From the NCBI RefSeq assembly GCF_900156475.1, contig NZ_FTNR01000001.1, positions 124,001 to 188,000 on the forward strand: 64,000 nt of DNA, in the 5' to 3' direction. The notes beneath the pieces were generated by a model. It had not been told where the DNA came from, did no database searches, and was given only the letters and a program-made list of their open reading frames with translations. The translations under genes and the position numbers were made by a program. Below, one piece after another: positions 1-64,000 of the stretch. Within the stretch, counting starts at the first letter, position 1; every line of letters starts with the position of its first letter. This DNA comes from Natronorubrum thiooxidans. GTDB taxonomy: Archaea > Halobacteriota > Halobacteria > Halobacteriales > Natrialbaceae.

Positions 1-171
1 ATCCTGTGGGTTCTCGCCTTGAATCACCACCTTGTCGTCGTAGGCGACCGCCGTCGCGTCCTCGCGGCTTGCCCGCCAGCGCTCGTGGTCGGTGTTTCCC
101 GATTCGACGGCTACGCCCGCATCCTCGAGTCGTTCTCGAGCGGCCTCGACGTCGCACTCGATAACCGGCAT
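1..171 (-). CDS. rnhA: Ribonuclease HI, N-terminal part (cut by window edge)
   Basis: Reads leftward from an ATG at 171 and runs open off the window edge, giving 57 codons that begin MPVIECDVEAARERLEDAG. This matches the extra N-terminal domain of about 65 residues that precedes the RNase H fold in haloarchaeal RNase HI, an enzyme that cuts RNA in RNA-DNA hybrids. The catalytic domain would lie outside the window, so none of its acidic residues can be checked. It is divergent from tfb. The identification rests on memory of haloarchaeal homologues. Confidence 0.65.
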   Translation of the reverse strand, partial: MPVIECDVEAARERLEDAGVAVESGNTDHERWRASREDATAVAYDDKVVIQGENPQD

Positions 172-298
172 TCGTGGCTGTTTTCGGCTGGAATCGGATA
201 AAGTCTTTCCGGTTCCGAATCGTAAACCGTGTCTCTAACGCGCTGTATCCGCTGATTTCGGCAAATTAACGTCAACGGACCAAGACCCGGGCCAAGGA

Positions 299-306
299 TT
301 TATATA
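299..306 (+). promoter_or_regulatory. TATA box of tfb
   Basis: TTTATATA lies 28-35 bp before the tfb ATG (334), which fits transcription starting only a few bases before the start codon. A second AT-rich stretch (CTATAAAAG) follows at 320-328. Confidence 0.6.
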
Positions 307-333
307 CGTTGGTGATACTACTATAAAAGTGCG

Positions 334-1296
334 ATGACACGGTCCACCCGCCAGCGGGAGCGAATGCGTGAGACGGACGAGACCGAGGATCAGGAAGGGG
401 TTCGTGAATGCCCCGAGTGTGAATCGGACAATCTCGTAAAAGACTCCGACCGGGGTGAGCTCATCTGTGAAGACTGTGGGCTCGTCGTGGAGGAAGAACA
501 GATCGATCCCGGTCCTGAGTGGCGGGCGTTCAACCACCAGGAACGGCAGGAAAAGTCCCGCGTCGGCGCGCCGACGACCCAGACGATGCACGACAAGGGA
601 CTGACGACGACGATCGACTGGAAAGACAAAGACGCCTACGGCCGTTCTATCTCCTCGAAAAAGCGCAGCCAGATGCATCGACTGCGCAAGTGGCAAGAAC
701 GCATCCGAACCAAAGACGCCGGGGAACGGAACCTGCAGTTCGCACTCAGTGAGATCGATCGGATGGCCTCGGCACTCGGCGTCCCGCGCTCGGTTCGGGA
801 GGTCGCCTCAGTCATTTATCGACGCGCGCTCAAAGAAGACCTCATCCGCGGGCGATCGATCGAGGGCGTCGCGACGTCTGCACTGTACGCCGCCTGTCGC
901 AAGGAAGGTATCCCGCGCAGCCTCGAGGAGATCTCGGAAGTCTCCCGCGTCGAACGCAAAGAGATCGGTCGAACGTATCGGTACATCTCACAAGAACTCG
1001 GCCTCGAGATGCGTCCCGTCGACCCGAAAAAATACGTGCCTCGCTTCTGTTCCGAACTCGAACTCTCCGAAGAAGTCCAGACCAAGGCCAACGAAATTAT
1101 CGAGAAGACGGCCGAAGAAGGCTTGCTTTCGGGGAAATCACCCACCGGCTACGCCGCCGCCGCGATCTATGCTGCCTCGCTGCTCTGTAACGAAAAGAAG
1201 ACCCAGCGCGAGGTCGCCGACGTGGCCCAGGTGACCGAGGTGACGATCCGGAATCGGTATCAAGAACAGATCGAAGCGATGGGAATTCACGGCTAG
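334..1296 (+). CDS. tfb: Transcription initiation factor IIB (TFB)
   Basis: 320 aa, the normal length for archaeal TFB. It bridges TBP on the TATA box and RNA polymerase during promoter opening. The zinc ribbon is complete: C26, C29, C45, C48. It is followed by the B-reader/linker region and two cyclin-like repeats (about 120-210 and 215-310) that bind TBP-DNA and the BRE. The ATG at 334 is favoured because a TATA box lies at 299-306. Haloarchaea usually carry several TFB paralogues; which one this is cannot be told from sequence alone. Confidence 0.95.
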
Positions 1297-1318
1297 GTCG
1301 TCCGCTCACCAGCGTCGC

Positions 1319-1324
1319 TTTTTT
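1319..1324 (+). terminator. T-tract terminator after tfb
   Basis: Six T residues 23 bp after the tfb stop. Short T-runs are the usual archaeal intrinsic termination signal. Confidence 0.45.
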
Positions 1325-1367
1325 GCATCGCACTATTCAAACCGAGCGACTGCAAACGCGAGTGTGT

Positions 1368-2024
1368 TCACTCCTCTTTGCCGACGCTGATGACCTGCAA
1401 CAGCGAGTAGACCGGCACGCCCTCGAGTTCTTCGAGGCCCTGTTTGTCCGCGAGAACGACACACGCGAGGGGCTCGCCGCCTTCGGCGCGGATAGCCTCG
1501 ATGGTTTCGCGCATCGTGGTGCCGCTGGTGATCGTGTCGTCGACGATGTAACACTCGCGGTCGCGAATCCCGGCGAAGTTCCGGCTAAACGTGCCGCCGA
1601 GTTCTTCGATGTCGCCTTCTTCCCACTGGTGTTTCGCGGGCGTGTACGTTCCGAGATCGGTCTCGAGTTCGCGCGCGACGAGCGTCGCGATCGGGCCGCC
1701 GGCTTTCTCGATGCCGATTGTGAGATCGACGCCCTCGCCGTGTTTGGCGAGCATGTCGGCCATCGCTTCCGCAATTGCCCCCATTCGTTTGCTGTCTCGG
1801 CCAACTGCAGACCAGTCGACGTGGATGTCCTGTGGGCTGCTTCCGGGGGTGGCGGCTCCCTCCCGGGTTGGCATATCGGTCGGCTGTGCCGTTGCTCCAC
1901 TGCGTTCGACGAGCCAGCTCGCCGTCTCCCGTGAAACGTTCAGTTCGTCCGCGATCTCGCCTTTGGAGAGCCCGCGGGCTGCGAGCTCCGCTGCGCTCTC
2001 GATCAAGTCATCGACGTTTTTCAT
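1368..2024 (-). CDS. gfcR: GfcR, PyrE-like transcription regulator of glycolysis
   Basis: 218 aa. An N-terminal helix-turn-helix (about 8-40) precedes a type I phosphoribosyltransferase fold with the PRPP loop VDDTITSGTT (161-170). This is the architecture of the orotate-phosphoribosyltransferase-like protein GfcR, shown in Haloferax volcanii to activate glycolytic enzyme genes. Older annotations call it PyrE-like, but the HTH argues for a regulator. The ATG at 2024 is preferred over longer readings because the complement of CTTTTATA (2047-2054) makes a TATA box at leaderless distance. It is divergent from the HAD gene at 2193. Confidence 0.85.
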   Translation of the reverse strand: MKNVDDLIESAAELAARGLSKGEIADELNVSRETASWLVERSGATAQPTDMPTREGAATPGSSPQDIHVDWSAVGRDSKRMGAIAEAMADMLAKHGEGVDLTIGIEKAGGPIATLVARELETDLGTYTPAKHQWEEGDIEELGGTFSRNFAGIRDRECYIVDDTITSGTTMRETIEAIRAEGGEPLACVVLADKQGLEELEGVPVYSLLQVISVGKEE

Positions 2025-2046
2025 ATACGCCCGAATTCGACCGCTG

Positions 2047-2054
2047 CTTTTATA
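2047..2054 (-). promoter_or_regulatory. TATA box of gfcR
   Basis: On the minus strand this reads TATAAAAG, 23-30 bp before the gfcR ATG. A 12-bp palindrome TCTCTCGAGAGA sits further upstream at 2088-2099, in the divergent intergenic space. Confidence 0.5.
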
Positions 2055-2192
2055 GTCGTATCGTCGTCGACCACGGATCGCGTCCACTCTCTCGAGAGAT
2101 TTCTCGTCGACACGAATATTCACGACGATAGAGCGTTCGCGATCACCGACACACTGAAAACGATTATCTGCCTGCCCCTGCCTGTAGCTGAC

Positions 2193-3497
2193 ATGGAACG
2201 ATATGATCTCATCTACCAACTGTACGATGAGTACGAGACGAAAACGCTCCAGGAGTACCAGGCGTTTGTCGACGTTTTTCCGGCGATCGACTCCCGCGTC
2301 GCACTCGAACACTGGCAGGGCGTCAACGACGAACTCGAGCAGCGTAAAGACGAGATCCGCTCGTCGTTTGCAGCCGGCGAGACGTTCGCCGAGATCGCCG
2401 CCCGAGCCGATCGGGATCAGGCCTTTACCGCACTAGATCTCGAGGCCAAGTACGGCCGGGCGGTGAACGTCCTTGTGTTAGACGTCGACGAGACGTTGCG
2501 GTCGGCCGGCGGGACCGACAACGAGATTCCACGCGACACGCTCCACGTCCTGACGGAGTTTCACGAAGCCGGTGTGCCGATCGTCATCTGTACGGGCCAG
2601 ACCCTCGAGAACGTCAAGGGCTTTGCGATCCAGGGGCTGGGCAGCGAGATCGTCCACTCTGGCGATCTCTCGATCGTCTACGAGGCCGGAACGGGCGTAT
2701 TCACACCCGGCCACGGCGCACAGACGAAGCAGTTGCTCTACGAGGATCTAGACGAGGCGATCCGGAACGTCTTCGACGACGTGCGCTCGCGGGTGCTCCC
2801 CGAAGCGCCCGACGAACTCCGCCGTGGCTGTCACCTGCAGGGCAACGAGTTCAACATCACGATGAAACCCAACTACGAGACCGGCTCGATGAACGCCCGC
2901 GAGACCATCGACACGGCGCTGGTCTACCTGATCGATCTGCTCGCCGACGCCGTCGCCAGTGCACTCGAGGCGCTCGACAAGGAGGCAGCCGATGCGGTCG
3001 CCAGCGGTGACGGCAACGGCAGCCGGGAGATCAGTGACGAGACGATCGTCGACTGGACGCGTGCCTTTTACGCCGACCAGGACCCCGAGATCAGGGCCGT
3101 CCTCGAGAGCGAAGGGGCCTACCCTGATCTTAACGCCGACACGGTCCCCGACCGTCTTACAGACGTCTTAGAACGCATCGACGTCGCCTACTACGAGGCC
3201 GACGCGGCAGAGATTGGCAGCCTCGAGTTGAACAAGGTCGTCGGCGTCGAACGAGCCCTCGAGGTGTTAGGCGTCGATGATCCGTTCTCGCTCGTGATGG
3301 GCGACTCCAAAAGCGACCTGCGCGTGATGGAGTGGGTCGATGAGAACGACGCGGGAATCGCGGCTGCGCCCGAACACGCCTCCCAGGACACCCTAGAGCA
3401 CGTCCTCGAGACGGACGAACTCGTCTTCGATCGGGGCAAAAGCGTCGATATCCTTCGGACGGTGTACGCGCTGAACCGGCTGGCTCGCCTCGAGTGA
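2193..3497 (+). CDS. HAD-superfamily hydrolase with helical N-terminal extension
   Basis: 434 aa. The HAD core starts at about residue 92 with motif I DVDET (nucleophile D97, acid/base D99), then motif II threonine T134 in CTGQ and motif IV GDSKSD (370-375). A large insert between the motifs resembles the cap of sugar-phosphate or phosphoglycolate phosphatases of the Cof type. About 90 charged residues precede the core and are not part of the HAD fold. The substrate cannot be predicted. It is a single gene, divergent from gfcR; that neighbourhood hints at carbon metabolism but proves nothing. Confidence 0.75.
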   Translation: MERYDLIYQLYDEYETKTLQEYQAFVDVFPAIDSRVALEHWQGVNDELEQRKDEIRSSFAAGETFAEIAARADRDQAFTALDLEAKYGRAVNVLVLDVDETLRSAGGTDNEIPRDTLHVLTEFHEAGVPIVICTGQTLENVKGFAIQGLGSEIVHSGDLSIVYEAGTGVFTPGHGAQTKQLLYEDLDEAIRNVFDDVRSRVLPEAPDELRRGCHLQGNEFNITMKPNYETGSMNARETIDTALVYLIDLLADAVASALEALDKEAADAVASGDGNGSREISDETIVDWTRAFYADQDPEIRAVLESEGAYPDLNADTVPDRLTDVLERIDVAYYEADAAEIGSLELNKVVGVERALEVLGVDDPFSLVMGDSKSDLRVMEWVDENDAGIAAAPEHASQDTLEHVLETDELVFDRGKSVDILRTVYALNRLARLE

Positions 3498-3539
3498 GCG
3501 AGGCGCGACGTACATTATCCGCGGCGTGAACGTCGTTTA

Positions 3540-4688
3540 CTAGAGAAGTGCCCGTGTCCGAACGGTCCCGGTCAGGACCAGCGTACGACCCTCGTCGCTG
3601 ACCGAGTAATCACTGATCGTCGCCCATCGGTTGCCGATGTTTCGGTTCGAATCGACGTGGTCGCGAAGCGCCTCGGGGTCTGCGTCGTCCTCGTTTTCGT
3701 AGAGGAACACCTCCTGGAGCGCGGTCGTCTCGCCGTCGAATTCGTGGGCAGTCGCCGTTCCCGTGAGTCCGGTTTCCCAGTCGTCGAGGTCGTCTTCGAT
3801 CTGTTCTTCGAGGTCATCACGTCGCGAATCGGGAATGTCAGCGGAGCCGCCGTATTGCTCTTCGAGTATCGAGTCGACGGATCGAGGGGTGTGGACTTCC
3901 CCTTCAGCGAGGTGACCCGCATCGAACTGTGCCAACAGTGTCTCGCCGTCGTCCGTCTCGGCCCAGTTCCCATCCGAATTCCACCGGGCATCGATGGCTG
4001 CCTTGACGACAGCGATCGGGTCGAGAGCGGAATCGACACTGGCCTCGATGACGTGACTGTCACCGACGGCGAACGCTTGCCCCTCGATCTGGTAGAGGTC
4101 GAACGCTTCGTACTCACCCTCACTCGAGAGGTCGTTGTCGCTCGAGTAGCGATCGTCGGCCCAGTTCTCGAGGTTTTCCTCGACGGTCTCGAGCTCGAAC
4201 GATCCCGAAAGCGTGCCGATGTCGGCCGACGCGGTCCGTGTGTTGTTGTAGGTCTGTTCACCGCCCCAGGTCGTCTGTGTATAGGAGAACTCGTACTCCC
4301 ATGCGACGTGCTGTGAGAGCTGCCAGTCGATGTCGGTCTCGGGAACGCCTGTCTTCCCTCGCAGGTCCGAGCCCTGCTCGAGTGGCCAGTAGACGACCAG
4401 TTCCTCTTCGTTGTCGAAGACCGCCTGTGGAACGACGCTGTCGAACGTGAAGTCAGTCTGATCGTGCGTTTCGAGTGTGGCGTCTTCGTACTCATCGTTC
4501 AGGTCGTCGTCTTGGAAAAGCTCCGTGAACGACAGCTCGACGAGCCATTCATCGACCGCCACCGCTGACGCGTCGTCGCCCACGATCGGCAGGCTGCTCG
4601 TACAGCCGGCAAGTCCCGCGCTACCGACTGCGAGTGCAGTTGCGCTGCTGTTCCGGATGAAGTTCCGTCTGGAAAGATTGTCAACCAT
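3540..4688 (-). CDS. Tat-exported lipoprotein, function unknown
   Basis: 382 aa. The N-terminus has a twin-arginine motif (SRRNF, residues 6-10), a hydrophobic stretch and a lipobox ending at C29, so the protein is probably exported folded and lipid-anchored on the outer face of the membrane. The remainder is very acidic, without a domain I recognise; the C-terminal 60 residues read like a beta-rich domain. It is convergent with the HAD gene ending at 3497, with 42 bp between them. Confidence 0.7.
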   Translation of the reverse strand: MVDNLSRRNFIRNSSATALAVGSAGLAGCTSSLPIVGDDASAVAVDEWLVELSFTELFQDDDLNDEYEDATLETHDQTDFTFDSVVPQAVFDNEEELVVYWPLEQGSDLRGKTGVPETDIDWQLSQHVAWEYEFSYTQTTWGGEQTYNNTRTASADIGTLSGSFELETVEENLENWADDRYSSDNDLSSEGEYEAFDLYQIEGQAFAVGDSHVIEASVDSALDPIAVVKAAIDARWNSDGNWAETDDGETLLAQFDAGHLAEGEVHTPRSVDSILEEQYGGSADIPDSRRDDLEEQIEDDLDDWETGLTGTATAHEFDGETTALQEVFLYENEDDADPEALRDHVDSNRNIGNRWATISDYSVSDEGRTLVLTGTVRTRALL

Positions 4689-4853
4689 TAGGCTGGTCGA
4701 GACAGTACAGATGGATAATATATTCGATATTCTTGTATGTATACTCTGTTGGTATTTCCATCACGACAGTGGCTGCACAGGAGCGTCTCGAACGTCGTGT
4801 ATCGACTTTCCGGGACCGAAGTCACTATTCATCCACTGGTCGTATCGCCATGT

Positions 4854-5393
4854 GTGACAGCGTACGACGCCGTCGTTTACGACCTCGATGGGACGCTCGT
4901 CGATCTCGACGTCGACTGGGATGCCGTCGCCGATGACGTCCTCGCGGTGTACGAGACCGCGGCTATCGACCCGCCGAGTGCAGAGCTCTGGGAGCTGCTC
5001 GAGGCCGCAGCCGACGTCGGGGTGGCCGCAGACGTCGAGGCGGCGATCGCCGCCCACGAACGCGACGGGGCCGCGAGATCGCCACGGTTGCCCCACGTCG
5101 ACGAGTTGCTCGAGCGCTCGGTTCCGGTCGGTGTCTGCTCGCTCAACTGTGAGGCGGCCTGTCGGATCGCCCTCGAGACCCACGACCTCACCGACGCGGT
5201 CGACGTCGTCGTCGGCCGGGATACAGTCGCAACACAGAAACCGCATCCGGAGCCGTTACTCGAGGCGGTCCGCGAACTCGACGTCGAGCCAGAGGCGGCG
5301 CTGTTCATCGGTGACTCTGCGCGGGACGAACTGACGGCAGAACGGGCGGGAATGGCGTTTGAATACGTCGGTGACGGCCCATCCGGTGTCTAA
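4854..5393 (+). CDS. HAD-superfamily phosphatase (phosphoglycolate phosphatase-like)
   Basis: 179 aa from the GTG at 4854. HAD motif I is DLDGT (D10, D12), followed by a small helical cap, a VCSLN segment in the motif II position, the lysine of motif III in QKPHPEP, and motif IV IGDSARD. This fits phosphoglycolate phosphatase or a related small HAD enzyme. The GTG is chosen because only about 5 residues precede the beta strand of motif I, as in the family; the in-frame upstream stretch has no plausible domain. Substrate unproven. Confidence 0.75.
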   Translation: MTAYDAVVYDLDGTLVDLDVDWDAVADDVLAVYETAAIDPPSAELWELLEAAADVGVAADVEAAIAAHERDGAARSPRLPHVDELLERSVPVGVCSLNCEAACRIALETHDLTDAVDVVVGRDTVATQKPHPEPLLEAVRELDVEPEAALFIGDSARDELTAERAGMAFEYVGDGPSGV

Positions 5394-5416
5394 GCGAGCG
5401 GATACCGGGCAGGCAT

Positions 5417-5650
5417 CTACGTCCGATTTCGTTTTGCATACGTGAAAACGGCGAGGGCTGTGAGAAACCAGATCGGCGCGCCGACGCGGATCGCAAACTC
5501 GGCTCGAGCACCCCAGCTCGGCAGGTCGGCGTTCAGCGAGAGGACGGCGACGATTGGTGCACCGACGAGGATCGTGACGACGAAGGTGACCTGCATCACC
5601 CAGCCGTAGTCGACGCCTTCGGGCGTGGTTGTTTCGACGGGTTCAGGCAC
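5417..5650 (-). CDS. Small two-helix membrane protein (DUF5822-like)
   Basis: 77 aa with two predicted membrane helices (about 17-41 and 54-71) and a basic tail AKRNRT. The N-terminal PEGVDYGWVMQVTF resembles haloarchaeal DUF5822 proteins, whose function is unknown. It is divergent from panB (149 bp between starts) and convergent with the HAD gene. Confidence 0.6.
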   Translation of the reverse strand: MPEPVETTTPEGVDYGWVMQVTFVVTILVGAPIVAVLSLNADLPSWGARAEFAIRVGAPIWFLTALAVFTYAKRNRT

Positions 5651-5798
5651 GGCTGACAGTGACGGCCCAGCCCTCTTAACTGCCGCGGATGCCGGTTTCG
5701 ATCACGTCGTCTCGCTTCGTTCGGTGGCGGCGCTAGCTCCTCGAGGCGGCCCAATCGGAGAACGGTGGCGTTTAATCATCGGGGACGAAGGTGTGTGT

Positions 5799-6611
5799 AT
5801 GCCTACCGTCCGGGATATCAGGGAGCAGGCAGGCGACGAACCGATTACGATGCTGACGGCCTACGACGCACCGACGGCCGCGATCGTCGACGATGCTGGT
5901 GTGGCCATCGTTCTCGTCGGCGACAGCGTCGGCAACGTCTCGCTGGGCCACGAAACGACGGTCCCCGTCACCGTCGACGGCATGGCCCACCACGTCGGCG
6001 CGGTTTCGCGGGCGGTCGATGACGCACTCGTCGTCGCCGACATGCCGTTTCTCTCTTTCGGTGTCGACGAGAAAGACAGCTTAGAGAACGCCGGGCGAAT
6101 GCTCAAAGAGGAGGGCGCAGAGGCGGTCAAACTCGAGAGCGGCCCCCATACCATCGAGCTCACTGAGAAGATGGCCCAGCTCGGCATTCCGGTGATGGCC
6201 CACCTGGGGCTGACGCCACAGCACGTCAACCAGTACGGCGGCTACCCTCGCCAGGGGACCGATCAGGAAGCGGCCGAACGCATTCTCGAACTCGCGCTCG
6301 CTCACGAGGAGGCGGGCGCGTTCTCGCTGGTGTTAGAACACGTCCCGTCGAATTTGGCGGCCGAAATCACCGAGGCACTCGAGATCCCGACGATCGGAAT
6401 CGGTGCCGGCCCGGACTGTGATGGACAGGTGCTCGTGGTTAACGATGCAGTCGGCCTGAGCGAGTGGTCCCCCTCGTTCTCGAAGCAGTTCGGGAACGTC
6501 CGCGAGGAGATGAAATCAGCGATCGACGACTACGTCTCGGCCGTCGAATCCGAGTCGTTCCCCGCGGCTGAACACAGTCACGAGGAACACGACCTCGAGG
6601 ATCTCTACTGA
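5799..6611 (+). CDS. panB: 3-methyl-2-oxobutanoate hydroxymethyltransferase
   Basis: 270 aa, the usual PanB length. It transfers a hydroxymethyl group from methylene-tetrahydrofolate (or the archaeal C1 carrier) to 2-oxoisovalerate, making ketopantoate for coenzyme A. TIM-barrel metal-site residues are visible: D42 in VGDSVGN and D81 in VADMPF. The HPH-type substrate motif appears as MAHLGLTPQ. The ATG at 5799 begins the conserved MPTVRDI segment; longer readings would run into the DUF5822 promoter region. The last 15 residues are a His/Glu-rich tail. Confidence 0.93.
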   Translation: MPTVRDIREQAGDEPITMLTAYDAPTAAIVDDAGVAIVLVGDSVGNVSLGHETTVPVTVDGMAHHVGAVSRAVDDALVVADMPFLSFGVDEKDSLENAGRMLKEEGAEAVKLESGPHTIELTEKMAQLGIPVMAHLGLTPQHVNQYGGYPRQGTDQEAAERILELALAHEEAGAFSLVLEHVPSNLAAEITEALEIPTIGIGAGPDCDGQVLVVNDAVGLSEWSPSFSKQFGNVREEMKSAIDDYVSAVESESFPAAEHSHEEHDLEDLY

Positions 6612-6630
6612 TACGGTTTACTGTCGTCAC

Positions 6631-6669
6631 GTACTGCCGATCGCCGACCATTCTGGCGATCGGCGGTAC
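6631..6669. repeat. Perfectly nested 15-bp inverted repeat after panB
   Basis: Left arm 6631-6645 (GTACTGCCGATCGCC), 9-bp loop, right arm 6655-6669 (GGCGATCGGCGGTAC). Fourteen of 15 positions pair and the remaining one is a G-T wobble. It starts 20 bp after the panB stop and could be a transcript-end hairpin or a protein-binding site. Confidence 0.7.
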
Positions 6670-6803
6670 ATCGGGACAGCAATCCGTATGAGACAGCGAC
6701 ATTCACCGTCCCTCGAGACTGATCGCTAGTCGTGACGGTCTTCGATACAAATAATAAGGGCATATTATGACAAAATAGGTATTTTATATCCTTACCGGCG
6801 ACA

Positions 6804-6812
6804 GTTATATAT
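6804..6812 (+). promoter_or_regulatory. TATA box of the DUF7511-like gene
   Basis: GTTATATAT within an AT-rich stretch (6745-6812). It lies about 43-50 bp before the ATG at 6855, or 31-39 bp before the in-frame GTG at 6843. Confidence 0.45.
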
Positions 6813-6854
6813 CTTCGTCGAGAACACGGGAGTACCGACGCGGTGACCGATACA

Positions 6855-7079
6855 ATGTCCGAACAGCCAGACACCATGATTGAACCGGCAACGGGAACGG
6901 ACGGCACGCACTGTGCCACCACGGAGCGCTCGGCAGCGCTCCAGCACGTAACTGTCGAACACGACGACGAAATCGCCGTCTGTACGATGTTTCCCCAGCA
7001 CGTCGCCGAAGACGAGATTGCCGACCAGTGGCTGACGGCGACGGGCGAGTCGTTCGTCTCGCTCGAGGACAGTCGGTAG
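6855..7079 (+). CDS. Small haloarchaeal protein (DUF7511-like)
   Basis: 74 aa from ATG 6855 (an in-frame GTG at 6843 would add four residues). The core VTVEHDDEIAVCTMFP followed by a C-terminal WLTATGESFVSLED matches the pattern of short haloarchaeal proteins grouped as DUF7511: a Cys-containing CT(M/I)FP segment and a conserved Trp. Function unknown. It is monocistronic, with its own TATA box and a T-rich end. Confidence 0.65.
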   Translation: MSEQPDTMIEPATGTDGTHCATTERSAALQHVTVEHDDEIAVCTMFPQHVAEDEIADQWLTATGESFVSLEDSR

Positions 7080-7113
7080 TCGACCGCGATTGCTGCTTTC
7101 GCTGCTTTCGCTG

Positions 7114-7126
7114 TTTTTGTTCTTTT
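7114..7126 (+). terminator. T-rich terminator after the DUF7511-like gene
   Basis: TTTTTGTTCTTTT, preceded by a short tandem CTGCTTTCG repeat (7091-7111). It lies between two convergent genes. Confidence 0.4.
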
Positions 7127-7130
7127 GCCG

Positions 7131-7913
7131 TCAGTCGCGTTCGAAAACGATATCCAGAAACTCGCTGACGGCTGCGTTAAACGCTGTCGGCTGCTCGAGC
7201 ATCGCGAGATGGGCCGCGTCTTCGAGTTCGGCGAGCCAGGTGTCGTCGATCTCGTCCGTGAGATACTCGTGATACCGCGGTGGCGTCAGCTGATCATGTT
7301 CGCCGTAGGCTGCGAGGACGGGAGTATCGATCTTCGAGAGGTCGTTCCGAACGTCGAATTCGTGGCAGGTCAGGAAATCGCGGCGAGTGACGTCTTGGCC
7401 GGTCTCGTGAAGCTGTGTCATTGACTCCTCGCGAAGTTCCGGCTCGGGATCGTGAAAGAGCCGATCCGGCCCGTGGAGGAACTCAACGGCGCGCTCGAAG
7501 TCGTTCCCGAGCCAATCGAGGAGGTCCTCGAGAACGCCCAGTCGTGCGCCGGTGCCGGTGAGAACTGCTGCGTCAGGATCGAACTCGCGTTCGATCAGGA
7601 TGTGCATGACGATGGCACCGCCAAGCGAGTTGCCGACCAGTACCCGACTGTTCGTCTCCTCGACGACGGCCAGGACGTCGTCGGCGTAGGCAGAGAGCCT
7701 CGTATACCCGGGCCGAGCATCGACGTCGTCGGAATCGCCGTGGCCGCTCAAATCGACCGTCACGACCGGGTTTTGGTCGGCGAGGCGATGCTGTGCCCGC
7801 CAGATGTTACGTGAGCCACCGCTTCCGTGGACGAAACAGATCGGTGCACCATTCCCACCGCGATTAGCGACCTCGTAGGCCGTTTCCCGGCCATGATGTG
7901 TCACAACCTCCAT
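7131..7913 (-). CDS. Alpha/beta-fold hydrolase
   Basis: 260 aa. The oxyanion segment HGSGG (29-33) and nucleophile elbow GNSLGG (Ser96) are clear; a catalytic Asp (in GEHDQLTP) and His (in DAAHLAM) complete the triad near the C-terminus. This is the arrangement of small esterases, haloalkane dehalogenase relatives and MhpC-like C-C hydrolases; the substrate cannot be read from the sequence. There is no signal peptide, so it is probably cytoplasmic. It is convergent with the DUF7511-like gene. Confidence 0.85.
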   Translation of the reverse strand: MEVVTHHGRETAYEVANRGGNGAPICFVHGSGGSRNIWRAQHRLADQNPVVTVDLSGHGDSDDVDARPGYTRLSAYADDVLAVVEETNSRVLVGNSLGGAIVMHILIEREFDPDAAVLTGTGARLGVLEDLLDWLGNDFERAVEFLHGPDRLFHDPEPELREESMTQLHETGQDVTRRDFLTCHEFDVRNDLSKIDTPVLAAYGEHDQLTPPRYHEYLTDEIDDTWLAELEDAAHLAMLEQPTAFNAAVSEFLDIVFERD

Positions 7914-8050
7914 ACAGGCTCACACGAGCGGTACGGGCTTAAAGTCTCGAGTCAGGTGTCTCGACTTCGATCTGCACTCGAATTGGTGTGAACTGCGAAC
8001 AGCGTTCTTTCCCCGAATACGGTGCAGTCATCGCATTGATCGGCGAAAGG

Positions 8051-8070
8051 TTTATATACTAAGCATGCTT
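8051..8070 (+). promoter_or_regulatory. TATA box and adjoining palindrome before the cdc48 operon
   Basis: TTTATATA at 8051-8058, preceded by a purine-rich BRE (CGAAAGG, 8044-8050). It is followed almost directly by the 10-bp palindrome AAGCATGCTT (8061-8070), well placed for a repressor that would block polymerase. The start codon is at 8090. Confidence 0.55.
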
Positions 8071-8089
8071 ACTTTGGGTTAGTTACAGC

Positions 8090-8389
8090 ATGACTCTCGA
8101 ACAATTCACTACGGACGAAGGGCAGATGGCCCGCCAGTACGAGTACGACGAGTGCTCGGTGTTAGCCGTTGACTTCGGGGTCGACGAGACGGACGCTGCA
8201 GTCGACGTCGTCGACGACACGGTGATCGTCGTCGTCGATAGCGCGGACCGACGTTCCGCTGACCGGTCGGGCGGCTCGCCGCCCGATGACGGTGTCCAGT
8301 ACGAGATCGATCTTCCCGATGGCGTGGATGACGCACACACGTTTATGAAAAATGGCGTCCTGACTGTCGAGATGGAGGGCGATCTATGA
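8090..8389 (+). CDS. Small Hsp20-like protein coupled to Cdc48 (DUF7127-like)
   Basis: 99 aa. The predicted all-beta pattern, with [20 protein letters not shown] and a closing [11 protein letters not shown], resembles the C-terminal strand of the Hsp20/alpha-crystallin fold (cf. NGVLTV in Hsp20). A 20-residue disordered loop interrupts the middle. The stop overlaps the cdc48 start by 4 bp, so the two are translationally coupled. Inference: a small chaperone or adaptor that delivers clients to Cdc48. Haloarchaeal homologues are usually labelled DUF7127. Confidence 0.65.
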
Positions 8390-10650
8390 AACTCACCGTC
8401 AAACCACTGAAACAGAAGGACGCAGGGCGTGGACTGGCCGCGATCGACCGCGTCTCGATGCGCGAACTCGACCTCGAGAACGGCGATTACATCGTTATCA
8501 AAGGGAAGGGGGACAGCCAGTCCGTCGCGCGCGTCTGGCCCGGCTATCCCGAAGACGAAGGGCGCGGGATCGTCCGGATCGACGGCCGCCTGCGACAGGA
8601 GGCCGACGTCGGGATCGACGACCGCGTCACGGTCGAACCCGCGGACGTCAACCCCGCGAAATCGGTCACGGTCGCGCTCCCGCAGAATCTCCGGATTCGC
8701 GGCGATATCGGGCCGCTCGTCCGCGACAAGCTCAGCGGGCAGGCCGTCACCGAGGGCCAGACAGTACCGTTCTCGCTTTCGTTCGGCCCCATGGCCAGCT
8801 CCGGCCAGTCGGTGCCGCTGAAGATCGCGAACAGTTCGCCGTCGGGCACGGTCGTCATTACGGACTCGACGAACATCGAGATCTCCGAGACGCCCGCCGA
8901 ACAGGTCACCTCCGGGACGGGTACGTCCGCGGAGGGCGTCCCGGACGTCACCTACGAGGACATCGGCGGTCTGGACGACGAACTCGACCAGGTCCGCGAG
9001 ATGATCGAACTGCCGATGCGCCACCCCGAGCTGTTCCAACAGCTCGGTATCGAACCCCCAAAGGGCGTCCTCCTGCACGGTCCACCAGGGACCGGGAAGA
9101 CGCTCATGGCGAAAGCCGTCGCCAACGAGATCGACGCCCACTTCGAGACGATCTCCGGTCCGGAGATCATGTCGAAGTACTACGGCGAAAGCGAGGAGAA
9201 ACTCCGCGAGGTGTTCGAGGAGGCCGAAGAGAACGCCCCCTCGATCGTCTTTATCGACGAACTCGACTCCATCGCCGCAAAGCGCGAAGAAGCCGGCGGT
9301 GACGTCGAACGCCGCGTCGTCGCCCAGCTGCTCAGCCTGATGGACGGCCTTGAGGAACGGGGCCGTGTGACCGTCATCGCGGCGACCAACCGGGTCGACG
9401 ACATCGACCCCGCGCTCCGGCGTGGCGGTCGCTTCGACCGCGAGATCGAAATCGGCGTCCCGGACAAGGAAGGCCGCAAGGAGATCCTGCAGGTCCACAC
9501 CCGCGGGATGCCCCTGACGGAGTCGGTCGATCTGGAACACTACGCCGCCAACACCCACGGCTTCGTCGGCGCGGACCTCGAGTCACTCGCTCGAGAGAGC
9601 GCGATGAACGCCCTGCGTCGCATCCGTCCGGAACTCGACCTCGAGTCCGAGGAGATCGACGCCGACGTGCTCGACCGGCTGCAGGTCAACAAGCAGGACT
9701 TCAAGGAAGCGCTCAAGGGCATCCAGCCCTCGGCGATGCGCGAGGTCTTCGTCGAAGTGCCTGATATTACCTGGAACGACGTCGGCGGGCTCGGCGACAC
9801 CAAAGAGCGCCTGCGCGAGACCATCCAGTGGCCACTCGACTACCCCGAGGTGTTCGAGGCCATGGACATGGACGCCGCCAAAGGCGTCATGATGTACGGC
9901 CCACCGGGCACCGGGAAGACGCTGCTCGCTAAAGCCGTCGCCAACGAGGCCGAATCGAACTTCATCTCGATCAAAGGCCCCGAACTGCTGAACAAGTACG
10001 TTGGCGAGTCCGAGAAAGGCGTCCGTGAGATCTTCGAGAAGGCACGGTCGAACGCACCGACCGTGATCTTCTTCGACGAGATCGACTCGATCGCCGGCGA
10101 ACGCGGCCAGCGACAGGGCGACTCCGGCGTCGGCGAACGCGTCGTCTCCCAGCTGCTGACTGAACTCGACGGGCTCGAGGAACTCGAGGACGTCGTCGTC
10201 ATCGCGACGACCAACCGACCGGATCTGATCGACTCGGCCCTGCTCCGTCCCGGCCGACTGGACCGCCACGTCCATGTCCCCGTCCCCGACGAGGACGGCC
10301 GCAAGAAAATCTTCGAGGTCCACACCCGCGACAAGCCACTGGCTGACGCGGTCGACCTCGACGAACTCGCCGCCGAGACGGAAGGCTACGTCGGTGCCGA
10401 CATCGAAGCCGTCACCCGCGAGGCCTCGATGGCCGCCAGCCGCGAGTTCATCAACTCGGTCGACCCCGAGGATATCGGTGAGTCCGTCGGCAACGTCCGT
10501 ATCAGCACGGACCACTTCGACCACGCACTCGAGGAAGTCGGGCCGAGCGTGACCCCCGAGACGCGCGAGCAGTACGAGGAGCTCGAAGAGGAGTTCAAGC
10601 AGGCAGAACCGGCCACGGAAGAAGACCAGCTCGGTCGTACCTTCCAGTAA
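8386..10650 (+). CDS. cdc48: Cdc48/VAT AAA+ unfoldase
   Basis: 754 aa. The N domain (double-psi barrel plus beta clam, about 1-190) is followed by two AAA+ modules, D1 with Walker A GPPGTGKT (232-239) and D2 with the same motif (505-512). Both have Walker B acids ([18 protein letters not shown]) and sensor/arginine-finger regions. It forms hexameric rings that unfold proteins for the proteasome and remodel complexes in the cytoplasm. The C-terminus ends QLGRTFQ. It is coupled to the small protein upstream. Confidence 0.96.
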
Positions 10651-10698
10651 GCAGCCACGACCGCCGGCGCAACGCTGCGCCTGCGGCAGCGAACAGTA

Positions 10699-10703
10699 TT
10701 TTT
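10699..10703 (+). terminator. T-tract terminator after cdc48
   Basis: Five T residues 49 bp after the stop. A perfect 6-bp hairpin GCAGCC-AGC-GGCTGC follows at 10717-10731. Confidence 0.35.
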
Positions 10704-10873
10704 CGGCGGACTCGATGCAGCCAGCGGCTGCGCTGGTTCGTACGTCGTCGTGCCACGTCGAGGCACGAACTTCGAAAGGGCCGACCGGAGGCGCGTCATA
10801 CGGACTACTTATATCAGTTCCGTCACACCCCACTCGTCATGGGTTCGCCGGGAACCAGTTACAACAGACCGTC

Positions 10874-12157
10874 TCAGTCGTCGGCAGTCGTCGTCGACGC
10901 GGCAGATGGCACGCGACGGGGGTCCGACGTCATCAGGAGTCGAACCGAGACTCCGGCACCGAGCAGCGCGATCACGGACAGCGTCGCGAAGAAGACCCCC
11001 ATCGAGGCGTAGTCGAGCAGGAACCCGCCCAGCGAGATGCTGACCGCGCCCAGGCCGAACATTCCGAGGTACGTGTAGCCGTAGGAGAGTCCGCGCGTGT
11101 CGGCAGGCGTGTAGACGGCGACGGCCTCCTGATAGAACGGTTCGATCGCGAACAGTGAGAAGCCGAGGACGCCGCAGTAGAACACGACTGCACTGAGCCC
11201 CATCGAGGAGACCGGAACGAACGCGAGGGCGAGGGCTGCGAGGCCGAGGAAGACGACGACCAGTCCGCGAGCGACGGCCACACGGGCGGTCAGCTTACCG
11301 GCGACGTACTGTCCTGCCATGCCGGCGACCAGCAGGCCGACGTAGACGTAATCGCCGAGCGAGAGTTCCTCGAGGCCGCCCGGCGGTTCGATGTCGGCCA
11401 TCGCCGGCAGTCCGTGCAGCAACTCCGGCAGGTACGTGAGCACGCCGCGGTAGTAGAGGCCGACGAACGTGACGACGGCGAACACGAGCAGAAACGAACT
11501 GGCGAACAACGATTTGGAGTTCGCGACGAACGCCGACCCCGCGGCGGAATCCGTCGCTGCGTCAGCACCGGTCGGCTGCGACTGGTCGTCGAGTGCAGCG
11601 GTCGGATCGAACTCGAGTCGAAGGCCGTAGATCACGGCCAACAGACCGGGAACGGCGAGTGCGACGGCGACGAGTCGCCACTCGAGGACGAGCAACAGGG
11701 TCGCCGTGGCGAACGGGCCGAGTGCGATGCCGACGTTGCCGGCGATGCCGTGCCAGGCGAAGACCGTGCCGCGGTTTTCGACGCCGGTGCTGATGAGCGC
11801 CAGTCCCGCCGGATGGTAGATGCTGGCGACGATTCCCCAGCCCAGCAGGCTGACCGCGACGGCGTAGATCGATTGTGCGAACGCGAGCGTGACAAAGGAG
11901 AGGCTCATACCGGCGAGACAGAGCAGGACGAGCCGTTTCGGACCGTATTTGTCGGCGAGCAATCCCGCCGGGAGCGCGCCCAGTCCGAACGGGGCGTAGC
12001 CGAGCGCGACGACGAGGCCGACGAGGCCAACGCTGACGTCGAACGCGTCCAGCCAGACGACCAGAAAGATCGGAATCGCGAGTTCGAACCAGTGAACGAT
12101 CGCGTGTGCAAGCATCGTAAACGTCGCAATTGCCGTGTCGTTATTCCCGAGTGACAT
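10874..12157 (-). CDS. MFS transporter
   Basis: 427 aa with about 12 hydrophobic segments, split into two sixes by an acidic, Gln-rich loop (about residues 190-225). The loop after helix 2 (LADKYGPKR) is the typical MFS A-motif. The N-terminal part resembles haloarchaeal MFS carriers for small organic molecules or drugs; the substrate is unknown. It is monocistronic and divergent from no close gene. The 223 bp between it and cdc48 hold only the cdc48 transcript end. Confidence 0.85.
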   Translation of the reverse strand: MSLGNNDTAIATFTMLAHAIVHWFELAIPIFLVVWLDAFDVSVGLVGLVVALGYAPFGLGALPAGLLADKYGPKRLVLLCLAGMSLSFVTLAFAQSIYAVAVSLLGWGIVASIYHPAGLALISTGVENRGTVFAWHGIAGNVGIALGPFATATLLLVLEWRLVAVALAVPGLLAVIYGLRLEFDPTAALDDQSQPTGADAATDSAAGSAFVANSKSLFASSFLLVFAVVTFVGLYYRGVLTYLPELLHGLPAMADIEPPGGLEELSLGDYVYVGLLVAGMAGQYVAGKLTARVAVARGLVVVFLGLAALALAFVPVSSMGLSAVVFYCGVLGFSLFAIEPFYQEAVAVYTPADTRGLSYGYTYLGMFGLGAVSISLGGFLLDYASMGVFFATLSVIALLGAGVSVRLLMTSDPRRVPSAASTTTADD

Positions 12158-12258
12158 TCAGTTTCAACCGTCGATACTGACGGATTTTACGCCGGCTACT
12201 TATCAATATGGAAACGTTCGCTTTCAAAACGCATTCTCCTGCGGTCACGACCGATCGA

Positions 12259-12738
12259 CTACGACGTGAGTTCGGCCGACGGCTCCTCGAGTGCCTCGAG
12301 GACTTCCGCGGCGTGTCCTTCCGGCGTGACGCCCTCGTAGACGGCCTCGATCAGGCCGTCGGGGCCGACGACGTAGGTGTTACGGAAGACGCCGTCGAAG
12401 GTGTTCCCGAACATGTGTTTCTCGCCGTAGGATTCATACAGCGTTGCGACCTCGCCGAGTTCGTCGGAAAGCAGGTCGAACTCGAGGTCGTACTCGGCGG
12501 CAAAGGATTCGAGGTCGGCGACTGGATCGTCGCTGATCCCGACGACGTGGGTGTCACAGTCGTCGAACTGTGGGAGTGCGTCGTTGAACGCGCAGGCTTC
12601 GGTGGTGCAGCCGTCGGTATTCGCACGGGGATAAAAGTACACCACGAGTCGCTGACCCTCGAACGCGGAGCGGCGGACGGCGTCGCCGTGTTGGTTTACC
12701 AGTTCGAACTCGGGTGCCTCGTCGCCTACGTCGAGCAT
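12259..12738 (-). CDS. bcp: Peroxiredoxin, Bcp/PrxQ type
   Basis: 159 aa. A thioredoxin fold with the peroxidatic cysteine region reading YPRANTDGCTTEACAF: the cysteine after DG is the peroxidatic one in this family, and the second, five residues later, is the PrxQ resolving cysteine. It reduces H2O2 and organic peroxides in the cytoplasm using thioredoxin-like donors. The 101 bp to the MFS gene start hold both the end of this gene and the MFS promoter. Confidence 0.9.
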   Translation of the reverse strand: MLDVGDEAPEFELVNQHGDAVRRSAFEGQRLVVYFYPRANTDGCTTEACAFNDALPQFDDCDTHVVGISDDPVADLESFAAEYDLEFDLLSDELGEVATLYESYGEKHMFGNTFDGVFRNTYVVGPDGLIEAVYEGVTPEGHAAEVLEALEEPSAELTS

Positions 12739-12802
12739 GGACGTGTGTTAGCGACCGCTATTGTATGTATTGTGATTCTACGCGGATCGAATCGGAGCCG
12801 AG

Positions 12803-13720
12803 CTACTCGAGCGGTTCGGCCGCCTCCCGTTCGACGAGCGGCGTGGCGTTCTGTGCCGGGAGCGTGACCACGTCGTCGGTCGAGAGGGAGTACTCGCGCT
12901 CGTCGACGCCGAGAATCGAGCCGAGGTCCTGGGTGATTCTGACGGTGACACGCTCGATGTCGTCCTCCGTGTCCGTCTCCGCAGCCGGGTTGGCATCGGC
13001 GACGGCCTCCTCCGGCTGTGGAGCGTCCGCGTCCGGCACTGCCGAAGACGGCTCGGAGGGGCCGTCGTCGATTGCCGGGCCGTCGCCGCCCATGACGTCT
13101 GCGGGAGTGACGCCGCTCGAGGCAGTCGATTCGGGTTCTGCGTCGCCGTCTGTACCGTCGGCCGGGGTGACGTCGGATGGCGGTTCCTGTGGTGGCACTG
13201 GCGGTGTGTCGTCGGATTCGTCGGTGGATGCGTCGGCGGCGGGGTGTCTCGACTCGTCGCCGGTTTCGGGCGCGTCGCCAGCACCGTCACCATCGATCTC
13301 GTGTGTCTCCGTGTCACCGTCACCATCGGTGTCGACGCCCTCGAGGACGTCGAGTACACGGGATTTGTTCGCGCCGATGCGGTCGACGAGATCATCGAAG
13401 AGGTCGGCCTCTTCGGCGGTCAGTCCCTCGTCGTTTGCGGCCATCCCGGCCGCGGCGAGGCTGGCCTGTTTGACGAGTTTGCCCATTCGACGCTCGTAAA
13501 TCGCCTCGACGACGTCTTTGGCGGTCTCGATCTCGTCGGTGAGGCGGCCGATCTCCGGCGAGGAAAACGGGTCGTCGACCTGGTCGGCCACACGTTCGCG
13601 TTCGTCCTCGAGCTCGGCGATGTACTCGCCGACCTCCTGGTAGAACGAGGGGCGAAGGTTCTGGAGGCTGTCTTTCTTTCGCTCCTTGCTCTGGACCGAC
13701 CGCAACTCGTCTAGGTTCAT
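12803..13720 (-). CDS. gins: GINS replication factor (Gins51 type)
   Basis: 305 aa. The N-terminal helical A domain (1-115, SFYQEVGEYIAELEDER...) is followed by a long, low-complexity Asp/Pro/Glu linker (about 120-255). A small beta B domain is at the C-terminus (VRITQDLGSILGVDERE...), the order of the Sld5/Psf1-like archaeal Gins51. GINS links MCM helicase and the Cdc45-like GAN protein in the replisome. Its start overlaps the stop of priS by 4 bp, a pairing common in haloarchaea. Confidence 0.88.
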   Translation of the reverse strand: MNLDELRSVQSKERKKDSLQNLRPSFYQEVGEYIAELEDERERVADQVDDPFSSPEIGRLTDEIETAKDVVEAIYERRMGKLVKQASLAAAGMAANDEGLTAEEADLFDDLVDRIGANKSRVLDVLEGVDTDGDGDTETHEIDGDGAGDAPETGDESRHPAADASTDESDDTPPVPPQEPPSDVTPADGTDGDAEPESTASSGVTPADVMGGDGPAIDDGPSEPSSAVPDADAPQPEEAVADANPAAETDTEDDIERVTVRITQDLGSILGVDEREYSLSTDDVVTLPAQNATPLVEREAAEPLE

Positions 13721-14892
13721 TCTTTCTCCTTTTCAGCCCTGCCGCGTGCCATCAAGAACACGGCAACGTACTCTGGTAATGACTGGTCTCCCTCCGAGAC
13801 CGTAAAGCTATCCCCACCGAGTTCGACCTCACCACCGTCGGTGACGTCGACCGTAATCTCGTGGCCGCGGAACGTGTCCGGAACGGCGTCGTCGAGTGGG
13901 TCGAAGGCGTCGATTTCGTCGCGCTCGAGGCGCACCGTTTTGAGACCGCTGCCACCGTGAAGACTGCCCGGCAACCGGATGAGTCGGTTCGTGTCGGTGG
14001 TGACGGGCTCGTCGATCGGCGCGTTGTCCTGTTCGACTGCCCGTGTCGCGAACCGTTCGGCCAGCTGGGCAATTGCCGTGTGAACGGTGACGTTGCCCGC
14101 CTCGAGTTGCTCGCGGTTGTTGCGAGCGGCGTTGAGTGTCGCCGTCGCCTTCCCCTCGCCGATTCCGTCGAATTCCTGCAGGCGCTCGAGGGCGTCTTCG
14201 TCGTCGAGTGCGAGGAGGTCGTCGAGATACGCCATCAGGTGGGCGTGTGTGCGCGCGCCCCAGCCTCCTTCGATCTCGAGCGTTCGGCGCTCGGTCGGCG
14301 TCTTCCGACCTAGGCCGGCGACGGTCTCGGTTTCGATCAGCGACTCGAACTCCAGTCCGATCCCCCGAACGTAGTCGACGATCTCCCGGCGGTGTTCCCG
14401 CTCGAGGTGGACGATGTTCTCATCGCGGACGTGGACGTGGTAGCCACGGCCGCCCGAGAAGACGATCTCGAGGTCCTCGAAGCCGAAGTCGTTCTCGAGG
14501 AACTCGAGGAGCCTCCAAAGCGCGTCCTTACACTTGGCGAGCATCTCGGCGTAGGTGTCCTCGCCGAGCGTGACACTCGGCAGGTGGTCGGCGTCCAAAT
14601 CGAAGACGAGATCCGCTGACTGCCAGTCTTTTTCCTGCATCGAACTCGCGCCGGGATCGCGAAAGCGTCCCGCCGAGAAGTAGACGTGTTGTGGCCGTTT
14701 CCGGACGAGAAACTCCGAGAGATCGCCTAACTCGAGCAGCGAACGGTGGCGGACCATCGTCGTGTCCGGCCCCTCGGTCCAGGGAATAAACCCCCACTCG
14801 CGTTCGTTGGCCCCAGGGGGCGGTGTGATCTCTGTCCGCCGGTAGTGATCACGAAACCGTCCCCGAAGATAGGCCCTCGTTCGCTCCTCCAT
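13717..14892 (-). CDS. priS: DNA primase small (catalytic) subunit
   Basis: 391 aa. An archaeal/eukaryotic-type primase with the metal-binding acids D98 and D100 in VFDLDADH and the substrate-binding segment FSGGRGYHVHV near residue 160. A third acidic region and the nucleotide-binding basic patch follow. It makes RNA/DNA primers for replication with PriL. ATG 14892 gives the usual N-terminus with the LRGRFRDHY helix. It is the first gene of a two-gene operon with gins. Confidence 0.93.
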   Translation of the reverse strand: MEERTRAYLRGRFRDHYRRTEITPPPGANEREWGFIPWTEGPDTTMVRHRSLLELGDLSEFLVRKRPQHVYFSAGRFRDPGASSMQEKDWQSADLVFDLDADHLPSVTLGEDTYAEMLAKCKDALWRLLEFLENDFGFEDLEIVFSGGRGYHVHVRDENIVHLEREHRREIVDYVRGIGLEFESLIETETVAGLGRKTPTERRTLEIEGGWGARTHAHLMAYLDDLLALDDEDALERLQEFDGIGEGKATATLNAARNNREQLEAGNVTVHTAIAQLAERFATRAVEQDNAPIDEPVTTDTNRLIRLPGSLHGGSGLKTVRLERDEIDAFDPLDDAVPDTFRGHEITVDVTDGGEVELGGDSFTVSEGDQSLPEYVAVFLMARGRAEKEKE

Positions 14893-14990
14893 GCACCTCG
14901 CCTTCTCGTCGGTGTGGGATTATAGGTGTGCCGAACTGCGCCAGCCAGAACCGCTCGCACATGACAGAACAGCGGCTTGTGTGGGGGCGT

Positions 14991-15467
14991 CTACCGGCGC
15001 ATCAGGTCCGAAATCTTGTCAGTGATCCCGACGTCGGAGCCGAGTTTCAGATAGTAGGCGTCGCCGCTGTCCTCGTAGTAGTCGTCGATCCGTCGTTTGA
15101 TTTCGAAGCCGAGATGTTCGTAAAACTGGAGCGCGTTTTCGTTGGTCGTACGGGCATGACACGTGACGGTGTCGTGGTCTTCTGCAACGCGGGCAACGAG
15201 TCGTTTGCCGATTCCCTCTCCTCGAAGGTCGGGCGACACGGCCAGAAAGAGAATATAGCCATCACGCCGGACGGAAGCGAATCCTACCAGCTCGCCTGCC
15301 TGCACGTAACAGTGGACCTTGGAGCGACGATATGCGTCAGTGAAGAAGTCGTATCGCTGTTTGAGCACGCCTTCCCGGCGATTGATCTCCTCTTTGAGAT
15401 GCCAGGCTTCCTCAACGAGGTCGTCACTCCCCGGCATGACGACCCGACTGTCGATGTTGACGCTCAC
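14991..15467 (-). CDS. GNAT-family N-acetyltransferase
   Basis: 158 aa. The acetyl-CoA loop reads LAVSPDLRGEGIGKRLV, a good GNAT motif A, followed by the motif B segment ENALQFYEHLGFE. The acceptor is unknown; candidates are N-terminal or small-molecule amines. The GTG at 15467 is preferred to ATG 15437 because a minus-strand TATA (complement of 15491-15499, reading GTTATATT-like) sits about 26 bp upstream. It is divergent from archease. Confidence 0.8.
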   Translation of the reverse strand: MSVNIDSRVVMPGSDDLVEEAWHLKEEINRREGVLKQRYDFFTDAYRRSKVHCYVQAGELVGFASVRRDGYILFLAVSPDLRGEGIGKRLVARVAEDHDTVTCHARTTNENALQFYEHLGFEIKRRIDDYYEDSGDAYYLKLGSDVGITDKISDLMRR

Positions 15468-15589
15468 TATTATAGGGTAGTATCGTGGTCAATATAATTC
15501 CACCGGCACCCCACCACCTCTCCGCTCAACTGTGACACGAATCGACGACCATAGAACGATCACAGCCGAACTCATACCCAGTACTTGCT

Positions 15590-16051
15590 ATGACACAGAA
15601 ACGAGGCCAACGGTTTCAACTCCGCGAACACACGGCCGATATCGCCGTCGAAGCGACCGGCGACTCACTCGAGGACGTCTTCGCTGCAGTCGCGGACGGG
15701 CTTGGGGCCGCCTCGTGTGATGAGATTCCCGACGAGACCGGCGACCGGTTTTCGCTGTCGGTGACCGCGGAGAGCCGTGAAGCGCTGCTGTTCGATTATC
15801 TGGACGAACTGATCTATCTGCGGGACGTCCGTGTCGAACTCCCGGTCGACCACCGTGTCGAAGCGATCACCCACAGCGATGACGCCGACGACGCAGAGCG
15901 CTGGACGCTCGAGGCCAGCGCTCGCGGCGTCCCACTTGCCGACATCGACGCCCGCGAAGTGAAAGCCGTCACCTACTCCGAGATGCGACTCGAGCGAATC
16001 GAGACGGGCGACGGTGAGCAGTGGGAGGCGTACGTTGTCTTCGACGTCTGA
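15590..16051 (+). CDS. Archease (RtcB co-factor protein)
   Basis: 153 aa, typical size. Carries the family signature REHTADIAVEA (metal-site Asp in HTADI) and the C-terminal KAVTYSEMRLER. Archease speeds guanylation of RtcB and allows multiple-turnover tRNA splicing ligation. rtcB follows 580 bp downstream on the same strand, separated by an opposite-strand broken lipoprotein gene, so the usual archease-RtcB pairing is kept but interrupted. Confidence 0.92.
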   Translation: MTQKRGQRFQLREHTADIAVEATGDSLEDVFAAVADGLGAASCDEIPDETGDRFSLSVTAESREALLFDYLDELIYLRDVRVELPVDHRVEAITHSDDADDAERWTLEASARGVPLADIDAREVKAVTYSEMRLERIETGDGEQWEAYVVFDV

Positions 16052-16067
16052 GCGGTGTCTCGTCGGC

Positions 16068-16454
16068 TCACTGATCGAGTCCGCTGCGAGTCGTCGAGTA
16101 CGTGTCGCCTCGACGCGATAGCCGGTCCCGGCGAGATCGTCGGAGCAGCTGGTGGGAGCGCTCGAGTCGTCTGCAGCGACGACGAGCAGATCCAGCCGCT
16201 CCTGTGAGCCCTCGTAGGCGGCGTGTGCCAACTCGACCGCCACACTCGCTCGAGCCGTACTCGACCGTGCCGCGGGCCGTAACGGTGTCGTCGTCGACAC
16301 GCACGTCCGGTCGGGCCGTGGCGTCGAACTCCGTCTCGACGAGTTCGAACGTCGTGTCCACGCTTGAGCCGACGACGGGAAGCCGACCGAGACAGCCGGC
16401 GGTGAGGCCGATTCCGCTCCCCGCGACACTCGCAAGCAGCGCCCGTCTGTTCAC
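16068..16454 (-). pseudogene. Frameshifted Tat lipoprotein gene
   Basis: The GTG at 16454 opens a Tat/lipoprotein signal (MNRRALLASVAGSG, lipobox ending C21) and a sensible reading to about YGSSECG. From there (about 16236-16240) the frame turns Arg-rich (RVGTRRLRGLTGAAG) and stops at 16068. In the neighbouring frame the same DNA reads VELAHAAYEGSQERLDLLV then VAADDSSAPTSC, which looks like normal protein. One extra or two missing bases near 16238 would explain this. The restored frame lacks a nearby stop, so a second lesion or a real truncation is also possible. A sequencing error cannot be excluded. Confidence 0.6.
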
Positions 16455-16631
16455 ATTTCCAATATTATCGGTGCGAACAAAGCCGTTCCGGTGACCGGAG
16501 GCGATCGGTTCCACGGGCTCACTTCTCCGGGTTCTGATTACTTGGCGGGAGTCGCAATGACCAGCGAGTGCGATTCGCGATATCGCCGGCAGAGACGAAC
16601 ATCTTTGGGCGTTCGGGGTGGAGTCGTTCGT

Positions 16632-18098
16632 ATGAGCAACACGACGTTCGACGCCGACGGCATCACGCTCGAGAAAGTGCGTGAGCACGTCTGGGAAATT
16701 CCACAGGAGGGCGACATGCGCACCCCTGCACGGGTGCTGGCAAGTGAGGCGCTGCTCGAGGAAATCAAAGAGGACAAGACCCTCCAGCAACTCAAAAACA
16801 CGACCCACCTCCCGGGGATCACGAACCACGCGATCTGTATGCCCGACGGTCATCAGGGCTACGGCTTCCCGGTCGGCGGCGTCGGCGCACTCGACGCCGA
16901 GAACGGCTGTATTTCGCCGGGAGCGGTCGGCTACGATATTAATTGTGGGGTAAGAATGATGAAAACGAACCTCGCATACGACGACCTCAAAGGTCACGAG
17001 CGAGAACTCGTCGACTCGCTGTTCGCGAACGTCCCCTCGGGGCTTGGCGGCGGCGGCATCGTCGAATCCGGCGTTGACACCGTCGAGGAAATCCTCGCGC
17101 GGGGCGTCGACTGGGCGCTCGAGAACGGCTATGCCGTCGAGGACGACCTGCTGCACTGTGAAGACGAGGGCACCCGCGAGGAGGCCGACCCCTCGAAGAT
17201 CAGCCAGAAAGCGAAAGACCGCGGCAAAAACCAGATCGGTTCGCTTGGCTCGGGGAATCACTTCCTCGAGGTCCAGCGCGTAACCGACATCTTCCACGAC
17301 GAGGTCGGTGAGGCGTACGGCCTCGAGGAAGACCAGATCGTCGTTTTGATCCACTGCGGCTCCCGCGGGCTGGGTCACCAGACCTGCAACGACTACCTGC
17401 GGAAGATCGAAAAACAGCATCAGGGTCTGCTGAACACGCTCCCAGATAAGGAACTCGCGGCCGCGCCCGCGGGCTCACAGCTGGCCGAGGACTACTACGG
17501 TGCGATGAACGCGGCGATCAACTTCGCGTGGGTCAACCGCCAGCTCATCATGCATCGGACGCGAGAGGTCTTCGAGCGCGTCTTCGACCGCTCGTGGGAG
17601 GACATGGAGATGGACCTGCTGTACGACGTTGCGCACAACATCGCCAAAAAAGAGGTCCACGACGTTGATGGGGAAGAACGCGAACTCTATGTCCACCGCA
17701 AAGGAGCGACGCGGGCGTTCCCGGCCGGCCACCCCGACGTGCCAAAGGCCTACCGCGACGTCGGCCAGCCGGTGATCATCCCCGGGAGTATGGGGACCGG
17801 CAGCTACGTCCTCCGCGGTGGCGAGAACTCAATGGAGCTGACCTTCGGCTCGACCGCCCACGGCGCGGGCCGACTGATGAGCCGTACACAGGCCAAAAAC
17901 GAGTATTGGGGTGGCGACGTCCAGGACGAACTCGAGGAACAGGACCAGATCTATGTCAAAGCCCAGTCGGGCGCGACGGTCGCCGAAGAAGCGCCGGGCG
18001 TCTACAAAGACGTCGACGAAGTCGTCCGGATCTCCGACGAACTCGGGATCGGTGACAAGGTGGCTCGAACGTTCCCCGTCTGTAACATCAAGGGTTAA
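16632..18098 (+). CDS. rtcB: RtcB, 3'-phosphate tRNA-splicing ligase
   Basis: 488 aa. Joins tRNA halves after intron removal through a GMP-linked histidine. Visible family motifs: the metal-site segment MPDGHQGYGFPVGGV, the cysteine ligand in GYDINCGVRM, GSLGSGNHF, HCGSRGLGHQ, the guanylated histidine in VHRKGATRAFP and GSMGTGSYVL near the C-terminus. No intein is present. ATG 16632 is chosen because homology starts there; the open reading upstream covers the lipoprotein start region. It is tail-to-tail with the next gene, overlapping by 4 bp. Confidence 0.95.
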   Translation: MSNTTFDADGITLEKVREHVWEIPQEGDMRTPARVLASEALLEEIKEDKTLQQLKNTTHLPGITNHAICMPDGHQGYGFPVGGVGALDAENGCISPGAVGYDINCGVRMMKTNLAYDDLKGHERELVDSLFANVPSGLGGGGIVESGVDTVEEILARGVDWALENGYAVEDDLLHCEDEGTREEADPSKISQKAKDRGKNQIGSLGSGNHFLEVQRVTDIFHDEVGEAYGLEEDQIVVLIHCGSRGLGHQTCNDYLRKIEKQHQGLLNTLPDKELAAAPAGSQLAEDYYGAMNAAINFAWVNRQLIMHRTREVFERVFDRSWEDMEMDLLYDVAHNIAKKEVHDVDGEERELYVHRKGATRAFPAGHPDVPKAYRDVGQPVIIPGSMGTGSYVLRGGENSMELTFGSTAHGAGRLMSRTQAKNEYWGGDVQDELEEQDQIYVKAQSGATVAEEAPGVYKDVDEVVRISDELGIGDKVARTFPVCNIKG

Positions 18099-19102
18099 GC
18101 GTCGGCCAGCGCCTCGAGCAGCAGCTCCTCGAGCGGTTCTTTGGCCGCCTCGTTCTGGACGTTGAGCGCCGAACAGTCGACGAGTTCCTCGACGAGGTCG
18201 GCGCCGGCGGTCGTGTTCGTCGTGATCCCTGCCACGAGGTCGGGCGAGTGCCCGAACGCCTCCTCGATCCCGACGACGGCGTAGGGGTCGGACGCACAGA
18301 GGACGGTAAACGCGACATGCTCTTCGAGCATGTCGACGACGGCGGCCCCGTTGTACGGCTCGAGCGGGCTGGCACCGACCTCGGCGACGATGACGTCCGA
18401 CTCCTGCAGCCGGGCGAAGACTGGTCTGACGGCCTCCCGAAAGGTGTCTTCGGGGACGACCGTCGTCGGCAGCCCCGCGTCGACGAAGTCGTAGATGGGG
18501 TCTGCACCCGCGACTTCCATCGATAACACGTCTTCGTATGTCCCTGCCCCCGTCAGCTTGCAGGCGGCGACATCGTACCCGTTTTCGACGAGCACGCGGG
18601 TGATCACCCGCCCGGTCATGGTCTTTCCAGCCGACATACTCGTTCCGAGAACGAGGACGACTGGCACGGCAGGCGTCGTCGCTGGAGCCGTCAGGCCGTA
18701 GTCGGACATTCGGGCGATGTCGCCGTCGACGACGACGTGGCCCTCGTATTCGACCTCGACCGGCGTCTGAGTGAACGGCGAGGCTGAGGTGACCCTGCCA
18801 AGAACGCCGCCACCGGTCATGATATCCAACAGCCCGTCGTCGCCGACGTCCCGCCAGCTGCCGACCAGCTCGCGGGTCGCTCGCCGCGTGCCCAGCGCGC
18901 CGACGACCGTCTCACCCTCCATCAGTTCGACGCGGCGGCCCTGTGGGTTCTCGATTCTGACGCCGGGATTCGGGCGTTTGGTTACCCGGGCGAACACGTA
19001 GTCCCCCGTCTTCCACTCCGACTTGGGCCGGGGTTCGACGTCGTATGAACGATGCTCGAGGTCGGCGATTCGCGTCACTGAGGTGTGAACGTCTGCGTTC
19101 AT
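18095..19102 (-). CDS. P-loop NTPase of the DUF1611/COG3367 kind
   Basis: 335 aa. An N-terminal beta-rich domain (1-140) is followed by a P-loop GTSMSAGKT (about 155-163) and an NTPase fold containing DVIVAEVGASPLEP. This two-domain plan resembles COG3367/DUF1611 proteins, often encoded beside amino-acid epimerases or peptidases. The exact reaction is unknown. It is the last gene of a three-gene unit: flavin reductase, M20 hydrolase (overlap 4 bp), this gene (9-bp gap). The family call is from memory of the P-loop context and is moderate. Confidence 0.6.
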   Translation of the reverse strand: MNADVHTSVTRIADLEHRSYDVEPRPKSEWKTGDYVFARVTKRPNPGVRIENPQGRRVELMEGETVVGALGTRRATRELVGSWRDVGDDGLLDIMTGGGVLGRVTSASPFTQTPVEVEYEGHVVVDGDIARMSDYGLTAPATTPAVPVVLVLGTSMSAGKTMTGRVITRVLVENGYDVAACKLTGAGTYEDVLSMEVAGADPIYDFVDAGLPTTVVPEDTFREAVRPVFARLQESDVIVAEVGASPLEPYNGAAVVDMLEEHVAFTVLCASDPYAVVGIEEAFGHSPDLVAGITTNTTAGADLVEELVDCSALNVQNEAAKEPLEELLLEALADA

Positions 19103-19111
19103 GCGTAATAG

Positions 19112-20302
19112 CTAGTGTTGTGAGTCGGTTGGAAGCGGTTCGTCGCGTAGGCAGGCGGCCAGGAGCGCAACTCGGTCAACGAGGGCATCGAGTTTCACGT
19201 ACTCGTAGGTCTGGTGAGCCCCGTCACCGACCGCGCCGAAGCCGTCGATCGTGGGCGCGTGCTGGCTGGCGTCGTTCCCATCGCTTGCTCCACCCGAGCG
19301 CGTCCCCTCGAGCGAGAGTCCGAGTCGGTCTCCGAGTGTCTGGACACGCTCCCAGAGCAGGCGATTGCCCGCCGTCGGCTCCATCGGCGGCCGCCCGAAC
19401 CCGCCGTCGATCGTCAGTTCGGTGCCCGGCGTCGTCGCCTCGAGCGAGCGGATCTGCTCCTCGACGGCCTCGGCTGCCTCGTCGGTGGGTGCGCGAACGT
19501 CGACTTCGGCTCGCGCGTCCGGTGCGACGACGTTCGACCGCAGCCCCGCTTCCACCTGCCCGACGTTCACGGTGACACCCGAGTCGATGTCGGTGAGTTC
19601 GTGGAGCCGATGGATGACGGTGCCGAGTTCCTCCGTCGCGCTGGCCCCCTCCTCTGGCTCGAGGCCGGCGTGGGCGGCCTTCCCCTCGATCGTGACCGTA
19701 AAGTGGCCGACCGCTTTCCGTGCGGTCTTGATCTTCCCCTCCGGACCGCTTGCCGGCTCGAGCACGAACACGCGGTTCGCTTGCTTGGCGAGCTCGATGA
19801 TCCGGGACTTGGATTCGGGGCTCCCGACCTCTTCGTCGCTCGAAACGAGGACGTGAACCGGTAGTGACGGCTCGAGTGAGAGGTCCTCGAGCGCACGGAG
19901 TGCGAAGACGGCCTGTGTCAGCCCACCTTTCATATCGAGCGCGCCCGGGCCCTCGAGGACGTCGTCCCGAACCTCCGGTGGGTCCTCCTCGACGGTTCCC
20001 AGCGGCCAGACGGTGTCCGCGTGCCCGATTATTAGCTGAATCTCGTCGGCGTCGTCCCGACCCGGCGTCCACGCCTCGATCCGACCGCCAGTCTCCTCGC
20101 CCGGAACGCGCTCGGTCTCCAGGCCGATCTCGTGGACGTCGTTCGCCAGCCGATCGAAGAAGGCGTCGAACGTTTCTGGATTCTCCGTCGGTGTCTCCAT
20201 CTCGACGAACTCGAGGAGGTACTGTGCGAGCTCTTTGCGGTGTGCGTGTGCCCACTCCTGAATCCGCTGTTCGGCGGCGGATTCCGGTTCCGACGCAGTC
20301 AT
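19112..20302 (-). CDS. M20-family metallo-hydrolase (carboxypeptidase/deacylase)
   Basis: 396 aa. Zinc-site motifs of the M20 clan: GHADTVWP (His/Asp ligands), GPGALDMKGG with the bridging Asp, and SSDEEVGS with the catalytic and ligand Glu pair. A dimerisation lid domain follows (about 190-300), and a late His ligand is expected near DGFGAVGDGAHQ. It resembles glutamate carboxypeptidase/CPG2. Cytoplasmic. The start overlaps the flavin-reductase stop by 4 bp, so the two are co-translated. Confidence 0.88.
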   Translation of the reverse strand: MTASEPESAAEQRIQEWAHAHRKELAQYLLEFVEMETPTENPETFDAFFDRLANDVHEIGLETERVPGEETGGRIEAWTPGRDDADEIQLIIGHADTVWPLGTVEEDPPEVRDDVLEGPGALDMKGGLTQAVFALRALEDLSLEPSLPVHVLVSSDEEVGSPESKSRIIELAKQANRVFVLEPASGPEGKIKTARKAVGHFTVTIEGKAAHAGLEPEEGASATEELGTVIHRLHELTDIDSGVTVNVGQVEAGLRSNVVAPDARAEVDVRAPTDEAAEAVEEQIRSLEATTPGTELTIDGGFGRPPMEPTAGNRLLWERVQTLGDRLGLSLEGTRSGGASDGNDASQHAPTIDGFGAVGDGAHQTYEYVKLDALVDRVALLAACLRDEPLPTDSQH

Positions 20303-20904
20303 CGCTCGAAGCCCTCCGGGAACGGGAACGCCTGGCTCTCGCTAACTGCAGCGAACCGGTCGGGATAGAGGTGTGCAAGCACTGGCGCTTGCTCGAGCAG
20401 CGTCTCGGGCTCGGCGTCGTCGCTGCGGTAGGCGTCGGTGTGCACGTGCTTTTCGACGACACTGCCCGTGATGAGTTCGCCATCGTCGAACGCGACGATT
20501 CGCTCGAGGTCACACTCCAGCACGCCGTAGGCCCCAGCCACGGCGGGCGCGTCGACGGCGTCGGCGTCGACCGTGTCGATTTCTGTTAGTGAGGGTTTGT
20601 CACCCTCGGCGCCCCGGGGTGCCGCGGCGAGGCTGGCGTCGAGGATGTCTTCGGGCCGCGGATAGCTGACGGTGAACGCTCCCGTCCGCTCGACGTTCCG
20701 ATACGTCCCGTGTTCGGGCGTACAGACGAAGCCGAACTGGTTTGCCCACCCGAGCGGCATCGCCATGTGTTTCGGCGCAAGGTTTTCCGAGCCGTCTTCG
20801 TCACGCGTTCCGACGATCACCAGCGGAGCCGCCGTGTACAGCGTCTCGAAAAACGACTGCTCCGGCTGTAGCGTGATGAGGTCAGGATTATTCGAGAGGG
20901 ACAT
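20299..20904 (-). CDS. Flavin reductase-like (FMN-binding split barrel) protein
   Basis: 201 aa. The N-terminal half has the split-barrel pattern of FMN-dependent flavin reductases: PLVIVGTRDEDGSENLAPKHMAMP, then FGFVCTPEHGTYRNVERTGAFTVS. The second half continues with GVLECDLERIVAF and GSVVEKHVH. It probably binds FMN and reduces flavin or a small substrate with NAD(P)H. First gene of the unit ending at 18095; the gene order suggests a short catabolic pathway, but no substrate is evident. Confidence 0.8.
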   Translation of the reverse strand: MSLSNNPDLITLQPEQSFFETLYTAAPLVIVGTRDEDGSENLAPKHMAMPLGWANQFGFVCTPEHGTYRNVERTGAFTVSYPRPEDILDASLAAAPRGAEGDKPSLTEIDTVDADAVDAPAVAGAYGVLECDLERIVAFDDGELITGSVVEKHVHTDAYRSDDAEPETLLEQAPVLAHLYPDRFAAVSESQAFPFPEGFER

Positions 20905-21070
20905 GGAACTATCCGTGCGTCATATAGACACCCACGGCTCATACTGATTGTGTTAGTTATCTAGATGCGGGAATGACGATCCGATTTGATAGTCGACCGA
21001 TTCAGCTCTCACGGGTGCCAGCCACCCGAGGCCGCTCGAGTGCTCGTCCAACGGCACCCATTCCTCGCAG

Positions 21071-21292
21071 CTACTTCAGTCGGAACGGGTTCTCATCGTC
21101 GCTGTCGTCATCGTCTGTAGCCGTCTCGCTCTCGTAGGGCTTTCGCGCCGTAATCGTCACCGTCGCCTCGGGGTTGTCCTCGTCGGCCCACGGGCTGTCG
21201 TAAGCCGAGATCTCGAGGTCGGTGACGTCCCATCCCTCAGCCTCGATGAGTTCCACGAGACGACGCTGGTCCTCGAGCATGTCCTCGTCCAT
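21071..21292 (-). CDS. Small acidic haloarchaeal protein, function unknown
   Basis: 73 aa, ATG at 21292. N-terminal helix ([22 protein letters not shown]) followed by alternating strands ([24 protein letters not shown]) and an acidic tail ending ENPFRLK. It is divergent from moaA, with 171 bp between starts that hold a perfect palindrome. I do not recognise the family. Confidence 0.55.
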
Positions 21293-21390
21293 ACGACACC
21301 GTTCGAGAGTGTTCCGGGTAGTTCTTCCGCCGGCTGCCCGAGCGCGACTCACGTTCGGCGACGCGACCGATCGTCACGAAAACACGCTGG

Positions 21391-21410
21391 CGAAACCGAA
21401 ATCGGTTTCG
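21391..21410. promoter_or_regulatory. Palindromic operator candidate upstream of moaA
   Basis: CGAAACCGAAATCGGTTTCG: two perfect 9-bp arms around an AA centre. It lies about 22 bp before the TATA-like TTTAAG (21433-21438) and 53 bp before the moaA ATG, the position used by haloarchaeal activators. Confidence 0.55.
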
Positions 21411-21463
21411 AACTCCCTGATACACCCGGGGTGTTTAAGCGGATCCGCCTGCTATCGGGTGTC

Positions 21464-22453
21464 ATGCTCGCCGACGAATTCGGGCGCGAGGTAACCGGGG
21501 TCAGGGTCTCACTTACCGACCGGTGCAATTTCGACTGCGTCTACTGTCATAACGAGGGGTTGGGGGATACGCGTGGACCGATGGATCCACAGGACGACGA
21601 GATGTCGACCGACGACGTCGTTCGCTTTCTCGAGGTCGCAGCGGAGTTCGACGTCGATGCGGTCAAGTTCACTGGCGGCGAGCCGATGCTTCGCCAGGAC
21701 TTAGAGGAAATCATCGAACGGACGCCGGAGCAGATGGAGGTCTCGTTGACCACCAACGGCACATTCCTCCCTGGACGCGCCGAGGCCCTCGTCGATGCCG
21801 GCTTAGAGCGGGTCAACGTCTCTCAGGACGCGCTCGATCCGGAAGACTTCGCCGCTGTCACGAAAAGTGGGGCCTACGAGAAGGTCTTAGAGGGCGTCGA
21901 TGCCGCACTCGAGGCGGGGCTCGATCCGGTCAAACTCAACATGGTCGTCTTCGAGCACACGGCGGGCTACGTGCCGGAGATGGTCGATCACGTCGCCAGA
22001 AACGAAGGGATGCAGTTACAGTTGATCGAGTACATGCCCGAGCTCACGGGCAAACCCGAATGGAACGTCGACATTGGGCGGGTCCACGACTGGCTGGCCG
22101 AACAGGCCGACGAGATCGAACACCGCGAGATGCACGACCGCAAGCGGTACTGGGTCAGTAGCGACGACGGCGACGGACAGGGCATGGTCGAGATCGTCGA
22201 TCCCGTCGAGAACCCGACGTTCTGTGCGAACTGCCATCGCGTCCGCGTGACCCACCAGGGGCACCTGAAGGGCTGTCTCAACCGTAACGACGACCTCAAA
22301 CCGATGGGTGAGATGTCCAAACCCGAAATTCGTGAGGCATACCGCGAGGTTGTCGCCAACCGGGTCCCCTACTACGGGGAGTACATGATCAAAAACGGTG
22401 ACGACGAATGGGAACTCAACGACAAATACATCGAGGAGTACGCCGGGATCTGA
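21464..22453 (+). CDS. moaA: GTP 3',8-cyclase (molybdenum cofactor biosynthesis)
   Basis: 329 aa radical-SAM enzyme that starts molybdopterin synthesis from GTP. The SAM cluster cysteines are C21, C25, C28 (CNFDCVYC); the C-terminal substrate-side cluster is C254, C257, C271. The GTP-side GG tail of other MoaA proteins is replaced by a longer end (YIEEYAGI). ATG 21464 is chosen because the TATA-like TTTAAG at 21433-21438 puts transcription start nearly at the codon; upstream in-frame codons would lie inside the promoter. Confidence 0.93.
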
Positions 22454-22658
22454 TCACACACGCCGGACGTACGGCCACGAATCCAAATTTCGTAATCGAG
22501 ACGCGAGCACGCTCGAGCAGCTGTTTGACCTCGAATGTGAGCCGGTGGCGCTGTGACGATCTTTCGTTGCCCTTAAGTACCCGTCGCGGGTAGGTTTGGG
22601 TGCAATACGTGTAGGGGACAGGTCCCCGAGTCCGAGAGGGCGATGATACAGACACGGT

Positions 22659-22741
22659 GTTGTGGTAGCCAAGCGGCCCAAGGCGCATGGTTGCTAACCA
22701 TGTGGCGTCAAGCCTCCGGGGTTCGAATCCCCGCCACAACG
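22659..22741 (+). tRNA. tRNA-Ser (anticodon GCU)
   Basis: 83 nt. Acceptor arms GTTGTGG (22659-22665) and CCACAAC (22734-22740) pair fully, with G as discriminator. The anticodon loop TTGCTAA carries GCT, there is a long variable arm as in serine tRNAs, and the T-loop is GGTTCGAATCC. CCA is not encoded. It is the first element of the uS13 operon. Upstream, CCTTAAGTA at about 22570-22578 may be its TATA box. Confidence 0.95.
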
Positions 22742-22814
22742 TCGGCTACACCTGACTGACCTTTCCGTCAGTCGAATTTGCAACGCGCGCACACCAGACA
22801 GAGATACACGACAC

Positions 22815-23336
22815 ATGAGCGAGGAAGAACCTCAAGAACAACAAGACGACGAAGACCTTCAGTACTTCGTCCGCATCGGGCAAACGGACCTCGATGGGAC
22901 GAAGTCCGTCGAGCGCTCGCTCTCGGAGATGAACGGGATCGGTCGACGAACCGCCCGACTCATCGCCGACGAAGCGGACGTTGACCGGACAGCGACGTTC
23001 GGTCGTCTCGACGACGACGTCATTGACAAGGTCGTCGACATCGTAGAGAACTATGCTGGGAACGTTCCTGACTGGCTCAACAACCGCCAGTCGGACTTTT
23101 ATTCCGGGGAGACAACCCACCAGATCGGTAACGATCTCCAACTCACCCGCCAGCACGACATCAACCGGATGAAGATGATCGACTCCTACAAGGGGACGCG
23201 CCACAAGCGCGGCCAGAAGGTTCGCGGTCAGCGAACCAAGTCCACCGGTCGTACGGAGGGCACCATCGGAGTCAACGTCGAAGAGATCCGCGAAGAGCAG
23301 GCAGAAGAAGCTGCTGCCGAGGAGGATGACGAATAA
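22815..23336 (+). CDS. rps13: Ribosomal protein uS13
   Basis: 173 aa. Small-subunit head protein contacting tRNA and the B1 bridge. The core starts after an acidic 15-residue leader ([15 protein letters not shown]), includes the helix-hairpin-helix [14 protein letters not shown] and the basic [18 protein letters not shown]. It ends with an acidic haloarchaeal tail. Follows tRNA-Ser by 73 bp; its TAA overlaps the uS4 ATG by one base. Confidence 0.95.
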
Positions 23337-23857
23337 TGCCACTCGGAACAGACACTAAACAGTACGAGACGCCGAATCACCCGTATCAGGGTGAACGGAT
23401 CGCCTCCGAGCACTCCCTGCTCGACCGTTACGGACTTTCGAACAAAGAAGAGCTCTGGCGAGCCCAGTCCGAACTTCGCTCCTACCGGCGCGAGGCTCGT
23501 GACCTGCTCGGTCAGGCCCAAGACGACGCTGCCGTCATCCGCCGCTCCGAGGAGTTCCTCGGTCGGCTCAAACGCGTCGGCGTCCTCGACGAAGGCGACG
23601 AACTCGGCGACGTGCTGAGTCTCGAGATCGAAGACGTTCTCGAGCGCCGTCTCCAGACGGTTGCCTACCGAAAAGGGCTGGCCAACACGCCACAGCAGGC
23701 CCGACAGTTCATTCTTCACGGACACATCGTGGTCGGCGAACAGCGCCACTGCATCCCATCGTACGTCGTCGACGTCGATGAGGAAGACCTCGTCGCGTTC
23801 GACGAGAACAGCCCACTTGCAGACGAACTCCACCCGGAACGGGCGGAGGGTCAATAA
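23336..23857 (+). CDS. rps4: Ribosomal protein uS4
   Basis: 173 aa. Primary 16S-binding protein of the small-subunit body. The S4 RNA-binding motif is clear: [31 protein letters not shown]. Starts one base into the uS13 stop and ends one base before the uS11 ATG, so the three proteins are made in balance from one transcript. Confidence 0.95.
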
Positions 23858-23858
23858 C

Positions 23859-24248
23859 ATGAGCCAGGACGACGAGAAATGGGGCGTAGCCCACGTACAC
23901 GCATCGTTCAACAACACCGTCATGACCGTGACCGACCTCACGGGCGCGGAGACGATCGCCAAGTCCTCCGGTGGGACGGCGGTCAAACAGAACCGCGACG
24001 AGGCATCGCCGTACGCGGCCATGCAGATGGCCGAGTCGATCGCCGAAGAGGTCAAAGCGGCCGGCATTACGGGTCTGCACGTTCGCGTCCGCGGTCCCGG
24101 CGGCAACCTCCAGAAATCACCCGGTCCAGGCGCACAGGCAACGATTCGCGCACTCGCCCGCTCGGGAATCGAGATCGGGCGCATCGAAGACGTCACGCCG
24201 ATTCCACACGACGGATCGCGCGCACCGAAAGGCAAGGGCGGCTACTAG
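23859..24248 (+). CDS. rps11: Ribosomal protein uS11
   Basis: 129 aa. Small-subunit platform protein. Family segments: [20 protein letters not shown] at the N-terminus, then [20 protein letters not shown] and the basic tail [14 protein letters not shown]. The ATG at 23859 follows the uS4 stop by one base; longer in-frame readings lie in uS4. Confidence 0.95.
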
Positions 24249-24252
24249 ATCC

Positions 24253-25002
24253 ATGACTGAAGACTACGACGTCGAGTTCGTCGAACACGAGGACCGGTAC
24301 GCACGGTTCCTCGTCCGCGGTGTCACACCCGCGTTCGCCAACGGGCTTCGTCGCGCGATGCTCGCCGACGTCCCAACGTTGGCCGTCGATACCGTCCGGT
24401 TCATCGAGAACTCGTCGGTCATGTTCGACGAGCAACTCGCACTCCGACTCGGGCTCGTCCCGCTGACGACCCCACCCGAAGCCGAGTTCGCCGAGGGCGA
24501 TACCGTCACACTCTCGATCGACGTCGAAGGACCAGCCACCGCCTACTCGGGCGATCTCGTCTCGAGCGACGACCTCGTACAACCCGCAGACGAGAAGGTT
24601 CCGATCATCGACCTCAAGGACGACCAGCGTCTCGAGGCCGAGGCTGACGCCGTCTTCAACCGCGGTAAAAACCACGCGAAACATCAGGGAGCTGTCTCTG
24701 CTGGCTACCGGAACCTCCAGCGTGTGGAGGTCGTTGACGACCTGCCGGAGTTCGAAGAGCAAGAGCCCCAGATCATCCGCGGCGTCATCGAAGCAGACGG
24801 TGAACTGGTCCAGACGAGCGAGTTCGACCACGATCTGTCGAATCGCTATCCTGGAAAGCAAGTCGAAGTCGAGGACGTTCCGAACGCGTTCGTTTTCAAC
24901 ATTGAGACGGACGGCTCGTTCCCGGTCACCGAGCTGGTCACGCGAGCCGCCGACTCGATCGAGGCGCGTGCGACCGACCTCGAAAACGCAGTACAGCTCT
25001 AA
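24253..25002 (+). CDS. rpoD: DNA-directed RNA polymerase subunit D
   Basis: 249 aa. The archaeal counterpart of eukaryotic Rpb3 and half of the alpha-like platform with subunit L. The alpha-motif is visible in [21 protein letters not shown]. Cysteines for a 4Fe-4S cluster, seen in some archaeal D subunits, are absent here, as in other haloarchaea. Last gene of the tRNA-Ser/uS13/uS4/uS11 set. Confidence 0.95.
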
Positions 25003-25135
25003 CAGATGAACCGACGCCCCCAATCCCAACACTGCGAGCCCGCGTTCGCCGGCGCCGTGAGCGACGAGACCGGCACGCACTCGCGACTTGGAATCGAAAG
25101 GGGTTTGAAGGGGCGACGGGTAGGAAGAAGTGCAA

Positions 25136-25220
25136 GCAGGGATAGCCAAGTCAGGCCAACGGCGCAGCGTTCAGGGCGCTGTCTCGTAGGAGTCCGCAGG
25201 TTCAAATCCTGCTCCCTGCA
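25136..25220 (+). tRNA. tRNA-Leu (anticodon CAG)
   Basis: 85 nt. Acceptor GCAGGGA (25136-25142) pairs with TCCCTGC (25213-25219), with A as discriminator. Anticodon loop TTCAGGG holds CAG, there is a long variable arm, and the T-loop is GGTTCAAATCC. CCA is not encoded. It sits between rpoD and the eL18 operon. Confidence 0.95.
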
Positions 25221-25367
25221 TCCACTTCTATACCATCGAACGACTCACCGGAACCACTCGGTCACGACCGATCGAGCGGCGTCCCGATTCGTTCGACAAA
25301 TAACCGATTCCACGATCGGCGAGACGCTTCCTCGTCTCACCGATGCGACCGAATTTGGAGGAAACCA

Positions 25368-25721
25368 ATGAGTAGCAAGACTAATCCGAGGCTCAACGAT
25401 CTTATCGCCGAGCTCAAGTCGACGTCCCGCGAGACGGACGCCGACGTCTGGCGAGACGTTGCGGACCGACTCGAGAAGCCCCGGCGCACCCACGCAGAGG
25501 TGAACCTGGGCCGTATCGAGCGATACGCACGCGAAGAAGAGACTGTCGTCGTTCCCGGCAAAGTGCTGGGCTCCGGCGCCTTACAGAAAAACGTCACCGT
25601 CGCAGCTGTCGATTTCTCCTCGTCGGCTGAGACGAAAATCGACGCCGTCGGTGACACAGTACCGCTCGAGCAAGTGCTCGAAGAGAACCCAGACGGATCT
25701 AACGTGCGGGTGATTCGATGA
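25368..25721 (+). CDS. rpl18e: Ribosomal protein eL18
   Basis: 117 aa. Large-subunit protein, homologous to eukaryotic L18 and distantly to bacterial uL15. Family segments [46 protein letters not shown] and the C-terminal [27 protein letters not shown] (in parts). Its stop overlaps the uL13 ATG by 4 bp. Confidence 0.95.
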
Positions 25722-26167
25722 GTATCGCAGAGTTCGACGCGGACGTCGTCGTCGACGCCCGTGACTGTATCCTTGGTCGCGTTGCCAGCGAAGTGTCCCA
25801 GCGCGCCCTCGATGGCGAGCGTGTCGCGATCGTCAACGCCGAAGACGCCGTGATCACCGGCGACAAAGAGGACATTTTCGACACCTACCGCACGCGCATC
25901 CAACTCGGCTCCGACAACGGGCCGTACTACCCACGCCGACCGGACACGATCTTCAAGCGCTCCGTTCGTGGGATGGTGCCGTACAAGAAACCACGTGGCC
26001 GCGAGGCGTTCTCGAACGTTCGCGTCTACCTCGGCAACCCATACGAGGACGACGATGAGCGCGAGGCCGAGATCCTCGAGGGCACGTCACTGGACCGCCT
26101 GTCGAACATCCGCTTCGTCCACCTGGGCGAAGTCTCCGAACAACTCGGTGCTAACGTCACATGGTAA
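25718..26167 (+). CDS. rpl13: Ribosomal protein uL13
   Basis: 149 aa. Early-assembling 23S-binding protein. Contains [18 protein letters not shown], the [11 protein letters not shown] turn and the [17 protein letters not shown] segment typical of uL13. Overlaps eL18 by 4 bp and uS9 by 7 bp. Confidence 0.95.
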
Positions 26168-26559
26168 CGAACACGAGTGGAAAGAAAAAGACCGCCGTCG
26201 CTCGAGCGACCGTTCGCGAGGGCGAGGGTCGCGTTCGAATCAACTCCAAGCCAGTCGAACTGGTCGAACCGGAAATGTCCCGCCTCAAGATGCTCGAACC
26301 GTTCCGCATCGCCGGCGAGGATCTCCGCAGCGACATGGACATCGATGTTCGTGTCGAAGGTGGCGGTATCAGCGGCCAGGCAGACGCCGTTCGAACCGCT
26401 ATCGCACGCGGGATCGTCCAGCACTCGAACGACGCCGAACTCCGTGACGCGTTCATGGAGTTCGACCGCTCGCTGCTGGTCAACGACGTTCGCCAGTCCG
26501 AACCGAAGAAGTGGGGCGGCCCGGGCGCTCGGGCTCGCTACCAGAAGTCCTACCGCTAA
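26161..26559 (+). CDS. rps9: Ribosomal protein uS9
   Basis: 132 aa. Small-subunit head protein whose C-terminal tail reaches the P-site tRNA: the end [12 protein letters not shown] is the conserved tail with the terminal Arg. Other signatures are [22 protein letters not shown] and the [18 protein letters not shown] segment (in parts). Start lies inside the last codons of uL13. Confidence 0.95.
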
Positions 26560-26571
26560 GGTGATTCAATC

Positions 26572-26766
26572 ATGATGGTACCGGTCCGGTGTTTCAGCTG
26601 TGGGACTGTCGTCGGCGAACACTGGGAGGAGTTCGACGAGCGCGCCAACGAGGGCGACGAGGACCCCGAAAAAGTCCTCGACGAACTCGGTGTCGACCGC
26701 TACTGCTGTCGACGCATGCTCGTCAGTCACACTGACCTCGTCGACATCGTCTCTCCATACCAGTAA
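26572..26766 (+). CDS. rpoN: DNA-directed RNA polymerase subunit N
   Basis: 64 aa (or 63 from the second ATG at 26575, which gives the usual start [10 protein letters not shown]). Counterpart of eukaryotic Rpb10. The zinc-binding CFSCG and RYCCRRM motifs are complete, and it ends in the [11 protein letters not shown] helix. It sits between uS9 and rpoK with a 1-bp gap to the latter. Confidence 0.95.
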
Positions 26767-26767
26767 C

Positions 26768-26947
26768 ATGCAACAGGAACGTCACAACCGCTACGAGAAA
26801 GCACGGATCCTCGGTGCGCGAGCGCTGCAGGTGTCCTACGGCGCGCCGGTGTTGATCGAGACGGACCAGTCCGAACCGATCCTCATCGCTGCCGAAGAGT
26901 ACGACGCCGGGGTCTTACCCTTTACCGTCAATCGAGGGAACAAATGA
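26768..26947 (+). CDS. rpoK: DNA-directed RNA polymerase subunit K
   Basis: 59 aa. Counterpart of eukaryotic Rpb6 and bacterial omega, helping fold the largest subunit. The core [23 protein letters not shown] is diagnostic. ATG 26768 follows the rpoN stop by one base, and its TGA overlaps the enolase ATG by 4 bp. Confidence 0.95.
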
Positions 26948-28149
26948 CGCTGATTACGGACATCCGACTCCGACGCATCCTCGATTCGCGTGGCAACCCC
27001 ACTGTCGAGGCAGACGTCGTCACCGAGAGCGGTGGATTCGGCCGTGCTGCAGCACCGAGCGGTGCCAGCACGGGCGAGTACGAGGCCGTCGAGCGACCGC
27101 CCGCCGAGGCGATCGCCGCGGCTCGAGAACACGCTGTCGGACGACTCGTCGGTGACGCCTACGCGGGCAACCAGCGGGAAGTCGATTCAATTCTCCACGC
27201 CGCAGACGGCACCGACGACTTCTCCGAGATCGGTGCCAACAGCGCCGTCGCCATCTCGATGGCTGCTGCAAAAGCCGGAGCCGACGTTCTCGGCGCGCCA
27301 CTGTTCCAGCACTTAGGCGGTGCGTTCCGTGGCGAGAACTTCCCGATTCCGCTCGGCAACGTCGTCGGTGGTGGCGAACACGCAGCCGACGCAACCGACA
27401 TTCAGGAGTTTTTGGTCGCCCCCGTGGGCGCACCGAGCGTCGAAGACGCCGTCTTCGCCAACGCCGCCGTCCACAGCACCGTCGCCGACCTCCTCGAGGA
27501 ACGCGATGTCCCGTGTGGCAAGGGTGACGAAGGCGCGTGGGCACCATCGATCGACGACAGCGAGGCGTTCGAAATCGTCGACGAGGCGGTTTCGATGGTC
27601 GAAGACGACGTTGGTTTCAATATCGGCTTCGGCCTCGACGTCGCCGGTGCAGAACTGTACGATTCCGAGTCGGAAACGTACGAGTACAGCGACACGAGTC
27701 GCGATACCGACGAGCAGATCGCCTACATCGCAGAACTGGTCCGAGAGTACGATCTCGTCTACGTCGAGGATCCGCTCGACGAGAACGATTACGACGCCTT
27801 TGCCGACCTCACCGATGAGGTCGGCGATCAGACGCTGATCTGTGGTGACGATCTGTTTGTCACGAACACCGAGCGTCTTATCGACGGCATCGAACGCGAC
27901 GCGGCCAACAGCATCCTGATCAAGCCAAACCAGATCGGGACGCTGACCGACGCCTTCGATGCGATCGAACTCGCGACCCAGAACGGCTACGACTCCGTGA
28001 TCTCCCACCGGTCGGGCGAAACCGAGGACACGACGATTGCACACCTCGCCGTCGCAACCGATGCTCCCTTCATCAAGACGGGTGCCGTCGGTGGCGAGCG
28101 AACCGCCAAGCTCAACGAGCTCATTAGAATCGCAGACGACGCGACATGA
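26944..28149 (+). CDS. eno: Enolase
   Basis: 401 aa. Converts 2-phosphoglycerate to phosphoenolpyruvate. Family segments: [16 protein letters not shown] at the N-terminus, [11 protein letters not shown] (substrate loop), the catalytic Lys in [11 protein letters not shown], the metal-binding Glu in YVEDPLDE and the Asp in CGDDLF, and [18 protein letters not shown] near the end. It sits inside a translation/transcription operon, an arrangement shared by haloarchaea and other Euryarchaeota. Confidence 0.95.
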
Positions 28150-28949
28150 CAGACAACGACGCAACCCAGGAAGGGCTCGACGCAGCCGAAGACGAGATCG
28201 ACGAGGAGCCGGCCGAAGGGCCTGGCCCCGCCGCCGATCCCGAGGACGACGTCGAGCCAGTTGACGAACAGCCCGCCGACGCCGACGCCACCGAGGCCGA
28301 CGCCGATGCAGAACCAGCCGACGAAGATGCCGGTCCAACCCTCGACGACGACGTAATGTCCGACGAGGAGGCCGATCTCCTCATCCCAGTCGAGGACTAT
28401 CTCGGCGCCGGCGTCCACATCGGGACCCAACAGAAGACCGATGATATGGAGCGGTTCATCCACCGTGTCCGAACCGACGGTCTCTACGTGCTCGACGTTG
28501 GCAAGACCGACGGCCGTATCCGAACGGCCGCGGACTTCCTTGCGAACTACGACCCAGAGCAGATTCTGGTCACCTCGAGTCGCCAGTACGGTCGCTTCCC
28601 GGCGGAGAAGTTCGCCGAAGCCGTGGGCGCTCGCGCCCGTACCGGCCGCTTCATCCCGGGCACGCTGACCAACCCCAAATACGACGGCTACATCGAACCC
28701 GACGTACTCGTCGTCACGGACCCGATCGGCGACGCCCAGGCCGTCAAGGAGGCCATCACGGTCGGGATTCCCGTCATCGCAATGTGTGACTCGAACAACC
28801 AGGTTAGCAACGTTGATCTGGTCGTCCCGACGAACAACAAGGGTCGCAAGGCCCTTTCGGTCGTCTACTGGCTGCTCGCCAACGAAGTCCTCGATCGCCG
28901 CGGTGCCGAGCCATCGTACTCGCTCGAGGACTTCGAGAGCATGGTCTAA
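28146..28949 (+). CDS. rps2: Ribosomal protein uS2
   Basis: 267 aa. The conserved uS2 core starts near residue 80 ([17 protein letters not shown]...) and runs to [14 protein letters not shown]. The first 75 or so residues are an unusually acidic, Ala/Pro-rich leader with no basic residue in most of it, a haloarchaeal elaboration. Last gene of the operon; a T-run follows at 28972. Confidence 0.95.
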
Positions 28950-28971
28950 CCCGTTACACTGACGCTGTTCG

Positions 28972-28976
28972 TTTTT
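28972..28976 (+). terminator. T-tract terminator after uS2
   Basis: Five T residues 22 bp after the stop. Confidence 0.35.
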
Positions 28977-29043
28977 CTCGTCGCGATCGACGCCGAACAG
29001 CGACGAGCAAAGGAGTTACGTGCAGACCGGGCCAACGAGGGGT

Positions 29044-29169
29044 ATGCTCGATTCAGTATTCGAATTCGAAGAAGAAATGATGCCGCTGCCAGTGATCGCC
29101 GCGACGGCGGCGCTGATCGCAATTTTTGCGGTTGGGATTCCGTATCGCGTTCTCGTAGGGATTCTCTAA
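29044..29169 (+). CDS. 41-residue single-helix membrane microprotein
   Basis: An ATG at 29044 opens 41 codons: an acidic start (MLDSVFEFEEEMM) followed by a hydrophobic segment (about 14-32, PLPVIAATAALIAIF) and a short end YRVLVGIL before TAA at 29167. The charge pattern (acidic outside, Arg after the helix) is that of a small membrane protein. No family is recognised and nothing shows it is translated; a GAGGGG stretch 4 bp before the ATG may help initiation. Confidence 0.45.
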   Translation: MLDSVFEFEEEMMPLPVIAATAALIAIFAVGIPYRVLVGIL

Positions 29170-29437
29170 AACGTGTAACGATGCCCACCCCAGCTGGCTC
29201 GCGATTCCCCTCTCGAGTTTAAATACGAAGACGAGCCCAATCCGGGCATGGATCCGGTGGTCCCGCTCGAGGTGTGGCACAGATTACGATATACGTCGCT
29301 TTTTGGGATCGTCCCCGCAGGAAACACACTCGGTTCGGTATCGAGGCCGTCTCCAGCGGCTATTCGGGCGACGAACCCGTTCGCTCCCGGCAGCACTGGA
29401 CCGTCAAGCAACCACAGGGTAGCTCTCGCGGAGGACT
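29170..29437. other. Intergenic region before the DUF7285 operon
   Basis: Holds TTTAAATA at 29218-29225, a good TATA box. A start codon 23 bp downstream (29248) opens a 68-codon frame (MDPVVPLEVWHRLRY...) that overlaps the next gene by 17 bp; its composition is not convincingly coding. More likely the TATA drives the operon from about 29250, with a leader of nearly 190 nt. Confidence 0.4.
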
Positions 29438-29947
29438 ATGCCACGGGCAGCTAGAGCCCAGACCGAACCGCTGGCTGCGCTGGTCGCTGTGATGGCGCTT
29501 TTGACCGGTATTGGGCTGTACACCGTCTATCTCGGCAGTGTCCTTCCCGGCATGAGCGACCGTACGGTCGAAGAGACGGCGATCGATCGTGTCTGGGATG
29601 ACCTGCGCGACAACGAACGCGGCGCTGTTCCGGTCTACAGATACGCCGCTGATCCGGACAGAGAGCTTCGAGAAGCGCTTGAGCAAGCGTCGCTCCCAAA
29701 CGGCAAGAACAGTTACCTCGAGATCAGAGGCTACGAAGACGGTGAACCAACGGTCTTCGCGTCAGCACACTTCGATTCCGATGGCGATGATCTACGGGCG
29801 CGACAGCTCGCATCGACACACCCCGATTACGGCCCGCCTCGAGGAGCCGACGAACCGACCGAGACGGGTATTGCGACCCGTCCAATTTCGATTGAAGTCA
29901 CGGAGGCCGACGTTCGTGGCGGCACGCTGCACGTGGAGGTCTGGTGA
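29438..29947 (+). CDS. Membrane-anchored secreted protein (DUF7285-like)
   Basis: 169 aa. A short polar N-terminus (MPRAARAQTEPLAALVAV) leads into one hydrophobic helix (about 12-36), then an acidic outside domain ending in IEVTEADVRGGTLHVEVW. The N-terminal AQTEPLAALVAV pattern is that of DUF7285, one of several haloarchaeal proteins encoded with type IV pilus-like secretion genes. It resembles a minor pilin but lacks a clear class III signal site. First of three coupled genes. Confidence 0.65.
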   Translation: MPRAARAQTEPLAALVAVMALLTGIGLYTVYLGSVLPGMSDRTVEETAIDRVWDDLRDNERGAVPVYRYAADPDRELREALEQASLPNGKNSYLEIRGYEDGEPTVFASAHFDSDGDDLRARQLASTHPDYGPPRGADEPTETGIATRPISIEVTEADVRGGTLHVEVW

Positions 29948-31125
29948 GTATGGGCCACTTCGCCTCCGAACGTGGTGTCAGCACCGTCGTCGACGTCACC
30001 CTGGCGTTGCTCCTCATCAGTGCAAGCGTGCTGATTCTCGGCACCTATCTGGCCACCGTTCCTGACGAGCAGGCACGAAGCGCCACCGACCATGATTCGA
30101 CCGTGACGGCCGCTTCTCATGGCGATATCGACGGCCTGTCAGCGACTCGGACAACCGAGGTCCTGAGCACGTCGACGGTTACCGTCACGTACAGTCTCGA
30201 GGACGTCCGTGAGCAAGACACGTTCTCCGAACCGGTCATCATAAACGAGCAGACGTACACGCGAACCGATCACGGCTCGGCGCTCGGGCTGCTTGCCGAT
30301 GCCGCAGTCACGAACCACCGGATCGATGGCGAGCCCGTGCTGGCCTACGGCGAGGAGTACGAGGACGCCGTCGACTGGGCGATCCGACAGGCGCTACTGG
30401 GTACCGACCGGGAGTTCTACATCGTCGCCGAGTGGGAGCCCTACGACGGGGCCGGCATCAACGGCACGGCAACGGCCGGCGAGCGGCCCCCACCCACTGC
30501 GGACGTCTCCAGTACGACGACAATGGTCTCCAGTGGCTTTTCGGCGGTCGATGCCGACGAACTCGAGAAAAACTGGCTGGCGGCCGACGACTGGTGGGAT
30601 GACTGGATCGATGACGTGGCCGATGACCACCCTGAGATCGACGATTCGTCGGACGTGCCAAGACTAAAAGGAACCGACAACAAGTCGTACGCGGCGGCCG
30701 GCACCGTGATCGGCGACGAAATCGTCGATGGCCTCTTCCCGCCCAAATCGTCCCAGTACGCGCTGGAAGATCAGGGAATCCGGCGAGCGCTTAAAGTCTA
30801 CCACTACCAGTCGATGGTCGAGACCATCGGCGACTTCTCGTTCCGAAGTGCGGAGACACACCGACCGCTGGCTCGATCGAACGCGCGGGCCGAAGCGGCG
30901 AACCACAAGGTCCTCGTCGGACAGGACGGCGGCTACGACGTGACTGATGCAGACGCACTCGCCGCGTGGATTGCGGCGGACATCCCTCGAGCGTTCGCCG
31001 AAGAGTTCGACGCAATCGACGATCACTACGACGATGACGAGCGTGATGAGCAAAAAGCCGAGACTGTCGCCGATGCAGTGGCAATCGAAGACGTGACGAT
31101 TACCATTCAGATCTGGGACGAATGA
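29944..31125 (+). CDS. Membrane-anchored secreted protein (DUF7284-like)
   Basis: 393 aa (GTG at 29944 overlaps the previous stop; ATG 29950 gives 391). The N-terminus has the feature FASERGVSTVVDVTLALLLISASV: a pilin-like sequence in which RG-V-S-T precedes a hydrophobic helix (about 15-38). The exterior part is acidic with a region of helices (about 250-380). It matches DUF7284 in position and N-terminal form. Probably exported and membrane bound; role unknown. Confidence 0.65.
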   Translation: MSMGHFASERGVSTVVDVTLALLLISASVLILGTYLATVPDEQARSATDHDSTVTAASHGDIDGLSATRTTEVLSTSTVTVTYSLEDVREQDTFSEPVIINEQTYTRTDHGSALGLLADAAVTNHRIDGEPVLAYGEEYEDAVDWAIRQALLGTDREFYIVAEWEPYDGAGINGTATAGERPPPTADVSSTTTMVSSGFSAVDADELEKNWLAADDWWDDWIDDVADDHPEIDDSSDVPRLKGTDNKSYAAAGTVIGDEIVDGLFPPKSSQYALEDQGIRRALKVYHYQSMVETIGDFSFRSAETHRPLARSNARAEAANHKVLVGQDGGYDVTDADALAAWIAADIPRAFAEEFDAIDDHYDDDERDEQKAETVADAVAIEDVTITIQIWDE

Positions 31126-34100
31126 GACGCACTCGCCCACACACGATTTCGATTGCGGACGACGACCGCGCACGGATCCCGTTCGCGATTATCGGTGTCT
31201 TGCTTCTCGTGAGCTCCGTGCTGATCGTCGCGACACTCCAGACGAGACACGACCCCGAAATCGACCGCGGCACGGAGTTGGCGGTCGACCGCGCCGAAGC
31301 GTACGCGATCAGCGAACTCCGTCATGCAACCGTCCGTGCCACTGACGAAGTCGTCCGCTCACCGGTGACGACCGTCGATGCCGATATGAATGGTGTTCTC
31401 GATGACGACACCGCGTTCGAAGATCAGACGCGACTGACGATCCTCGCCAAAGCCACCGCGACACTCGACGGCCGGACACAGGACGTCGGGCAGGGCCGAA
31501 CCGTCGAGGTCTCGATGCCCACTGTCGACGACTGGACCGACGCAGACGACCTTGAGTCGGCACTCGAGTCCGTCACACTCGAGGAAGACGACGGGATCAT
31601 GGCGGTGACAGTCGACGACGTCGAGTTCACCGTGCGGGACAAAAATGGTGACGTCGAGACGGTCGTCTCACGCGACCTCACCGTTTCCGTAGGGACGACC
31701 ATGATGGCACTCCACGAGCGCGTTGAAGCGTACGAAACCCATCTGAACACGGGCATGCTCGAAGGCGTCGACGAGCGCGAGGGGTACGGCTACGACCTCG
31801 CAAAGCGGCTGTGGCCGCTCGTCTGGGGCAAGGCCTACTACGATCGGTTGCTCGGCGATCCCGCGGATCGCGCGTTCGAAAACGTCACCCCGAACGACCA
31901 CACCGAGGTCATGGCCAACGACGCCAGATTGACAGCCCAACAGGAAGTCTTCGGCACACAAGACGAGTACGGAAATCGTGTGATGGCGGGGCCGTTGCTA
32001 TGCATGTCGTACGATCTCTCGGATAGCGCCCTCGATCTCGGAAGTACGTACGATTTTGACGGGATTGCCGACGACCTCCACCCCGATGAGAACGTCAGTA
32101 GCGTCGATGAACTCTGTGCGGAAGGCGTCATCTCCCCGGATGGTGAGTTGCCAGCGATGCCAACTGTCGAGGAGATCGTGATGGGCATGCTCGAGAACGT
32201 CGACAAGAACGGCACGATCCAGGGCCATTCGTTCGCCGATCTGGCGATGTACGAGATGGAAGCCGGGCTTGGGCAGAGCGATCTCGAGGACGAGATGCGA
32301 GCGGGGCTCAACGAGACGGAACGGTTCAATGAGGCGTACCTCGAGGATTATTATGGACATAGTGAACGGTCTGAGTTCGATCAGGATAGTGACCCAGAAG
32401 TGTTGAACGAGATCCAAGGTGGTCTTGAAAATCTCAGAGACGAAGCTATTCTGGGCATCGATAATACTGATTCCGTTATCGACGATGTCTATACAATAAA
32501 TGGGAAGCTTGGAACCGTCAGCAGTTCCCCGTCTATGGATGGTCTCGGGCACCCACTTCCTCCGCTACCGGATGAATACGATGCTAGCAATTATACGGAA
32601 GTCGATCGCATGTATGTAACGACTAATACCGATATAGACGGGAGTGTCAATAAAGTCACCAAAGACGGCAGTGGTTCTGGTCTCGAGCGATCGCTCGTTA
32701 CAGTTGCTATCGAAGTCGAGATGAAATACGAGACCTATCGAGCGTGGAATAATACGACGACCAACTCTTCGGTCGATGTCTGGGAACACGATCAGCGGTA
32801 CACGAATTTTACTGCCTCGTTCGAACTCGATGGAGAGTTCGCTCCCGGTCTAACGATCAATCCGAACAGTGTTGATCACGTACTCGAGCAGGGTGGCTCT
32901 CCAGACCCGTACCTCGGAGAGCCAACCAACTGGGAAGACGCCGCTGATGAAGTGGCGAAAGAATTCTTTGGACGGGATTTTGATAGCGACTCAGAGTTCG
33001 AGAGATGGCTAAATGGGAGAGCCGATGATATTGAGTCGCGAAACGACTTCAGGAACGCTATCAACTACGACAGCAGCTTTGACAAGAACATTCAATTCTC
33101 GCCGCATAACGAAGGAGCGCTTCATAGCCACATTGTCTGGAATGATCTTCTCGAGGTGCATAATGAGACAGTGACCGAGATCGAACCAGTCGAGGCAGAG
33201 GTCATGGAAATGCTGACGGCTGACGAGAGTCCGATACGAGAGATGAACGAGAGTATCGCAGAAATGGAAGCGAAGCACGTGGACGACCGTGATGACTTCG
33301 AAAATGCACCTGACATTGCCAGAATGGAGGCACGGCAGGTGTACTTTGACAATATGTACAAATACGTCGATGAACTCGCCACCGAACACGAAAAGGTGAT
33401 GACTGGTGGTGGGAACCTCATCGACAGTCTTCTCGGCGGCTTTGTAGATTCGGTCAACGAGATTATCAACGGTCCGATGAACCTGCTTGACGAAATGCTT
33501 GGTTCTGGGGAGGAGTTACTGCGCAATGAAGGGGGTGCTGAAATCGATACACCGAATGTTCTGAACGACGTTCACGTTACTGTTGATGGCTCGCCGACGT
33601 ATCACTCGTCCCAGGTGGCAGTCAACCAGACCGAAGTACCGGCAGTACGAGCAGCGGGCGATGGTCCGCTCGAGATCGACGATGAGATGGATTTTGCACC
33701 GATGGGTGTCGGATACGAAAACGAGATTGGGCTACCAGGGTTTCCATTGATTCCATGGCCACCGATGTTCTATCTGCAAGCCGATGCGTGGCAAATCGAA
33801 CTCGAGGGAGAGTACGCCCGATTTGAGGTAGAAACGACCAGTGGCGATCCATCGGTAACTGAATCGACGACGTACATCCGTGAGGACAAGGATGTCACGC
33901 TTGAGACACCAGATGGTGACGAACTCGAGTTAGGATCAACTGACCCGATCAGCTACGAGAACAGCCAGACGATTCTCGTTGTCGTACCCGCACCGCAGTT
34001 CCTACCACAGGGTGCTCCTGGTGTCGGTGATAATCAACATAGTGGGGATGCATCTGGTGAGATGTGTTCACCATTCTTGGACGACACTGGTCCCGATGTT

Positions 34101-34142
34101 GGGGAGAACAGTACACAACCAAGCAGAGAAAGTTGCTTATAA
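31122..34142 (+). CDS. Large membrane-anchored secreted protein (DUF7286-like), mosaic composition
   Basis: 1006 aa. N-terminal stretch DDRARIPFAIIGVLLLVSSVLIVATL is a single membrane anchor (about 17-42); the remainder is extracytoplasmic, with GKAYYDRLLGD and coiled-coil-like segments (about 690-760). It fits DUF7286 by position and N-terminus. Base composition changes near 32330: for example 39/60 GC at 31501-31560 against 23/60 at 32461-32520. The C-terminal half also departs in style, with Asn/Ser-rich loops and a Cys-containing tail, so the 3' half may have been replaced by recombination. Overlaps the previous gene by 4 bp. Confidence 0.65.
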   Translation: MRRTRPHTISIADDDRARIPFAIIGVLLLVSSVLIVATLQTRHDPEIDRGTELAVDRAEAYAISELRHATVRATDEVVRSPVTTVDADMNGVLDDDTAFEDQTRLTILAKATATLDGRTQDVGQGRTVEVSMPTVDDWTDADDLESALESVTLEEDDGIMAVTVDDVEFTVRDKNGDVETVVSRDLTVSVGTTMMALHERVEAYETHLNTGMLEGVDEREGYGYDLAKRLWPLVWGKAYYDRLLGDPADRAFENVTPNDHTEVMANDARLTAQQEVFGTQDEYGNRVMAGPLLCMSYDLSDSALDLGSTYDFDGIADDLHPDENVSSVDELCAEGVISPDGELPAMPTVEEIVMGMLENVDKNGTIQGHSFADLAMYEMEAGLGQSDLEDEMRAGLNETERFNEAYLEDYYGHSERSEFDQDSDPEVLNEIQGGLENLRDEAILGIDNTDSVIDDVYTINGKLGTVSSSPSMDGLGHPLPPLPDEYDASNYTEVDRMYVTTNTDIDGSVNKVTKDGSGSGLERSLVTVAIEVEMKYETYRAWNNTTTNSSVDVWEHDQRYTNFTASFELDGEFAPGLTINPNSVDHVLEQGGSPDPYLGEPTNWEDAADEVAKEFFGRDFDSDSEFERWLNGRADDIESRNDFRNAINYDSSFDKNIQFSPHNEGALHSHIVWNDLLEVHNETVTEIEPVEAEVMEMLTADESPIREMNESIAEMEAKHVDDRDDFENAPDIARMEARQVYFDNMYKYVDELATEHEKVMTGGGNLIDSLLGGFVDSVNEIINGPMNLLDEMLGSGEELLRNEGGAEIDTPNVLNDVHVTVDGSPTYHSSQVAVNQTEVPAVRAAGDGPLEIDDEMDFAPMGVGYENEIGLPGFPLIPWPPMFYLQADAWQIELEGEYARFEVETTSGDPSVTESTTYIREDKDVTLETPDGDELELGSTDPISYENSQTILVVVPAPQFLPQGAPGVGDNQHSGDASGEMCSPFLDDTGPDVGENSTQPSRESCL

Positions 34143-34221
34143 TGCGTCCTAGTTATACACGATGAACAATCTAATAATGTGTCTACAAATGATGCCATCT
34201 CCAAATCAATCAATTTTGGTG

Positions 34222-35445
34222 TTAAGCATCCTCAATCGCGTACAATTTACTGTCATTTGCTGGAATATATATGATTCCATCAAACAGTGTTGGTGGTGCA
34301 GTAAATCCTCCATTCAAAGAATCATTAACAGTATATGACCATTTTGGAGTTCCGGAACTCGAATCAAACGCATATATACCGAACTGAGAGGAAGCATAAC
34401 AGGTATCGCTTGATATTACAACATCAGTAGGTGTGCCGGTGATCTTGTCGGTTGCTTCCCATTCAATGGTGCCGTTATTGTCATCAACGGCGATCAGACG
34501 ATTGGTGTCACCGATATAAACGAGTTTGTCAGAGACAGCAGGACTTGATTTGATTTCTCCCTCTGTATCGATTGACCACTCCTTCTCGCCGGAACCTGCG
34601 TTGATTGCGTACAATTGGCTGTCTTGACCTGTTCCAGTCAAATAAACACGTCCGTTGGCGACAGCAGGGTTGCTGTCAGACAACCGCCCTTCTTGTTCGG
34701 AATTAAATGTCCACTCAATCTCCGACGTCTCAACGTTCACTGCGTGAAGGTCAGACGAACGAGCAATGTAGAACGTATCCTCATCGAAAGCCGGCCAATC
34801 AGTTGACCCTCCAACGAAATCAGGCGTAGTGGTCACAGTAGTGTACTCACCTGTATGGGGATCAATCTGCCAGATCATCTCATGGGATGCAACAAAAATG
34901 CCATCTTCGGTCGGGATCGGGCCTCCGAGTCCAATGACAGATTCGATTTCCTCTGATCTCCATCGATCACCGGTTTCAGCATTGAATCCATGTATTTCTC
35001 CACCATCAGTTGGCCCATAGACAATGCCGTCGTGAACATTCGGTGCCCCAAATCCCTCTTGCTTCCAGAGAATTTCTTCAGTATCAAGGTCGACTGCATA
35101 GATTTTAGCGTCCCCTGATGCGCCGCCAGTACTTGAAATATATGCTATTCCATTAACAATAGACAATGGAAACGGAACACGCCCATCTATATCTATGACT
35201 GCCCGAGTATTCACTGTGTCTGTTTCAGGACCTATCGCACTTGGATGATACCCCGTATTCTGCAAATCAACCCCATACATCGGCCAGTCAGTTCCTAACG
35301 ACTCACCGTTACCACCGTCTCCATTCTCCCCACTCGAGGTATCGGTTTCGTCGTTTCCAGAACAGCCTGCAATCACAGTTGTTCCTGCAACACTTGCACA
35401 GGTTCCGAGCCAACGCCGGCGTGTCTGCGACAGTTGATTTTTCAT
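34222..35445 (-). CDS. PQQ-like beta-propeller lipoprotein, AT-rich
   Basis: 407 aa from ATG 35445 (an upstream in-frame ATG at 35451 is possible). The N-terminus has a Tat-like RRR motif (9-11) and a lipobox ending C28; a Glu/Gly/Asn linker follows. About seven beta blades follow, each with the PQQ-type end (EEILWKQEG, TSEIEWTFN, GEKEWSID, GTIEWEAT, TPKWSYT). It is probably an outside scaffold or sensor. The DNA is AT-rich for this window (22/60 GC at 34201-34260), with codons rare elsewhere in the region. It is oriented against both neighbours. Confidence 0.8.
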   Translation of the reverse strand: MKNQLSQTRRRWLGTCASVAGTTVIAGCSGNDETDTSSGENGDGGNGESLGTDWPMYGVDLQNTGYHPSAIGPETDTVNTRAVIDIDGRVPFPLSIVNGIAYISSTGGASGDAKIYAVDLDTEEILWKQEGFGAPNVHDGIVYGPTDGGEIHGFNAETGDRWRSEEIESVIGLGGPIPTEDGIFVASHEMIWQIDPHTGEYTTVTTTPDFVGGSTDWPAFDEDTFYIARSSDLHAVNVETSEIEWTFNSEQEGRLSDSNPAVANGRVYLTGTGQDSQLYAINAGSGEKEWSIDTEGEIKSSPAVSDKLVYIGDTNRLIAVDDNNGTIEWEATDKITGTPTDVVISSDTCYASSQFGIYAFDSSSGTPKWSYTVNDSLNGGFTAPPTLFDGIIYIPANDSKLYAIEDA

Positions 35446-35579
35446 TATCATTTCGTTCAAAGAGCCCAAATAAATAACCATTGGTATCTGAATTATCGTC
35501 AAATAAGTAAGTCTAATAATGATTTGTGCCACTCACTCGAGAAGATAGCTATTAACCGTCGTCGTGCGAACGCCAAGAT

Positions 35580-36566
35580 ATGGCAGTCTCGAGCGCTCCC
35601 GGCAAGGTGTATTTATTCGGGGAGCACGCGGTGGTTTACGGCGAGCCCGCTGTCCCGTGTGCCATCGAGGTACGGGCACGGGTCGGTGTCGAGCAACGGT
35701 CGGATAGCAAACTACGCATTCACGCCGAGGATCTCAGTCTGGACGGGTTCACGGTGGAGTATGGTGGGGCGACAGATGGGCCGCCAGATGTCGACGTCTC
35801 GGAGTCGCTGTTGACCGCAGCGATGGGGTACGTCGATGGTGCGATCGAGCAGGTTCGAGCGATTACCGGCGAGGAAGATATCGGTTTCGACGTGACAATC
35901 GAGAGCGACATTCCGCTGGGGGCAGGGCTTGGCTCGTCCGCGGCAGTCGCCGTCGCCGCGATCGACGCCGGGACCCGCGAACTTGGGACGACACTCGAGA
36001 TCGACGAACTCGCAGAGCGGGCCTACCGGACCGAGTACGAGGTACAGGGTGGACAGGCCTCCCGTGCCGATACCTTCTGTTCGGCCACTGGCGGTGCCGT
36101 CCGGGTCGAAGGCGACGACTGTCGGTCGCTCGAGGCCCCTGACTTGCCGCTTGTCATTGGGTTCGACGGCGGTGCTGGAGACACCGGTGAACTCGTAGCG
36201 GGCGTACGGAGTCTCCGTGAGGAGTACGATTTCGCGGCCGACACGGTCGATGCGATCGGTGATATCGTCCGAAACGGTGAGGCGGCACTCGCTGCGGGCG
36301 ATCTCGAGGAACTCGGTCGGTTGATGAACTTCAATCACGGTCTTCTCTCGGCACTGGGTGTCTCCTCCCGCTCGCTCGATTCGATGGTCTGGGCGGCCCG
36401 CGACGCCGGTGCAGACGGTGCGAAGCTGACGGGTGCTGGTGGCGGCGGCTGCATCGTTGCGCTCGATCCGACTGACGAAACCGAGACGGCGCTGTCGTAC
36501 ACGCCGGGCTGTGCGGACGCGTTCCGTGCTGAACTCTCTGAAACCGGGGTGAAGCGGCTCGAATGA
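35580..36566 (+). CDS. mvk: Mevalonate kinase
   Basis: 328 aa GHMP-kinase that phosphorylates mevalonate for archaeal lipid synthesis. Motifs: APGKVYLFGEHAVVYG at the N-terminus, the ATP loop PLGAGLGSSAAVAVAA (about 112-127), and the C-terminal motif GAKLTGAGGGGCIVAL. Its stop overlaps the isopentenyl phosphate kinase start by 4 bp. The pair belongs to the archaeal mevalonate route. Confidence 0.95.
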   Translation: MAVSSAPGKVYLFGEHAVVYGEPAVPCAIEVRARVGVEQRSDSKLRIHAEDLSLDGFTVEYGGATDGPPDVDVSESLLTAAMGYVDGAIEQVRAITGEEDIGFDVTIESDIPLGAGLGSSAAVAVAAIDAGTRELGTTLEIDELAERAYRTEYEVQGGQASRADTFCSATGGAVRVEGDDCRSLEAPDLPLVIGFDGGAGDTGELVAGVRSLREEYDFAADTVDAIGDIVRNGEAALAAGDLEELGRLMNFNHGLLSALGVSSRSLDSMVWAARDAGADGAKLTGAGGGGCIVALDPTDETETALSYTPGCADAFRAELSETGVKRLE

Positions 36567-37303
36567 TCGTTCTGAAACTCGGCGGTAGTGTCATTACGGA
36601 CAAGGATCGACCGGAAACGCTCGACGGCGATTCACTCGAGCAAGCCGCCGATGCGGTTGCAAACGCACTCGAGGGCGAGCCGGAGGATCTCGTGATCGTT
36701 CACGGCGGTGGCAGTTTCGGACACCACAACGCCAGCGAACACGGCGTGAGCACGATCGCGGGAACACACGACGCTGCGGCGGTCCTCGAGATCCACGGGG
36801 CGATGAAAACCCTGAATCAGTTCGTGCTGAGCCGCCTCCTCGATCGCGACGTGCAGGCGGTTCCTGTTCATCCATTCTCGACGGCTCACCGTGATGACAG
36901 CGGCGACCTCGAGTTACCGACCGGTCAGATCGAGACGATGCTGGGAGAAGGGTTCGTTCCCGTCCTCCACGGCGACGTGATCCCCCACACCGGCGTGGGT
37001 GCGACCATCGTCAGCGGCGACGAACTGGTCGCTGAACTGGCCCACGACCTCGAGGCCGATCGGATCGGGCTCTGTTCGACGGTACCGGGCGTGTTGGATG
37101 CAGATGAAGCGGTTATCGAGCGGATTTCGGCCTACGAAGACGTTGCCGCTGTCTTGGGAGCGAGCGAGGCGACCGACGTCACTGGCGGAATGGCAGCGAA
37201 AGTGCAGGCGTTGCTCGCGCTCGAAGCTGAGGCATCGATCTTCGGCCTCGAGGGACTCGCGTCGTTTCTCGGCGGTGAGAGTCCGGGGACGACGATTGAG
37301 TAG
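36563..37303 (+). CDS. Isopentenyl phosphate kinase
   Basis: 246 aa amino-acid-kinase-fold enzyme. It turns isopentenyl phosphate into IPP in the archaeal mevalonate pathway. Signature: LKLGGSVITDKDRPE at the N-terminus and VHGGGSFGHH with the catalytic His (H54), then GDVIPHTGVGATIVSGDE. It is coupled to mevalonate kinase (4-bp overlap) and ends directly against the stop of the opposite-strand histidine kinase with no base between. Confidence 0.93.
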   Translation: MIVLKLGGSVITDKDRPETLDGDSLEQAADAVANALEGEPEDLVIVHGGGSFGHHNASEHGVSTIAGTHDAAAVLEIHGAMKTLNQFVLSRLLDRDVQAVPVHPFSTAHRDDSGDLELPTGQIETMLGEGFVPVLHGDVIPHTGVGATIVSGDELVAELAHDLEADRIGLCSTVPGVLDADEAVIERISAYEDVAAVLGASEATDVTGGMAAKVQALLALEAEASIFGLEGLASFLGGESPGTTIE

Positions 37304-38380
37304 TTACTCGGGTTCGAGGTCGTTCGAACTCGAAATCGGATCGTCGTCGCTTGCATGCTCGGTATCGGTCGCTGCTGCCCGCGGAAGTGAAAACTGGACG
37401 ACGTTTCCACGCGGGGGGTTCGTCTCGAAGGACAGTTCACCGCCAAGCGAGTCGACACACCACTGCATTACCCACAGGCCGACACCGGAGCCGTGATAGG
37501 TGCTGCTTGTCGTCACATCGTCTTTGAGAACGTCGATCTCGACGTCCGGGATCGGCGGCCCGTTATCCGCGATCCGAATCACTCCCCGATCGGCGTTCGT
37601 TGTAACCAGTACCTCGACGGATGGAGTGTCGGCGTCGTTATGAACGATCGCGTTAATGAGTGCGTGTTCGATCGCATACCGAAGGCCCTGATCGACGTTC
37701 ACGCTGACGGCGGTCCGTATATCGGCGGTCAGTTCCACCGTCGGATACGCATCTTGTACCTCCGTGACAAGCTCTCGGACCATGGTGCCGAGATTTGTGG
37801 GTGAGCGCTGTGTCGCAGTGGGCTCTGCGATTTCCTCGATCTGCCGGATCGAGTCACTCAGCGTGCCGAGTTCCGTCGCGATCTCGAGGATCGTTTCGAT
37901 CTCCTCCTCGAGCGATTCTTCTTCGATGGCCCGTTTGAGCCGATCGGCGTACCCCATGAGGACGTTCGTCTCGTTTCGAAGGTTGTGACGGACGACACGG
38001 TTGAGCAAGCGTAGTCGCCGCTCTCGTGCCTTGTACTCCGTGATGTCGCGAACCTCGGCAATCACGTACGAGTCGGTGTCGATCGTGGTCAATGTGAGGT
38101 GAACACGAACCCAGACCAACTCACCGGTGTCACGTTCGATCCGCCATTCGAACAGCTGTGTATCACCGTCAGCAGCGGCCCGAATTCGGCGGATCGCTTG
38201 CTCCTGCGTGAATGCTGTCGAGGGGGCGGTGTATTCGCTGATGTCCATCTCACGAAGTGCTGTTCGAGAGTAGCCGTACAAGCGTTCCAGTCGCTCGTTG
38301 ACGTCGAGAATCGCACCCGTCTCGGGTTCGTGCAACACAATACCGACCTGCAGATCATCAAAGGTATCCGGTAATTTCAT
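37304..38380 (-). CDS. PAS-domain histidine kinase
   Basis: 358 aa, no membrane helix. One PAS domain (5-115) is followed by a HisKA helix pair with the phospho-acceptor H132 in RVVRHNLRNETNV, the haloarchaeal form of the H-box. An HATPase domain (about 225-345) has the N box IEHALINAIVHND, G1 IADNGPPIP and G2 GSGVGLWVM. It ends in an acidic tail. It probably senses an intracellular signal and phosphorylates an unlinked response regulator or acts in a relay. It sits alone between lipid genes and RNase J. Confidence 0.9.
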   Translation of the reverse strand: MKLPDTFDDLQVGIVLHEPETGAILDVNERLERLYGYSRTALREMDISEYTAPSTAFTQEQAIRRIRAAADGDTQLFEWRIERDTGELVWVRVHLTLTTIDTDSYVIAEVRDITEYKARERRLRLLNRVVRHNLRNETNVLMGYADRLKRAIEEESLEEEIETILEIATELGTLSDSIRQIEEIAEPTATQRSPTNLGTMVRELVTEVQDAYPTVELTADIRTAVSVNVDQGLRYAIEHALINAIVHNDADTPSVEVLVTTNADRGVIRIADNGPPIPDVEIDVLKDDVTTSSTYHGSGVGLWVMQWCVDSLGGELSFETNPPRGNVVQFSLPRAAATDTEHASDDDPISSSNDLEPE

Positions 38381-38576
38381 CCTCGTTTACCTACTTATCC
38401 TATTTCGACGTGTGAGGGAAGATAAGTGTTCTCGAATATGAAGGCGTTTCCTGATAACTCGGTATACCATTTCCGACACGATTTGAACCACCTCGAGAGG
38501 GGAGCAACGGCGTCGTTCGAACGGACGATCGACGACTCGACGGGGGCGGTGCAAGCGAATGCGCCCAACCCACTGC

Positions 38577-38788
38577 GTTTTTAACACCCGGGCGTGTATG
38601 AGCCACTAGCGAAACCCGCGGGCAAGTGCGTTCGGGACTCACGACTGTCGTGGGTCTGTTGGGGGCAACAGCCTCCCCGTGCGCATAGCGGGATGGCCGA
38701 CGCGCTGTAAGACGCCGGGGCCGAACAATCGGGAGTCCGCGGACCGTTTCGATGAGAGTCCACGACGCGGCTTTCAGTACAACGAACC
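38577..38788 (+). ncRNA. Structured leader or non-coding RNA before RNase J
   Basis: A TATA-like TTTTTAA (38578-38584) precedes about 180 nt of GC-rich sequence with no good reading frame, running up to the RNase J ATG. Two perfect hairpins lie side by side: 38637-38655 (8-bp arms, loop CTG) and 38656-38671 (CTGTTG, loop GGGG, CAACAG). A possible outer stem pairs GTGCG before them with CGCAT after them. Further hairpins: CCGA-ACAA-TCGG (about 38722-38733) and GTCC-GC-GGAC. It could be a leader or a separate RNA; no known RNA family was matched. Confidence 0.45.
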
Positions 38789-40141
38789 ATGGAAATCGAA
38801 ATCGCAACAATCGGCGGATACGAGGAAGTCGGACGGCAGATGACTGCTGTCCGCGCCGGCAACGACGTCGTCATCTTTGATATGGGTCTGAACCTCTCGC
38901 AGGTTCTGATCCACGACAACGTCGAAACCGAACGGATGCATAGCTTAGATCTGATCGACATGGGCGCGATCCCCGACGACCGGGTCATGTCCGAGTTGGA
39001 AGGCGACGTCAAGGCGATCGTGCCGACTCACGGTCACCTGGATCACATCGGCGCCATCTCGAAGCTGGCCCACCGGTACGACGCGCCAGTCGTCGCGACG
39101 CCGTTTACAATCGAACTGGTCAAACAACAGATCGAAGGCGAACAGAAGTTCGGCGTCGAGAACGACCTGATCAAGATGGACGCCGGCGAGACGATGTCGA
39201 TCGGCGACTCCGGCAAGGTCGACCTCGAGTTCGTCAACGTCACCCACTCGATCATCGACGCGATCAACCCCGTTCTCCACACGCCCGAAGGAGCAATCGT
39301 CTACGGACTGGACAAACGGATGGACCACACGCCGGTCATCGGCGACCCGATCGACATGAAACGGTTCCGTGAGATCGGTCGCGAGGGCGAGGGCGTTCTC
39401 TGTTATATCGAGGACTGTACCAACGCGAACAAGAAAGGGCGCACGCCCTCGGAGAACGTCGCCCGCGAACACCTCCGGGACGTCCTCTACAGCATGGAAG
39501 ACTACGACGGCGGGATCGTCGCGACGACGTTCTCGAGTCACATCGCGCGTGTGACAAGTCTCGTCGAGTTCGCCAAGGACATCGGCCGCCAGCCCGTCTT
39601 ACTCGGCCGATCGATGGAGAAGTACTCGGGGACTGCAGAACGACTCGACTTCGTCGACTTCCCGGACGATCTTGGGATGTTCGGCCACCGAAAATCAGTC
39701 GACCGCACGTTCAAACGGATCATGAACGAGGGCAAGGAAGACTATCTGCCCGTCGTCACCGGCCACCAGGGCGAACCACGCGCGATGTTGACCCGAATGG
39801 CTCGCGGCGAGACGCCCTACGAGCTGGACGACGGCGACAAGGTCGTCTTCTCCGCTCGCGTCATTCCGGAGCCGACCAACGAAGGCCAGCGTTATCAGGC
39901 CGAAAAGCTGCTCGGTATGCAGGGAGCCCGGATCTACGACGACATCCACGTTTCGGGCCATATGAACCAGGAAGGCCACTACGAGATGCTCGATGCGCTC
40001 CAGCCACAGAACATCATTCCCGCTCATCAGGACCTAAAGGGACTGTCGGGATACGTGACCCTCTGTGAGAGCGAAGGCTATCAGGTCGGACGGGACGTCC
40101 ACGTCACGCGAAACGGCAACCTCATCCAGCTTGTCGATTGA
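38789..40141 (+). CDS. rnj: RNase J, 5'-3' exoribonuclease
   Basis: 450 aa. Metallo-beta-lactamase/beta-CASP nuclease acting on RNA 5' ends. The zinc motif THGHLDH gives ligands H81, H83, D85, H86; the CASP insert follows (about 200-330), with the motif [12 protein letters not shown] near the end. ATG 38789 gives the family N-terminus [18 protein letters not shown]. It precedes the GGPP synthase gene by one base, a conserved haloarchaeal order. Confidence 0.93.
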
Positions 40142-40142
40142 T

Positions 40143-41240
40143 ATGACGACCCCAGAGGCACGAGAAGAGGCGGTACTCGAGGCGGTCCGCAAGCGCCGCG
40201 AGCTGGTCAACGAGGCCATCCCAGACGCATTGCCGATCCAGCCACCAGAGCGACTCTACGAAGCGTCGCGATACCTCCTGGACGCCGGCGGCAAGCGGCT
40301 CCGACCCACCGTCTTGCTCACAACGGCAGAAGCGCTCGCGGACGTCGAGCCGCTCTCGGAAGACTACCATGCGTTTCCCACCCTCGATGGGGAGCGCGCG
40401 GAACCACGTTCCGCGGATAGTTCGAGCGGCCCGCCGCGAGACACGATCGACATCATGGACGCCGCCGTCAGCGTCGAAGTCATCCAGTCGTTTACCCTCA
40501 TCCACGACGACATCATGGACGACGACGACCTTCGGCGCGGTGTTCCTGCCGTCCACAAGGAGTACGACCTCGAGACCGCGATTCTCGCCGGCGATACGCT
40601 CTACTCGAAAGCCTTCGAGATCATGCTCGAGACTGGCGCGAAACCCGAGCGCGCGGTCGAAGCGCTCGAGATCCTCGCGACGACGTGCACGAAGATCTGT
40701 GAGGGCCAATCGCTCGACGTCACCTTCGAGAACCGCGCCGAGGTCTCACCGGACGAGTACCTCGAGATGGTCGAGCAGAAAACAGCTGTCCTGTACGCTG
40801 CCTCGGCCAGTCTCCCCGCAATCCTGCTCGGCGCTGACGACGAGACGATCGACGCGCTATACGGCTACGGACTCGACATCGGCCGTGCGTTCCAGATTCA
40901 AGACGACGTGCTCGATCTGACCGTCCCAAGCGAGAAACTCGGCAAACAGCGCGGCAGCGACTTAGTCGAGAACAAACAGACGCTGATCACCGTCCACGCC
41001 CGCAGTCAGGGCGTCGACATCGAAGGGCTGGTCGATACGGACGACGTCGACGCTGTCACCGAAGCCGAGATCGACGACGCCGTCGCCGAACTCGAAGCCG
41101 CCGGCTCGATCAGTTACGCAAACGAAACGGCCCAAGAGCTGGTCGAACAGGGCAAAGCCCGACTCGAGGTTCTTCCGGACAACGAAGCCCGCGATCTGCT
41201 CTGTGAGATTGCGGACTACCTGATCGAACGCGGCTACTAA
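40143..41240 (+). CDS. idsA: Polyprenyl synthase (geranylgeranyl diphosphate synthase)
   Basis: 365 aa from ATG 40143. Trans-isoprenyl diphosphate synthase with first Asp-rich motif LIHDDIMDDDDLRRG and second motif FQIQDDVLD; the residue before the first motif sets product length. Makes the C20 chain for archaeal ether lipids. An acidic 25-residue insert (about 75-98) is a halophilic elaboration. It follows rnj by 1 bp and uses IPP made by the kinases about 3 kb upstream. Confidence 0.93.
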   Translation: MTTPEAREEAVLEAVRKRRELVNEAIPDALPIQPPERLYEASRYLLDAGGKRLRPTVLLTTAEALADVEPLSEDYHAFPTLDGERAEPRSADSSSGPPRDTIDIMDAAVSVEVIQSFTLIHDDIMDDDDLRRGVPAVHKEYDLETAILAGDTLYSKAFEIMLETGAKPERAVEALEILATTCTKICEGQSLDVTFENRAEVSPDEYLEMVEQKTAVLYAASASLPAILLGADDETIDALYGYGLDIGRAFQIQDDVLDLTVPSEKLGKQRGSDLVENKQTLITVHARSQGVDIEGLVDTDDVDAVTEAEIDDAVAELEAAGSISYANETAQELVEQGKARLEVLPDNEARDLLCEIADYLIERGY

Positions 41241-41476
41241 CCGCGGCTCGACTCGCGTGTACGCGACTTGAGGACAGTCTTTTGTATTGTCACCCGACGT
41301 ATCGGGTATGTTCGCTGCTCGGAACGATCGGACTCTATTTTATCAGACTCCCCGTTCAGGCGAGCGGTGTCGTGTTCGTCGTGCTGGTTCTGGTGTTGAT
41401 GGGCTGTGCGTGGTCCCCGTTCAGAAACGCACACCCGCGCCACGACCGGCCAGAGCGGAACTGAATTCGAGAGCCG
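41241..41476. other. Intergenic region between GGPP synthase and orc1/cdc6
   Basis: Convergent gap of 236 bp. It contains a hydrophobic reading (about 41320-41405, reading IGLYFIRLPVQASGVV then VLVLVLM) without an ATG or GTG in frame, next to ATG 41308 in another frame. It may be a decayed small membrane gene; it is not called. Confidence 0.3.
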
Positions 41477-42673
41477 CTAGATCGACTTGCAGGCTTTGAG
41501 CACGAGTTCCGGATTGTCGACGAGTTCGTGAATCGTGTGTGCACCTTTTCCATGGCCGCGTCCTTTCCGGGTCTGTTCGATAATCGAGAGGAACGCCAGT
41601 TCGCTGAGCAACTCACGGACGCGTCGGATTCGAAGCGGGTCAGAGCCCTCCTGTTCGCAGAGCACTTCGTACGTCGAGTAGATGTCCGCCGTCGGAATCG
41701 CCGGGTCGTCGTCGGGTGCCTGTTGGGTCCGGAACGCAAGCGCCTGCAAGAGGAGTTTCGAATGGGGTGGTTGTTTCGAGATGAGTTCGGCCAGCCGGTT
41801 TTGCTCTTCTCGAGTATGCGCTTGATTGACGTGTTCTTCGGTAACGGTTTCTGCCCCGTTCTCGTCGGCGATCTCGCCGGCGTAGCGGAGAATGTCGATC
41901 GCCTTGCGCGCGTCGCCGTGTTCTTTCGCGGCCAGCGCTGCCACGCGTGGGATAACCGAGTCCTCGAGGACGCCATCCTGGAACGCGTCTTTGCGCGACT
42001 CGAGAATCGCCCTGAGCTGGTTCGCGTCGTATGGTGGGAAGACGTAATCCCGTTCGCTCAGGCTAGATTTGACGCGCTCGTTGAGTTCTTCTTTGTACCG
42101 GATCTTGTTACTGATCCCGATAATCCCGAGCGTGCTCTCCTCGAGTTTCCCGGATTCGACGGCTCGAGAGAGTTGCATCAGGATGTTGTCGTCGCCGATC
42201 TTGTCGACCTCGTCTAAGATGATGATTCCGACGTCGAACCGACCGTCGAGGACGTTCCAGAGCCGGCGATAGTACTCGCCCGTGCTCAGCCCGGAGGCAG
42301 GAATCGTGATCCCTGTCTCCGCTTCGTCGTTGAGTTCGCGGGCGATCGTCCGCACTGCCTGTGTCTCCGTCGCGTGCTGGAGACAGTCGATATAGGCGAC
42401 GCCGATCGAGACGTCGTTTTTCGCGGCGCTCGAGCGGAGGTCCTTCGTAATATACTTCGAGCAGAGCGATTTCCCCGTTCCCGTTTTGCCGTAGATCAGA
42501 ACGTGATTCGGCGTCTGTCCCTGAACGGCGTCTTTGAGTGCCTGTGCGAGACTGTTGAGTTCGTCCTGTCGGCCGATGATCCGATCACCTTCGACGAGAT
42601 GTGAGATGCGAAGCAGATCCTTGTTCGCGAAGATGTAGTTTTGATTGTCGAAAAACGACTCTGAACCGGACAT
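41477..42673 (-). CDS. orc: Orc1/Cdc6 replication initiator
   Basis: 398 aa. An AAA+ ATPase with Walker A GKTGTGKS (62-69) and Walker B ILDEVDK (D154, E155, D157). The sensor region is GISNKIRYKEEL, and a winged-helix domain is at the C-terminus (about 305-398). It binds origin DNA and loads MCM. A TATA-like sequence on the minus strand (complement of about 42691-42703) implies a leaderless start at 42673. The start faces the repeat-rich region at 42674-43349, the usual place for its own origin. Confidence 0.93.
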   Translation of the reverse strand: MSGSESFFDNQNYIFANKDLLRISHLVEGDRIIGRQDELNSLAQALKDAVQGQTPNHVLIYGKTGTGKSLCSKYITKDLRSSAAKNDVSIGVAYIDCLQHATETQAVRTIARELNDEAETGITIPASGLSTGEYYRRLWNVLDGRFDVGIIILDEVDKIGDDNILMQLSRAVESGKLEESTLGIIGISNKIRYKEELNERVKSSLSERDYVFPPYDANQLRAILESRKDAFQDGVLEDSVIPRVAALAAKEHGDARKAIDILRYAGEIADENGAETVTEEHVNQAHTREEQNRLAELISKQPPHSKLLLQALAFRTQQAPDDDPAIPTADIYSTYEVLCEQEGSDPLRIRRVRELLSELAFLSIIEQTRKGRGHGKGAHTIHELVDNPELVLKACKSI

Positions 42674-42713
42674 ACGTCGGCAATATCCGAGTGGCTACTT
42701 AACGCTAACTCCT

Positions 42714-42878
42714 CAGTGCCGATGTAAACACACCGCAGTGCCGATGTAAATTTGTAAAACAACGGTCTCAGTCATTATGGGTGGGTTTTGTCTACTCCCC
42801 AGTGCCAGTGTAACTGGACCGGAGTGCCAGTGTAACGCGGTAGGACGGAACACACCCACCCCGGAGTGCCGATGTAAC
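42714..42878. repeat. Five direct copies of a 15-bp origin-like element
   Basis: Copies start at 42714, 42736, 42800, 42822 and 42864. They read (C/G)AGTGCC then GA or AG, then TGTAA(A/C). Start-to-start distances are 22, 64, 22 and 42 bp, close to 2, 6, 2 and 4 helical turns. On the other strand each reads TTTACATCGGCACTC or GTTACACTGGCACTG, usually followed by a G-run, the layout of archaeal origin recognition boxes. Confidence 0.85.
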
Positions 42879-42979
42879 TGTTCCGAACGTGTCCACGAGA
42901 AACGCTGGGGAGACGGATGTAGCAACGTGGAACCGAACGGAAAGCCGGAAGACGAGTCACACGCGTTTCGGCTGGACAC

Positions 42980-42999
42980 GTTGTGACCAACGTCACAAC
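42980..42999. repeat. Inverted repeat in the origin region
   Basis: GTTGTGAC, 4-bp centre CAAC, GTCACAAC: a perfect 8-bp inverted repeat 40 bp before the AT-rich core. Confidence 0.7.
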
Positions 43000-43132
43000 T
43001 CAACGGCTGTGACTCTCGTATGACCGATATCGAAGGTCCATTATTTATATGCTTTGGTATCGCTGTATAATGTCCGTCGAGCGAGATCACTATTTGACCG
43101 TTAGAATCGCTGTTGGGCTCACTCTCGGACGA

Positions 43133-43147
43133 TTTACATCGGCACTC
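43133..43147 (-). repeat. Sixth, inverted copy of the 15-bp element
   Basis: TTTACATCGGCACTC, the reverse complement of the copies at 42714-42878. It is followed by CGGGGTG, matching the flank of the copy at 42864 on the other strand. With the direct copies it brackets the AT-rich core. Confidence 0.85.
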
Positions 43148-43148
43148 C

Positions 43149-43196
43149 GGGGTGTGTCTGCCCCATTTGGACTGGGGTGTGTCTGCCCCACTTGGA
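43149..43196 (+). repeat. Two tandem 23-bp repeats
   Basis: GGGGTGTGTCTGCCCCA followed by YTTGGA, starting at 43149 and 43174 (25 bp apart). Each is itself a small GGGG-loop-CCCC hairpin. Confidence 0.8.
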
Positions 43197-43239
43197 TATG
43201 CAGTGAACCGCTCTCGAATATGCAGTGATCCATTTTCGA
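43196..43239 (+). repeat. Two tandem ATATGCAGTG repeats
   Basis: ATATGCAGTGA then W and CC, ending in TCGA, at 43196-43217 and 43218-43239 (22 bp apart). They follow the 23-bp repeats directly. Confidence 0.7.
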
Positions 43240-43349
43240 ACGTTCTCGAGTAGAACACCGCTGTAGCTGTCAGCAATTCGGCTCTCGAGCACCGCTTGCT
43301 CAAGCAAACATCGCGGAGGTTTTGGTTCGGGGCCGAATACGTCTCGGTA

Positions 43350-45080
43350 ATGAACGACGAGTTACGAGAGCGCGTCGAGCGCGAGGCAGAGAAGCACGCG
43401 CTGTTGAACGCCGTCAAACACGAGAGCGATGCCGACGTCGGCGCGATCATGGGGCCGCTGATGGGCGACAATCCCGAGTTCCGCGAGCACGGCGACGAGA
43501 TCCCAGGGATCGCCGGCGGCGTCATCGGTCGGGTCAACGACCTCGACTACGAGGAAAAACGGGCGCGACTCGAGGACCTCGCCCCCGAGGAGCTCGCCGA
43601 AATCGAAGCCGAAGACGAGGCAGACGAACACGACCTGCCGGAGCTGCCGAACGCCGACGAGTACGATGACATCCGCATGCGGTGTGCACCGAACCCGAAC
43701 GGGCCGTGGCACGTCGGCCACGCACGGATGCCCGCCGTCATCGGCACCTATCGCGAGCGCTACGACGGCTGGTTCTGCGTCCGCTTCGACGACACCGACC
43801 CTGAAACGAAACGACCGGATCTCGAGGCCTACGACGCGATCCTCGAGGATCTGGACTATCTCGGTTTCGAACCCGACGAGGTCTATCGGGCCAGCGACCG
43901 ACTCGAGACCTACTACGACCACGCCCGCGAGCTGATCGAGATGGGCGGGGCTTACACCTGCTCCTGTAGCGGCGAGGAGTTTAGTGAGCTGAAAAACGCC
44001 GGCGAGCCGTGTCCACACCGCGACAAAGACGTCGAGACCGTCCTCGAGGAGTTCGAGGACATGATCGACGGCGCATACAGCAGTGGCAAGATGGTTCTCC
44101 GCGTGAAGACCGACATCGAGCACAAGAACCCCGCGCTACGCGACTGGGTCGCGTTCCGGATGATCGACACGCCTCATCCCCGAGAGGAGGCCAGCGAGTA
44201 CCGCTGCTGGCCGATGCTCGACTTCCAGTCGGGTGTCGACGACCACCTGCTCGGGATGACCCATATCATCCGCGGGATCGACTTGCAGGACTCCGCGAAA
44301 CGCCAGCAGTTCGTCTACGACTACTTCGGCTGGGAGTACCCGGAAGTCGTCCACTGGGGCCACGTCCAACTCGACGACTACGACGTGAAGATGAGCACCT
44401 CGACCATCTCGGAACTGATCAACCAAGGCGACCTCGACGGCTGGGACGACCCACGCGCGCCGACACTCAAGAGTCTTCGCCGACGTGGCATCCGCGGCGA
44501 GGCCATCGTTGACTCGATGGTCGAACTGGGGACGTCGACCAGCGACGTCGATCTCGCGCTGAGTGCGATCTACTCGAACAACCGCGAGTTGATCGACGAC
44601 GAGACTGACCGTCGATTCTTCGTCCGCGAGGGCACTGAACTCCCCCTCAGCGGTAGCCCACCGGCGGAAGCCAACCCGCAGCTGCACCCCAACCACGAAG
44701 AGCGCGGCGTCCGGGAGATCCCATCCGGCGACGCCGTCTTGCTCGAGCCCGGCGACATTCCGGCAGCCGAGGACCGTATCTGGCTCAAGGGTCTCGGCTG
44801 CTTCGAGTACACCGGCGACTCGCTTGCATACACCGGCGACGACATCGACGTGGTCCGAGAGGGTGACGTCGACGTCATCCACTGGGTGCCCGCCATAGAG
44901 AGCGTTCCCGTCCGGCTACGCACGATCGATGGCGACGTGACCGGCCGAGCCGAACCCGGCGTCGGTGCCCTCGAGGCCGACGAACTGGTCCAGTTCGAAC
45001 GGGTCGGTTTCGCGAGGATCGACCGCCACGAGAACGACGACGGGACGAAAACGACTGTCGCCTACTACACCCACCCCTGA
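43350..45080 (+). CDS. gltX: Glutamyl-tRNA synthetase, archaeal type
   Basis: 576 aa. Class I synthetase of the archaeal/eukaryotic GluRS/GlnRS type. ATP-site HIGH motif is HVGH (121-124) in PNGPWHVGHAR; KMSKS is KMSTS (347-351). The N-terminal 100 residues are a haloarchaeal helical extension; the beta-barrel anticodon-binding region is C-terminal. In haloarchaea this enzyme usually charges both tRNA-Glu and tRNA-Gln, with later amidation by GatDE. The ATG at 43350 is the first before the conserved MNDELRERVEREAEKHAL helix. Confidence 0.95.
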   Translation: MNDELRERVEREAEKHALLNAVKHESDADVGAIMGPLMGDNPEFREHGDEIPGIAGGVIGRVNDLDYEEKRARLEDLAPEELAEIEAEDEADEHDLPELPNADEYDDIRMRCAPNPNGPWHVGHARMPAVIGTYRERYDGWFCVRFDDTDPETKRPDLEAYDAILEDLDYLGFEPDEVYRASDRLETYYDHARELIEMGGAYTCSCSGEEFSELKNAGEPCPHRDKDVETVLEEFEDMIDGAYSSGKMVLRVKTDIEHKNPALRDWVAFRMIDTPHPREEASEYRCWPMLDFQSGVDDHLLGMTHIIRGIDLQDSAKRQQFVYDYFGWEYPEVVHWGHVQLDDYDVKMSTSTISELINQGDLDGWDDPRAPTLKSLRRRGIRGEAIVDSMVELGTSTSDVDLALSAIYSNNRELIDDETDRRFFVREGTELPLSGSPPAEANPQLHPNHEERGVREIPSGDAVLLEPGDIPAAEDRIWLKGLGCFEYTGDSLAYTGDDIDVVREGDVDVIHWVPAIESVPVRLRTIDGDVTGRAEPGVGALEADELVQFERVGFARIDRHENDDGTKTTVAYYTHP

Positions 45081-45122
45081 TCGGGCACCGGCGTTAGCAT
45101 CGAATGGGGTGTGCCGTGCGGT

Positions 45123-45308
45123 TCAGTGATTCCTGTCGTTCTCGAGTCGTTCGACTGCGGTGCTTTCACACTTGGGACACGTCTCGTGCTCGTGGTAGAA
45201 CCCCTCACCGCAGTCGCGACACCGATACTCGATGCTGCCGTCCCGTCCGGCTGTCGCTTCCTGTTTCAACCGCTCAACTGTCTCACCGAGCCGTTCGAAC
45301 ATGCTCAT
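45123..45308 (-). CDS. Small zinc-ribbon protein
   Basis: 61 aa. A basic/acidic N-terminal helix (FERLGETVERLKQEA) followed by a zinc ribbon with CRDC (30-33) and CPKC (44-47). It resembles many tiny haloarchaeal zinc-finger proteins whose roles are mostly unknown. It lies between convergent gltX (42-bp gap) and the DUF456 gene. Confidence 0.65.
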   Translation of the reverse strand: MSMFERLGETVERLKQEATAGRDGSIEYRCRDCGEGFYHEHETCPKCESTAVERLENDRNH

Positions 45309-45403
45309 ACCTCCGATGTCGTTCTCCAAGCGGATACGTGCTAGCCCACGAACAACTCGTCATGCGCCCTTGAGCAGGTCGTCTCCACGCCTTTCGATAC
45401 CAG

Positions 45404-45889
45404 TCAGAACACAATCACGGCAACGAGGAAACCGAGCAAGATCGTGATCGTCAACAACGCCTGAATCGCCGTCGAGGCGAACAGTCCAACGGTCGCATAC
45501 ATCGCTGAGCGAGTGCTGTGCGTGGCGTCGCCGCCGCGGAAAAACTCGACGATAAAGACGGTCCCGAACAGGCCGACAAGCAGTCCCAGCGGGCCGGTCA
45601 CGAGCATGAGGACGATCGCAACGACGGTGGCGACGGTGGTTGTCAGCCACGATGCGCCGCCGGCTCGAGCGGCAATCGAGCCAGCGAAGAACTCTGCAAC
45701 GATCGTCATTACGCCCAGCAGGGTGAGTGCGGCGAGTGTAATGGTGCCGGGGTCGACAAACCCGGTGTGCCACCAGTAGAGGTACACCCCCGACAGCGAG
45801 AGCAGCCCGCCGGGGACAAGCGGCACGAGCGTCCCGACGACGCCGCCGACGAGCAAGGCGACCGCGAGGAGGAACACGGCATCGACCAT
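45404..45889 (-). CDS. DUF456 family membrane protein
   Basis: 161 aa with about four to five hydrophobic segments and Gly-rich turns; LLVGGVVGTLVPLVPGGLLSLSGVYLYWW near the N-terminus is the DUF456 signature (a Pro-Gly-loop repeat). Function unknown, possibly membrane quality control. ATG 45889 is chosen because the longer reading is polar and Arg-rich. It lies between tmcA and the zinc-ribbon gene, both on the same strand. Confidence 0.7.
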   Translation of the reverse strand: MVDAVFLLAVALLVGGVVGTLVPLVPGGLLSLSGVYLYWWHTGFVDPGTITLAALTLLGVMTIVAEFFAGSIAARAGGASWLTTTVATVVAIVLMLVTGPLGLLVGLFGTVFIVEFFRGGDATHSTRSAMYATVGLFASTAIQALLTITILLGFLVAVIVF

Positions 45890-45936
45890 ACTGCTCCTGA
45901 AGAGTGCTGGGGCAAAGACGTGTGGCCTTTGCTCGC

Positions 45937-48222
45937 CTACTCGGTGAAGCGCTCTCGAACTTCGAGCGCGGCCGCCGACCCGTAGTAGTCGACGAGCGGG
46001 ATGACGGCTTCTCCGAGCGCGCGCATACACTGAGTCGTCGAGTGGTACGCGAGGCGATCCGCCACCTGTTCCCACTCGCGGGCCTGCAGAGCACGCATGA
46101 CGAGCAGCCGCTCCTTACGGGCCGTCAACTCGATCTCGGCCGGGTCCTCGAGGAAGTAGCGAACGACGAGCCGGCGAAACGGTCCCGGATCGACGTCGAA
46201 CAGGCCAGGACCGTAGGCAGCGCCCGCGACGAGCCGCCACTCGTGGGCCGTCAACTCCCGATCGTCGACGTCGGTGTCGACGCTCCGGAGCACCGCACGG
46301 GCCACGTCGGGCTCGAGGTCGTCGAGGGCGTCCGTACAGAGCGCGCTAAAGCGGCGGGCGAACCAGTCGGCGTGGCGGTCGTGCAGGTCCTGGCCTGCGT
46401 CGCTCGTCGGCGCGAGCATGAGCGCGGAGTACTCGCCGCTGGCGTCGTTGCGCGTCGTCGAGACGTGGACGGTTCGGTAGCCGTTCTCGCGCCAGAACGC
46501 GAGGAGGCCGGGAGTCGCGCCGAAGCCGGTGCCGAGCCAGTCGACCGAGGAGTCAAACTCCTCGCGGACACACTCGAGCAAGCACGAGCCGAGCCCCCGG
46601 GAGCGCGCCGCGTGGTGGGTCGCGATGCGGACGACGCGGAGACCGGCCGGTTCGCCGGCGGTTTCGTCACGAAGCTGGCTCGTGAGGACGTCCGGGAGCA
46701 TGTTCCCGCGCACGCGGCCGCCCTCGTACATCATGGCTCGCGTCTCCGGCGGGAGATCCCCCTCGCGAGCCAGCAGGGCGACGCTGACGACGTGCCCGTC
46801 GTAGACGAGCGCCCGCGCTTCGAGGTTCGGCGCGTCGAGCAGCCGTGCGAGGTCGTTGGGTTCGGTCCGATAGTGGGCGAGTACGAGCAGCCCGAACGCC
46901 TCTCGGAGCAGGGGCTCGTCCTCGAGCAGGCGCGCTGGCTCGAGTCGCCGATACTGCACCGAGTCGGGCGTGGCGTCTTCGACCAGCGAGTCGACGGGCG
47001 GCCGCGCATCGAGCAACAGGGCGCGGAACGCCCACACTTCGACGGGGTCGCCAGCTGCATACCGGACCGGCTCGACGAGCGTCCGGTCGGTCACCGTGTG
47101 GTCGCTCTCGGCGAGTCGCTCGCGAAATCGAACCGAAAAGCCACGACCGGCTCCCTCGTAGCCGTGGATCGTCGTCGCAAAGGCGACGCAGTCGGCCGAA
47201 AGCAGCGACTCGAGGACCGAGACGGGCAGTGCCGCAGCTTCGTCGACGATGACGACGTCTGCAGCCTCGAGTCGGTCGACGGCGACGGCCGGCTCGAAAA
47301 AGTAGATCGATCCCTCGGAATCGGTCTCGAGACGGGAGGTATCGACGGTAGCATCACAGTCGAGTCGGTCACAGAGTTCCACAGCGCGGTCGAACAGCTC
47401 CGCGGCGTTTCGCGACCGTGGTGCCGTCACGAGGACGTCTATGCCGTCGGCGGCGAACGCGCCCGCAGCCAGCCCCGCGGCGCTGGATTTCCCTCGGCCC
47501 CGGTCGGCCTCGAGGACGACGGCTCGAGGCCCGTCGTCGCCAGTCCCGTCGTCGGTGGCCGTGAGCAGCGACTCGAACGCGGCAACGGCGTCGATCTGAT
47601 CGGCCGTGAGACAGGCGTCGTAGACGTCGGCCGGAAACTGGGCGTTCGTCGGAGCCTCGAGCGACGGTGCCGCCTGCTCGTCACACAGCCGCGGGGCCGG
47701 GTTCATCAGCCCGTCAGCGTCGATTCGGTCCCGCTCGAGGTCGACGATGCCGATGCCGCGGTGTGCTCGAAGTGTCTCGACGAGTCGCCGCCTGAACCGG
47801 CCGGTGACGTCCGATGGCGAGAACGGGGAGACAGCGAGCGATTCGTCGAACGCGCCGTGACGATCGGGCCACGCCTCGAGCGGCGGCGTTAGCATGATCA
47901 GTAGCCCACCGCCGTCGACCGTCCCGACGACTTTCCCGAGGGCGTTTGGCTGCAGTCCGGCGTGGGCATCGAGGATGACCACGTCGCGCGTCGTTCCGAG
48001 AAGTTCGCTCGCGTTCGTCTGTGAGAGCTGTTCACATCGAAGTCGATCGTCGGGGCCGACGAGCGTGGTAGCCGTAATCGGCACCGGCAGCGTCTCGAGG
48101 ATCGACTCGAGGGCGTCGTATCCTCGCTCGCGGTCGCCTGCCAGTACCAGCAGCCGTCGCTCGTTCGTTTGCATCGCCTCCTCGAACAGCGACTCGGCGA
48201 TGCCGACGACGTCTTCGTCCAT
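45937..48222 (-). CDS. tmcA: tRNA(Met) cytidine acetyltransferase TmcA
   Basis: 761 aa from ATG 48222. The protein acetylates cytidine in RNA (ac4C) using acetyl-CoA and ATP. Domains: N-terminal DUF1726-like (1-190), helicase-like ATPase with Walker A ADRGRGKSS (239-247) and IVDEAAALP as Walker B, GNAT domain (about 400-570, with THHAARSRGLGSCLL), and a C-terminal tRNA-binding region. Upstream in-frame codons (48223-48279) lack conserved sequence. The archaeal enzyme can modify tRNA and rRNA. Confidence 0.92.
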   Translation of the reverse strand: MDEDVVGIAESLFEEAMQTNERRLLVLAGDRERGYDALESILETLPVPITATTLVGPDDRLRCEQLSQTNASELLGTTRDVVILDAHAGLQPNALGKVVGTVDGGGLLIMLTPPLEAWPDRHGAFDESLAVSPFSPSDVTGRFRRRLVETLRAHRGIGIVDLERDRIDADGLMNPAPRLCDEQAAPSLEAPTNAQFPADVYDACLTADQIDAVAAFESLLTATDDGTGDDGPRAVVLEADRGRGKSSAAGLAAGAFAADGIDVLVTAPRSRNAAELFDRAVELCDRLDCDATVDTSRLETDSEGSIYFFEPAVAVDRLEAADVVIVDEAAALPVSVLESLLSADCVAFATTIHGYEGAGRGFSVRFRERLAESDHTVTDRTLVEPVRYAAGDPVEVWAFRALLLDARPPVDSLVEDATPDSVQYRRLEPARLLEDEPLLREAFGLLVLAHYRTEPNDLARLLDAPNLEARALVYDGHVVSVALLAREGDLPPETRAMMYEGGRVRGNMLPDVLTSQLRDETAGEPAGLRVVRIATHHAARSRGLGSCLLECVREEFDSSVDWLGTGFGATPGLLAFWRENGYRTVHVSTTRNDASGEYSALMLAPTSDAGQDLHDRHADWFARRFSALCTDALDDLEPDVARAVLRSVDTDVDDRELTAHEWRLVAGAAYGPGLFDVDPGPFRRLVVRYFLEDPAEIELTARKERLLVMRALQAREWEQVADRLAYHSTTQCMRALGEAVIPLVDYYGSAAALEVRERFTE

Positions 48223-48300
48223 AGCCACGTCTTGGGGGCTCGAGAGTAATAGGCAACGGACGGCCGCCCCTGTGCGCACCTATCGCATAGTCTCGGCCGT

Positions 48301-48469
48301 TTGAACACGCTTTTAAGGAGGGCAGCGCTACAGCGTAGTACACCCTACGCGGGGTTGATGATGCTCCTAGCCTTACAGGACTTCCGCCGGAATCAGTTTC
48401 GGCACGGGGTACCCAGTTCCCCGGACGGCAGGGGAGCGCGAGCCCACGTGTAGGAGAGGTGAACAACCA
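48301..48469 (+). promoter_or_regulatory. Promoter and structured leader of the L7Ae operon
   Basis: TTTTAA at 48311-48316 is a TATA candidate; the L7Ae ATG is about 154 bp further on, so the leader is long for a haloarchaeon. It contains hairpins GCGTAG-loop-CTACGC (about 48333-48350), TTCC-GCC-GGAA and GGGG...CCCC pairs, and TTGATGATG, similar to a C box (RUGAUGA). L7Ae binds kink-turns, and in Sulfolobus it regulates its own mRNA this way, so autoregulation is possible; no clear D box partner was seen. Confidence 0.4.
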
Positions 48470-48832
48470 ATGTCAGTTTACGTAACCACCGACATCCCAG
48501 CAGACCTCGCAGAGGACGCCCTTGAGGCCCTCGAGGTCGCACGAGACACCGGACGAGTAAAGAAAGGAACCAACGAAACGACGAAGGCAATCGAGCGCGG
48601 CAACGCCGATCTCGTTTACGTCGCCGAAGACGTCTCCCCCGAGGAGATCGTCATGCACATCCCTGACCTCGCCGAGGAGAAGGGCATTCCTGTCATCTTC
48701 ATCGAAACACAGGACGACGTCGGCCATGCCGCCGGCCTCGAGGTCGGTTCGGCTGCCGCCGCGATCGTCGACACCGGCGAAGCCGGAGACGACGTCGAAG
48801 ACATCGCCGGCAAGGTCGAGGACCTCGACTGA
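48470..48832 (+). CDS. rpl7ae: Ribosomal protein L7Ae
   Basis: 120 aa. Kink-turn-binding protein found in the large subunit, box C/D and H/ACA sRNPs, and RNase P. The RNA-binding loop [27 protein letters not shown] is fully conserved. Other segments: [20 protein letters not shown]. It starts the operon with eS28, eL24 and Ndk, 11 bp before eS28. Confidence 0.95.
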
Positions 48833-48843
48833 GGTGATCAGAG

Positions 48844-49068
48844 ATGAGTGCTGAAGAGGAAGAAAGCGGCTCTACGCCCGCCGAGGTCATCGAGATCGTC
48901 GGCAAGACCGGCATGCACGGTGAAGCCATGCAGGTCAAATGCCGGATCAAGGAGGGCGAGAACCAGGGACGAATCATCACCCGAAACTGCCTCGGGCCGG
49001 TTCGCGAGGGGGACATCCTCCAGCTTCGCGAGACTGCCCGTGAGGCAGACTCTATCGGAGGTCAATAA
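48844..49068 (+). CDS. rps28e: Ribosomal protein eS28
   Basis: 74 aa OB-fold protein of the small-subunit head. The conserved core [21 protein letters not shown] and [18 protein letters not shown] is present, and the end [13 protein letters not shown] is typical. Its TAA overlaps the eL24 start by one base. Confidence 0.94.
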
Positions 49069-49421
49069 TGGTCGAGAAACGAACCTGTGATTACACGGGC
49101 GAGGATATCGAACCCGGAACGGGCATCATGTATGTCCAGAACGACGGGAGTGTCCTCCACTTTGTCGACTCAAAGGCGGAGAAAAACTACAAGCTCGGTC
49201 GCGAACCACGCGATCTGGAGTGGACCGAAGACGGCCGTCGTGACAAAGGTCCTGCAGAGCCAGCAGCCGACGAGGCAGACGAAACCGACGAGGCAGACGA
49301 AACCGACGAGGCTGAGGAAGCCGAGGGGGCTGAGGATGCGTCCGACGACGAGGACACGGACGTCGAGACCGAGGCCGACGAGGCAACGGCCGACGACGAG
49401 TCCGAGGAGGACGAGGAATGA
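49068..49421 (+). CDS. rpl24e: Ribosomal protein eL24 with lost zinc site and long acidic tail
   Basis: 117 aa, twice the usual 60-65. Core residues 1-60 (RTCDYTGEDIEPGTGIMYVQNDGSVLHFVDS...) match eL24, but of the four zinc ligands only C7 remains: T10, V33 and A37 replace the others. Residues 62-117 are an added tail of DEADETDEAEEAEG-type repeats with almost no basic residue. The tail's DEADET unit occurs twice in a row. It could be a disordered salt-adapted extension. Overlaps ndk by 4 bp. Confidence 0.92.
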   Translation: MVEKRTCDYTGEDIEPGTGIMYVQNDGSVLHFVDSKAEKNYKLGREPRDLEWTEDGRRDKGPAEPAADEADETDEADETDEAEEAEGAEDASDDEDTDVETEADEATADDESEEDEE

Positions 49422-49882
49422 GCGAGCACGAGCGAACGTTCGTGATGGTCAAGCCCGACGCCTTCGCGCGTGGGCTCGTCGGCGAGGTCGTCTCCCGACT
49501 CGAGGACCGCGGGCTCAAACTCGTGGGCATCAAGGTCATCAACATGCCCGAAGAGCGCGCCCAAGAACACTACGCAGAACACACCGACAAGCCGTTTTTC
49601 GACGATCTGATCGACTTCATCACGTCCGGTCCAGTCGTCCCGATGGTCTGGGAAGGACAGGACGCGACGCGACAGGTCCGACAGATGATCGGCGAGACGG
49701 ACCCACTCGAGGCCGACCCCGGTACGATCCGTGGTGATTACGCACTCGATCTCGGTCGGAACGTCGTTCACGCCGCCGACCACGAGGACGAGGGCGCAAA
49801 CGAGCGTGAGATTTCGATTCACTTCGACGACGACGAACTGATCGACTACGATCAGCACGACGCCGCGTGGCTCTACGAGTAA
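49418..49882 (+). CDS. ndk: Nucleoside diphosphate kinase
   Basis: 154 aa. Makes NTPs from NDPs by a phosphohistidine intermediate. KPDAF near the N-terminus is the nucleotide-binding motif, and the active-site histidine lies in RNVVHAADHEDEGANE, close to the usual NxxHGSDS. Two small differences (AADH for GSDS) are common in archaea. Last gene of the L7Ae operon. The ATG overlaps the eL24 stop. Confidence 0.94.
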   Translation: MSEHERTFVMVKPDAFARGLVGEVVSRLEDRGLKLVGIKVINMPEERAQEHYAEHTDKPFFDDLIDFITSGPVVPMVWEGQDATRQVRQMIGETDPLEADPGTIRGDYALDLGRNVVHAADHEDEGANEREISIHFDDDELIDYDQHDAAWLYE

Positions 49883-50236
49883 CGCGATCGTCGCAGTGAC
49901 GAACTCACGGTTCTCGATTCGAGTACCGATCAGCGAGCGGATTCTCGGCGGTCGATTTCTTCGGTTCGTTCTCGAACCGTCTTCTATACGGTACTGATCG
50001 TAGTCTCTCTAATACGAGGGTCAGACCGACACAGCGCCGTCGTTCGATGGGGTATAGACAGTGACAAGCGGTGGCTGCAATACCCGTGCACTCATGCTGT
50101 GGGAATATACTCATCCAGCGGGAGACTATTTGACAATACACATGTTCGTTTCTAAACAGACGTAACATCTAATGTGACGGCAGTAATAGATCCGAGTGGT
50201 GGTTTCGAATGGTAACAGACGGTAGGTGGTTCGTGG
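49883..50236. other. Intergenic region after ndk
   Basis: 354 bp, AT-richer than its surroundings. A perfect 7-bp hairpin CGGTTCG-TTCT-CGAACCG at 49962-49979 lies 80 bp after the ndk stop. No gene or TATA box is convincing in the first 250 bp; promoter-like sequence is expected in the last 100 bp before the DUF7344 gene. Confidence 0.4.
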
Positions 50237-50644
50237 ATGCGTGACCCCGAGAGAGAGTCGACAGCAGCCACGGCGCAGGTAACGCCGTCGCTAGACCTGA
50301 TTTTTGAACTCCTCTCGAACCGTCGTCGTCGATACACGCTCTATTATTTACACGAACAACCAGACGGTGTCGCAACACTCGAGGAGGTTCTGGATGCGGT
50401 CATGACCCGCCAGCGACGCCTGTCGGAGGACGCCAACGCCGACGCCGAAACCGACACCGATACCGAAATCGACCGCGAGCAGCGACGACAACAGCTTCAC
50501 CTGGAACTGCAGCATACCCACCTGCCGAAACTCGAGGACGCGGGCATCCTCGAGCACGATCAACGCAGTGAGACCGTTCGATACTGGAGCCAGCCGTCAC
50601 TCGAGGAGTGGCTCGAACACGCACAGCACAAAGAACGGCAGTAA
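50237..50644 (+). CDS. DUF7344-like winged-helix protein
   Basis: 135 aa. The N-terminal segment LDLIFELLSNRRRRYTLYYLHEQPDGVATLEEVLDAV and the C-terminal HLELQHTHLPKLEDAGILEHDQRSETVRYW match the haloarchaeal DUF7344 winged-helix family. Between them is an acidic insertion with a DADAETDTDTEIDRE stretch. It probably binds DNA as a transcription regulator. Single gene; target unknown. Confidence 0.8.
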   Translation: MRDPERESTAATAQVTPSLDLIFELLSNRRRRYTLYYLHEQPDGVATLEEVLDAVMTRQRRLSEDANADAETDTDTEIDREQRRQQLHLELQHTHLPKLEDAGILEHDQRSETVRYWSQPSLEEWLEHAQHKERQ

Positions 50645-50827
50645 GGGCATTTCGGAGCTGTTGTCAGACAACGTGAAGACGCTGCTCGAGTCGACCGTCC
50701 CATGTCGTGTGTCGACTCGAGGCGACGAACTACCTGCAGAGACACTGGTTAGTTGTGGTGAATGATAGCATTTCTCTCCTCAAAACTTAACTCGACAGCT
50801 ACCGAGCTAACAGATAGGTGAAATCCA

Positions 50828-51430
50828 ATGACTGACCACGAACTTCCACCACTGCCGTACGAGTATGATGCACTGGAGCCGTCGATCTCCGAACAGGTCG
50901 TGACCTGGCATCATGACACGCACCATCAGGGCTACGTAAACGGCCTCAACGCCGCCGAGGAAACGCTCGCGGAGAACCGCGAGTCGGGCGACTTCGGCTC
51001 GACGCCGGGTGCGCTGGGTAATGTCACTCACAACGGCTGTGGACACTATCTCCACACCCTGTTCTGGGAGAACATGGCCCCGAACGGTGGCGGCGAGCCC
51101 GAGGGCGACCTCGCCGACCGCATCGAGGAGGACTTCGGTTCCTACGAGGGTTGGAAAGGCGAGTTCGAAGCCGCTGCCGGCGCTGCCAGTGGCTGGGCAC
51201 TGCTGGTGTACGACCCGGTCGCCAAACAGCTGCGAAACGTCGCGGTCGACAAGCACGACCAGGGCGCACTCTGGGGCTCCCACCCCATCCTCGCACTGGA
51301 CGTCTGGGAACACTCCTACTACTACGACTACGGTCCAGACCGTGGCAGCTTCATCGACGCCTTCTTCGACGTCGTCAACTGGGACTCGGCCGCAGAGGAG
51401 TACCAAAAGTGCCTCGACCACTTCGAGTAA
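50828..51430 (+). CDS. sod: Superoxide dismutase (Mn/Fe)
   Basis: 200 aa. Converts superoxide to H2O2 and O2. Conserved segments for metal binding: TWHHDTHHQGYVNGL near the N-terminus, NGCGHYLHTLFWENM, and LDVWEHSYYYDYG. The length and absence of a signal peptide suggest a cytoplasmic enzyme. The T-run at 51470 ends the transcript. A TATA-like AACTTAAC lies before the start (about 50784-50791). Confidence 0.95.
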   Translation: MTDHELPPLPYEYDALEPSISEQVVTWHHDTHHQGYVNGLNAAEETLAENRESGDFGSTPGALGNVTHNGCGHYLHTLFWENMAPNGGGEPEGDLADRIEEDFGSYEGWKGEFEAAAGAASGWALLVYDPVAKQLRNVAVDKHDQGALWGSHPILALDVWEHSYYYDYGPDRGSFIDAFFDVVNWDSAAEEYQKCLDHFE

Positions 51431-51469
51431 GCCAAACGCAGTAACGCGACGATTCAGTCAATCCCGACG

Positions 51470-51476
51470 TTTTTTT
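51470..51476 (+). terminator. T-tract terminator after sod
   Basis: Seven T residues 40 bp after the sod stop. Confidence 0.5.
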
Positions 51477-51637
51477 GCGATCGTACTTCCCATAGCGATG
51501 TCTCCAGTCAGTAGCGACGGTCCGTACGAGGAGTCACCCATTCCTCGAGCGAAGCGGTCTTGGCCCCGCTGTGACGGCGATCGGTCGCCCGTATGGAAAC
51601 GAACGATTTAGGCGACGGAGGGCGCTAGCAACGATGT

Positions 51638-51904
51638 ATGCCCGTTCCCAAATCCGAGTTCGACAGGCTGCCACCCTGTGACTTCTATACACCCGACGAA
51701 CTGTTCGAGGATGACCAGCTGTACACCGTCTACGAGATTGCTCGCCTGCTGCAGGGCCTCGAGCCGGACGCGGATATCGACCGCGACACCGAGGACATCC
51801 TGCTCGACTGGGCGATACCCTGGGTGATGACCAACGCCGACGACCTCGTGGTCGCCGAGCCACGCAGTGACGACGAACCCGGCTACTACGGCCTGAAAGA
51901 ATGA
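51638..51904 (+). CDS. Small conserved haloarchaeal protein (DUF5827-like)
   Basis: 88 aa. MPVPKSEFDRLPPCDFYTP start and VVAEPRSDDEPGYYGL end resemble DUF5827 proteins, which are short and predicted soluble. The function is unknown. Its stop overlaps the start of the P-loop gene by 4 bp, so the pair is probably one unit. Confidence 0.6.
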   Translation: MPVPKSEFDRLPPCDFYTPDELFEDDQLYTVYEIARLLQGLEPDADIDRDTEDILLDWAIPWVMTNADDLVVAEPRSDDEPGYYGLKE

Positions 51905-52737
51905 TCCTCCTCGTGGTCGGTGCCGATCGCGTCGACGCCGGCAAGACCACGTTCTCGGTCGGCCTGCTCGAGCGAACCGGCGCGGCCGGCTACAAACCCC
52001 GTGCTGGCAACGACTTCTGGTTTGACCACGACGACTGTCAGCGGGCGCTGTCTGACGGCCGCCTCTACGGCAAGGATGCCACCCGACTCGCGACGGCGGA
52101 AGACTGCGGTCGACGCCCCGAAGAACTCAACCCTGTTCACCGACTGTGGCGGCCCACCCCTGACGACGGAACTGGGCTGCTTGGCAAGTCAGATCGGGAG
52201 TTTCTGGTCGATCGAATTGGACGCCTGGACGACGACACCGCACCGACGTACGTCCGCAACGCGACCGCCGACATTCCAGACGCCGTCGCGGACGCACTCC
52301 CGCTCGAGGACGCGATCCCCGTCGAAACCGTCGACGAATGCAACGAACTCGCCGAACAGCGATACGTTCCTGCCTTCGAGGAACTGGCCACCGAGATCGA
52401 GTCGTCGACGGTCGCCGTCGTCGAATCCTACAGTGACATCGCTCAGCCGCTACAGTCACTCGACCCGGCAGCGATCAGCGCCGTCGCGGCCGTCGAACCC
52501 GGCCGTGCGAGCATCTATCCGGGCGATCGCTACTGTCGGGCCGCCGAAATCGCTAGCTCGAGTCCGAAAGACGGGACCCTCGAGAAACGCGTGCCCGACG
52601 TCCTCGACTATCTCGAACCGCTCGAGCGCGTTCACCTGCCGGCGCTTGGCAGCGCCGAACGCGCGGACTCGGCACGGATCGCTCGTGCGTATGACGCCGC
52701 CTACGACGCGTTGTTGAACGCAGCCGGCACGCTGTGA
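51901..52737 (+). CDS. P-loop ATPase, dethiobiotin synthetase-like
   Basis: 278 aa. The P-loop VGADRVDAGKTTFSVGLLE at the very N-terminus is the KAP/DTB synthetase-SIMIBI type. YKPRAGNDFWF corresponds to the region that usually contacts the substrate. The remainder is acidic, without further motifs I recognise. Haloarchaeal homologues are annotated only as ATPases; a DTB synthetase role is possible but lacks context. Coupled to the DUF5827-like gene. Confidence 0.65.
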   Translation: MILLVVGADRVDAGKTTFSVGLLERTGAAGYKPRAGNDFWFDHDDCQRALSDGRLYGKDATRLATAEDCGRRPEELNPVHRLWRPTPDDGTGLLGKSDREFLVDRIGRLDDDTAPTYVRNATADIPDAVADALPLEDAIPVETVDECNELAEQRYVPAFEELATEIESSTVAVVESYSDIAQPLQSLDPAAISAVAAVEPGRASIYPGDRYCRAAEIASSSPKDGTLEKRVPDVLDYLEPLERVHLPALGSAERADSARIARAYDAAYDALLNAAGTL

Positions 52738-52857
52738 GGCCGGGCCCGAATCGTTTCGGATGGTCTGAGACGGAGTTCTGTCGGTCAGTGCTGGCACGAT
52801 CGAAACTGGTGTTTGTCGACCACAGTCGTTAAGACTACCGAGTGTAACAACCAGGTA

Positions 52858-53943
52858 ATGAATCGGCGAACGTTCGTTGGTGCGATCGGTGGTGGGGCAG
52901 TACTCGGCGGGGCTGGCTGTCTGACACAGGACGGCGATAGCGACGACGCCGACGACGGAACGCTCACCGTCGTCACCTACGAGTCAATGATCGACGAGGA
53001 GAGTGCTGCGGGGCCGTGGCTCAAAGACGCCTTCGAGGACGAACACCCCGACGTCGAACTCGAGTGGGAGTTGCTGCCCGATCAGGGAATCAACTACTAC
53101 ATCGAGCGGGCCGATCAGGACATGGCGATCGACGCCGACGTCTACCTCGGACTAAACGTCGACGATCTCGTCAGCATCGACGACAACCTCGCTGACGGCG
53201 GCCTGTTCCAGGCTCTCGACGGCGACCGACTCGATCGAGCGGATCGCGTCCGCAGCGATCTCGATATGGGCGATCCACACGATCGCGTGTTGCCGTACGA
53301 TACGGGATACATCAGTCTCGTCTACGACGAAACCGAGGTCGACGAACCGGAGACGTTCGACGACTTGATCGATCCCGAGTACGAAAACGCGCTGCTGGCC
53401 CAGAACGCCCAGCGCTCCGATCCCGGCCAGGCGTTCTTGCTGTGGACGATCGACGCCTTCGGTGAGGACGGCTATCTCGATTACTGGCAGGACCTCGACG
53501 ACAACGGGATTCGGATCCTCGATGACTGGACCGAATCCTACTCCGGCGCGTATATGGAAGAAGAGCGGCCTATGGTCGTCTCGTACTCGACCGACCAGGT
53601 GTTTGCCAACGAGTTCGGCTACGACTTCGCACGCCATCAGGTCGCGTTCCTGTCCGACCAGGGCTATGCGAACCCCGAGGGAATGGGGATCTTCGACGAC
53701 GCGACCAACGCCGATCTCGCCTACGACTTCTTCGATTTCGTCCTCTCGAACGCCGCCCAGGCTGAGATTGCACAGCGAAACGTCCAGTTCCCCGCCGTCG
53801 AGGACGAGTACGTCGACTTAGACGAGGAGTTCGACGAGTACGCACACGTGCCACCAGAGACCGTGTCGCTGGGCTACGATCAGCTGCAGGGTAATCTCGA
53901 CCGCTGGGTCGACGACTGGGCACGCGAGTTCGCCAGCCAGTAA
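52858..53943 (+). CDS. Thiamine-type ABC transporter, substrate-binding lipoprotein
   Basis: 361 aa from ATG 52858. N-terminal Tat-like RRTFVGAI and a lipobox ending at C21, so it is anchored outside the membrane. The body is a periplasmic-binding-protein fold with GTLTVVTYESMIDEESAAGPWLK, similar to TbpA/ThiB (thiamine-binding). Residues VSYSTDQVF and GYANPEGMGIF are typical. It begins a three-gene importer. No TPP riboswitch was seen in the 120 bp upstream. An Fe3+- or molybdate-type ligand cannot be ruled out. Confidence 0.8.
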   Translation: MNRRTFVGAIGGGAVLGGAGCLTQDGDSDDADDGTLTVVTYESMIDEESAAGPWLKDAFEDEHPDVELEWELLPDQGINYYIERADQDMAIDADVYLGLNVDDLVSIDDNLADGGLFQALDGDRLDRADRVRSDLDMGDPHDRVLPYDTGYISLVYDETEVDEPETFDDLIDPEYENALLAQNAQRSDPGQAFLLWTIDAFGEDGYLDYWQDLDDNGIRILDDWTESYSGAYMEEERPMVVSYSTDQVFANEFGYDFARHQVAFLSDQGYANPEGMGIFDDATNADLAYDFFDFVLSNAAQAEIAQRNVQFPAVEDEYVDLDEEFDEYAHVPPETVSLGYDQLQGNLDRWVDDWAREFASQ

Positions 53944-53958
53944 GGGACGACTGGTTCC

Positions 53959-55854
53959 GTGTCTCTCTCTGACCGCGTCACCGTCGATCGAAGCCGTTTG
54001 AGTGCCTGGCTCGAGCGCCATGCCCTCCAGCTAACGGCACTCGTCACGGCGGCGATCCTCGTCGTGATGTTGTACGTTCCCGTCGGCGTCGTCTTCGTCA
54101 ACGCCGTCCTCGAAGAGGGTGGTCTAACGCTCGGCCACTTTGCCGACGTCCTCACGGATCCGTTCTACTTCGGGGCCGTCGCGGACGTCTTCGCGGATCC
54201 CCTCGCCATCGGCACGCATCTCGGCTCCCTTGCCGCCTGGCTCGGGGCCGTCTCGATCACGCTCTCGCTCGAGTATCCGCTTCCCGGGATCGGTCTGCCG
54301 GTGCCGTGGCTCGCCGTCGAGACGCCGGGCGTGCGGACGGGGCTGTTCGGTTTTACGGCTTACCAGGCCGCGCTCTCGACGGTTGCAAGCGTCGCGCTTG
54401 GTCTGCCCGCCGCGTACGTCCTCGCGAACTACGAGTTCTACGGCCGCCGAACGCTTCGGTCGCTGACGATCCTTCCGTTCGTCCTGCCGGGGATCATGGT
54501 CGCCGTCGGCTTCTACGCCATGTTCGGGCGAGGTGGCACGCTCAACTCCATTCTCGGCGTGGTCGGGTTCGGTCCGTTCGCGTTTATCGAAACGTACCCA
54601 TTGGCGATCGTGATTCTGGCTCACGCCTTTTATAATGCGCCGCTGGTCGCTCGGCTGACCGTCGCTGCCTGGGAGTCCGTCGACGTTCGAACCGTCGAAA
54701 CCGCCCGCAGCCTCGGTGCCAGCAAACGCCGTGCCTTCCGCGACGTCGTCGTGCCACAGCTTGCCCCGGCCGTGCTGACGGGTGCCTTGTTGACGTTTAT
54801 TTTCACGTTCATGACGTTCCCCATCGTGCTCGCACTCGGCGGCCTCCAGCTTGCGACCGTCGAGGTCTGGATCTACGACCGCATCCAGCGACTCGAGTAC
54901 GCCGAAGCCGCCACGCTCGCGATCCTCGAGACGATCCTCTCGCTTGGCCTGACCTACGCCTACCTCCGCTATGAGTCGGCACAGGCCGGCTTCTCACAGG
55001 CGGCCTCACGACCCGCCAGGGAGCCACTCTACCCCGATTTCCGGACGGCGCTTTCGCCACGACGCCTTGCAATCTTCGCCTACGGGATCATCGCCCTCGT
55101 CGTCTTCGTCGGGCCGATGGTGAGTCTCGTCATCGGGAGTGTCACCGATGGCTCCGGGCTCACGCTACGGAACTACGCGTTCTTGCTCGAGCGCCAACTC
55201 GAGGGGGCAAGCTTCCAGACGCTGCCGCTGCCCGCGATCCGGAACTCGCTGCTGTTCGGGGCCGCGACGCTCGTGATTGCGGTGCCGATGGGGGTCGTGC
55301 TCTCGGTACTGACGGTCCGCGCCGGCCGGAGCGGGACTGTCATCGACACTCTTGGGATGTTGCCACTCGCCGTCAGCGGCGTCGTCTTCGGAATCGGGCT
55401 CCTGCAAGGGCTGGTCTTCGGGATCTCGCTGCCGGGCGGCTGGCGGCTCCAGGTGACGGGTGCCATCGCGATCGTTATCGCCCACGCGGTCGCGGCCTAC
55501 CCGTTCGTGACCCGAAACGTCTCCCCGCTGCTCGCGAACCTCGACCCTGCCATGGTCGAATCCGCCCGCGCACTCGGGGCCTCGCGGCTTCGAGCGCTGC
55601 TCGACATCGAACTGCCGCTGGTCGCAAACGGCATCGTCGCCGGCGCGGCCTTCGCCTTCGCCATCTCGATCGGCGAGTTCTCTTCGACGGTAATTTTGGC
55701 CAGCGGTAGCGAAAGCTACACCATGCCCGTCGCCGTCGAGCGCTATCTGGGTCGTCGATCCGGTCCCGCAATCGCCATGGGGACCCTGCTGTTGATCGTC
55801 ACCGCAGCGAGTTTCGTCGTCATCGACCGCGTCGGCGGGAGGAGCGAACTGTGA
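53959..55854 (+). CDS. ABC transporter permease (two fused permease domains)
   Basis: 631 aa with about 12 membrane helices. Two binding-protein-dependent transport domains are visible, with the EAA-type loop DVRTVETARSLGASKRRAFRDVVVPQLAP (in the first) and MVESARALGASRLRALLDIELPL (in the second), as in ThiP or SfuB. The GTG at 53959 gives the start MSLSDRVTVDRSR. It lies 15 bp after the binding protein and overlaps the ATPase gene by 4 bp. Confidence 0.9.
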   Translation: MSLSDRVTVDRSRLSAWLERHALQLTALVTAAILVVMLYVPVGVVFVNAVLEEGGLTLGHFADVLTDPFYFGAVADVFADPLAIGTHLGSLAAWLGAVSITLSLEYPLPGIGLPVPWLAVETPGVRTGLFGFTAYQAALSTVASVALGLPAAYVLANYEFYGRRTLRSLTILPFVLPGIMVAVGFYAMFGRGGTLNSILGVVGFGPFAFIETYPLAIVILAHAFYNAPLVARLTVAAWESVDVRTVETARSLGASKRRAFRDVVVPQLAPAVLTGALLTFIFTFMTFPIVLALGGLQLATVEVWIYDRIQRLEYAEAATLAILETILSLGLTYAYLRYESAQAGFSQAASRPAREPLYPDFRTALSPRRLAIFAYGIIALVVFVGPMVSLVIGSVTDGSGLTLRNYAFLLERQLEGASFQTLPLPAIRNSLLFGAATLVIAVPMGVVLSVLTVRAGRSGTVIDTLGMLPLAVSGVVFGIGLLQGLVFGISLPGGWRLQVTGAIAIVIAHAVAAYPFVTRNVSPLLANLDPAMVESARALGASRLRALLDIELPLVANGIVAGAAFAFAISIGEFSSTVILASGSESYTMPVAVERYLGRRSGPAIAMGTLLLIVTAASFVVIDRVGGRSEL

Positions 55855-56897
55855 CCGACCTTCGACTCGAGGGCGTCTCGAAACGCTACGGCACGGACAC
55901 GGGCGGGACGACCGCGTTACGGGATGTCGACCTGACTGTCCGTGATGGCGAGTTTTTCACCCTCGTCGGCCCGTCGGGCTGTGGGAAGACGACGACGCTC
56001 CGGACGATCGCTGGCTTCGAGGAGCCAACTACTGGCACCGTCTCCTTCGACGGCCAGCCGATGGCCGAGGTTCCGCCAGAAGAGCGCGACGTCGGCGTCG
56101 TCTTCCAGAGCTACGGGCTCTTTCCACACATGAGCGTCGCCGAGAACGTCGGCTACGGCCTCCAGTTTCGCGACCCGCCCACCGGTCTAACGGTCGACGA
56201 GCGAGTTGCCGACCTCCTCGAGTTGGTCGACCTCGAGGGCATGGGCGAGCGCAATCCCGACCAGCTTTCGGGCGGCCAACAACAGCGGGTCGCACTCGCT
56301 CGAGCACTCGCACCCGAACCAGATCTGCTCTTGCTCGACGAGCCGATGAGCGCCCTCGACGCCCGCCTCCGGGAGTCGCTGCGCCGACAGCTCACACGGA
56401 TCCAGTCGACACTCGGGGTCACGACGGTCTACATCACGCACGACCAACAGGAGGCGTTGGCGATTTCGGACCGTCTCGCCGTCATGTCCGACGGACAGGT
56501 CGAACAGGTCGCGACGCCGCAGGAGATCTACCGCGAGCCGAAAACTCGGTTCGTCGCCGAGTTCATCGGAGAGAACAACGTCTTCGACGGGACTGTACTC
56601 GCTCGAGACGGCGACCGGGCCCAGGTCACCGTTGGTGAAACAACACTCGAGCTCACAGGCGTTCCCGACAGCACGGATCGGGTGAGCTTCTGCGTGCGGC
56701 CAGCTACCCTCTCACGGACCGCCGACACGAACCGGTTTTCGGTCGCCATCGAAACCAGTGAATTCCGCGGCGAAACCGTCCGTACGTACGGGCAGTGGAA
56801 CGGGATGCCGATCATCCTCCAGCTGACAGCCGTTCCCGAGGGCGATGTGACCGTCGGGTTCGATCCGGACGACGCCCACGTGCTCGACTCCGTGTGA
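55851..56897 (+). CDS. ABC transporter ATP-binding protein
   Basis: 348 aa. Walker A GPSGCGKTTTLR (near 39-50), the signature LSGGQQQRVALARAL, Walker B LLLLDEPMSALDA and the H-loop THDQQEALAISD; a TOBE-like C-terminal domain (about 235-348) is present. The GTG start overlaps the permease stop. Energises the importer made with the previous two genes; ligand probably thiamine or a related compound. Confidence 0.92.
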   Translation: MTDLRLEGVSKRYGTDTGGTTALRDVDLTVRDGEFFTLVGPSGCGKTTTLRTIAGFEEPTTGTVSFDGQPMAEVPPEERDVGVVFQSYGLFPHMSVAENVGYGLQFRDPPTGLTVDERVADLLELVDLEGMGERNPDQLSGGQQQRVALARALAPEPDLLLLDEPMSALDARLRESLRRQLTRIQSTLGVTTVYITHDQQEALAISDRLAVMSDGQVEQVATPQEIYREPKTRFVAEFIGENNVFDGTVLARDGDRAQVTVGETTLELTGVPDSTDRVSFCVRPATLSRTADTNRFSVAIETSEFRGETVRTYGQWNGMPIILQLTAVPEGDVTVGFDPDDAHVLDSV

Positions 56898-56960
56898 GTG
56901 TGCCACCTCACTGCGATTGTTTCGAGGTGGCCGCGCTGGGACACAGGGACACAACCCGTC

Positions 56961-57539
56961 TCAGGCCTGGCGAGCCATCTGTGCCGAGAGTTCGACGTGA
57001 CCGTACGGCTGACTCGAGACGCTCGGGCCGTGGCCCGTATGCATCTCCGCAAGCTCCTCGTCGATCACGTCGAGGACGCGGTCGATGCTCTCGATGAGTG
57101 CCTGTCGATCGCCTTCCTCGAGATCGGTTCGACCGAAACTCCCGTTCTGGAAGACCAGATCGCCCGCAAAGAGCACGCCGGCGTCGGCCGAATAAAAGCA
57201 GAGATGGTCGTTCTTGTGTCCCGGCGTGTGAAGGGCGACGTACTCGTGGTCGCCGAGTTGTACCGTCTCCTCGTCATCAATCGCGTGATCGACACCATCG
57301 ACCGACGGGTCATACCCCCACGCGTCGACGTCGAAGGCGGTTTCGACTGCCTCGAGGTTCCCGACGTGATCACGGTGGGTGTGTGTGAGGACAACGGCGT
57401 CGATGTCGTCGACTCGCTCCCGGACGGCGTCGACGACGTTGAAGTTCGCTCCCGTGTCGATGAGGACGGTCCGTTCGCCGGTAACGAGATAGACGTTGCT
57501 GGTGAAAGCCTGTACTCCCTGTGCGAGATTGGCGATCAT
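56961..57539 (-). CDS. MBL-fold metallo-hydrolase
   Basis: 192 aa from ATG 57539. The metal motif THTHRDHVG and later HTPGHKNDHL and GDLVFQNG are those of glyoxalase II-like hydrolases, which use a binuclear zinc site. The substrate is unknown. The next gene on the opposite strand is divergent. The longer start at 57548 adds only MWP. Confidence 0.85.
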   Translation of the reverse strand: MIANLAQGVQAFTSNVYLVTGERTVLIDTGANFNVVDAVRERVDDIDAVVLTHTHRDHVGNLEAVETAFDVDAWGYDPSVDGVDHAIDDEETVQLGDHEYVALHTPGHKNDHLCFYSADAGVLFAGDLVFQNGSFGRTDLEEGDRQALIESIDRVLDVIDEELAEMHTGHGPSVSSQPYGHVELSAQMARQA

Positions 57540-57694
57540 GGGCCACAATATGCCGTCGATCGGTTTGTGCGTATCGACACGACGTCACGCGGATACTCGC
57601 TGTCGACCTGCCTCGAAAACGTATCTCCTGTGAGGGTCCGTTGTAATCCCCAGATTCACAAGCATTTTTAGCTCCGGCACGTAGTAGTAGACGA

Positions 57695-58954
57695 ATGAAC
57701 CGGTCGGTCTCCGTCGGTGTCGTCGTTCTCATCGTCGTCGTTTCTATCGCCAGTATTGGCGCACCGATGGCGTCTGCCGGCATCGGAGACGGTGACCGCG
57801 CCTCATATACGGTCCACCAAACGACATCGGCGACGGATACCCACGCGAGCACTCATTCCCAGCTCCAGCCAGTTCAAGACTCACAGCAGGTCACGTCAGT
57901 CGCCGAGGACGCCCCGGACTTCGACCAGACGACGTTCGAGATTACCGTCCACGAAGACGGGAGTGCAACGTGGACGTTCCGACACGAACAGCGCTTTGGG
58001 ACCGGCAACGAGACGACGACGGCGGACCGGGAGGCCTTCGAGGAGTTCGCTGCAACCTTCGAATCGGAAGAGACCGAACTCTACAACCGATTTACCGAGC
58101 AGGCACGCGCTATGACCGACACTGGTGCGGAGGTGACCGACCGAGAGATGGATGCCGCGGACTTTGAGCGATCCGCAACGGTCGAAGATCTGGGTGGAAC
58201 GCGCGGAATTGTCGAACTGTCGTTTACCTGGAACGGGTTCGCCCACGTCGAGGACGGCACCGTCGAGGTCGGTGACGTCTTCCAGAATCTCTATCTCGGC
58301 CCCGATCAGGCGCTCGATATTCAGGCTGGTGACGGCCTCATGTTCGACCGCGTCCAACCCGAAGACAGTGCCCAGTACTCTCGGAGTTCACTCGAGGATG
58401 CGGATTCGGTCCGCTGGAGCGGTGAACAGCAGTTCCTCGATGGCCAGCCGTGGGCCGTTCTCGTCCAAGAGCGTGCCGCCGGTGACAGTGCCTCGGTCAA
58501 CAGTGACAATATGGCGTGGTATCTCGCCATTGCGGCCATTGTCGGGCTCGGAATCGCCGGCGGCGGTCTCTGGTATCGACGGCAGTCAGCCGGTGGCGAA
58601 ACCGATGCTGGGCCGAGTACTGGCCAGTCTGCTAGTTCCGACGCGACGGCTGCGACAGCAGCGCCAACTGAAGACGAGCAACGGACCGAGCCGTCGTCGG
58701 AGTCCGCCCCGCTCCCCGACGAGGAACTGCTTACCGACGAAGATCGGGTCATCAGACTCATCCGTGAGAATGGCGGCCGAATGAAACAGGTTAACATCGT
58801 CGAGGAAACCGGCTGGTCGAAATCCAAAGTCAGCATGCTCCTCTCGGAGATGGAAGCCGAGGACACCATCAGCAAACTCCGCGTTGGCCGCGAAAACATT
58901 ATTAGTCTCGAGGGATTCGAACCGGAGGCGACGAAGTCGCCGTTCGACGAATGA
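57695..58954 (+). CDS. Membrane-anchored winged-helix protein (DUF7345/DUF7343-like)
   Basis: 419 aa. N-terminal signal-anchor (about 5-28) followed by an outside domain (60-270) with FEITVHEDGSATWTF, then a second membrane helix (about 274-292, WYLAIAAIVGLGIAGGGLWY) and a cytoplasmic linker. The end (about 345-415) is a winged helix: DRVIRLIRENGGRMKQVNIVEETGWSKSKVSMLL. This matches haloarchaeal DUF7345 plus DUF7343 proteins, likely signal-dependent regulators. A TATA-like TTTTTAG at 57665-57671 suggests a leaderless start. Confidence 0.8.
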   Translation: MNRSVSVGVVVLIVVVSIASIGAPMASAGIGDGDRASYTVHQTTSATDTHASTHSQLQPVQDSQQVTSVAEDAPDFDQTTFEITVHEDGSATWTFRHEQRFGTGNETTTADREAFEEFAATFESEETELYNRFTEQARAMTDTGAEVTDREMDAADFERSATVEDLGGTRGIVELSFTWNGFAHVEDGTVEVGDVFQNLYLGPDQALDIQAGDGLMFDRVQPEDSAQYSRSSLEDADSVRWSGEQQFLDGQPWAVLVQERAAGDSASVNSDNMAWYLAIAAIVGLGIAGGGLWYRRQSAGGETDAGPSTGQSASSDATAATAAPTEDEQRTEPSSESAPLPDEELLTDEDRVIRLIRENGGRMKQVNIVEETGWSKSKVSMLLSEMEAEDTISKLRVGRENIISLEGFEPEATKSPFDE

Positions 58955-59013
58955 CGCACCTGCTGGTCCCAACACCCATGATATACGACGACACTGTCGG
59001 GTTGAAACGGAAC

Positions 59014-59020
59014 GCTTAAA
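59014..59020 (+). promoter_or_regulatory. TATA-like box before tRNA-Glu
   Basis: GCTTAAA 38-44 bp before the tRNA 5' end; transcription would start about 15 bp upstream of it. Confidence 0.35.
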
Positions 59021-59057
59021 CAGCGAAACGCACAACGATTGAGTGTAGACGAAGCCC

Positions 59058-59132
59058 GCTCCGATAGTGTAGTCCGGCCAATCATATTGCCCTCTCACGG
59101 CAATGACCAGGGTTCGAATCCCTGTCGGAGCA
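59058..59132 (+). tRNA. tRNA-Glu (anticodon CUC)
   Basis: 75 nt. Acceptor GCTCCGA (59058-59064) pairs with TCGGAGC (59125-59131), with A as discriminator. The anticodon stem TTGCC/GGCAA holds the loop CTCTCAC with anticodon CTC. T-loop GGTTCGAATCC. CCA is not encoded. No intron is seen. Confidence 0.95.
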
Positions 59133-59332
59133 TGCGTTTTCACAGTAGTTTCAGTTCGCGTTCGTTGATCAAATTCTGATAGTTCCAACCGTGACCAATT
59201 ACACGTCGATTTGGCGACAATCGTCCGTTCTCCGTCGACCGTGGCGGGCGCGTGATTCCAAACTCGCGGTACTCAAGGACCCGCGATCGAGTCAGGTCAG
59301 AGTGAAGACGTTGACGGCGCTGGCGTGAGCTT

Positions 59333-60739
59333 TCAGTCCACGAAAAAGCGTCCGTGAAAGCCGAAAGGCTCCGCGTGGGGAAGGAACGCTCGAGCCTGAA
59401 CGGCGAGCGTGGCAGCGTCGAAGACCAGCAGCATCGTCTGCTCGCGCTCGAGATCGAGCGCTGTCGCCAGCACGACGCCATCGTCTGCTGCCGTGGCGTC
59501 GGGGTGGTGGAGGGGGACTGGTTCCTCGACGTAGACCGAGCGTTCCCACCATTCGCGAGCCGTCCCAGTCTCGCAGTCGATTTTCACCAGCCCGTTTGCA
59601 CCCTCTCGGTCGGTCGCCTGGCCATACGCGTAGCGGTGTCGTCGGCCGACGCTCGAGCGAGCGACGCGGGGGAGTTCGATGCCGCCGTCGTACAGTCGCG
59701 ATCGTTCGACGGCGTTTTCATCGACGTGAATGTGGTAGCGGACGAGGTGGCCGTCGGGGACGTTCGGGAACCCATCTTCGTCGTCGAGTTCCGACAGCGC
59801 CATCGCGCCGACGATGTCGGCGTCCGGGTACTCCACGAGGTCCAGGACGACCGTCCCGTCGTCGGCGAAGGCGTTGACGTGGTGGAACGTAAACGTGGCC
59901 TCGAGTGTTGGGTCTGCGAGTAGTTTGCCGGTGTCGCGGTCCACCACGAGAACGCGGGTCCCTCGCTCGGGTTGCCAGTCGAGCATCTCGATCACCCCCT
60001 CTGAGAGCGGGTTGAGTGCTCGCAGCATCGACAGTACGAGCGGTGACTCGACGAGTATCACGTGGTCGGTGGTGACGCTGCAGTCGTGGATGTACGCCGG
60101 GCCACGGGCCTCGAGCGAGGCAATAACGTCCCGGTGGCGACTCCCATCAGGAATCCGATACAGGTGATACTGTGGTGGACGACCGAACTGGGTTGCAAAG
60201 CCGATCAGTTCCTCGCGGTGGGGGTCGTCGACGAGGTGTGCGGCGGTGATGTGCTCGGTCAGGTCGTCGGCGAACGTGAACTCGCCGCGGGTTTCCAGTG
60301 TCTCGAGGTCGAAGCTGATTCGACGCGGTGCTTCGGTGAGCGCGACGTACTCCCCGTCGATCCGGGCGACGTGGACGCTCGCGTTGTCGGTGGGCTTGGG
60401 GAGACCGAACGAGCGCAGTGTGTCGACGATGCGTCGCCACCCTCGCATATCGGTGCCAAACTGGCCGGTTAATCGCCCGTCCACCGCGTCCGCGTAGGCG
60501 TCCGTCCGGAGGAAGCGATTGGAGTAGCGCAACTGGCCGTCGTCGAAGGCGTACCGCCGGAGCATCGCCAGGCCGTCGAACCAGTGGGTCACTCGGCGGT
60601 CGCCGGCCTCGAAGCGGCCGGGGCCGTTACGGACGAGCGTCCCCGAGAGCCACTCGGGAATAGTCCCGTCGACCACCGGGCGGTGATCGTGGACTTCTGC
60701 CGTCAGCGAGCGAAAGCCGGGACCGTACGCTGTTGTCAC
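59333..60739 (-). CDS. Carotenoid oxygenase (RPE65/CCO family)
   Basis: 468 aa from GTG 60739. A seven-blade propeller enzyme that cleaves carotenoids with a non-heme iron held by four His. Candidate ligands: the His in HITAAHL (about 165), IHDCSVT (about 214), TFHHVNAF (about 284) and the last in FGFHGRFF (H462). WFDGLAMLRRY near residue 53 is also conserved. It might act on the C50 bacterioruberins or on beta-carotene; the product is not evident. Confidence 0.88.
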   Translation of the reverse strand: MTTAYGPGFRSLTAEVHDHRPVVDGTIPEWLSGTLVRNGPGRFEAGDRRVTHWFDGLAMLRRYAFDDGQLRYSNRFLRTDAYADAVDGRLTGQFGTDMRGWRRIVDTLRSFGLPKPTDNASVHVARIDGEYVALTEAPRRISFDLETLETRGEFTFADDLTEHITAAHLVDDPHREELIGFATQFGRPPQYHLYRIPDGSRHRDVIASLEARGPAYIHDCSVTTDHVILVESPLVLSMLRALNPLSEGVIEMLDWQPERGTRVLVVDRDTGKLLADPTLEATFTFHHVNAFADDGTVVLDLVEYPDADIVGAMALSELDDEDGFPNVPDGHLVRYHIHVDENAVERSRLYDGGIELPRVARSSVGRRHRYAYGQATDREGANGLVKIDCETGTAREWWERSVYVEEPVPLHHPDATAADDGVVLATALDLEREQTMLLVFDAATLAVQARAFLPHAEPFGFHGRFFVD

Positions 60740-60824
60740 GAGTATATCTAAGGAGCGGGACGGGCATCAATCTAACACGCGTGAGGATGTGAAGGCGAGC
60801 AACGAGACGGGACTGGACGACTCG

Positions 60825-62333
60825 TCAGTCCGACAGCGGCGGTGTCGTGTCCGGCGGCTGGCGGTGATTCGTCGCCTGTTCGAACGCGTAGCCGAGTTCG
60901 AGAAGCGATGGCTCGTCGAACGGTCGGCCCAGCATCTCGAGGCCGACTGGGAGGCCATCGTCAGTGAATCCCGCTGGAATCGAGACGGCGCTACACAGCG
61001 ACTGCGAGGCGATGATCGTGTTCGTCGCGAACGTCATCGTTTCGTACTCACCGTCTCGGATCTCGGCTTCCGTTGGCGGCACAACCTGCACGTCGGGATA
61101 GACGATCGCATCGAGGTCGTGGTTCGCGAACACGCCCAGAATCGCCTCCTGGAACGCGTGCTGGGCGGCTCGGCATTTCCAGTAGGCCAGATTATCCGTC
61201 AGGTCCTCGGGGCCGTCTTCGGCGAACCCGATAAATAGATCCAGAATGTCGTGGTACTGGCCGTTCTCGTACAGTTCGGCGACGGAGTCGACTGGCGTCT
61301 CGCGGTCCTCGAGGAACGCGTTGAGGTCGCGTTTCGACTGGAGGATATACAGCATCGTCTCCTCGAGCGACGACTCCAGATCGGGAATCTCCACGGGGTC
61401 GACGAGCGTCGCGCCGAGGTTCCCCATCGTCGTCAGCGCTCGTTCGATAACCTGATTGACCGGTGCAGCGTCGGGGTTCTCGTCGTCACCGAAACCGTCG
61501 CGGAGCACACCGACTCGAGCCCCATCGAGTCCGTCGGCGAGGAGGTGGTTGGTGTACGAGCCGTGATCGGCAATCAGCTCGGTCTTGCTGGAGAGGTCGT
61601 CGCGGGCGTCGTACCCGACGAGGACGTCGAGCAGTTTCGCCGTGTCGCGGACGGTCCGGGTCATCGGGCCGGCAGTGTCCTGCTGTGAGACCAGCGGGCT
61701 GACGCCGGTGCGACTGATCAAACCGGGCGTGACGCGAAACCCGACGAGATTGCTAAACGACGCGGGGACGCGAATCGAGCCCCCACAGTCCGTTCCGATG
61801 CCGACGGCTCCCAGATTCGCCGTGACGGCCGCGCCCGTTCCGCTGCTCGAGCCACCCGGATCACGACTCAGTTCGTAGGGGTTCTTCGTCCGGCCGGCAA
61901 CCGAGGAGAACCCGAACCACGAGGTGGCCCAGTCCGGCATATTCGTCTTCGCGAGCACGATTGCGCCGGCATCACGCAATCGTTGCGTGACTGCCGACTC
62001 GGTCTCGGGGACGTATCCATCGAACGCTTCCGAGCCATACGTCGTTTCCATGTCGGTCGTCTCGAGATGGTCTTTGACGAGCACTGGAATGCCGTGAAGC
62101 GGGCCGACGAACGTTCCCGATTCGCTGAATGTCCGATCGAGTTCGGCCGCCCGCTCCGTCGCCCCGTCGTTGACCGTGATGATCGAGTTGAGTTCGGGAC
62201 CGTTGCGGTCGTAGGCGTCGATACGCTCGAGATACTGGTCGACGAGTGTCTCGCTCGTGAGCGTACCGGCCTCGAATGCGCGATGGATCTGTCCGATCGT
62301 CGCCTCCTCGAGTCTGAAATCTATGCTTGTCAT
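60825..62333 (-). CDS. Amidase (signature family), first of two
   Basis: 502 aa. Ser-cisSer-Lys triad: Lys in VLVKDHLET (about 90), the loop PGGSSSGTGAAV and the nucleophile Ser in GIGTDCGGSIRVPAS. It hydrolyses amides, but the substrate varies widely within the family (GatA, aryl acylamidase, allophanate). It lacks the GatB partner. Its start is 60 bp from the end of a second amidase on the same strand. Confidence 0.9.
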   Translation of the reverse strand: MTSIDFRLEEATIGQIHRAFEAGTLTSETLVDQYLERIDAYDRNGPELNSIITVNDGATERAAELDRTFSESGTFVGPLHGIPVLVKDHLETTDMETTYGSEAFDGYVPETESAVTQRLRDAGAIVLAKTNMPDWATSWFGFSSVAGRTKNPYELSRDPGGSSSGTGAAVTANLGAVGIGTDCGGSIRVPASFSNLVGFRVTPGLISRTGVSPLVSQQDTAGPMTRTVRDTAKLLDVLVGYDARDDLSSKTELIADHGSYTNHLLADGLDGARVGVLRDGFGDDENPDAAPVNQVIERALTTMGNLGATLVDPVEIPDLESSLEETMLYILQSKRDLNAFLEDRETPVDSVAELYENGQYHDILDLFIGFAEDGPEDLTDNLAYWKCRAAQHAFQEAILGVFANHDLDAIVYPDVQVVPPTEAEIRDGEYETMTFATNTIIASQSLCSAVSIPAGFTDDGLPVGLEMLGRPFDEPSLLELGYAFEQATNHRQPPDTTPPLSD

Positions 62334-62393
62334 ACCCTTTCGTATTCGTGAGGAACGGGTATCAATCGTTCCCCGTGCTCGCTACCCTGCGGG

Positions 62394-63917
62394 CTACGAC
62401 GATTCGACGTGCTGTTCGAACGCGTGTGCACTCGAGAGCACCGTCGCGTCGTCGAAGCGCTCGCCGATCAGCATCAGCCCGACTGGGAGCCCGTCCGACC
62501 GGCCAGCAGGCACCGAGATCGCTGGGTGGCCGGTGATGTCGAACGGAGCCGTGTTGTGGAGCATGTTGAGCGCACGCTCGATCGCCTCGAGCCGCGAGAT
62601 CGACGCGTCGACTTCGTGTGCGGTCTGGGGCGTCGTCGGCATCGCGAGCACGTCGACGTCTGTGAGTGCGTCGTCGTACCTTTCGGCCAGTTTCCGGCTG
62701 AGGTTCTGTGCTTTCGCGTAGTAGTGCCCCCGGTACTCGTCGGCCATGTACTGGCCAAGCACGAGGGTGAATTTCAGCGTCGTCAGGTAGTCGTCGGCCT
62801 GCGCACGCCGCGCCCGCCCGAACGCGTCGGCCAGCTGGGTGTCGTAGAACCCCTTGCCGTAGTGGCCGACACACTCGCCGTTGACCGTTGCGGCTGTCTC
62901 CTCGAGAGCGATGGCGTTCCAGATCGTGAGCCCGTCGAGATGCATCGGGACCGAAACCTCCCGTACCGTCGCGCCGGCGTCTTCGAACGTCGCGAGCGCG
63001 TCGCGAACGGTTTCGTCGACGCCTGCCTCGCTGGTCTCCTGATCGAACCCCTCCGTGACGACGCCGACGGTCACGTTCGATGGATCGGCTGAAAGCGCTT
63101 CAGGATAATCGGTAGTGGGAACGGCCCCCTGCCGCGGATCGAGACCGTCCTCGCCGGCGATAACGTCCAAAACCCGTGCACAGTCTTCGACAGTTTCACA
63201 GATCGGCCCGGCGTGATCGAACGAGCGGCCAAGGCCGGCGATCCCGGTGTACGGCACCAGCCCGTGGGTTGGTTTGTGGCCAACGACGCCACTCCAGGAG
63301 GCCGGAATGCGGATCGAGCCGCCCTGATCGCCGCCGATAGCGACGTCGACGTCGCCGTTCCCGACAGCCGCAGCCGATCCCGACGAGGAACCGCCGGCGA
63401 TGTACTCCGAGTCGACGGGGTTCAACACCGGCCCCGTCGAAGAGAGTTCACCGCTGCCGGAGAAGGCCATATCCTCCATATTCAACTTGCCGGTGATCGT
63501 CGCGCCGGCCTCGAGGAGGCGCGTCACGATGGTTGCATCAGTCGACGGCACGTAGCCCTCGAAGAGCTTCGAGCCGAGGGTCAACTCGACGCCAGCCACA
63601 TTGACGGTGTCTTTGAGGCCGACATCGCAGTCTTCGAGTGGGCCGTCGTCTGCGCCCCGTACCTCGCATTTGGTGACGAACGCGTTGAGGGGGTCTTCGT
63701 CCGGTCCCGGTTTGTAGCCGGGATCGCGGTCGGTGTACTCGACTCGAGGCCGATAGTCCGGGAGTTCGTCCAACCGTTCGTAGCCGGCGAGCGTTTCGGC
63801 GATGATGGCTTCGAAGTCTTCGACTTCCGATTCGGTCAGATCGATGTGGTGGTGGGCCGCGTACTCCCGGATTTCCTCCGGTGTGGGCGGTTGCACGTTC
63901 GGTGGTGATCCTGGCAT
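62394..63917 (-). CDS. Amidase (signature family), second of two
   Basis: 507 aa. Triad Lys in VGLKDTVNVAG, GGSSSGSAAAV loop and nucleophile region GGDQGGSIRIPASW. An N-terminal acidic helix (EIREYAAHHHIDL) precedes the core. It is only distantly like the neighbouring amidase, so it is not a recent duplicate; the two may share one transcript. The GHKPTHGLVPYTGI segment resembles bacterial nitrilase-linked amidases. Confidence 0.9.
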   Translation of the reverse strand: MPGSPPNVQPPTPEEIREYAAHHHIDLTESEVEDFEAIIAETLAGYERLDELPDYRPRVEYTDRDPGYKPGPDEDPLNAFVTKCEVRGADDGPLEDCDVGLKDTVNVAGVELTLGSKLFEGYVPSTDATIVTRLLEAGATITGKLNMEDMAFSGSGELSSTGPVLNPVDSEYIAGGSSSGSAAAVGNGDVDVAIGGDQGGSIRIPASWSGVVGHKPTHGLVPYTGIAGLGRSFDHAGPICETVEDCARVLDVIAGEDGLDPRQGAVPTTDYPEALSADPSNVTVGVVTEGFDQETSEAGVDETVRDALATFEDAGATVREVSVPMHLDGLTIWNAIALEETAATVNGECVGHYGKGFYDTQLADAFGRARRAQADDYLTTLKFTLVLGQYMADEYRGHYYAKAQNLSRKLAERYDDALTDVDVLAMPTTPQTAHEVDASISRLEAIERALNMLHNTAPFDITGHPAISVPAGRSDGLPVGLMLIGERFDDATVLSSAHAFEQHVESS

Positions 63918-64000
63918 CAGTTCTGGTGGTTGCTAACAATAGACAAAAGCGTTCGCCAATAGTTCCGAGGGGCTGCTGTTGAATACTATCGTCGCCACTG
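63918..64000. other. Upstream region of the second amidase gene
   Basis: 83 bp to the window edge; it should hold the amidase promoter. No further gene can be called. Confidence 0.4.

Follow-up and report, generated by a model that had tools for sequence, protein, structure and literature searches.

A composition break inside a DUF7286 gene of Natronorubrum thiooxidans and its probable extension into an exchangeable tract with a convergent PQQ lipoprotein gene

Introduction

Surface variation and self/non-self systems of archaea are poorly known. Polymorphic toxin loci of the Rhs and CDI type have a conserved N-terminal part, an exchangeable and AT-richer C-terminal part, a linked partner gene and orphan units downstream. 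Such loci with orphan C-terminal/immunity units are described in the available portions of two accounts (PMC3967940, PMC4927057). VARTIG of the Thermococcales is a large surface protein whose C-terminal region varies through in-place exchange between species. According to the accessible text, smaller genes match this region, the protein has Ig domains and unique sets of downstream genes, the logic is likened to that of polymorphic toxin systems, and nothing closely comparable is reported from other archaea (PMC8416519). Two haloarchaeal descriptions, each likewise available in part, are also relevant. The cell-wall genomic island of Haloquadratum walsbyi contains surface genes made variable by exchange at a fixed position (PMC4535781), and halobacterial type IV pilus systems include a coiled-coil protein together with S-layer-like or adhesin components (PMC4858521).

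The locus described here, from Natrialbaceae, consists of a DUF7286 gene and a convergent gene for a PQQ beta-propeller lipoprotein. It resembles VARTIG, as far as the accessible text describes it, in a variable C-terminal region that is exchanged in place between species (G108, G111 and G122). It differs in the DUF7286 protein itself, in the single convergent propeller partner, in the putative pilus-type operon and in an exchanged block that ends within both genes. The resemblance to Rhs/CDI loci lies in the conserved N-terminal part, the exchangeable C-terminal part and the orphan units of tail plus partner. Unlike those loci, the partner is convergent and the versions are homologous throughout. 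As in the H. walsbyi island, haloarchaeal surface genes are exchanged at a fixed place, but the available description concerns a whole-gene island and the block here is 3 kb with both ends inside genes.

Results

Gene content and composition of the locus

The window is the whole 64,000-nt stretch of N. thiooxidans DNA that was analysed, and the features of the locus are listed in Table 1. The preliminary description had placed a composition break at about 32330 inside one uninterrupted reading frame, and both points hold. The DUF7286 gene is a single open frame (31122–34142, 1006 aa) with a GC3 of 0.77 up to codon 408 and 0.53 beyond it. This changepoint (about 32346; 2-LL interval spanning residues 398–411) has an LLR of 30.1, whereas 200 permutations reached at most 8.5. 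The step ranks first among 178 ORFs tested over 464 kb of the same genome, these being ORFs of at least 300 aa from a crude caller, with several runners-up that are probably over-extended starts. The earlier GC counts (39/60 at 31501–31560 and 23/60 at 32461–32520) were reproduced, and the 3′ part is, as had been said, richer in Asn (2.9 to 6.2%) and Ser (4.7 to 7.5%). It is not less acidic, with D+E at 21.3% versus 21.4%. The AT-rich remainder of the gene is real but continues beyond the gene: the top-scoring low-GC interval within 26001–40000 has a GC content of 0.484 against 0.613 outside, takes in the convergent PQQ gene and ends just short of the gene at 35580.

Table 1. Features of the DUF7286 locus, in window coordinates
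Feature	Position	Strand	Basis
Ribosomal protein S2, left flank, conserved anchor	28146..28949	+	Pfam Ribosomal_S2; synteny
DUF7285 gene, short protein with N-terminal TM, same operon	29438..29947	+	Pfam PF23956, E 1.5e-25
DUF7284 gene, 4-base overlaps with neighbours	29944..31125	+	Pfam PF23955, E 4.9e-76
DUF7286 5′ part, conserved, GC-rich; TM anchor and first ~408 codons	31122..32345	+	GC 0.612, GC3 0.77; PF23957
DUF7286 3′ part, AT-rich, probably exchangeable; codons 409–1006	32346..34142	+	GC 0.506, GC3 0.53; G007 identity step
AT-rich tract, composition signature of the probable cassette	32341..35560	.	Top-scoring low-GC interval in 26001–40000, LLR 85
Tail-to-tail intergenic gap, 79 bp	34143..34221	.	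GC 0.354
PQQ beta-propeller lipoprotein gene, convergent	34222..35445	-	Pfam PQQ_2, E 2.6e-38; GC3 0.40
GHMP kinase (mevalonate-kinase-like), right flank, conserved anchor	35580..36566	+	Pfam GHMP_kinases_N; GC 0.642

The lowest-GC3 stretch of the DUF7286 gene coincides with its least conserved segment (residues 402–480), conserved segments (780–960) are likewise GC3-poor, and the distal 100 or so residues (872–971) rank with the best conserved. Weak conservation was rejected as the source of the low GC3, for which z lies between -1.7 and -3.8 relative to the other window genes. An assembly chimera was rejected because independent genomes carry the break.

The DUF7286 protein matches its profile (PF23957) in three stretches with 380.7 bits against a curated cut-off of 27, and the partner matches PQQ_2 (PF13360) with 132.4 bits against 27.6. 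Pfam analysis of the DUF7286 protein returned DUF7286 alone, with neither a toxin domain nor an Ig family, and NCBIfam assigned no family to DUF7284, DUF7285 or DUF7286. An AlphaFold model from a 6-sequence alignment (pLDDT 37, pTM 0.27) is too poor to judge the fold. A literature search for DUF7286 and for DUF7283/7284/7285/7287/7310/7311 found no papers. The PQQ ORF is open to 35532, and its start was set at 35445 because the orthologues begin there. Its N-terminus presumably carries Tat-like RRRW and lipobox-like AGC motifs.

The operon of G021 encodes DUF7310 (coiled coil), DUF7311, a T2SSE ATPase and DUF7283, followed by DUF7285-7284-7286. A type IV pilus operon would also encode a TadC-like protein; the ORF of 576 aa next to the ATPase is without a Pfam match. 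With its coiled-coil protein and its ATPase, this operon may be related to archaeal type IV pilus systems; PQQ proteins and DUF728x are unnamed in the available portion of that account (PMC4858521). The window locus has no adjacent ATPase, and the ATPases are on other contigs.

Comparison of the window strain with its relatives

The break is located at about the same residue in all close full-length orthologues; a single recent replacement confined to this strain is therefore rejected. The nearest orthologue, from N. sulfidifaciens (G008), is equally conserved on both sides (0.858 and 0.836), and the step test against the nearest relative gave 0.82 before and 0.88 after, with no step. Against G007, conservation falls from 0.851 to 0.720, with an identity step at gene nt 1225 (1205–1234; about 32355) and recovery at about 35345, within the 5′ end of the PQQ gene. 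The window PQQ protein has 80% amino acid identity to that of G008 and 47% to that of G007. The window-strain block thus appears to be an old version held in common with N. sulfidifaciens and no fresh import. The preliminary description had read the break as replacement of the 3′ half of the gene by recombination. In congeners the 3′ part is indeed exchanged and the 5′ part conserved, but the timing and the unit were wrong: the replacement is not peculiar to this strain, and the unit is the 3′ part together with the convergent PQQ gene. The alignment of orthologues that it had proposed as a check gives, against G008, the outcome that it had named as refuting, as far as a recent replacement in this strain is concerned.

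Exchange between congeners

Among congeners the flanks are 90–99% identical, and identity collapses within DUF7286 and recovers within PQQ. In G111/G122 it drops from 98 to 71% at nt 1125, and in G140/G143 from 97 to 57% at nt 2390. One genus carries strongly diverged versions of the block between near-identical flanks. A within-gene fall with an LLR of at least 18 was found in 12/23 pairs. The identity and GC3 steps coincide (within about 45 nt, in both genomes) in seven of these and lie apart in the other five, for example at 1117 and 942 in G120/G117. The remaining 11 pairs are without a strong within-gene fall; G024/G097, G004/G001 and G003/G006 each have one version in common, and in G036/G078 the difference is confined to PQQ. 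In genera g5 and g16 a break "at residue 872" looked extremely sharp, which proved to be a mapping artefact of an insert of about 210 aa; in their own coordinates the step is still sharp (nt 2361–2397).

The right edge was scored in 11 of the 12 pairs given, L138 being left out for its same-strand PQQ gene. It falls within PQQ in nine, at codon 62–125 in seven of them; G123/G124 recovers 186 nt before the PQQ start and G084/G086 does not recover. The left edge is thus within DUF7286 and the right edge usually within PQQ, past the signal region. From the 5′ part to the block, dS in G111/G122 goes from 0.04 to saturated, 1.74 and 1.12. In G108/G111 it goes from 0.22 to 0.11, 0.12 and 0.05, and here the block appears to have been shared recently. 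Block versions move between species, and one genome is a clean mosaic. Where measurable, dN/dS in the block is 0.05–0.3. Two further divergent runs of at least 2 kb are located near the G140/G143 locus, which is therefore not unique there.

The trees of the two parts conflict at the tips. The sister pair of the 5′ tree, G111+G122, is rejected by the 3′ data (p 2e-6), as is the grouping of the window with G002 (p 3e-5); the pair G108+G111 of the 3′ tree is in turn rejected by the 5′ data (p 8e-4). G008+G002 remains acceptable on the 5′ data (p 0.26), and the conflict in the window clade is therefore one-sided. The deep groups are identical in both trees, which indicates that both parts travel together over long times.

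Survey of loci

A match was present in 71 genomes of the family, of which 57 were read; the other 14 (G014, G017, G028, G062–G065, G068, G087–G090, G145 and G147) were left out. L003 and L005 are on the same contigs as L102 and L113 and were counted once, and L126, at a contig end, is unclassed for PQQ. A GC3 step with an LLR of at least 7.6 is present at every one of the 48 loci that have PQQ downstream, and in 40/48 the LLR is at least 10. Of the 12 in-set loci without PQQ, three have a step (L037, L117 and L141), and L037 retains a 32-aa PQQ remnant. None of the 20 loci outside the family has either a step or a PQQ gene. The partner is convergent in 46/61 loci and on the same strand in two. 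Old tails persist with their PQQ gene as displaced orphan units in L051, L121 and L161, with a decayed one in L140.

Genome G000 has one DUF7286 locus and its best other PQQ match is 33%; antigenic variation from silent copies, as in vls or pilE, was rejected on these grounds. Plasmid records gave no match to the DUF7286 protein, and phage records gave two distant Klebsiella phage BamB-like matches to PQQ and nothing else; in these collections nothing therefore points to carriage by a plasmid or phage.

Discussion

The AT-rich tract is best explained as an exchangeable cassette composed of the DUF7286 3′ part and the whole, or the greater part, of the convergent PQQ lipoprotein gene (probability about 0.8). 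Ordinary homologous recombination within the conserved coding ends for the N-termini would bring about the exchange, since the edges vary by genus and the few loci read showed no site-specific recombinase. The genes are tail to tail with their variable ends side by side, and one double crossover would therefore swap both variable C-termini and leave both N-terminal secretion/anchor ends in place. The block may owe its lasting AT-richness to the shared allele pool of rapid turnover from which it is drawn.

A single ancient acquisition from an AT-rich donor before the genera split, with incomplete amelioration, would explain the common position of the break over the close set and the agreement of the deep groups. 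Third positions are saturated between many orthologues, however, and a neutral relic would therefore have been erased. The block is also demonstrably exchanged between close species in genera g8 and g5, and its edges are not the same between genera. This history is improbable and, as the sole cause, already hard to keep. Relaxed or diversifying selection on a surface domain, with fast amino acid change decaying codon bias and GC3 and no recombination, is the least probable reading. It fits the lowest GC3 at the least conserved segment but not the GC3-poor conserved segments, the conflicting tips, the low dN/dS of the block or the jump in dS of at least 25-fold at the edge, and it is refuted for g8 and g5.

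Regional mutation or recombination bias, such as weak GC-biased conversion or an effect of convergent transcription, could keep the region AT-rich with allele exchange secondary. Every version is AT-rich, in several genera, and the property tracks the PQQ gene. Against this, the step is rare at same-gene loci without PQQ (3/12 in-set, 0/20 outside the family), and the edge of the dip is the edge of exchange in 7/12 falling pairs; the bias is an unlikely main cause, if less so than the other alternatives. The variable C-terminus, linked second gene, arrays of orphan tails with partners and lower GC recall Rhs/CDI loci, in which case the DUF7286 C-terminus would be the toxin that is delivered and the PQQ lipoprotein would confer immunity to it. 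This seems doubtful, as does ancient acquisition: a toxin domain was not found by Pfam, the partner is convergent and without co-transcription, the distal residues are well conserved, and the versions remain homologous with low dN/dS.

Returning to the exchangeable cassette, DUF7286 may be a large protein of the envelope with a link to a type IV pilus-like operon, and the PQQ lipoprotein its surface partner or modulator. The diversity of the pair might be maintained because rare versions have an advantage, through viruses, competitors or self recognition. A tentative extension is that the locus constitutes a haloarchaeal two-protein recognition system with matched variable C-termini, in which the tail-to-tail order is itself the adaptation, letting one tract replace both matched halves in place and between species, and in which the orphans are displaced past versions.

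One close printed parallel was found, VARTIG in Thermococcales, as described in the accessible text. At the present locus, extant genera show the exchange with sharply defined edges, both of them intragenic. A within-gene GC break is usually taken to record one import in the past but can be the mark of a standing exchange cassette, and a GC3 step crossing a tail-to-tail gene pair offers a rule for genome scans. The gene order suggests a reason, as a tail-to-tail pair may be exchanged as a matched pair in a single step, and the recognition targets of the versions would be accessible to tests in culturable haloarchaea.

Composition break in the DUF7286 gene

The DUF7286 gene is a single frame of 1006 open codons in which third-position GC (GC3) is 0.77 up to codon 408 and 0.53 beyond it (LLR 30.1; maximum of 8.5 in 200 permutations). 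This bears out the composition change near 32330, inside an uninterrupted frame, that was reported in the preliminary description, and the step tops all within-gene steps among 178 ORFs of at least 300 aa (464 kb, same genome). The accompanying amino acid shift was seen in part: Asn and Ser both approximately double, but the protein is not less acidic, with D+E at 21.3% vs 21.4% across the break. The best low-GC interval is larger than first noted: it takes in the remainder of the DUF7286 gene, a convergent gene encoding a PQQ beta-propeller protein (Pfam PQQ_2) and the 79 bp between them, halting just short of the GHMP kinase gene. No other 3-kb stretch in the window is as poor in GC (0.487; elsewhere minimum 0.579).

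Coordinates of the features discussed, in window numbering unless another genome is named
Feature	Position	Strand	GC
DUF7286 gene	31122-34142	+	
PQQ beta-propeller lipoprotein gene	34222-35445	-	
GHMP kinase gene	35580-36566		
Best low-GC interval	32341-35560		0.484 vs 0.613
Milder GC dips (two)	42001-43500, 50001-51000		0.544-0.555
GC-rich stretch	46001-47500		about 0.70
DUF7286 and PQQ genes, locus of genome G005	6083-10431		
Further divergent runs aligned with G143, genome G140	299301-301401, 345201-347901		

Full-length DUF7286 orthologues with 66-84% identity are found in the genus and neighbouring genera. All carry the GC3 step, mostly near residues 366-412 and at residue 307 in genome G026. 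Protein identity to the nearest relative, N. sulfidifaciens (G008), is 0.858 left of the break and 0.836 right of it, and to N. bangense (G007) it is 0.851 and 0.720. The block in the window strain is not a recent event. Low conservation as the cause of the low GC3 was ruled out using a GC3-versus-conservation regression built on 181-229 segments from other window genes, against which the segments past codon 420 are all 1.7-3.8 s.d. low.

Exchange between congeners

Sliding nucleotide identity was calculated for 23 congener pairs, 12 of which show a strong within-gene fall (LLR 18 or more); in seven, the step in identity falls within about 45 nt of that in GC3. For G140/G143, identity is 0.97 before nt 2390 (2387-2390) and 0.57 after it, with both GC3 steps at 2385. 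The corresponding positions are 2363 vs 2361 and 2364 for G141/G142, 1127 vs 1131 and 1134 for G123/G124, and 1225 vs 1215 and 1215 for the window and G007. The remaining 11 pairs show no strong fall, with G024/G097, G004/G001 and G003/G006 among those that have one common version. Another of the 11, G036/G078, differs in the PQQ gene alone.

The pair G111/G122 is 97-100% identical along the flank for the most part and in the opening 1.1 kb of the DUF7286 gene, 42-84% identical across the rest of this gene and the PQQ gene, and then 93-99% identical again; the block is their sole aligned divergent run of at least 1 kb in approximately 61 kb, whereas G140/G143 have two further runs of this kind. 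The dS of G111/G122 is 0.04 before the block and climbs to 1.12, 1.74 and saturation within it; that of G108/G111 falls from 0.22 to 0.05-0.12. These opposite shifts indicate that G111 combines a front like that of G122 with a block like that of G108. Topology tests concur, rejecting G111+G122 with the 3' data (p 2e-6) and G108+G111 with the 5' data (p 8e-4). In the clade that includes the window, window+G002 is rejected on the 3' data (p 3e-5), but G008+G002 is not rejected on the 5' data (p 0.26). Over DUF7286 nt ~1450-2650, identity between G008 and G002 is about 95%, vs 75-92% around this stretch, which is likely a conversion tract. Where measurable, dN/dS is 0.03-0.33 throughout, so the versions are long-standing and purifying selection acts on them. 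We assign a probability of about 0.9 to exchange of the tract itself. The earlier proposal that the 3' half had been replaced holds as to recombination, but the unit is a recurrent two-gene cassette, and in this strain the block is old.

Identity recovers inside the PQQ gene in 9 of 11 scored pairs, seven of them within codons 62-125 of the ORF as called, past the signal region. With edges inside both genes, the exchanged unit comprises the C-terminal parts of DUF7286 and of the convergent protein, leaving both N-terminal ends outside. In G126/G127 two patches differ, separated by sequence of ~95% identity: one covers nt ~1050-1650, the other takes in the DUF7286 tail and the C-terminus of PQQ. 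Across 20 close pairs, PQQ identity tracks the distal DUF7286 segment (rho 0.78) over the 5' part (0.24), for which linkage alone could suffice.

Association with the PQQ gene

The 61 loci compared come from 57 family genomes (of 71 with a match) and G058, outside the family, with two loci each in G003, G006 and G030. The downstream PQQ gene is convergent (tail-to-tail) in 46, on the same strand in two and absent in 12; one locus meets a contig end. A GC3 step with LLR of at least 7.6 is present in 48/48 PQQ-bearing loci (at least 10 in 40) and in 3/12 PQQ-less loci, the other nine being below 5. One of these three, in G002, retains a PQQ remnant of 32 aa. In other families (20 loci), the same gene has neither a PQQ gene (0/20) nor a GC3 step (0/20; largest LLR 4.7), and none of 11 congener pairs tested there shows a sharp identity fall.

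The left edge varies by lineage, lying around residue 400 in the group to which the window belongs and near 955-974 in most others. In seven loci of genera g5 and g16, the AT-rich tract starts within an insert of ~210 aa placed at window residue 872. Additional DUF7286-7284 copies on ~210-kb contigs of G003 and G006 are without a PQQ gene or GC step, and an XPB-like helicase gene adjoins that of G003. The G005 locus has no DUF7284/7285 matches and no S2 or GHMP kinase flanks, so DUF7286 and PQQ are able to sit elsewhere.

G030 and G086 share the order DUF7286, PQQ, detached DUF7286 tail, second PQQ, the G030 tail being 89% identical to that of its own DUF7286. At the other G030 locus, a detached tail (78% to the G075 tail) is flanked by two PQQ genes, and a full DUF7286 gene was not found within the 14 kb read. 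G031 has a decayed orphan unit. These units look like versions displaced downstream on arrival of a new one. G004 and G001 carry a tandem PQQ pair downstream with no detached tail between.

Known systems and possible function

Orphan-unit logic is shared with Rhs/CDI loci. Those loci have a toxin domain and a co-directional immunity gene, neither of which was found in the DUF7286-PQQ block. DUF7286 and its operon families are unnamed in the literature searched, and the entries listed there contained no description of a DUF7286-PQQ-type locus. The nearest published system found is VARTIG, for which the authors report no close counterpart beyond Thermococcales (PMC8416519).

DUF7285-7284-7286 form an operon of overlapping genes, which in G021 additionally holds DUF7310, DUF7311, a T2SSE ATPase and DUF7283, content that points to a type IV pilus-like setting. 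The ATPases of the window genome are located elsewhere, away from these genes. The block may encode outward-facing recognition surfaces, with the PQQ protein a putative partner of DUF7286. The reading favoured, tentatively, is a surface recognition or adhesion pair whose diversity is kept by frequency-dependent selection.

Follow-up and report, generated by a model that had tools for sequence, protein, structure and literature searches.

The closest described systems are the haloarchaeal replication origins that adjoin orc/cdc6 genes (Wu et al. 2012, PMC3528665). In these an orc gene is accompanied by intergenic origin recognition boxes (ORBs) that carry a G-string and are inverted about an AT-rich region, the ORB sequence is tied to the Orc family, and the distribution is a mosaic with gain and loss. 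Orc-specific boxes have been published for 15 haloarchaea (PMC3528665). At oriC1 and oriC2 of Haloarcula hispanica the origin depends on its own cdc6 gene, and the ORBs enclose an inverted repeat that is not itself an ORB (PMC3936714); in oriC1 this repeat is G-rich and enhances the origin (Wu et al. 2014, PMC3936714). Sulfolobus oriC1 has a conserved non-ORB motif, ucm, with the protein UBP, near the core between inverted ORBs (PMC12141716). The dormant origins of Haloferax mediterranei also have orc-linked inverted ORBs and a patchy distribution, patchy presence being the published pattern of such origins (PMC4595724).

The locus described here has at least two ORBs, some of them inverted, around an AT-rich element in the intergenic region directly adjoining an orc1/cdc6 gene, and its ORB sequence is specific to its Orc family. 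ORB, G-string and inverted layout agree with the published origins (PMC3528665, PMC3936714). We consider it very probable that the locus is an Orc1/Cdc6-dependent replication origin, and from its sequence we place the module (the orc gene and its boxes) among the Orc-adjacent, Orc-specific origins of Wu et al. 2012. It differs from them in its ORB, a variant that is not printed in the main texts with which it was compared; the box sequence also gave no match in a paper search. New here are this variant of the box, an instance of origin turnover that is well documented, and a conserved element distinct from the ORBs.

An orc gene with six boxes

The window, the whole stretch of 64,000 nucleotides that was analysed, is C22:124001-188000 of a 4.2-Mb haloarchaeal assembly. 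The orc1/cdc6 initiator gene (41477-42673, minus strand) is intact and encodes 398 amino acids with a Walker A motif GKTGTGKS, a Walker B motif LDEVD and a C-terminal winged helix. Its product matches TIGR02928 with 423 bits against a cut-off of 181, which bears out the adjoining Orc1/Cdc6 gene of the initial annotation. The chromosomal flanks of the module are an idsA-type prenyl synthase gene, named from sequence and synteny (40143-41240, plus strand), and gltX (43353-45080, plus strand), on whose side homology to module-free genomes begins at about 43303. In Natronorubrum bangense the equivalent locus sits on the 3.08-Mb chromosome.

The initial annotation had reported six copies of a 15-bp element next to the orc gene, and all six are exact copies of SAGTGCCRRTGTAAM. 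Five are on the plus strand, at 42714-42728, 42736-42750, 42800-42814, 42822-42836 and 42864-42878, the sixth is inverted at 43133-43147 on the minus strand. The window contains 7 matches with up to two mismatches, a count that dinucleotide shuffles never reach (mean 0.69, maximum 3). The exact 13-base core AGTGCCNNTGTAA occurs at 8 sites in the whole genome, 6 of them in the module; of the other two, one is on contig C47, at the origin of a paralogous orc, and one on C30. Apart from the C30 site every exact copy is orc-adjacent, so the element is not scattered through the genome away from orc genes.

On the opposite strand the box reads as an ORB, GTTACA(TC/CT)GGCACTCCGGGGTG, and in its longer form GTTACA-(TC or CT)-GGCACT-N-CGGGGTG its core resembles a dyad and leads into the G-string of haloarchaeal ORBs. 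At least GG is present at the expected place in all six copies. The earlier description of most copies as followed by G-runs is slightly generous, because only three have four consecutive G (GGGG at 42800, CCGGGGTG at 42864 and 43133); the G-string is clear in copies 3, 5 and 6 and weak in copies 1, 2 and 4. With the full G-string copy 5 spans 42857-42878 (CACCCCGGAGTGCCGATGTAAC) and copy 6 spans 43133-43154, where the plus strand reads TTTACATCGGCACTCCGGGGTG. On either flank of the AT-rich core the G sides face outwards, that of copy 1, whose ORB reads on the minus strand, pointing towards orc and that of copy 6 away from the core. Copies 3 and 4 have the centre AG. A duplicated GGGGTGTGTCTGCCCCA(C/T)TTGGA is found at 43148-43200 beside the far ORB, within a 47-bp stretch that is missing in relatives.

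The element had also been described as unlike the common haloarchaeal ORB. Its sequence is indeed a variant, but it is related to the ORBs of sister families. From these likenesses we read the 15-bp element as that portion of a longer ORB which is conserved, kin to the plasmid and chromosomal boxes of those families, and therefore as a variant of known ORBs and not as something unrelated to them.

Sister Orc families and box centres

A tree of 45 Orcs has four well-supported clades, in which the window clade W pairs with P as its sister and is separate from C. Clade P, a 70% family, occurs elsewhere in the order, in other families, where its members are mostly on plasmids or small contigs. The two bases at the box centre are TC, CT or CC in 42 of 44 clade W boxes (TC 28, CT 10, CC 4, GC 1, AC 1), against GC in 206 of 211 boxes of the sister clades (P 106/107, C 81/81, H 19/23), these counts coming from related sequences that are not independent. 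On the simplest reading the centre would have changed on the W stem. Winged-helix residues specific to W include R348, E354 and H374 of the wing, which are candidates only for residues that determine specificity.

The genome itself contains about 20 Orc-sized matches to TIGR02928. A repeat search around each of these orc genes gave at least 12 with a repeated box of their own, most with a G-run, and the boxes differ between orcs; Orc-specific boxes are therefore the rule in this genome. Some of the orc genes have boxes on both sides (L002, L006, L007). The closest paralogue of the window Orc is on C47, and its origin has nine boxes (A/T)TACAGCGG(C/A)A that share the G-string of the window ORB. 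Two Orcs that are 65% identical (C22, C47) and have related but distinguishable boxes thus share one cell, and an exchange of the two bases at the box centre would put the specificity of initiator for box to the test. Origins of the C47 type (L011, L062-L070) have up to nine boxes, mostly 32 and 63-64 bp apart, one of which adjoins a conserved stretch similar to TTCCTATAGAAATCCTTTTCAATC.

Conservation, gain and loss of the module

The five direct boxes form an array 40-205 bp upstream of the orc start, with start-to-start gaps of 22, 64, 22 and 42 bp, as first described. The helical phasing claimed for them holds: at 10.5 bp the phase statistic R is 0.95 here, against 0.62 and 0.69 in two sister clades and 0.08 in clade P, values that pool related loci and are descriptive. 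Repeated spacings in the sister clades are 32 and 63-64 bp in C and 21-22 and 63-64 bp in H. Since the plasmid clade P is unphased, phasing is not required across the whole family.

The spacing is conserved in relatives. In an alignment of eight module copies, those of G101, G102 (N. bangense), G107 (N. sulfidifaciens) and G109 and both of G073 (Natrinema sp. SYSU A 869) are free of indels across the 165-bp array, while in the Natrinema copies the spacers have only 51-53% identity to the window, against 84% for the boxes. Selection thus appears to maintain the near-integer helical spacing. Elsewhere in the module, in its middle and far parts, 10-12 bp have been inserted and 42-54 bp deleted, and in the G098 copy box 5 is preceded by an insertion of 56 bp. 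Box 1 is degenerate in G073 and G098, and box 4 is altered in G109.

The window Orc is 99-100% identical to the Orcs of N. bangense and N. sulfidifaciens, whereas gltX is only 92-93% identical, so that the window genome probably represents a Natronorubrum species distinct from these two. Synonymous and amino-acid differences in orc number 96/0 against G101, 90/1 against G107 and 95/3 against G102, the corresponding synonymous and nonsynonymous counts for gltX are 108/56, 120/54 and 122/51, and those for the C47 paralogue are 86/3 and 73/5. Among close carriers pN/pS is 0 to 0.01 for the window Orc against 0.010-0.021 for the chromosomal C47 paralogue. These ratios indicate that the window Orc is under extreme purifying selection.

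Searched for beside orthologous orc genes, the boxes accompany the window Orc clade in every genome that carries it. The clade is present in seven of 125 family genomes, the window genome among them, and the same seven are the only ones with paired boxes; with so narrow a distribution, identity with oriC1, the universal haloarchaeal origin, was rejected. In four other Natronorubrum genomes, G101, G102, G107 and G109, the module lies between idsA and gltX (in G107 as judged from the adjacency of gltX and orc). G073 carries it twice, on megaplasmids of 881 kb and 891 kb, and G098, which represents a third genus, has an 84% version; boxes are present at all eight module copies.

The boxes might in principle be chance or composition-driven repeats without function, a reading to which we give practically no weight: their number exceeds that in shuffled sequence, they are confined within the genome, the array is conserved and the module is found in three genera. 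The initial annotation had proposed an origin with an initiator-specific box of its own. Comparison lends this support, as the boxes co-occur with the Orc clade, their spacing is kept and they differ in a clade-specific manner.

In four further Natronorubrum genomes (G103, G104, G106 and G108) idsA and gltX are present but the module is missing, and the junction contains no box in five genomes of other genera. G105 retains a relic (L082:3141-3340) in which 119 bp from the 3' end of orc survive at 87% with a single gap; a perfect far box, its G-string included, comes next, followed by gltX. In a gltX tree, which is that of a single gene with poor resolution, the carrier G109 groups with G108, which lacks the module (99/97), and not with the remaining carriers. 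The simplest reading of these sequences is an old insertion at the idsA-gltX junction that would have been followed by repeated loss; the module may also have arrived separately in G109. With the module intact, decayed or absent at one chromosomal site in one genus, the junction provides a clean case of origin turnover.

Such patchiness within the genus and the decaying copy in G105 are also what would be seen if the origin, with all its parts working, were a dormant or backup one, silent in normal growth as other origins dominate in a cell with about 20 orc genes. The patchy and recently acquired oriC4 of Haloferax mediterranei fires only after the main origins have been deleted (PMC4595724). 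We hold dormancy, which is a sub-case of the origin reading, to be possible but with rather less than an even chance, the pN/pS of the window Orc, no higher than that of the C47 paralogue, arguing for steady use or another selected role. GC skew and gene orientation around the module gave no signal in the window genome (G000) and N. bangense, and leading/lagging GC3 skew did not shift there (p 0.87 and 0.84) in a test of little power. A cumulative-skew minimum in N. bangense 14 kb from the module was set aside, as it is not common to G000 and the leading/lagging comparison is not significant there.

The AT-rich core and the elements beside it

The AT-rich core that had been noticed between the direct and inverted copies is real. 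AT content is 69% at 43038-43072, against 47% in the region and 38.5% in the window, and the core, a probable duplex unwinding element, includes a conserved TTATTTATA.KCTTTGG at 43041-43057. Between box 5 and the core is a non-ORB palindrome GTTGTGAC-CAAC-GTCACAAC (42980-42999), and between palindrome and core is a conserved non-ORB block GTGACTCTCGTATGACCGATA (43009-43029). The core arms of the palindrome, TGTGAC/GTCACA, are intact in every module copy except that of G098, and its centre varies. With 0-1 mismatch the block occurs solely at window-type modules among the 125 family genomes; three weaker matches elsewhere that were inspected have no box cluster and no palindrome. In the Natronorubrum and Natrinema copies all three elements are conserved about as well as the boxes.

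The position of the array, directly upstream of orc, would also suit boxes that serve mainly as an autoregulatory operator of the gene or as a site that titrates Orc, and a Cdc6-titrating ORB-rich region is known at oriC2D of H. hispanica (PMC3936714). An operator has no need of an inverted far copy, nor of a palindrome and an AT-rich core that are conserved at a distance of 300-480 bp, and the sole intact box surviving in the G105 relic is the far one; we regard an operator or titration site in place of an origin as very unlikely.

If the locus works as an origin, Orc from the adjoining gene would bind the six ORBs, five in the phased array by its own start and one inverted beyond the core. 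Bound Orc would bracket the AT-rich core, which may then melt and be loaded with the MCM helicase. With the boxes of the array spaced on one face of the helix, several Orc monomers could be aligned, and the box centre would set specificity against related Orcs of the same cell. Because boxes 1 and 2 abut the orc start, Orc probably also damps its own expression. The orc gene and its origin would together be a replicon module, at home on megaplasmids as well as at the chromosomal idsA/gltX site, and in the course of being lost in some species.

The non-ORB elements have partial likenesses in described origins. The inverted repeat of the window, GTTGTGAC-N4-GTCACAAC, is not G-rich, unlike that of H. 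hispanica oriC1. The Sulfolobus ucm lies midway in the core whereas the palindrome lies beside it, the likeness being positional only. The plasmid-type clade P has an 84-base element with a hairpin at the matching place, about 215-480 bp upstream of orc (L044-L059, L105-L109). Its hairpin arms covary: five of seven pairs have changed on both sides with 88% paired, and 16 both-side-change cells compare with 4.0 +/- 1.5 after shuffling, slid versions being worse; these are pair counts for one chosen hairpin. Pair counts for an alternative hairpin were not positive, RNAalifold predicted no consensus structure for the element, and Rfam gave no match to five origin loci at E values up to 1. This covariation can mean an RNA hairpin, a DNA hairpin or the site of a dimeric protein with changed recognition.

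The covariance model built from the clade P element (R1) has a single match per genome in 14 clade P genomes, each at orc by coordinates; as these copies are the training set of the model, the informative part is the absence of further copies. Since R1 does not detect the palindrome of the window, the kinship of the two elements is only positional, with common descent unproven. A more speculative idea, which we think somewhat unlikely to hold, is that origins of this Orc group have a second required element, a palindrome or hairpin located between the ORB array and the AT-rich core and variable in sequence with its pairing kept, and that this would serve melting or helicase loading as a counterpart of the Sulfolobus ucm, or encode a small structured RNA, and also mark origins that have no orc. 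The conserved non-ORB element at least raises the testable question of what more an archaeal origin needs.

In the window genome itself the clade P model matches C29:20123-20205 (E 4e-7), in a locus of about 19630-20520 (L118) with no adjacent orc. The stem sequence of this hairpin differs from the plasmid type and the pairing is kept. The element is flanked by inverted copies of ATTCTATGCGGCGGCACTCCGGGGTG inside 97-bp inverted repeats (95%), and the right half of the ATTCTATGCGGCGGCACTCCGGGGTG box, GGCACTCCGGGGTG, is identical to the window ORB. Because an orc-less locus with inverted ORB-like boxes carries the element, this arrangement suggests that the hairpin is a component of origins and has no part in the expression of orc.
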